Source: a bacterium
GTDB taxonomy: Bacteria; Blakebacterota; Blakebacteria; Blakebacterales; Blakebacteraceae
Direction of reading: 5' to 3'
Assembly: GCA_025774615.1 (NCBI GenBank)
Contig: JALGVQ010000030.1
Location: 1 to 17,666, forward strand
DNA: 17,666 nt
The notes below the pieces were generated by a model that was given only the letters and a program-made list of their open reading frames with translations, did no database searches and was not told the DNA's origin. Shown in pieces: positions 1 to 17,666 of this stretch. Position numbers and translations under genes: made by a program. How positions within the stretch are numbered: position 1 is the stretch's first letter; every line of letters begins with the position of its first letter.

Positions 1-162
1 GGCCGCGACGACCTCTATGTCACCGGGCTGGTATCCGCCAATCTCCCAATGCATCAGGCCGATGGTATCTTGTGGGTTTTTACCCTGGTAATAGTGGATG
101 CCCTGTATCAGGGAACTGGCGCAATTCCCAACGCCGACGATAGCTATCTTGATCTTAGCCAT
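1..162 (-). CDS. ino1: Inositol-3-phosphate synthase, N-terminal part (cut by window edge)
   Basis: The first 54 residues of a protein that continues beyond base 1. It would convert glucose 6-phosphate to 1D-myo-inositol 3-phosphate in the cytosol, the first step of inositol synthesis, using NAD. Seen: an N-terminal Rossmann segment [13 protein letters not shown] (residues 7-19) followed by [20 protein letters not shown] (35-54). This arrangement of a GxGNCASSL loop, a GLMH segment and a DIEVVAA strand is what I know from the short actinobacterial/archaeal form of the enzyme, not the long eukaryotic form. ATG at 162 is preceded by a GGAGA ribosome site at 177-173, 10 bases away. No second gene of the pathway is visible. 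The catalytic half lies outside the window, so activity cannot be judged. Confidence 0.85.
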
Positions 163-594
163 TTCTTTTGAGTCTCCAGGCACTTTCGTTCAACGAATGT
201 CATTCTCGGGAAAACCCCGCTGTTCTGATTGATGTCGTTCTGTACAAGATTGATCATCCTTTGTTGGTTTGATCGGCTATCCAGTAGACTTACGTGCAAG
301 CGAAAGTCTGACATTGCACATGGATTTGCAGGTGTCGCAGATCACACAGATGATATGTATGGGACAAATGTCGCGAGAGACAGAATGTTGGGAGCAACCG
401 TGCGAGAGCGATCCCGATGGTGTTTCTAATCCACTGCTATATAGTATACCGCATTGTGTTGCCGATGGAAAGGGCACCTTATCCCCGATTACGCTCTCTT
501 CAGATATCCTTACCTGTCGTTTGCCAATACCCTATCCAGCCTTGTAAACACTACGTTTGTGGCAATTGAGTAGAACCTGCTAGCGACCAAAAGG
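163..594. other. Gene-poor leader region upstream of ino1
   Basis: This is 432 bases with no convincing gene. Short open frames on both strands lack ribosome sites and recognisable protein features. On the minus strand, facing ino1, TATACT (448-443), preceded by GG, could be an extended -10 box about 280 bases before the start codon, but I find no good -35 box. No tRNA, riboswitch or repeat was recognised here. The right edge meets the stub of the tRNA-derived repeat at 595. Confidence 0.4.
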
Positions 595-625
595 TACCGC
601 ATGATTTGGCACATATCTGGCACAC
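595..625 (-). repeat. Stub of the tRNA-Val-derived repeat (arm motif only)
   Basis: Only the distal end of the repeat family remains: a short TACCG..CATG segment and the doubled motif TGGCACATATCTGGCACAC (607-625, written on the plus strand). The CATG before the motif matches the subfamily of the copies at 695-890 and 9962-10099, which have GGAACATGG there. The tRNA half and the ACCGG field are absent. It lies 69 bases left of the first full copy, with a terminator-like hairpin between them. Confidence 0.7.
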
Positions 626-636
626 AAAGAAAAAGG

Positions 637-654
637 ACGTCTTTGATCAGACGT
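637..654 (-). terminator. Rho-independent-type terminator left of the first tRNA-Val half
   Basis: A perfect 6-bp inverted repeat (ACGTCT / AGACGT, 6-base loop). On the minus strand it is followed by CC and then TTTTTCTTT (634-626), the form of an intrinsic terminator. It sits about 40 bases downstream of the CCA end of the tRNA-Val half at 695-744, where a terminator would be expected after a real tRNA gene. None of the other tRNA-half copies was seen to have one. The short stem makes termination efficiency uncertain. Confidence 0.5.
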
Positions 655-694
655 GCCGGAATCAGCGCAACTGGTTACAGTATTTGGAGTTAAC

Positions 695-890
695 TGGTGG
701 GCGATACCGGATTCGAACCAGTGACTTCCTGCGTGTAAGGCAGGCCCGGACCAATATGTCCCCACCGGTCCCAACCGGTCAGTACCGGACAAAACGGCTC
801 CAATAAAGGCTCTGTGATGAGTTAGCGATCGGCCCCAACCGGTCCTGACCGGCCCCTACCGGAACATGGTTTGGCACATATCTGGCACAC
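695..890 (-). repeat. Full-length tRNA-Val(TAC) 3'-half repeat, copy A (196 bp)
   Basis: Read on the minus strand: a doubled TGTGCCA motif (890-872); ACCGG units at 10-bp steps; a middle segment; more ACCGG units; a small hairpin (GGAC/GTCC arms, 748-761); then tRNA sequence from anticodon stem to CCA (744-695). The tRNA part has a CCTGC/GCAGG stem, loop CTTACAC (anticodon TAC, valine), a T arm with loop TTCGAAT, acceptor strand ATCGCCC, discriminator A and CCA. The 5' half of the tRNA is not present, so this is not a functional tRNA gene. The break at the anticodon arm matches a usual tyrosine-recombinase attachment site. The GTTAAC just beyond CCA is shared with copy B only. Confidence 0.85.
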
Positions 891-1054
891 GGATCCATCA
901 CGCCACTACTATCACAGAGACCTGTTGATCCGTTACGCTGGCATAGTACAATCACTGGGCCGCCCCTGAGAAATATTGAGAATCCGAATACGGCTTTTAT
1001 GTTCCCGGGCGCAGGTCCAATACTTACGCTGTCTCCTTCATTAGGAGCAATCGC

Positions 1055-1132
1055 ATGAGTGCTTTTTTACGAAGTATTGCGGGCTTTCTGGTATTGAGTA
1101 TTTCCTTTCACATCATTCTCATCTGCAACTGA
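1055..1132 (+). CDS. Candidate 25-residue hydrophobic peptide or truncated secretion signal
   Basis: ATG preceded by AGGAG at 1043-1047, seven bases away, opens a 25-codon frame. It has a short basic start (MSAFLRS) and then a continuous hydrophobic run (residues 8-24), ending at TGA. It looks like a signal peptide or single membrane segment. The good ribosome site suggests either a real small membrane peptide or the surviving start of a broken exported protein. A +1 frame change after residue 18 would add only about 14 residues before another stop, so no longer protein is easily restored. The base composition changes just after its stop codon, which fits truncation at an insertion border. 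No family recognised. Confidence 0.25.
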   Translation: MSAFLRSIAGFLVLSISFHIILICN

Positions 1133-1288
1133 CGCGCTGGAACTTATATGGTGATGGGCCAGGTCTGCTTGCTCCGAGAATTGGTGGAAGCACCGTTTGC
1201 CACGGTGGAAGAGAAGGCGGAATGTGCGCCGCCCGGAAGCCGTCGATGAAGTAAGCACCATCCATCTGGTCAATGCTTGGGAGCCTTT

Positions 1289-1293
1289 GGGAG
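1289..1293 (+). promoter_or_regulatory. Ribosome binding site that sets the amine oxidase start
   Basis: GGGAG lies seven bases before ATG 1301. The earlier in-frame ATG at 1277 has no such site and would add eight residues before the conserved N-terminal block, so 1301 is preferred. Confidence 0.6.
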
Positions 1294-1300
1294 ACTAATC

Positions 1301-3247
1301 ATGAAGCGAAGCGATCGGGAATTGGGGATGGCTCGCGCCATCACGCGACGCGATTTCATCAGCGGTGTGGGAGTGGCGATCACCGGCTCGACGTTGGTGG
1401 GGCCGTGGACGGCCTCGATATGTGCCCGGGCTGGGGGTGCCGTTGCCGCTGAGGTGCCCGGGCTGGAGCAGGCCGGCGCCTACTATCCACCGGATGAGAT
1501 GGGGATGCGGGGCAGCCACGAAGGATCCTTCGAGGTGGCGCACGCATTGCGCGACGGCGCACGTTGGGACGACCTGGGGCCGGAAGCCGAGACAAACGAG
1601 CAGTACGACCTGGTCGTGGTGGGCGGTGGCCTCAGCGGATTGGCGGCGGCGTACTTCTTCCGTAAAGAGGCCGGACCCGAGGCGCGCATCCTGGTGCTGG
1701 ATAGCTGCAACGACTTCGGGGGGCACGCCACGCGCAACGAGTTTCGTTCGGGGGAGCGCACGCTGTTGATCAACGGAGGCACGATCAACATCGAGGACTT
1801 AAGCACGTACGACGAGCCGTCTCAGGCGATGATCCGCGAACTCGGCATCGACGTCGGGCGATACGCTGAATTCCATGACGCCGAGCTGTACCCGTCGCTG
1901 GGGCTCAAAGGCGGTGTCTTCTTCGACGAGGAAACCTTTGGTGTTGACCGGCTCGTTGTCGGACAGGACGGACTCGAAGTGCACGAATTCCTGGCCATGA
2001 CGCCGCTGTCCGAGCCGGCGCGCAAGGACATCGCACGGCTCTTTGATGACCGGGTGGACTATCTACCAGGTCGATCGCTGGCGGAGAAGACGGACACATT
2101 GAGGCGGATGTCCTATCTCCAGTTCCTCACGGATCTCGTTAAAGTAGATGCCGATGTGGTGCCCTACTTCCAGTCCTGGCGACAGGGATACTGGGGGATC
2201 GGCAATGACGAGCTACCGGCCGAGATGGCCCGGGTGACCGGCTTTCCTGGCTTCCAGGGTATGGGATTCCCCGATTCCGGGCCGAGCGAGGGTGTCTTCC
2301 CCGTCGTTACACCCACCAGCGATCAATACTTCCGATTTCCCGATGGCAGCGCCTCGATAGCGCGTCTACTGGTGAGGAGCATGATCCCCACCGCCGCACC
2401 GGGTGGCAGCGCGGAGGATATCGTGACGGCTCGGTTCGACTACGCGCAGCTCGATCGGGACGGCGCACCCGTGCGGATCCGGCTGAACAGCACGGCCGTG
2501 CGCGTGCAACATGTCGGGGACAATGAAAGCTCGAGAGAGGTGGAGGTGACGTACGTTCGCTCGGGCCGGGCGCGGCGGGTGCGGGGCCGCTCCTGCGTGC
2601 TCGCCTGCTACAACGCCATGATCCCGTACATATGTCCGGAGCTACCCGAGGCGCAGCGCGAGGCGCTTTCTTTTGCCTTGAAGGCGCCCAAAGTGTACAC
2701 CAGCGTGTTGATCCGGAACTGGAAGGCTTTCCAGCGATTGGGGCTCAACCAGGCGTTCTGCCCCGGGAGCTATCACGACAGCGTGGGTCTGGGCGATCCG
2801 ATCAGCATGGGCGAGTATCACTGCCCGCGCACGCCAGACGAGCCGATGGTTTTGCAGCTGTACCGGGTGCCAGTGTATCCGGGATTGCCGGCGCCAGAGC
2901 AGTGGAAGGCAGGGATGTGGGAGTTGCAGACCACGGCCTTCGAAGTGTTCGAACGCAAGGTCCGCGATCAGCTGGGGCGCATGCTCAGCGACGGCGGTTT
3001 CGATCCGGCCCGTGACATCGAGGCGATCACCGTCAACCGCTGGCCCCACGGCTACGGCTTTTACAGCGACCCTACTACCGGAGAGGTTGCGTGGACCGGC
3101 GAGTGGCCGGTACAGGAGCGCCCGTGGCTACGCGCCCGCCAGCCCTTCGGCCGCATCGCCATCGCGAACTGTGACGCCGCGAACAACGCCATGGCCGAAG
3201 CCTCGTTCAGCGAGGCTTACCGCGCCGTCCAAGAGGTGCTTAGATAG
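1301..3247 (+). CDS. Tat-exported FAD-dependent amine oxidase, spermidine dehydrogenase-like
   Basis: 648 residues. The N-terminus carries a twin-arginine signal (TRRDFI, residues 15-20, then a hydrophobic stretch), so a folded, cofactor-loaded protein is exported to the periplasm. A dinucleotide-binding motif VVVGGGLSGLAAA (106-118) and the downstream LDSCNDFGGHATRNEF (133-148) mark an FAD-binding amine oxidase/NAD(P)-binding fold. The segment YYPPDEMGMRGSHEGSFEVAH (61-81) and the C-terminal FGRIAIANCDAANNAMAEA match what I know of SpdH-type spermidine dehydrogenases and relatives of about 630-650 residues. The substrate is inferred from family only and could be another amine. The gene is on the opposite strand from most neighbours and much richer in GC (39 of 60 bases at 2581-2640 versus 29 of 60 at 5461-5520 in the kinase gene), suggesting recent transfer. 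No partner cytochrome gene is adjacent. Confidence 0.8.
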   Translation: MKRSDRELGMARAITRRDFISGVGVAITGSTLVGPWTASICARAGGAVAAEVPGLEQAGAYYPPDEMGMRGSHEGSFEVAHALRDGARWDDLGPEAETNEQYDLVVVGGGLSGLAAAYFFRKEAGPEARILVLDSCNDFGGHATRNEFRSGERTLLINGGTINIEDLSTYDEPSQAMIRELGIDVGRYAEFHDAELYPSLGLKGGVFFDEETFGVDRLVVGQDGLEVHEFLAMTPLSEPARKDIARLFDDRVDYLPGRSLAEKTDTLRRMSYLQFLTDLVKVDADVVPYFQSWRQGYWGIGNDELPAEMARVTGFPGFQGMGFPDSGPSEGVFPVVTPTSDQYFRFPDGSASIARLLVRSMIPTAAPGGSAEDIVTARFDYAQLDRDGAPVRIRLNSTAVRVQHVGDNESSREVEVTYVRSGRARRVRGRSCVLACYNAMIPYICPELPEAQREALSFALKAPKVYTSVLIRNWKAFQRLGLNQAFCPGSYHDSVGLGDPISMGEYHCPRTPDEPMVLQLYRVPVYPGLPAPEQWKAGMWELQTTAFEVFERKVRDQLGRMLSDGGFDPARDIEAITVNRWPHGYGFYSDPTTGEVAWTGEWPVQERPWLRARQPFGRIAIANCDAANNAMAEASFSEAYRAVQEVLR

Positions 3248-3350
3248 GTGATTCAAGCTACCTGTTGAGGGTACGAGGCAGGCTCTCGCTTCTTGATCAG
3301 GTCACCGACTCGCATGTCTCATGGAAGTGTTTGCCTGATTTATAGTTAAC

Positions 3351-3452
3351 TGGTGGGCGATACCGGATTCGAACCAGTGACTTCCTGCGTGTAAGGCAGG
3401 CCCGGGCCAATATGCCCCCACCGGAACAGAGTTTGGCACATATCTGGCACAC
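3351..3452 (-). repeat. tRNA-Val(TAC) 3'-half repeat, copy B (102 bp, internal deletion)
   Basis: Same order as copy A, but shorter by exactly 94 bp. The tRNA half (3351-3400) and hairpin (GGGC/GCCC, 3404-3417) run straight into the last ACCGG and then the doubled TGTGCCA motif (3452-3434). In copy A the first and last ACCGG units start 94 bp apart (764 and 858), so loss between them explains this copy. GGAACAGAG beside the motif places it with copies C and E. The kinase stop codon lies 12 bases to its right. Confidence 0.85.
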
Positions 3453-3464
3453 GAGCAGAGGAGC

Positions 3465-6400
3465 CTAATCGCTCAGATCGGCGTCAAGTACTTCCCTGAC
3501 CTTCTTCGCGATCCCGACCAGAGTGAAGGGCTTCTGGAGCAGATTGACCCCTTCATGCAGTATCCCATGGTGCGCGATAGCATTGTCCGTGTAGCCGCTC
3601 ATATAGAGTACGCGCACGGAGGGATAGGACTCCTGCACGTCTTTGGCCAGTTTCGGTCCATCCATGCCTGGCATCACGACATCCGTCAACAGCAGATCGA
3701 TCGTTCCCTTCCGATCTCCAGCGAAGAGGAGAGCTTCTTTGGCCTCGGCATAGTCGTGTACTTCATACCCCAGATTGGTGAGCACTTCGGCCGCCAGCTC
3801 CCTTACCGTATCCTCATCCTCCACCAGCAGAATGGTCTCTGATCCTGTCGGGAGATCGGCCTCGCCGGCCTCCGTAGGGTCTGCTTCTGCACGTTCCCGT
3901 GTAATAGGCAGGTAGATCTTGAACGTCGTACCGATCCCCTTCTCACTGTAGACATTGATCGCCCCCCCGTTCTGCTTCACGATTCCGAATACCGTGGACA
4001 GGCCGAGCCCTGTCCCGCTCTCTTTCGTAGTGTAGAAGGGTTCGAAGACCTGATCTATGATCTCATCGCTCATTCCGGTGCCTGTATCGGTAATTGCCAG
4101 TCGCGCATAGAGGCCGGGGGTGATATAGGAGTGGGTGTTGATGTAATGCTCGTCTATCTCCACCTGTTCTGTTTCTATCACCAGAGTTCCTCCACGGGGC
4201 ATCGCCTCCCGGGCATTGACGAACAGGTTCATGAGCACCTGGGTCAGCTGTTCCTGATCCATGTAGATGTTGCCGACATCCTCGCCCGGCATGAAGGTCA
4301 ACTTGATATCCTCGCCGATCACCCGATGCAGTATGCTCATGAGACCAGAGATCGTGTCATTGATATCAAAGACGTGAGGCTCGGCGATCTGCTTGCGACT
4401 GAAGGCCAGCAGCTGCTGGGTGAGTCCAGCCGCGTGGGTACCTGCTTTCTTGATATTCAGGATTCGATTGCGGTAAGGGCTCTCGTCAGGCAGATCACCC
4501 AGGATCAGTTCGACGTTCCCGCTTATCACTGTGAGGATGTTATTGAAGTCATGCGCGATCCCACCCGCAAGCCTTCCTATCGCCTCCATCTTCTGGGCCT
4601 GGCGGAACTGGTCTTCCAACTGCTTCTGGTCCGTGATATCCAGGACCGAGGACTGGTAACCGACTATGTCTCCGGACACATTCCTGATGACCGTTGCCAG
4701 CGCATGTGCACTAAAGGTCGTGCCATCCTTCTTCAGGGCGGCGTATTCCCCTTCCCATTCCCCGAAATCGTTCAGCGTGGTGATGATCCGGGTCGCCTCG
4801 ACCTCGGATGCAAGGAAATCACTGATCGGTTTGCCGACTGCTTCTTCCTCACTCTCGTAGCCCCAGCATCTGCAGAAAGCGGCGTTTACATGTGTGAGAA
4901 TGCCCTTGTCGTCTAATGTGCTGTTCGCGGTGAGAGACGACTCGAAAACCTGGTTCTTCAACAACAGTTCAACTTCGGCCTCCTTGCGCTCTGTGATATC
5001 CCGGAATATCTCCAATTTTGAAATGCTGCCGTCCGCGTTATACAGCGGGGAGTCGATCAGATCATAGGTCCTGTCATTCTTTGACGAGTACCATTCCCAG
5101 TGTACGGTCTTCCCGGCCTGGACCTCTTTATTCCGGCACCAGGGACAGACATCTTCCCGGTCGTGGAAGTATGTGTAGCACTTACGGTTCTCGTAGGGGC
5201 CGAAATCTGCAATAAGAACAGGATTCACATACTCGATATCGTAGTCCGGATTCGCTATATAGACACCATCGACCATTGCCTCGAAAATCTGTTTCAGTTT
5301 GTTTCTCTCTGCCCGCAGCTCCTGGTCTATCTGCTTTTTTCTGGTGATGTCCCTGGCTGTTCCGGCCATAGCGAACGGGTTCCCCCGCTCATCTTTCAAC
5401 AACGTCGTTGCCATTGAAGTCAGGAAGGACCTTCCGTCCCTGGTTACATGTCCGACTTCCCCGCTGTGAGTACCGTGCTTCCTGACCTTTTCGTTGAACG
5501 GTAATACTTCATTCTCATTCTGTTCTTTTGTGTGAAAAAGGGAAAGATGGCTGCCAATCAGCTCCTCGGAATTCTGGTAACCGTGCATTTCGCACCAGGC
5601 ATCGTTGACGAACGTAAGAGTACCATCCAGTTCGGCGATCGCCATACCTTCGACCGACTGTTCAACCACGGTTGAAAGTGCTTTGATCGTCTCAAGGGAC
5701 CCCTCCAACTCATCTGCTCTTTCCATGTTATACAGGGCGAATGCGATATCTTCAGCCAGCACCTTGAACAGGGATTGCTCCTCATAATCCGCTACCAGAT
5801 CGGGTGCACAGGTGGCGTTAAGCAAGCCATAGATCGTCCCGTCATGTTCCAATCGGATCGATCTCGATGAATAGCCTTCATTTCCCCCGGCAAGGGGACA
5901 GTCGCCGCAGGTGACAGAAGTATCTTCGATTGTATAAGCTCCATCTTCCTTTATTGCCTTCTCGACACAGACGGGCATTTCGCCACGTTTCAGCCTCTCC
6001 ATCAATGAAGCGAATGGTTTGCCAAAGCCTGCCTCGGTACCTGCAGCGCATATGCCGGAATCATCCAGAAGGATGATCCAGGCAGCCTGATAGCCAGGGA
6101 GCTCAACGAGATTCTCGCAGATTCCCTTCAGTAGTCTGTCTCGGTCACTCTCTACGACGATCAGTCGGTTGATCTTGCGAATGGTTTGGAGGATGAGATT
6201 CAGGTGTTCAATCTTCACCACCCTCAACTCTTTCCCTGTCACGTCCTCTCCGGAACTGAGGGTACCGACGATGCCGCCATCCTCATTCCGGAGAACGGTG
6301 TTGTGCCACGCGATGGTCCTACGCTCTCCATCTTTGGTGATTATTGGAGTGTGATAATACTCAGTCGGTTCGATCTCACCCTCTATCAGGCGATTGAAAA

Positions 6401-6614
6401 CAGAATGTACGTCAGCTCGTATATCTTCGGACACAAATGTATCAAACCAATTGCTGCCGATTATCTCATTCTGTGTATATCCCAGGATGTCGCAGCCCTT
6501 CTGGTTGATCAGGTCCACATTCCCCTCGGAATCAAGGGCTACGAACATGATCCCGGCGATATTCAGGAACTGCTCAATCTCGATCTTTAGTGCATTCCCT
6601 CTTTGAGCCTTCAT
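3465..6614 (-). CDS. Soluble multi-PAS/GAF hybrid histidine kinase with receiver domain
   Basis: 1049 residues, no membrane segment or signal peptide. Order: PAS (about 10-125); GAF (about 135-300, with CGDC at 236-239); PAS (about 310-428); PAS with three cysteines C479, C490, C493 (about 435-545); PAS (about 550-665); HisKA with phospho-acceptor H688 in GGIAHDFNN; ATPase domain with N796/N800, DTGTGM (843-848) and GTGLGLS (867-873); receiver (about 926-1045) with D933, phospho-acceptor D978, S1006 and K1028. All residues needed for autophosphorylation and internal transfer are present. There is no HPt or output domain, so the partner regulator is elsewhere. Ligand unknown. It is the only gene between repeats B and C. 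ATG 6614 follows GGTGGA at a plausible distance; no other in-frame start is better. Confidence 0.9.
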   Translation of the reverse strand: MKAQRGNALKIEIEQFLNIAGIMFVALDSEGNVDLINQKGCDILGYTQNEIIGSNWFDTFVSEDIRADVHSVFNRLIEGEIEPTEYYHTPIITKDGERRTIAWHNTVLRNEDGGIVGTLSSGEDVTGKELRVVKIEHLNLILQTIRKINRLIVVESDRDRLLKGICENLVELPGYQAAWIILLDDSGICAAGTEAGFGKPFASLMERLKRGEMPVCVEKAIKEDGAYTIEDTSVTCGDCPLAGGNEGYSSRSIRLEHDGTIYGLLNATCAPDLVADYEEQSLFKVLAEDIAFALYNMERADELEGSLETIKALSTVVEQSVEGMAIAELDGTLTFVNDAWCEMHGYQNSEELIGSHLSLFHTKEQNENEVLPFNEKVRKHGTHSGEVGHVTRDGRSFLTSMATTLLKDERGNPFAMAGTARDITRKKQIDQELRAERNKLKQIFEAMVDGVYIANPDYDIEYVNPVLIADFGPYENRKCYTYFHDREDVCPWCRNKEVQAGKTVHWEWYSSKNDRTYDLIDSPLYNADGSISKLEIFRDITERKEAEVELLLKNQVFESSLTANSTLDDKGILTHVNAAFCRCWGYESEEEAVGKPISDFLASEVEATRIITTLNDFGEWEGEYAALKKDGTTFSAHALATVIRNVSGDIVGYQSSVLDITDQKQLEDQFRQAQKMEAIGRLAGGIAHDFNNILTVISGNVELILGDLPDESPYRNRILNIKKAGTHAAGLTQQLLAFSRKQIAEPHVFDINDTISGLMSILHRVIGEDIKLTFMPGEDVGNIYMDQEQLTQVLMNLFVNAREAMPRGGTLVIETEQVEIDEHYINTHSYITPGLYARLAITDTGTGMSDEIIDQVFEPFYTTKESGTGLGLSTVFGIVKQNGGAINVYSEKGIGTTFKIYLPITRERAEADPTEAGEADLPTGSETILLVEDEDTVRELAAEVLTNLGYEVHDYAEAKEALLFAGDRKGTIDLLLTDVVMPGMDGPKLAKDVQESYPSVRVLYMSGYTDNAIAHHGILHEGVNLLQKPFTLVGIAKKVREVLDADLSD

Positions 6615-6637
6615 GGCATTCCACCGCCGATCTGCCT

Positions 6638-6652
6638 TGCATCAATGATGCA
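6638..6652. promoter_or_regulatory. Perfect dyad just upstream of the kinase start
   Basis: TGCATCA-A-TGATGCA is a 7-bp perfect inverted repeat around one base, 24 bases before ATG 6614 and 13 bases downstream of the proposed -10 box. It could be an operator near the transcription start, or a hairpin in the mRNA leader. No regulator is identified. Confidence 0.4.
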
Positions 6653-6665
6653 GCAACTTTGCGCG

Positions 6666-6696
6666 ATTATATCTTCTCAGGAATCCCTGGTACCAG
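6666..6696 (-). promoter_or_regulatory. Candidate kinase promoter: consensus -10 with palindrome at -35
   Basis: On the minus strand TATAAT (6671-6666) is a perfect -10 box about 50 bases before the kinase start. At 17-bp spacing the -35 position holds GGTACC, not a TTGACA-like box. That GGTACC is the centre of a perfect 10-bp palindrome CTGGTACCAG (6696-6687). A consensus -10 with a palindrome replacing the -35 box suggests control by a dimeric regulator. This is inferred from sequence only. Confidence 0.45.
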
Positions 6697-6857
6697 CACT
6701 TTCACCTGCCCGGTGGATATCATCCCTGCCCGGTTCTGGAGGCGGCATCCCAACCCCATGCCTTATGCAGATTCAATATTCAGTGGTTATATCAATAATC
6801 CGCTTCGCTGATAGTGGTAGGTACTTTATGCAATCTGTTGCGGATACTTGAGATATC

Positions 6858-7053
6858 TGGTGGGCGATACCGGATTCGAACCAGTGACTTCCTGCGTGTA
6901 AGGCAGGCCCGGGCCAATATGCCCCAACCGGTCCCAACCGGTCAGTACCGGACAAACCGGCTTCAGTAAAGGCTCTGTGACGAGTCAGCGATCGGCCCCA
7001 ACCGGTCCTGACCGGCCCCTACCGGAACAGAGTTTGGCGCATATCTGGCGCAC
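6858..7053 (-). repeat. Full-length tRNA-Val(TAC) 3'-half repeat, copy C (196 bp)
   Basis: Same length and order as copy A: tRNA half 6858-6907; hairpin GGGC/GCCC (6911-6924); ACCGG units; middle segment; second ACCGG field; doubled arm motif (7053-7035). Here both halves of the arm motif carry the same change (TGTGCCA to TGCGCCA). The 13-mer GCCCCAACCGGTC occurs twice, at 6921 and 6995, 74 bp apart, which explains the shorter copy E. The PQQ lipoprotein stop lies 64 bases to its right. Confidence 0.85.
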
Positions 7054-7117
7054 GGAAGTATTCCTACCTCGATAATCACAAACTCAGGTAATGACCAGAC
7101 CAGGCTGTGGGTCGATA

Positions 7118-8356
7118 TCACGGAGGGAAAGATGTTCCCGAGTTGCGGAGGTTCGACCGGAAATTTGGCCAACCATCCGTCTCGGCTCTGTCTCCATCGG
7201 CCGAGAGCGCAAAGAGGGAGAACTCCTTGCCGACCAGTATTCTCCCGTCTTCGGTCAGTATCGGTGATCCGAACCAACTTGCTTCCCCCATCTTGTAGCG
7301 CCAACGAATCGAACCTCCTGAACCAAATGAATAGAGTCGGGCACCGTAGAATCCCCCGTCAGTGACAATGGCATACAGACTGCCGCTCTTGCCCAATGCA
7401 GGGGATGTCAGGATGGTACCTTCAAGTCTCTTTACCCATTTCACCGAGCCATCCGGATGAAATGCGTATAGTCTGCTCTTCTTGTACGGAGGTATTCCCC
7501 CTGTAGGTCTTCCCATCCATTCGGGACAGACCGGCACAAAGATCGTGCCATCTGGCCCAACAACGGGATCGGCGAACAGATCCATCCATAAGATATCTGA
7601 CCTGGGCACCCCGAACTTCCAGCCGAGGGTGCCATCAGAATTCACGGCGTAAACTGTCGTATCCCCTGTAACAATGATCCGCCCATCACTGGCTATGACC
7701 GGGGATGTATCACAGTATTGTGGAAAATGAAACTCCCACAGAACGCTCCCAGGGGATTCGACGGCCAGCAATCGACTATGGCGTTCTGGTGAACCTGTAT
7801 GATCGGTGACATAGATCAGCCCTGTAGAATCGATCGCAGGTGAGCAGTCCCACCCACTCTCCAGAGTCAGCTGCCAGATCTGATTGCCGTTCTGACCGAT
7901 CGCCCTCAGGTATCCTTCTGTCGAGCAGTAGTACACGGTTCCGTCAGCATCCACGGCTGGGAGCGACTCGAAGACCCTTCCGGTCGGCACCTTCCATCGT
8001 AGAGTTCCATCGGGCCAGATCGAATAGAGATACTCGTCCTCTGAGATCACGTGGATTGAGCCATCAGGAGCAATAACGGGAGGAGACTGAATAGATTGTT
8101 GTGTCAGGAACCGCCACTTCAACGGTCCATTCGGATCGAGGGCATACAGGTACGCATCCCTGGAGCTGACATAGATCGTGCCGTCATCACCAATCGCCGG
8201 GCAGTATATGATCCAGCCGTTTGTCCGGTATTCCCATAGGGCAATATCGTCCAGTGGCCGCACCGGATTCCGCGTACATCCCTGGCTCAGTAGAAGGGCA
8301 CAACCCACCAGGCCGATCAATGTGTTGGTGACTGAACATTTCAGGAAGTGAATCAT
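7118..8356 (-). CDS. PQQ-like eight-blade beta-propeller lipoprotein (second gene of pair 1)
   Basis: 412 residues. ATG 8356 is chosen because it overlaps the stop of the upstream gene as ATGA, and because it gives an immediate signal peptide with a lipoprotein-like cleavage site LLSQGC (C27). The longer frame starting at 8410 would bury that signal. After it come eight repeats of about 40 residues built around D-G-[TS]-[IV]-[YHI] strands, each followed by L-Y-A-x-x-P-[DN]-G and W, typical of a PQQ-like propeller. No PQQ-enzyme catalytic residues were recognised, so a structural or binding role at the cell envelope is likelier than dehydrogenase activity. The C-terminal motif WPNFRSNLRNSG is shared with its neighbours. 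Paralogue of the protein at 10109-11278. Translation is probably coupled to the gene before it. Confidence 0.8.
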   Translation of the reverse strand: MIHFLKCSVTNTLIGLVGCALLLSQGCTRNPVRPLDDIALWEYRTNGWIIYCPAIGDDGTIYVSSRDAYLYALDPNGPLKWRFLTQQSIQSPPVIAPDGSIHVISEDEYLYSIWPDGTLRWKVPTGRVFESLPAVDADGTVYYCSTEGYLRAIGQNGNQIWQLTLESGWDCSPAIDSTGLIYVTDHTGSPERHSRLLAVESPGSVLWEFHFPQYCDTSPVIASDGRIIVTGDTTVYAVNSDGTLGWKFGVPRSDILWMDLFADPVVGPDGTIFVPVCPEWMGRPTGGIPPYKKSRLYAFHPDGSVKWVKRLEGTILTSPALGKSGSLYAIVTDGGFYGARLYSFGSGGSIRWRYKMGEASWFGSPILTEDGRILVGKEFSLFALSADGDRAETDGWPNFRSNLRNSGTSFPP

Positions 8357-9858
8357 TGGTCCTGATACCGGTAGCCGGTGTTCCGGGCATTCCCTCGGTA
8401 TTTCGGCCAAGGACTGTCCGCGAGGCCGTCAGAGTCGATTTCGATGGCGTAAAAGTACCCGGCATCATCCAGAGCATAGAGGCTGCCTGACACCAGCGCA
8501 GGAGAGGATTCGAATTCTCCTCGGGCATGGTATTCCCACAGGAGAGAGCCATCGGGATTGAGCGCCAGAAGGGTGCTGGGCCCTCCGTGATCAGTCGTAC
8601 CGATATATACCGTCCCATCCGCTCCAACCGCTGGTGAAGAGCTGATCCATCTCTGTGCCGGATAGGTCCAGAGAATGGTGCCATCTGGATTCAGAGCGTA
8701 AACATGGGTGTCATACCCACCGACATAGAGCGTACCGTCTAGACCGATAGCCGGGGATGAATTGGTACTGGTGGATTGAGTATGCGGGATATCGGTCTGC
8801 CAGAGTAGTTGTCCTGTGCTGGTGAGAGCGAAGACGAAATCATCTTCGGAGAATCGGGCTGCCTTGGCATAGATCGTCCCATCGGCATCCAGCGCAGGTG
8901 AAGATATCTGGTAGCCTCCGGTCTCATACTCCCACTCCAGATCCCCTTCCGGCGAAATGGCATAGAACCGCCCCCTGCGATTCCCGATGTAGATCGTCCC
9001 GTCCGAACCGATCGCCGGCGAATTCTGATTGTGACCTCTGGTAGAATTGCCGATCAGATACACCCATTTCCCCTGTCCCGAAGGATCAAGGGCGTACAGA
9101 AAACCATTATCAGAGGCTATGTAAATAGTGCCATCAGGACCGATTCCCGGTGAACCGTCGACCTCTCCCGCCGTCTTGAATGTCCATTTCACCGATCCAT
9201 CGGGTGAAACCGCATATATGTTCGAATCAGTCGAGCCGAAGATGATCGAACCATCATCACTGACAGCCGGAGAGGCGTCGATCTGTCCGCCTGTAAGGAC
9301 CTTCCAGATAATCTCCCCCGCAGGCGAGATGGCGTACAGACCGGAGTCCCCTGATCCGACATAGACCGTTCCGTCGTCACCGATGGCAGCCGAAGATTTG
9401 TTTGTGAAATACGTGTTCTCTGTTCCGATAGACAGGATCCACCTGCTGCGGCCGGCTACCTGTACCGACCTGTCACACACGCTCGTATTCCCGCCAGGAT
9501 CTGTAACCTGTAAGCGGATGGAATGAACACCTTCAATGAAGTATTGGTGGGAATCGATCGGGCTCGGTTTCAGATCTCCGAATCCATGTCTGCCAGGTTC
9601 ATAGTCCCAGTTCCATTGATACCTGAGATAGTCATCAGGATCGTCCGGGTCGGTGCTAGCCGAGGCATCAACTACAAACCACGATTCGGTCGTCCCTGTT
9701 ACGGGGAGTATCTGAAAGTCAGCAATCGGAGGATTATTGGGAGGTGCCGAATAGACTTGTTTTACAGGGTTGTTCTCACATGCTGATATAATCCCGCACC
9801 CGATAACGAGCAGTCCCAAGATGATCATACCACCAATTCTGTGTGACACTTTGATCAT
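8353..9858 (-). CDS. PKD-domain plus PQQ-like propeller lipoprotein (first gene of pair 1)
   Basis: 501 residues. Signal peptide with lipobox IISAC (C27), so it is probably anchored to a membrane. A PKD-type immunoglobulin-like domain follows (about 42-134), with the marker VVDASASTDPDDPDD (62-76) and a YQWNWD strand. Then come eight propeller repeats (about 138-478), each with a DGTIYIG-like strand and a YALxPDGxxxW-like strand, and a tail SPWPKYRGNARNTGY common in this type of protein. PKD domains commonly mediate protein or sugar contacts outside the cell. The function is not known; the pairing with a second propeller by an ATGA overlap suggests the two are made in equal amounts and may act together. 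The ribosome site (GTGAG region) is weak. Confidence 0.85.
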   Translation of the reverse strand: MIKVSHRIGGMIILGLLVIGCGIISACENNPVKQVYSAPPNNPPIADFQILPVTGTTESWFVVDASASTDPDDPDDYLRYQWNWDYEPGRHGFGDLKPSPIDSHQYFIEGVHSIRLQVTDPGGNTSVCDRSVQVAGRSRWILSIGTENTYFTNKSSAAIGDDGTVYVGSGDSGLYAISPAGEIIWKVLTGGQIDASPAVSDDGSIIFGSTDSNIYAVSPDGSVKWTFKTAGEVDGSPGIGPDGTIYIASDNGFLYALDPSGQGKWVYLIGNSTRGHNQNSPAIGSDGTIYIGNRRGRFYAISPEGDLEWEYETGGYQISSPALDADGTIYAKAARFSEDDFVFALTSTGQLLWQTDIPHTQSTSTNSSPAIGLDGTLYVGGYDTHVYALNPDGTILWTYPAQRWISSSPAVGADGTVYIGTTDHGGPSTLLALNPDGSLLWEYHARGEFESSPALVSGSLYALDDAGYFYAIEIDSDGLADSPWPKYRGNARNTGYRYQDQ

Positions 9859-9961
9859 TTAGATCTCACGAATAACCAAATGTAATGAAGCTACTCTCAG
9901 GTTGGACGAAACAGTCTGGTGGAGGTTTACGATGCAAGCCTCTGAACGGATGACGATAGGC

Positions 9962-10099
9962 TATGCCCCCCAACCGGTCACAACCGGTCAGTACCGGACA
10001 AAACGGCTTCAGTAAAGGCTTCTGGATGAGTTAGCGATCGGACCCAACCGGTCCTGACCGGCCCCTACCGGAACATGGTTTGGCACATATCTGGCACAC
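9962..10099 (-). repeat. tRNA-derived repeat, copy D, lacking the tRNA half
   Basis: Contains both ACCGG fields, the middle segment and the doubled TGTGCCA motif (10099-10081), but stops just before the anticodon arm: from TATGCCCC leftward the sequence no longer matches. Details (AAAACGGCT, GTTAGCGATCGG, GGAACATGG) group it with copy A. It lies between the two PQQ pairs, nine bases after the stop codon of the gene at 10109. Loss of exactly the tRNA part may reflect an incomplete event or later deletion. Confidence 0.8.
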
Positions 10100-10108
10100 G
10101 AGCAACTC

Positions 10109-11278
10109 CTATGGATAATCAAGCCTACCGGTGTTTTCAGGATTTGCCCGCAATGAACTCCAGCATCCGTTCGCCTGATCCACGTCTGGTGTCTCGATCG
10201 CCATCAACGTGTTTTCTCCATTACTCACGAGGATGATCCCGAAGGAAGTGAGTTGAATGAGACCCTCGGAGAGGAACTGATCGGTGGACACTCTCTCTGA
10301 CACAGATCCGTTGCCGTTGAGCCTTACCACCGAATGACCACGAGGATGATATGAGATATGTTGTGAAGAACTCACCACCGGGGTGACGCTGATACGGGCT
10401 CCTGCATCATGTTTCCAGATTGGATTACCCTCGGGTGACAGCGCGGAAAGGAAGTGGTCCCAAGAAGTCGTATAAATTGTTCCATCCGGTCCGACAACCG
10501 GTGTCCCACGTACTATTCCGTCGGAACGAACACTCCAGCTATATGAACCGTCAGGCGCGATCGCATACACCCTCCAATCATCAGTACCGAGAAGAACCGT
10601 ACCATCCTGAACCAGCGAGAGAGCGGTCTCAGGTTCGCCGCACTGTGTGTGTTCCCAGAGTTGCACTCCACTGTTACTGAATGCCGCTACGCCTTCATTG
10701 GTGCCGACGAATAGTGATCCATCAGGACCGATTGAGATGGGAGTAGTGACAGTCATACCGACATCCACAACAGAGAGAAGGGTCCCACCGGAGGATAACC
10801 GGCAAAGATTATCATTCTGACTAACGATCCAGATTGATCCGTCTGCCGCCAGGGCGGGTAATGACAAGAACCCGCCATCTTCCGAACTCCACCATGCTTC
10901 AACGCCCTCGGGTGTGATGGCGTGCAGCCGGGCATCATAGGTGACAGCAAACACGACACCCGACTCAGCTACTACCGGGATGCCAGCCCAGCTGATCCTC
11001 TCCCGAACGTACCATTGCACTCGACCGGATGAGTCAAGCGCATAGAGGTTGGCGTCTTTCGAGGTGACATAGATCATCTCCCGCGCGCGATCAACGGCGA
11101 CTCCTGTGATCTCATCATTGGCCTGGTAGATCCAAAAGGTGTCCAGTGAGGGTTCGGTTGGAGAGGACCCGCAACCGGTCAGGATCAGGCTGGCTGTTGT
11201 CAGTATCAGGAGGCAAGACAGGTGATTCCCTGGCCCGGGCCGGTTGCTAGTCGGACGAGGTATCGCCGGCAATGTCAT
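10109..11278 (-). CDS. PQQ-like eight-blade beta-propeller lipoprotein (second gene of pair 2)
   Basis: 389 residues from ATG 11278, one base after the stop of the preceding gene (TAA-C-ATG), which implies coupled translation. A longer frame from 11362 would overlap that gene by over 80 bases and bury the signal. The signal peptide ends in a canonical lipobox LTGC (C36), with an unusually long polar start containing prolines. Eight propeller repeats follow, several degenerate (repeats 7 and 8 lack the D-G pair). The tail CWSSLRANPENTG is a worn version of the shared WPxxRxNxxNTG motif. Paralogue of 7118-8356 but clearly diverged. Its stop codon is nine bases from repeat D. Specific function unknown. 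Confidence 0.8.
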   Translation of the reverse strand: MTLPAIPRPTSNRPGPGNHLSCLLILTTASLILTGCGSSPTEPSLDTFWIYQANDEITGVAVDRAREMIYVTSKDANLYALDSSGRVQWYVRERISWAGIPVVAESGVVFAVTYDARLHAITPEGVEAWWSSEDGGFLSLPALAADGSIWIVSQNDNLCRLSSGGTLLSVVDVGMTVTTPISIGPDGSLFVGTNEGVAAFSNSGVQLWEHTQCGEPETALSLVQDGTVLLGTDDWRVYAIAPDGSYSWSVRSDGIVRGTPVVGPDGTIYTTSWDHFLSALSPEGNPIWKHDAGARISVTPVVSSSQHISYHPRGHSVVRLNGNGSVSERVSTDQFLSEGLIQLTSFGIILVSNGENTLMAIETPDVDQANGCWSSLRANPENTGRLDYP

Positions 11279-11279
11279 G

Positions 11280-12740
11280 TTACCGGCCAAGGTTTCCCGA
11301 GCCTCCCCGATATCGGGGCCATTGACCGGCCGCGAGACCGTCGGTATGACAGGTGACTGCAATCAGGATCCCATCGGCATCGAGGCAGTAGATCACATGG
11401 TCTCCCAGCACAGGCGCCGAGAAAAAGCCGAGGTCGGTATCGAAGTGCCAGGATAAGGTGCCATCAGTCTGGTAGGCCCGGATCGAACCCCGGTGATCAG
11501 CGGTATAGATCATGCCGTCGGATCCGATCATCGGTGACGCTGCGATCGTTTTATGGTCGGGATCATTCCAGAGTTCGAATCCGGCGGAATCGAACGCGTA
11601 AATACCACCGTATCCCGGCGCTACGATAATCGTTCCGTCCGGAGTAATAGCGGGAACAGGCAGGTGGTTGGCATAGGTGAAGAAAGACAGAGGCACAGTC
11701 CAGCGCAGGTTTCCCTGTTTGTCCAGTGAGACCATCTGTGGAAAGCTGCTCCCACCTTTCATCCCCAAATAGATATCTCCATTGTCAGCGACGACGACAT
11801 GGGTCGCCCTGTCAAAACCTGGAAACGTGTATTCCCAGCGGGTTGTGCCATCAGGGTTAAAAGAGCGGAGTGATCCGGTACTGCCTGGAAAGTAGATGAC
11901 GTCACCATTGCCCAGGATTGGCGTGTAGCTGTCGTTGAGCCAGTGATATCCTGCTGCTCCCGACACCAGCCACTGTCGCTCTCCAGATGGATTCAAGGCC
12001 ATCAGATCCCCCTCAAGGGTGCCCAGATAGAGGGTGCCATCACTGCCGACGGTCGGTGAGCCGACGATCCTGTCCGGAATCTGAATCTGCCACAGAGTGT
12101 TCCCCGATGAATCCAGGGCATGGAGAGAGGTATCAGTGCCAAGGTAGATAGTTCCTTCATCAGTGATGACAGGGGGGCCGATATCCTCAGTGTAAAATGA
12201 TCTGGACCAGATGATCGCTCCGCCTGAATCGACCGCAAAGATATTTCCGGCCGATGTCACGGCATAGATGGTGCCATCTGAACCGAGAGCCAGAGCTTCG
12301 AAATTCCCGAGCCACCGTCCCCTGCCCAGGTCGACCCGCCACTCCTCAATACCTGAGATAAGGACCTCAAGGGAGTCGATACCCGACTGTCGACCGGGAT
12401 CGTAAACCATGGCTTTGACCTTGAATATCCCCGGCCGGTTGAACATGTGAGTGGTCTGTTTCGTAAATCCCCCCTGAGCGCCCCATTCACCACTGCCGTC
12501 ACCCCAGTTCCAATAGACTCGAAGGTTCTCCTGTGGATCATCGGGATCGGTACTTGCGCCGGCATCAAATGTGAACTCCGTGAAAATGGACCCGCTGTCG
12601 GGTAGAACAGAGATATGAACGCTCGGTGGTTCATTGGCAGGTGCGAGAATCAATTCAGAATCAGGAGACGTAGGAGTCTTCGCACAACCGAAAAAAATAA
12701 CCGGAAGGCAGAATAATGGGCTGTATCTGGAGATAATCAT
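11280..12740 (-). CDS. PKD-domain plus PQQ-like propeller lipoprotein (first gene of pair 2)
   Basis: 486 residues. A short signal peptide ends in a lipobox-like FFGC (C19). The PKD-type domain (about 38-130) has DAGASTDPDDP (59-69) and YWNWGDGSGEW, closer to the classic WDFGDG motif than in its paralogue. It is followed by eight propeller repeats (about 135-470) and the tail GQWPRYRGGSGN. It matches the protein at 8353-9858 in domain order and repeat number, so the two operons look like an old duplication. No clear ribosome site precedes ATG 12740. It faces the lipoprotein gene at 12835 across a 94-bp divergent region with a perfect dyad. Confidence 0.85.
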   Translation of the reverse strand: MIISRYSPLFCLPVIFFGCAKTPTSPDSELILAPANEPPSVHISVLPDSGSIFTEFTFDAGASTDPDDPQENLRVYWNWGDGSGEWGAQGGFTKQTTHMFNRPGIFKVKAMVYDPGRQSGIDSLEVLISGIEEWRVDLGRGRWLGNFEALALGSDGTIYAVTSAGNIFAVDSGGAIIWSRSFYTEDIGPPVITDEGTIYLGTDTSLHALDSSGNTLWQIQIPDRIVGSPTVGSDGTLYLGTLEGDLMALNPSGERQWLVSGAAGYHWLNDSYTPILGNGDVIYFPGSTGSLRSFNPDGTTRWEYTFPGFDRATHVVVADNGDIYLGMKGGSSFPQMVSLDKQGNLRWTVPLSFFTYANHLPVPAITPDGTIIVAPGYGGIYAFDSAGFELWNDPDHKTIAASPMIGSDGMIYTADHRGSIRAYQTDGTLSWHFDTDLGFFSAPVLGDHVIYCLDADGILIAVTCHTDGLAAGQWPRYRGGSGNLGR

Positions 12741-12772
12741 CTCAATGATGGGACGCCGACCTGAGGAAGGCT

Positions 12773-12793
12773 GTTTACTGAATTAGAGTAAAC
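12773..12793. promoter_or_regulatory. Perfect inverted repeat in the divergent intergenic region
   Basis: Arms GTTTACT (12773-12779) and AGTAAAC (12787-12793) match perfectly across a 7-base spacer GAATTAG. They sit near the middle of the 94-bp gap between the divergent genes starting at 12740 and 12835. Arms centred 14 bp apart suit a dimeric regulator; it may coordinate both genes. No convincing promoter boxes could be assigned. Confidence 0.45.
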
Positions 12794-12834
12794 GGGTCTG
12801 AGTACCGGCCCGTACTTCCTGCAGGAGACCATAC

Positions 12835-13503
12835 ATGAATCCATTCCGTAAAGCTGACTGTCGTCTCATTCTGGTTGTCACCTGCCTGACATCGTTCTGG
12901 TCGACCTCATGCAGCTCACCGACATCTCCCTTCACAGGTAACGCTGCCCTCCACTACATGCTCTCCATCCCCGAAGTCCCTTTACCGGTCGAAACGGAAG
13001 CGAACAGAGTGAGTCCCGGATTCATGACCACCTTTGAGAAGTGCCACGACGTATATCGAGGACTCAAATACAATTTCAACTACATTCTTGAAGAGATCCT
13101 TGAACAACAGATCCCCTGTGAAACTCGCGGGGATACTCTCTGCTGGGTCCTGGAGTCCGGATACTATTCCCGAATCCTCACCGTTGTCCCACACGACTCA
13201 CTGACGTTCGAGATCAGCTATCCCCGCCTTTCCTATTCATACTCGGGCTGGATCAACAAGAACATGAGATCGGGCAGCGTGGGAACGGACTACTGGTCCT
13301 TCGAGTGGTATTCTCATCAAGGATACCGGGACTGGTATTTCAGCCCCCGACTCGGCTACGTCCATATGCTGACAGACAGCCTGGGGCGCGGTGGTCGGCT
13401 GTATGAATACGATTATGGTGCTGTTCTTCCTGTCTTCCAGGAGTTCTTCGAGGCTACCTGGGATGGTCAGGGGCACGGCTGGAGCTGGGCCGGATCCTGG
13501 TAA
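12835..13503 (+). CDS. Putative lipoprotein of unknown function
   Basis: 222 residues. AGGAG (12823-12827) lies seven bases before the ATG. The N-terminus has a basic start, a hydrophobic stretch and STSC (C26), a probable lipoprotein cleavage site; the next residues (SSPTSP) resemble the linkers of the nearby PQQ lipoproteins (SSPTEP, KTPTSP). The mature part is rich in tyrosine and tryptophan (for example YSGWINKNM, GTDYWSFEWYSHQGYRDWYF) and has further cysteines at 70, 95 and 103. No family recognised. It is divergent from PQQ pair 2 and may share its regulation. Repeat E begins six bases after its stop codon. Confidence 0.75.
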   Translation: MNPFRKADCRLILVVTCLTSFWSTSCSSPTSPFTGNAALHYMLSIPEVPLPVETEANRVSPGFMTTFEKCHDVYRGLKYNFNYILEEILEQQIPCETRGDTLCWVLESGYYSRILTVVPHDSLTFEISYPRLSYSYSGWINKNMRSGSVGTDYWSFEWYSHQGYRDWYFSPRLGYVHMLTDSLGRGGRLYEYDYGAVLPVFQEFFEATWDGQGHGWSWAGSW

Positions 13504-13509
13504 GTGAGC

Positions 13510-13631
13510 TGGTGGGCGATACCGGATTCGAACCAGTGACTTCCTGCGTGTAAGGCAGGCCCGGGCCACTATGCCCCAACCGGTCCTGACCGGCCCCTAC
13601 CGGAACAGAGTTTGGCACATATCTGGCACAC
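13510..13631 (-). repeat. tRNA-Val(TAC) 3'-half repeat, copy E (122 bp, internal deletion)
   Basis: tRNA half 13510-13559; hairpin GGGC/GCCC with an altered loop (13563-13576); one ACCGG field; doubled arm motif (13631-13613). It is exactly 74 bp shorter than copies A and C, the distance between the two GCCCCAACCGGTC copies in C, so recombination or slippage between those 13-mers explains it. GGAACAGAG groups it with B and C. It begins six bases after the stop of the plus-strand lipoprotein gene. Confidence 0.85.
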
Positions 13632-13718
13632 GGACCGATCCATTTATCAGTGTTCACAAACTCAGGGAGAGATCACGGTTCATAAAGATGTGATCCTTCG
13701 GGGAGACAACCCTCTTGA

Positions 13719-14660
13719 TCACCCTCTATTTTCAACCCTTTCAGCCAGAAGGGCGTGCAGCTTGGGAAGAGCTCGTTCCATTGCCCGTTCACCGGCACGG
13801 ATCCCCTCGTCCGCACTGAGGTAGGTTAGTCCACGGGGAAGCTCCGGATGAATAATCATGTCCGCCGGCCACAGGGTCAACTTGAGGCGCATGATCTCCT
13901 GTTGGAAGATTGCCACCGATTGATTGATGATGCTGTATACCCCCGGCAGAGGGCGTTCTTCCTCCGGTCGCTCTTTGAACACGCTATCCAGAAGCTCTGT
14001 CAGACTCCCCGGAACCCATGTCTTGCTCGTTCCTCCTTCTCGAAGGCCCTGTCCCAGACGTTCCCACATGCCTCGCCGATCCGAAGTCGTAGGGTAAGGA
14101 GTGGGAACAATATCGATCCCAATCACGATATCCACTCCCATCTCCCGACAGACCCGCACCGGCATCGGCTCCACCAACCCTCCATCCACCAGGAGGTGTC
14201 CTTCCCAGCGCACCGGATGGAAGATACCCGGGATCGAGGCGGACGCGCGCATGGCATCGGCCAAGGATCCACGATCAAGCACCACCGCCTCCCCAGTATC
14301 GATGTCGCATCCGATGGCAGCAAACGGAATGGGAAGTTTTTCAATCTGTACGTTGTCGAGCAAGTCATGCAAGTACTTACGAACCTCTTTCCCCGAGCTC
14401 AGGCCCGCACGCGGAAAGGTGGGGAGAAAGCTCCTCACTACCTTTGGGAGGTCCGTGTTGAGCCACTCCTGTTCGATCCGTCCTACCGATACCCCAGCCG
14501 CGTAAGCCCCGCCTACAACCGCTCCGATGCTCGAACCCACCACAGCGGAGATGGATATCTTTTCCCTTTCGAGGACCTTCAACACACCGGCGTGAGCCGA
14601 TCCGCGCGACCCACCCGAAGCAAGGGCTAGCCCGATCTTCACCTCTTTAAGATCGCTCAA
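13719..14660 (-). CDS. Patatin-like phospholipase (RssA-type)
   Basis: 313 residues from TTG 14660. Patatin-fold serine hydrolases release fatty acids from membrane lipids or other acyl esters. Seen: the oxyanion loop GGSRGSAHAG (16-25), nucleophile motif GSSIG (S44) and the dyad partner DGG (D159-G161), all intact. There is no signal peptide, so it is probably cytosolic or loosely bound to the inner face of the membrane; single-domain members of similar length are common in bacteria. The substrate cannot be told from sequence. The start is set by AGGAGG at 14674-14669, eight bases before TTG; the upstream in-frame ATG 14702 has no ribosome site. It is the only gene between repeats E and F. 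Confidence 0.85.
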   Translation of the reverse strand: MSDLKEVKIGLALASGGSRGSAHAGVLKVLEREKISISAVVGSSIGAVVGGAYAAGVSVGRIEQEWLNTDLPKVVRSFLPTFPRAGLSSGKEVRKYLHDLLDNVQIEKLPIPFAAIGCDIDTGEAVVLDRGSLADAMRASASIPGIFHPVRWEGHLLVDGGLVEPMPVRVCREMGVDIVIGIDIVPTPYPTTSDRRGMWERLGQGLREGGTSKTWVPGSLTELLDSVFKERPEEERPLPGVYSIINQSVAIFQQEIMRLKLTLWPADMIIHPELPRGLTYLSADEGIRAGERAMERALPKLHALLAERVENRG

Positions 14661-14668
14661 CAGGTATC

Positions 14669-14674
14669 CCTCCT
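14669..14674 (-). promoter_or_regulatory. Strong ribosome binding site selecting a TTG start for the patatin gene
   Basis: AGGAGG read on the minus strand, eight bases before TTG 14660-14658. It lies inside the longer frame from ATG 14702, which itself lacks a ribosome site, so the shorter protein is preferred. Confidence 0.6.
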
Positions 14675-14718
14675 GGAAAAGATGTGCGTCGTCAGAGTTC
14701 ATCGTGACAAGCTCGGCC

Positions 14719-14795
14719 TGGTGGGCGATACCGGATTTGATTCAGTGACTTCCTGCGTGTAAGGAAAAAACATAGTTGGCACATATCTGGCACAC
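14719..14795 (-). repeat. Degenerate tRNA-Val 3'-half repeat, copy F (77 bp)
   Basis: Acceptor strand and CCA are kept (14719-14732), but the T loop is mutated (ATCAAAT in place of TTCGAAT, with a changed T stem). The match ends inside the anticodon arm (14764), where GCAGG is lost. All ACCGG units are missing, yet the doubled TGTGCCA motif (14795-14777) is intact. The motif thus outlasts decay of the tRNA part. Confidence 0.75.
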
Positions 14796-14866
14796 GAGAA
14801 GAGACCACTGCGTCCAACCGATCGGGAACACCCACCGAGGTGGTACTCCACTTCCGCCAATAATTA

Positions 14867-15400
14867 TCACTGCTTTGCATCCGGAGATTGTTCATCTCCG
14901 AACAGTGCTTTGGCATGGTCAACCATCTCACCGAACGTACTGGCGTCAACGGTAATATAGAGCCCTTTCCCCTCTGAGTAGACCGTGCCATCTCGGTCCC
15001 TCACTTCTGCCTCAGTGTGTATTTTTCTTCCATCGACCTCGACAACTCTCGGTTCGATAAAGCAGCAAGTGTCAAGGGGAAGCATCATATGAAATGTGAT
15101 GGTGATCTCAGCGGCCACGGCCGAATATCCGGCCAACCAGGTCGTAGCACCCATCGCCTCGTCAAGCACCGCTGCTATACACCCACCGTGAACGCATCCA
15201 GGAGGTCCCTGAGTACCGGGGCCGAACCAGACCTTACTCATAAGACGAAGACCGGTATAGTGTGTGAAGTACTGGATGCGCAGACGATTGTTGTCCAGGT
15301 CTCCGGAAACGAAATTGCCCTGAATCACGTTTTCAGGAACATCCACAAGCAACCATGTGTCATCCTCTTCTGTCAGCCACTGCGTGAACCTGGAGTTCAT
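14867..15400 (-). CDS. PaaI-type hotdog-fold thioesterase
   Basis: 177 residues. Likely hydrolyses an acyl-CoA thioester in the cytosol. Seen: the hotdog segment GPPGCVHGGCIAAVLDEAMG (65-84), with H71-G72-G73 and D80-E81, the pattern that holds the general base in PaaI/4HBT-family enzymes, then a strand run (about 95-155). It is about 30-40 residues longer than a minimal PaaI, mostly at the N-terminus. The acyl group cannot be predicted. AGGAGG (15413-15408) lies seven bases before ATG 15400. It follows the barrel gene on the same strand 83 bases downstream, with an inverted repeat between, so it may or may not be in that operon. Confidence 0.8.
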   Translation of the reverse strand: MNSRFTQWLTEEDDTWLLVDVPENVIQGNFVSGDLDNNRLRIQYFTHYTGLRLMSKVWFGPGTQGPPGCVHGGCIAAVLDEAMGATTWLAGYSAVAAEITITFHMMLPLDTCCFIEPRVVEVDGRKIHTEAEVRDRDGTVYSEGKGLYITVDASTFGEMVDHAKALFGDEQSPDAKQ

Positions 15401-15441
15401 TGCCGATCCTCCTTAACACACCAGACTGAGATTGATATGGA

Positions 15442-15482
15442 GATATCCGAACTCGCAGGGCGGGTGATATCGATCGGATATC
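15442..15482. repeat. Inverted repeat between barrel gene and thioesterase gene
   Basis: GATATCCGA (15442-15450) and TCGGATATC (15474-15482) are perfect 9-bp arms with a 23-base spacer, beginning one base after the barrel gene's stop codon. There is no T-run after it on the minus strand, so it is not a standard intrinsic terminator. It may shape the mRNA 3' end or bind a protein ahead of the thioesterase gene. Confidence 0.4.
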
Positions 15483-15483
15483 A

Positions 15484-16821
15484 TCAAAACGAGTATTTCA
15501 CTTTGAAAAATACTTCATCCATGTCAGCCAGATTCCCGAAACTCGTCTGGCCGCTTGCCAGGATGAAACGGATACCGAAGTTCATCTCACTATTGTCCGA
15601 CGGATAGTATGAGATTCCCGGCATACCTATCAGGGCATATCGTTTTGTAATATCGCCAAGGTCCGGGATCTCGGCTGCCCCGCCCAGAGTGATTTTCAAC
15701 GTATCGCTACGGAAGCGTTTCTCGATTCCACCAACGATGTAATTGTGAAGGGACTCGCGGCCCATTTCATGGATGAATCCGTGGATGAACTGTCCATTGA
15801 TATACAGCCCGTTGCGGAACGTGTAATCGCCACCGACGACGTAGCGGGTGAAATGTTCCTCCGGAAGTGACTGGCTGCTCAGCAAACCACCTCCAGCTGC
15901 GGACAGATCTATCGTGGTGTGAACGGCCTCGGGGAAATACACACCCATTTCTGCCCAGATCCCCACGTTACCGATCGCACCACTGAAATCAGCTCCTAGG
16001 ACACTGATGCGGGGGAAGGAGAGTACGGTATGGATGTCTGCTGTAGTGCCTGATGTCGGAGTGAGAACGAGCCGAGTAGCCATCGGCAGGTCACTCCGTC
16101 CTCTGTAATAGCTGAGGGAGACATCGTAATTCAGGATGGGCCTGGCGATCTTAACGGCAGCAGAGGCACCCTTTTTCAGAGTATTGTCAGGCAGGGCAAG
16201 TTCATCTGTAATGTTCCCAGGTGTCAGGCCCCCTGGGAGTTCGAAAGGAGCACTGAGAGCTTTTCCCCACTCCGGAGGAGGTAGAACGGCCGGTGTAAAT
16301 GCCGGGATAAAAACCGCCGTCAGGGTCACATCACCCAGATAATATGTGGCGAGCATGCTGCTTGTTCCCAGATGTCGGCCGAAATCCCATATGTCCTCCA
16401 TGTCGTCCGGGTTCAGGTTGTCTGTTGGATTTATTTTGTCAGCGCTACCCCATGCGATCCGTTGCCTTCCGATCCGAAGATCCAGGTCGGGTAGAAGGAA
16501 ACTGTAGAGATCGACATATGCCTCACGCAGGAACAGATCCCAAGGGTTGGACTTCCGTTTATCAAGACCCATGAGATCCGCACTACTCCTGGCCTCTGTG
16601 AATCCCAAGCCGCGAATCCAGAACTGTGCGAAAACATGTGCATCGCCCACGGGACTTGCATCGATCTCCAGGTTCAGACGGTTTTCGTTCCAGGTGAGTT
16701 CACCGTCATTGGTTTTGACCCTCCAGTCCGTCGCTATGTAGCCCCCGATCTGGGCCAACGTAGAGTTGGGAGTCGCAGCCAGCGTTATCACTATGCTCAG
16801 GATTGCGATTAATAAACGCAC
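15484..16821 (-). CDS. Outer-membrane beta-barrel protein, DUF1302-like
   Basis: 445 residues. GTG start at 16821 with AGGAGG (16832-16827) five bases before it. A cleavable signal peptide (about 1-23, TLA before QIG) is followed by alternating amphipathic strands and a C-terminal KVKYSF, the aromatic ending that the BAM machinery recognises in outer-membrane proteins. RIGRQRIAWGSADKINPTDN (116-135) resembles the conserved segment I associate with DUF1302 barrels; most members known to me are longer. It lies 20 bases after the LolA-like gene. In many diderms these two families occur with an RND/MMPL transporter, suggesting a trans-envelope lipid or hydrophobic-compound export system. The cargo is unknown. 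Confidence 0.7.
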   Translation of the reverse strand: MRLLIAILSIVITLAATPNSTLAQIGGYIATDWRVKTNDGELTWNENRLNLEIDASPVGDAHVFAQFWIRGLGFTEARSSADLMGLDKRKSNPWDLFLREAYVDLYSFLLPDLDLRIGRQRIAWGSADKINPTDNLNPDDMEDIWDFGRHLGTSSMLATYYLGDVTLTAVFIPAFTPAVLPPPEWGKALSAPFELPGGLTPGNITDELALPDNTLKKGASAAVKIARPILNYDVSLSYYRGRSDLPMATRLVLTPTSGTTADIHTVLSFPRISVLGADFSGAIGNVGIWAEMGVYFPEAVHTTIDLSAAGGGLLSSQSLPEEHFTRYVVGGDYTFRNGLYINGQFIHGFIHEMGRESLHNYIVGGIEKRFRSDTLKITLGGAAEIPDLGDITKRYALIGMPGISYYPSDNSEMNFGIRFILASGQTSFGNLADMDEVFFKVKYSF

Positions 16822-16841
16822 CGGATCCTCCTTGTAAGCTC

Positions 16842-17606
16842 CTACGGTCTCCGCATGAGGAATCGCGGTGTGAACATGTCGCGTGAAAGACCTGAATCGA
16901 ATTCAATATTCCTCAGGTACATGATCGTACTGTGATTGACCTTCAGATCCTTCATTTCGATCTCTCTGGCTATCCAGTAGTCCCCGACTTTATCCAGTTC
17001 CCTTCTTTCCATGACCTTCCAGAGGTTCTCACCACGATCGTAATATTCGGTCCGAGTGGGATAGAATGCAGTTTTTGAAATCCACATCCTGAGCAATCCA
17101 TAATCAGTCTCCATTCCCTCCCGAGGAAGAAGGTTCAACACGTAACTCTCAGGGGTTTCTTCATCCATACTCGCTGTGTAATCCTCTGAATATGAGATGC
17201 TCCCCATATCGTTATAGCTGAAATCCGTACCGGCGAAACTCTGGTTCCTGACGTGGCCTGCGATCCTGCGGACTTTGCCGAATGCCGGCAGGTATACGTA
17301 CATCACATCATCTGGCAGTGCCAGGAAACCGACATTCCGGATATCCGCGGGTTCAAGAAATTTTGCCAGACGCCTGTCATCCCCCAACTGCCACATCTTC
17401 AAGGTCCGCTTGCGCTCAGTCCCATCCAGTTCGATGAGGATCAGTTCCATGTCATATATCTGATCCCCCGGGGCATTCAGGACCGAGTCAACCCGGGCCA
17501 TAATCGCCTGTGGCTCAAGGGAAACCTCCTGTGCATATGTGAGGGGACAAGCATCAGGTATGCAGAAGAGGATGACAAATACCACAAAGAGGAGAGAGGT
17601 TCGCAT
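16842..17606 (-). CDS. Outer-membrane lipoprotein-sorting (LolA-like) periplasmic protein
   Basis: 254 residues. A signal peptide (about 1-26, ending TYAQ) sends it to the periplasm; there is no lipobox. The mature part has features of the LolA-like family that accompanies RND transporters: a strand pattern around YDMELILIELDGTERKRTL (51-69), a PDDVMYVYLPAFGKVRRI segment, SFAGTDFSYNDM, and a closing block ending MFTPRFLMRRP. Such proteins fold as an open barrel that binds an acyl chain; carrying hydrophobic cargo between membranes is inferred from that fold. AAGGAG (17618-17613), inside the end of the preceding gene, sits six bases before ATG 17606. First of two complete genes in the operon. 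Confidence 0.8.
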   Translation of the reverse strand: MRTSLLFVVFVILFCIPDACPLTYAQEVSLEPQAIMARVDSVLNAPGDQIYDMELILIELDGTERKRTLKMWQLGDDRRLAKFLEPADIRNVGFLALPDDVMYVYLPAFGKVRRIAGHVRNQSFAGTDFSYNDMGSISYSEDYTASMDEETPESYVLNLLPREGMETDYGLLRMWISKTAFYPTRTEYYDRGENLWKVMERRELDKVGDYWIAREIEMKDLKVNHSTIMYLRNIEFDSGLSRDMFTPRFLMRRP

Positions 17607-17609
17607 GGT

Positions 17610-17666
17610 TCACTCCTTCTTGCTGGTTGAAGGGCTCAGGGATTCTGTTTTCTCCGCATGTTCGTA
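17610..17666 (-). CDS. C-terminal tail of an upstream gene, possibly an RND/MMPL transporter
   Basis: The last 18 codons of a frame that enters from the right edge and ends at TGA 17612-17610, three bases before the LolA-like ATG. The residues (YEHAEKTESLSPSTSKKE) are a charged, flexible tail with no family signal. The identity as an RND/MMPL transporter rests only on the usual gene order of this operon type. The ribosome site of the next gene lies inside this tail, so the two are probably co-translated. Confidence 0.45.
   Translation of the reverse strand, partial: YEHAEKTESLSPSTSKKE

Follow-up and report, generated by a model that had tools for sequence, protein, structure and literature searches.

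A one-directional array of displaced tRNA-Val(TAC) 3′ halves that is probably part of a tRNA-anchored additive island

The window analysed here, a stretch of 17,666 nucleotides that makes up the whole of contig C283 in a 324-contig, 82%-complete genome (G000), carries on its minus strand five copies of a half tRNA-Val(TAC), one arm-only copy and one direct-repeat stub (Table 1). We read it as probably one section of an additive genomic island anchored at tRNA-Val(TAC), built as a tandem array of integrase-less, CIME-like cassettes, because the displaced tRNA cores occur on only two contigs, with one orientation per contig, and because both homology and cargo change at half-tRNA sites in relatives. 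An initial annotation of this DNA had described an array of half-tRNA-Val repeats without any 5′ half, and the same array, with its tRNA sense on the minus strand at every copy, was recovered both by repeat search and by pattern scans. Two ‘tRNA-Val’ calls made by ARAGORN in the window were rejected, as their apparent 5′ halves had been assembled from arm sequence.

Table 1. Site copies, intervals and one variable segment in the window (coordinates from the first nucleotide of the window).
Feature	Coordinates	Strand	Description
Stub	607–625	−	only the 19-nt direct repeat GTGTGCCAGATATGTGCCA; 69 bp beyond CCA of copy A
Copy A, long form	694–890	−	direct repeat 872–890; CCGG arm 746–871; tRNA-Val 3′ half 695–745
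Interval A–B	895–3343		FAD-dependent (amine-oxidase-like) oxidoreductase 1277–3247 (+); GC 61.3%
Copy B, short-arm form (single CCGG unit)	3350–3452	−	direct repeat 3434–3452; tRNA half 3351–3401
Interval B–C	3455–6850		PAS/GAF hybrid histidine kinase 3465–6614 (−); GC 52.6%
Copy C, long form	6857–7053	−	direct repeat 7035–7053 (2 changes); arm 6909–7034; tRNA half 6858–6908
Interval C–D	7055–9960		two PQQ/BamB-like beta-propeller genes, 7118–8410 and 8353–9858 (both −)
Copy D	9968–10100	−	direct repeat and long arm kept; tRNA half lost
Interval D–E	10102–13500		two PQQ/BamB-like genes, 10109–11362 and 11280–12740 (both −); small secreted-type protein 12835–13503 (+)
Copy E	13509–13675	−	44-nt head 13632–13675; direct repeat 13613–13631; three-unit arm; tRNA half 13510–13560
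Interval E–F	13632–14717		patatin-like phospholipase 13719–14702 (−); measured extent takes in the copy E head 13632–13675
Copy F, short-arm form	14718–14795	−	degenerate tRNA half 14719–14762
55-bp segment	14759–14813	−	in G000, absent from G002; duplicated ACGCAG on its flanks

A displaced site opens with the TGTGCCA direct repeat, which a head may precede; an arm of one to eight CCGG units comes next and the tRNA 3′ half last, the arm repeats being helically phased at a spacing of 10 bp. The 51-nt half, running from GCCTGCCTTACACG to CCA, is letter-identical in copies A, B, C and E, and all four complete halves fall under the Rfam gathering score (27.0–28.8 versus 29 bits). Copy F, which begins at CTTACACG, has three changes within the 44-nt core. 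The junction GCCTGCC/CTTACACG places the break in the anticodon arm, as had been proposed; this is one of the standard insertion sites, and the Islander survey lists 2083 anticodon-centred islands (PMC4383910). Direct repeats often lie 10–90 bp past a stop codon, that of copy B starting 13 bp after the end of the kinase gene. The spacing of the stub is mirrored at the intact tRNA gene on another contig, C52, where a direct-repeat motif stands about 67 bp beyond the tRNA.

Within these sites it is the tRNA half that is conserved. Across the three long copies none of 51 columns varies in the half, against 22 of 145 in the arm (Fisher p = 0.0013). The sequence on its arm side diverges by about 10%. 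Pairwise divergence among seven copies is 12.9% in the 20 nt on the 5′ side and 0.6% in the half itself, and reaches 66% in the 30 nt on the 3′ side. Six displaced halves are letter-identical to the core of the intact tRNA, while their arms differ. Such an excess of conservation would be expected if each half had once served in a working tRNA before being displaced, or if it were kept as a recombination site.

The sites are also tightly clustered. Allowing up to three mismatches, the 44-nt core occurs ten times in 3.3 Mb: five times on C283, four times on C200, all in the same orientation there, and once on C52, inside an intact tRNA-Val gene; a reversed control pattern gave no occurrence in the genome. 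An intact tRNA-Val(TAC) had been predicted, on the minus strand to the right of the array; the one in the genome lies at C52:871–948, on a separate 3.6-kb contig that the assembly does not link to the array. Eleven of the 14 direct-repeat sites fall within 0.8% of the assembly (binomial p ~3e-21). All sites point one way on each of the two contigs (7/7 on C283, 4/4 on C200), and the outcome that the initial annotation had named as refuting its interpretation, namely copies scattered genome-wide in both orientations amid conserved surroundings, was not obtained. Partial copies on C248, C103 and C100 consist of the direct repeat alone or the arm alone. Three direct-repeat sites, C200:5056, C103:317 and the stub, stand without any tRNA half, which a simple model of serial insertion does not predict. 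Beyond this genome, an exact scan of 85k genomes for the direct repeat gave four isolated matches in unrelated taxa, and viral contigs contained neither the direct repeat nor a 32-mer of the tRNA half. The CCGG-arm pattern matched viral contigs 15 times, at pattern level only, and comparison of the arm DNA with phage and plasmid records gave no match.

Between the sites, the intervals and their cargo are as first annotated, with a single conserved site for each interval and cargo that is unrelated from one interval to the next. Cassettes hold one to three genes in 0.55–3.4 kb, the smallest (~550 bp) carrying HicA toxin-type cargo; GC ranges from 43.5 to 62.6% among intervals and GC3 from 57 to 79%.

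Comparison with relatives places differences at comparable sites. In G002, a genome of another genus, homology at 90% runs up to position 13675 and no further, which is precisely where copy E starts, and the site orthologous to copy F lacks the direct repeat and the arm. In another species, G001, a half-tRNA on contig C65 with the flank of copy A is followed by genes that lie unlinked to it, on other contigs, in G000, so that cargo beside comparable halves differs between species. A UspA block is 98.6% identical in G001, against a background of 76–78%, on a contig that also bears a half-tRNA; this block was exchanged recently between the two species. Two contig breaks fall inside the same 3′ half, where the tRNA-Val contig of G002 ends and one contig of G001 starts. 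Contig C52 of G001 was rejected as a tRNA-Val locus, since it carries a different tRNA. Among the four fragmented genomes of the phylum, no strain was found that lacks exactly one whole interval, as had been suggested as a check; the sole precise difference is the 55 bp at copy F, which could come from replication slippage between the 6-bp repeats.

The intervals had been described as free of integrases, and PF00589 proteins are indeed confined to contigs C312, C244 and C245, with none on C283 or C200. The three comprise two Xer-type proteins and one IS91-linked integrase, labels that rest on neighbourhood and domains. The single PF00239 protein, a large serine recombinase on C293, lies away from the array with other flanks. 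Scans of the integrase, IS91-integrase and serine-recombinase contigs revealed no sites, and the search for a recombinase with these sites adjoining returned none in the four phylum genomes (63–85% complete). An unrelated genome, G057, contains an intact tRNA-Val(TAC) together with five half-tRNA-Val copies, one of which follows a truncated tyrosine integrase (PF00589, 1.3e-17) at a distance of 82 bp; these halves and the integrase remnant point to a tyrosine recombinase. A further candidate array, in G015, was rejected, its matches being ordinary full tRNA genes.

Under the island reading, small integrase-less cassettes would have been added serially by site-specific recombination at the anticodon arm of tRNA-Val(TAC). 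Each arriving element would bring its own tRNA 3′ half and so restore the gene, pushing the older half downstream, where it would persist as a displaced site; the array would thus lie downstream of the intact tRNA-Val. The enzyme may be a tyrosine recombinase that works in trans, or that has since disappeared from the genome; it would bind both the direct repeat and the CCGG arm, and cut within the anticodon loop.

Other histories deserve weighing. An old island with inert sites, varying by homologous recombination between repeats, tandem duplication and slippage rather than by site-specific recombination, would fit the failure to find a recombinase, the identical overlapping two-gene layout of the adjacent PQQ intervals C–D and D–E, as after tandem duplication, and the 55-bp change at copy F, which is compatible with slippage between its ACGCAG repeats. 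It is nevertheless unlikely, given the six halves still identical to the intact tRNA beside differing arms, the lack of duplication in other cargo and the UspA block recently common to two species. We consider it rather improbable that the repeat is a MITE- or REP-like non-autonomous element that contains half a tRNA gene by chance and transposed repeatedly between genes of one region. The variable length of the copies, some reduced to arm or direct repeat, and the position of direct repeats soon after stop codons are what such an element might leave, but it sits poorly with nine displaced cores all on two contigs, with a tRNA half far more conserved than the remaining repeat, and with cargo that differs between species beside the half; moreover, the repeat search of the window found no terminal inverted repeats.

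The one site per cassette, the single orientation, the small cargo (including the HicA-type cassette), the variable site length with conserved ends and the direct-repeat-only sites that also stand between genes could suggest an integron-like system, with direct repeat, arm and half-tRNA serving a dedicated recombinase as a general cassette site; insertion would then take place at any copy and not chiefly at the tRNA gene. This is very improbable: attC-like folding is weak (DNA z −1.75 for copy C), no R′/R″ box is conserved across copies, the GTTRRRY-like GTTAACT follows CCA in A and B and is not kept in other copies, and none of the three PF00589 proteins appears to be of IntI type, judged by neighbourhood and domains. 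A pool of half-tRNA cassettes, in which a recombinase in trans would read the TGTGCCA direct repeat and phased CCGG arm and insert or remove single-gene cassettes at any half, is rather improbable; if it were true, the tRNA gene would play the part of ‘attI’ in a cassette pool spanning the lineage, and each displaced half that of ‘attC’.

The additive-island reading is best judged against systems already described. Integrons likewise have unidirectional small cassettes with one site each and toxin–antitoxin-type cargo, but they use attC and IntI, neither of which was seen here, and the site is a tRNA half. Autonomous islands or prophages would carry an integrase inside each interval, and PF00589 is absent from both array contigs. 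Tycheposons share the tRNA boundary and varied cargo; they are described as spanning 4–200 kb and including a tyrosine recombinase (PMC10872708), whereas the units here measure 0.55–3.4 kb and have none. CIMEs formed by tandem accretion are, like the window, integrase-less DNA between att sites, serially accreted, although no partner integrative element was found here. The initial annotation had not recognised the arrangement, yet islands in tandem, delimited by repeats of a tRNA or tmRNA 3′ end and in many cases integrase-less, were already on record (PMC3146451, PMC7771536, PMC10872708).

The Dehalococcoides ssrA islands form a tandem series behind a single RNA gene, and every island is delimited by a 3′-end repeat with a conserved motif on its upstream side; 15 of 31 are without an integration module and have been read as possible cis-mobilizable elements (PMC3146451). 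Their target is tmRNA, with a 20-bp repeat broken in the T-loop, and about half carry the serine recombinase DsiB, whereas the window has a 51-nt half of tRNA-Val broken at the anticodon arm, no integrase was found, and the lone PF00239 protein of the genome lies elsewhere. Additive flexible islands (fGIs) likewise consist of small cassettes at a tRNA, with direct repeats of part of that tRNA and strain-variable content (PMC7771536, PMC10872708, PMC4119200); the repeat is 20 bp of tRNA-Lys in fGI-2 of Methylophilaceae (PMC10872708) and 52 nt of tRNA-Leu in one island, fGI1, of Alteromonas (PMC4119200). An intact target tRNA with a matching 3′ half (C52:871–948) and displaced 3′ fragments that share one orientation, with their break at one of the standard att subsites, agree with such islands. 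Integrase-less tRNA cassettes form a large part of additive islands, and what moves them is rarely known; about nine displaced copies, with a phased arm of variable length and a separate direct repeat, make a site concrete enough for a hunt for the enzyme. The kind of island is thus already known, from Dehalococcoides and from the fGIs of Ca. Actinomarinales and Methylophilaceae; what is new, relative to the parts of the Actinomarinales, Methylophilaceae and Alteromonas accounts considered, which describe neither a long CCGG-phased arm nor a TGTGCCA direct repeat, is the conserved form of the site, present here with both, in small cassettes with nearly all sites intact.

The assembly of this genome (G000) amounts to 3.3 Mb in 324 contigs at 82% completeness, and the window covers one of them, C283, in full. 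A pattern scan of C283 identified seven minus-strand occurrences of a direct repeat, GTGTGCCAGATATGTGCCA. Read in the sense of the tRNA, copies A, B, C, E and F continue from this repeat into an arm that leads to the 3' half of tRNA-Val(TAC); copy D retains the repeat after loss of the tRNA half. The half measures 51 nt (GCCTGCC...CCA) in all of these copies except F, where it begins at CTTACACG. Genome-wide, a 44-nt core with up to three mismatches occurred ten times: five times in C283 (all minus), four times in contig C200 (all plus) and once in the intact tRNA-Val gene on contig C52; a reversed control pattern had no occurrence in the same search. The direct repeat was likewise restricted to C283, C200, C103, C248 and C52. 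The initial annotation had proposed a possible cassette-like system built on an array of half repeats; copies scattered in both orientations, the outcome that would have counted against it, did not appear in the genome-wide scans. Two ARAGORN tRNA calls in the window were rejected as genes, since each takes its 5' half from the arm and scores below the Rfam cut-off; the tRNA-Val gene on C52, by contrast, adopts a cloverleaf fold.

Coordinates of the repeat copies, the toxin gene and the recombinases of G000
Feature	Position	Strand	Remarks
Stub	C283 607-625	minus	GTGTGCCAGATATGTGCCA motif alone
Copy A	C283 694-890	minus	
Copy B	C283 3350-3452	minus	
Copy C	C283 6857-7053	minus	
Copy D	C283 9968-10100	minus	
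Copy E	C283 13509-13675	minus	
Copy F	C283 14718-14795	minus	
HicA-type toxin	L031 (C200) 7258-7712		PF07927, 1.8e-14; small HicB-like frame just upstream
PF00589 protein 1	adjoins topA and hslU		XerC-like
PF00589 protein 2	C312		Xer-like
PF00589 protein 3, tyrosine integrase with IS91-type transposase	L039 (C245) 284-2394		directly upstream of IS91-type transposase
Large serine recombinase	L190 (C293) 8123-9670		515 aa; in segment interrupting a gene

In the fullest site, read in tRNA sense, a head (TGATCTCTCCCTGAGTTTGTGAACACTGA...) is followed by the direct repeat, then by a CCGG-unit arm, GGCCCGG and the half. Arms hold from roughly one CCGG unit in B to as many as eight in A, C and the C200 copy C200-1, where units are spaced 10 bp apart (positions 28, 38, 48, 58 and 93, 102, 112, 122); in a short class, comprising F and C200:7730, a T-run replaces the arm. 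Beyond the CCA, copies A and B and contig C65 of the congeneric genome G001, and less strongly other copies, resemble the sequence that follows the intact tRNA, and then diverge. The direct repeat and head also stand between genes without arm or half, at C103 317 and 5396, C200 5056 and, in G001, C464 about 4024 and 7271.

In the three long copies none of the 51 columns of the half varies, as against 22 of 145 in the arms (p=0.0013), and pairwise divergence among seven copies is 0.6% in the half, compared with 12.9% on its immediate upstream side and 66% on its immediate downstream side. Because a passively copied repeat is expected to diverge evenly along its length, the near-invariance of the half argues for site-specific insertion. 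Such constancy should be expected of a half needed to restore a working tRNA, or retained as a recombination site. The copies break at the anticodon arm, which counts among the standard subsites of tyrosine recombinases (PMC4383910).

The intervals span 43.5 to 62.6% GC, and their cargo is unrelated. In the window it comprises an oxidoreductase, a hybrid kinase, pairs of beta-propeller genes and a patatin. C200 carries Fic, TolB/hydrolase, PadR with a membrane protein, UspA, and the HicA-type toxin behind its small frame, a unit that is the sole cargo of an interval of about 550 bp (43.5% GC) between two half-tRNA sites. The small frame had no Pfam match and reads by eye as HicB-like. The PQQ-propeller genes form an overlapping pair, the upstream gene with a PKD domain, in each of two adjacent intervals (7118-9858 and 10109-12740), which may have arisen by tandem duplication across copy D. 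C103 (426-539) and the end of C200 (8824-8937) share 114 identical bases, so C103 is probably its neighbour. Left of these bases the two sequences differ, which suggests that strains vary, or that the assembly is faulty, in the vicinity of a direct-repeat site.

Comparison within the phylum covered four genomes (G000-G003), all incompletely assembled. In G001 the UspA block reaches 98.6% identity across 358 bp, where backbone blocks reach 76-78%, and its contig also bears a half-tRNA. A G001 contig that starts within the half matches the flank of copy A for about 40 bp before running into genes found on two other contigs in G000. In G002, of another genus, thioesterase, half-tRNA and patatin are ordered as around F (90% identity), and 55 bp at F (direct repeat and short arm), lying between two ACGCAG hexamers in G000, are absent; this difference may reflect slippage and is not taken as proof. 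This G002 block stops at window base 13675, the exact start of copy E's head. The G002 contig with the orthologous tRNA-Val terminates within the half, after 23 nt of it, as would happen where a repeat interrupts an assembly.

Profile searches of G000 identified three PF00589 proteins and one PF00239 protein, the large serine recombinase on C293, near which no direct-repeat or half sites were found. Sequence flanking it (GACTCCCCCAACGCAGTCGATAAC) recurs in similar form, inverted, at the contig end. Among the contigs scanned in the four incomplete assemblies (G000-G003), no recombinase had these sites adjacent. Besides one intact tRNA-Val(TAC), the unrelated genome G057 holds five halves (C53, C69, C237, C92, C4), all beginning at the same anticodon-loop position; a terminator-like hairpin follows most of them. 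On C53, a truncated tyrosine integrase of which the C-terminal part remains (1641-1949) is separated by 82 bp from the half at 2032 that follows it. This is the only direct link between half sites of this kind and a class of enzyme, and it holds by analogy.

Tandem islands with 3'-end repeats at their borders, some members lacking integrases, have been described at the tmRNA gene of Dehalococcoides (PMC3146451) and at tRNAs of Ca. Actinomarinales (PMC7771536) and Methylophilaceae (PMC10872708); in Alteromonas a tRNA serves as gene-cassette target, and one island bears a 52-nt repeat of tRNA-Leu (PMC4119200). Since similar islands are already described, the G000 array belongs to this known kind, tandem islands bounded by tRNA or tmRNA 3'-end repeats. 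It differs from the islands of these accounts in its long structured arm, in a separate direct repeat that also stands alone, and in its small unit size.
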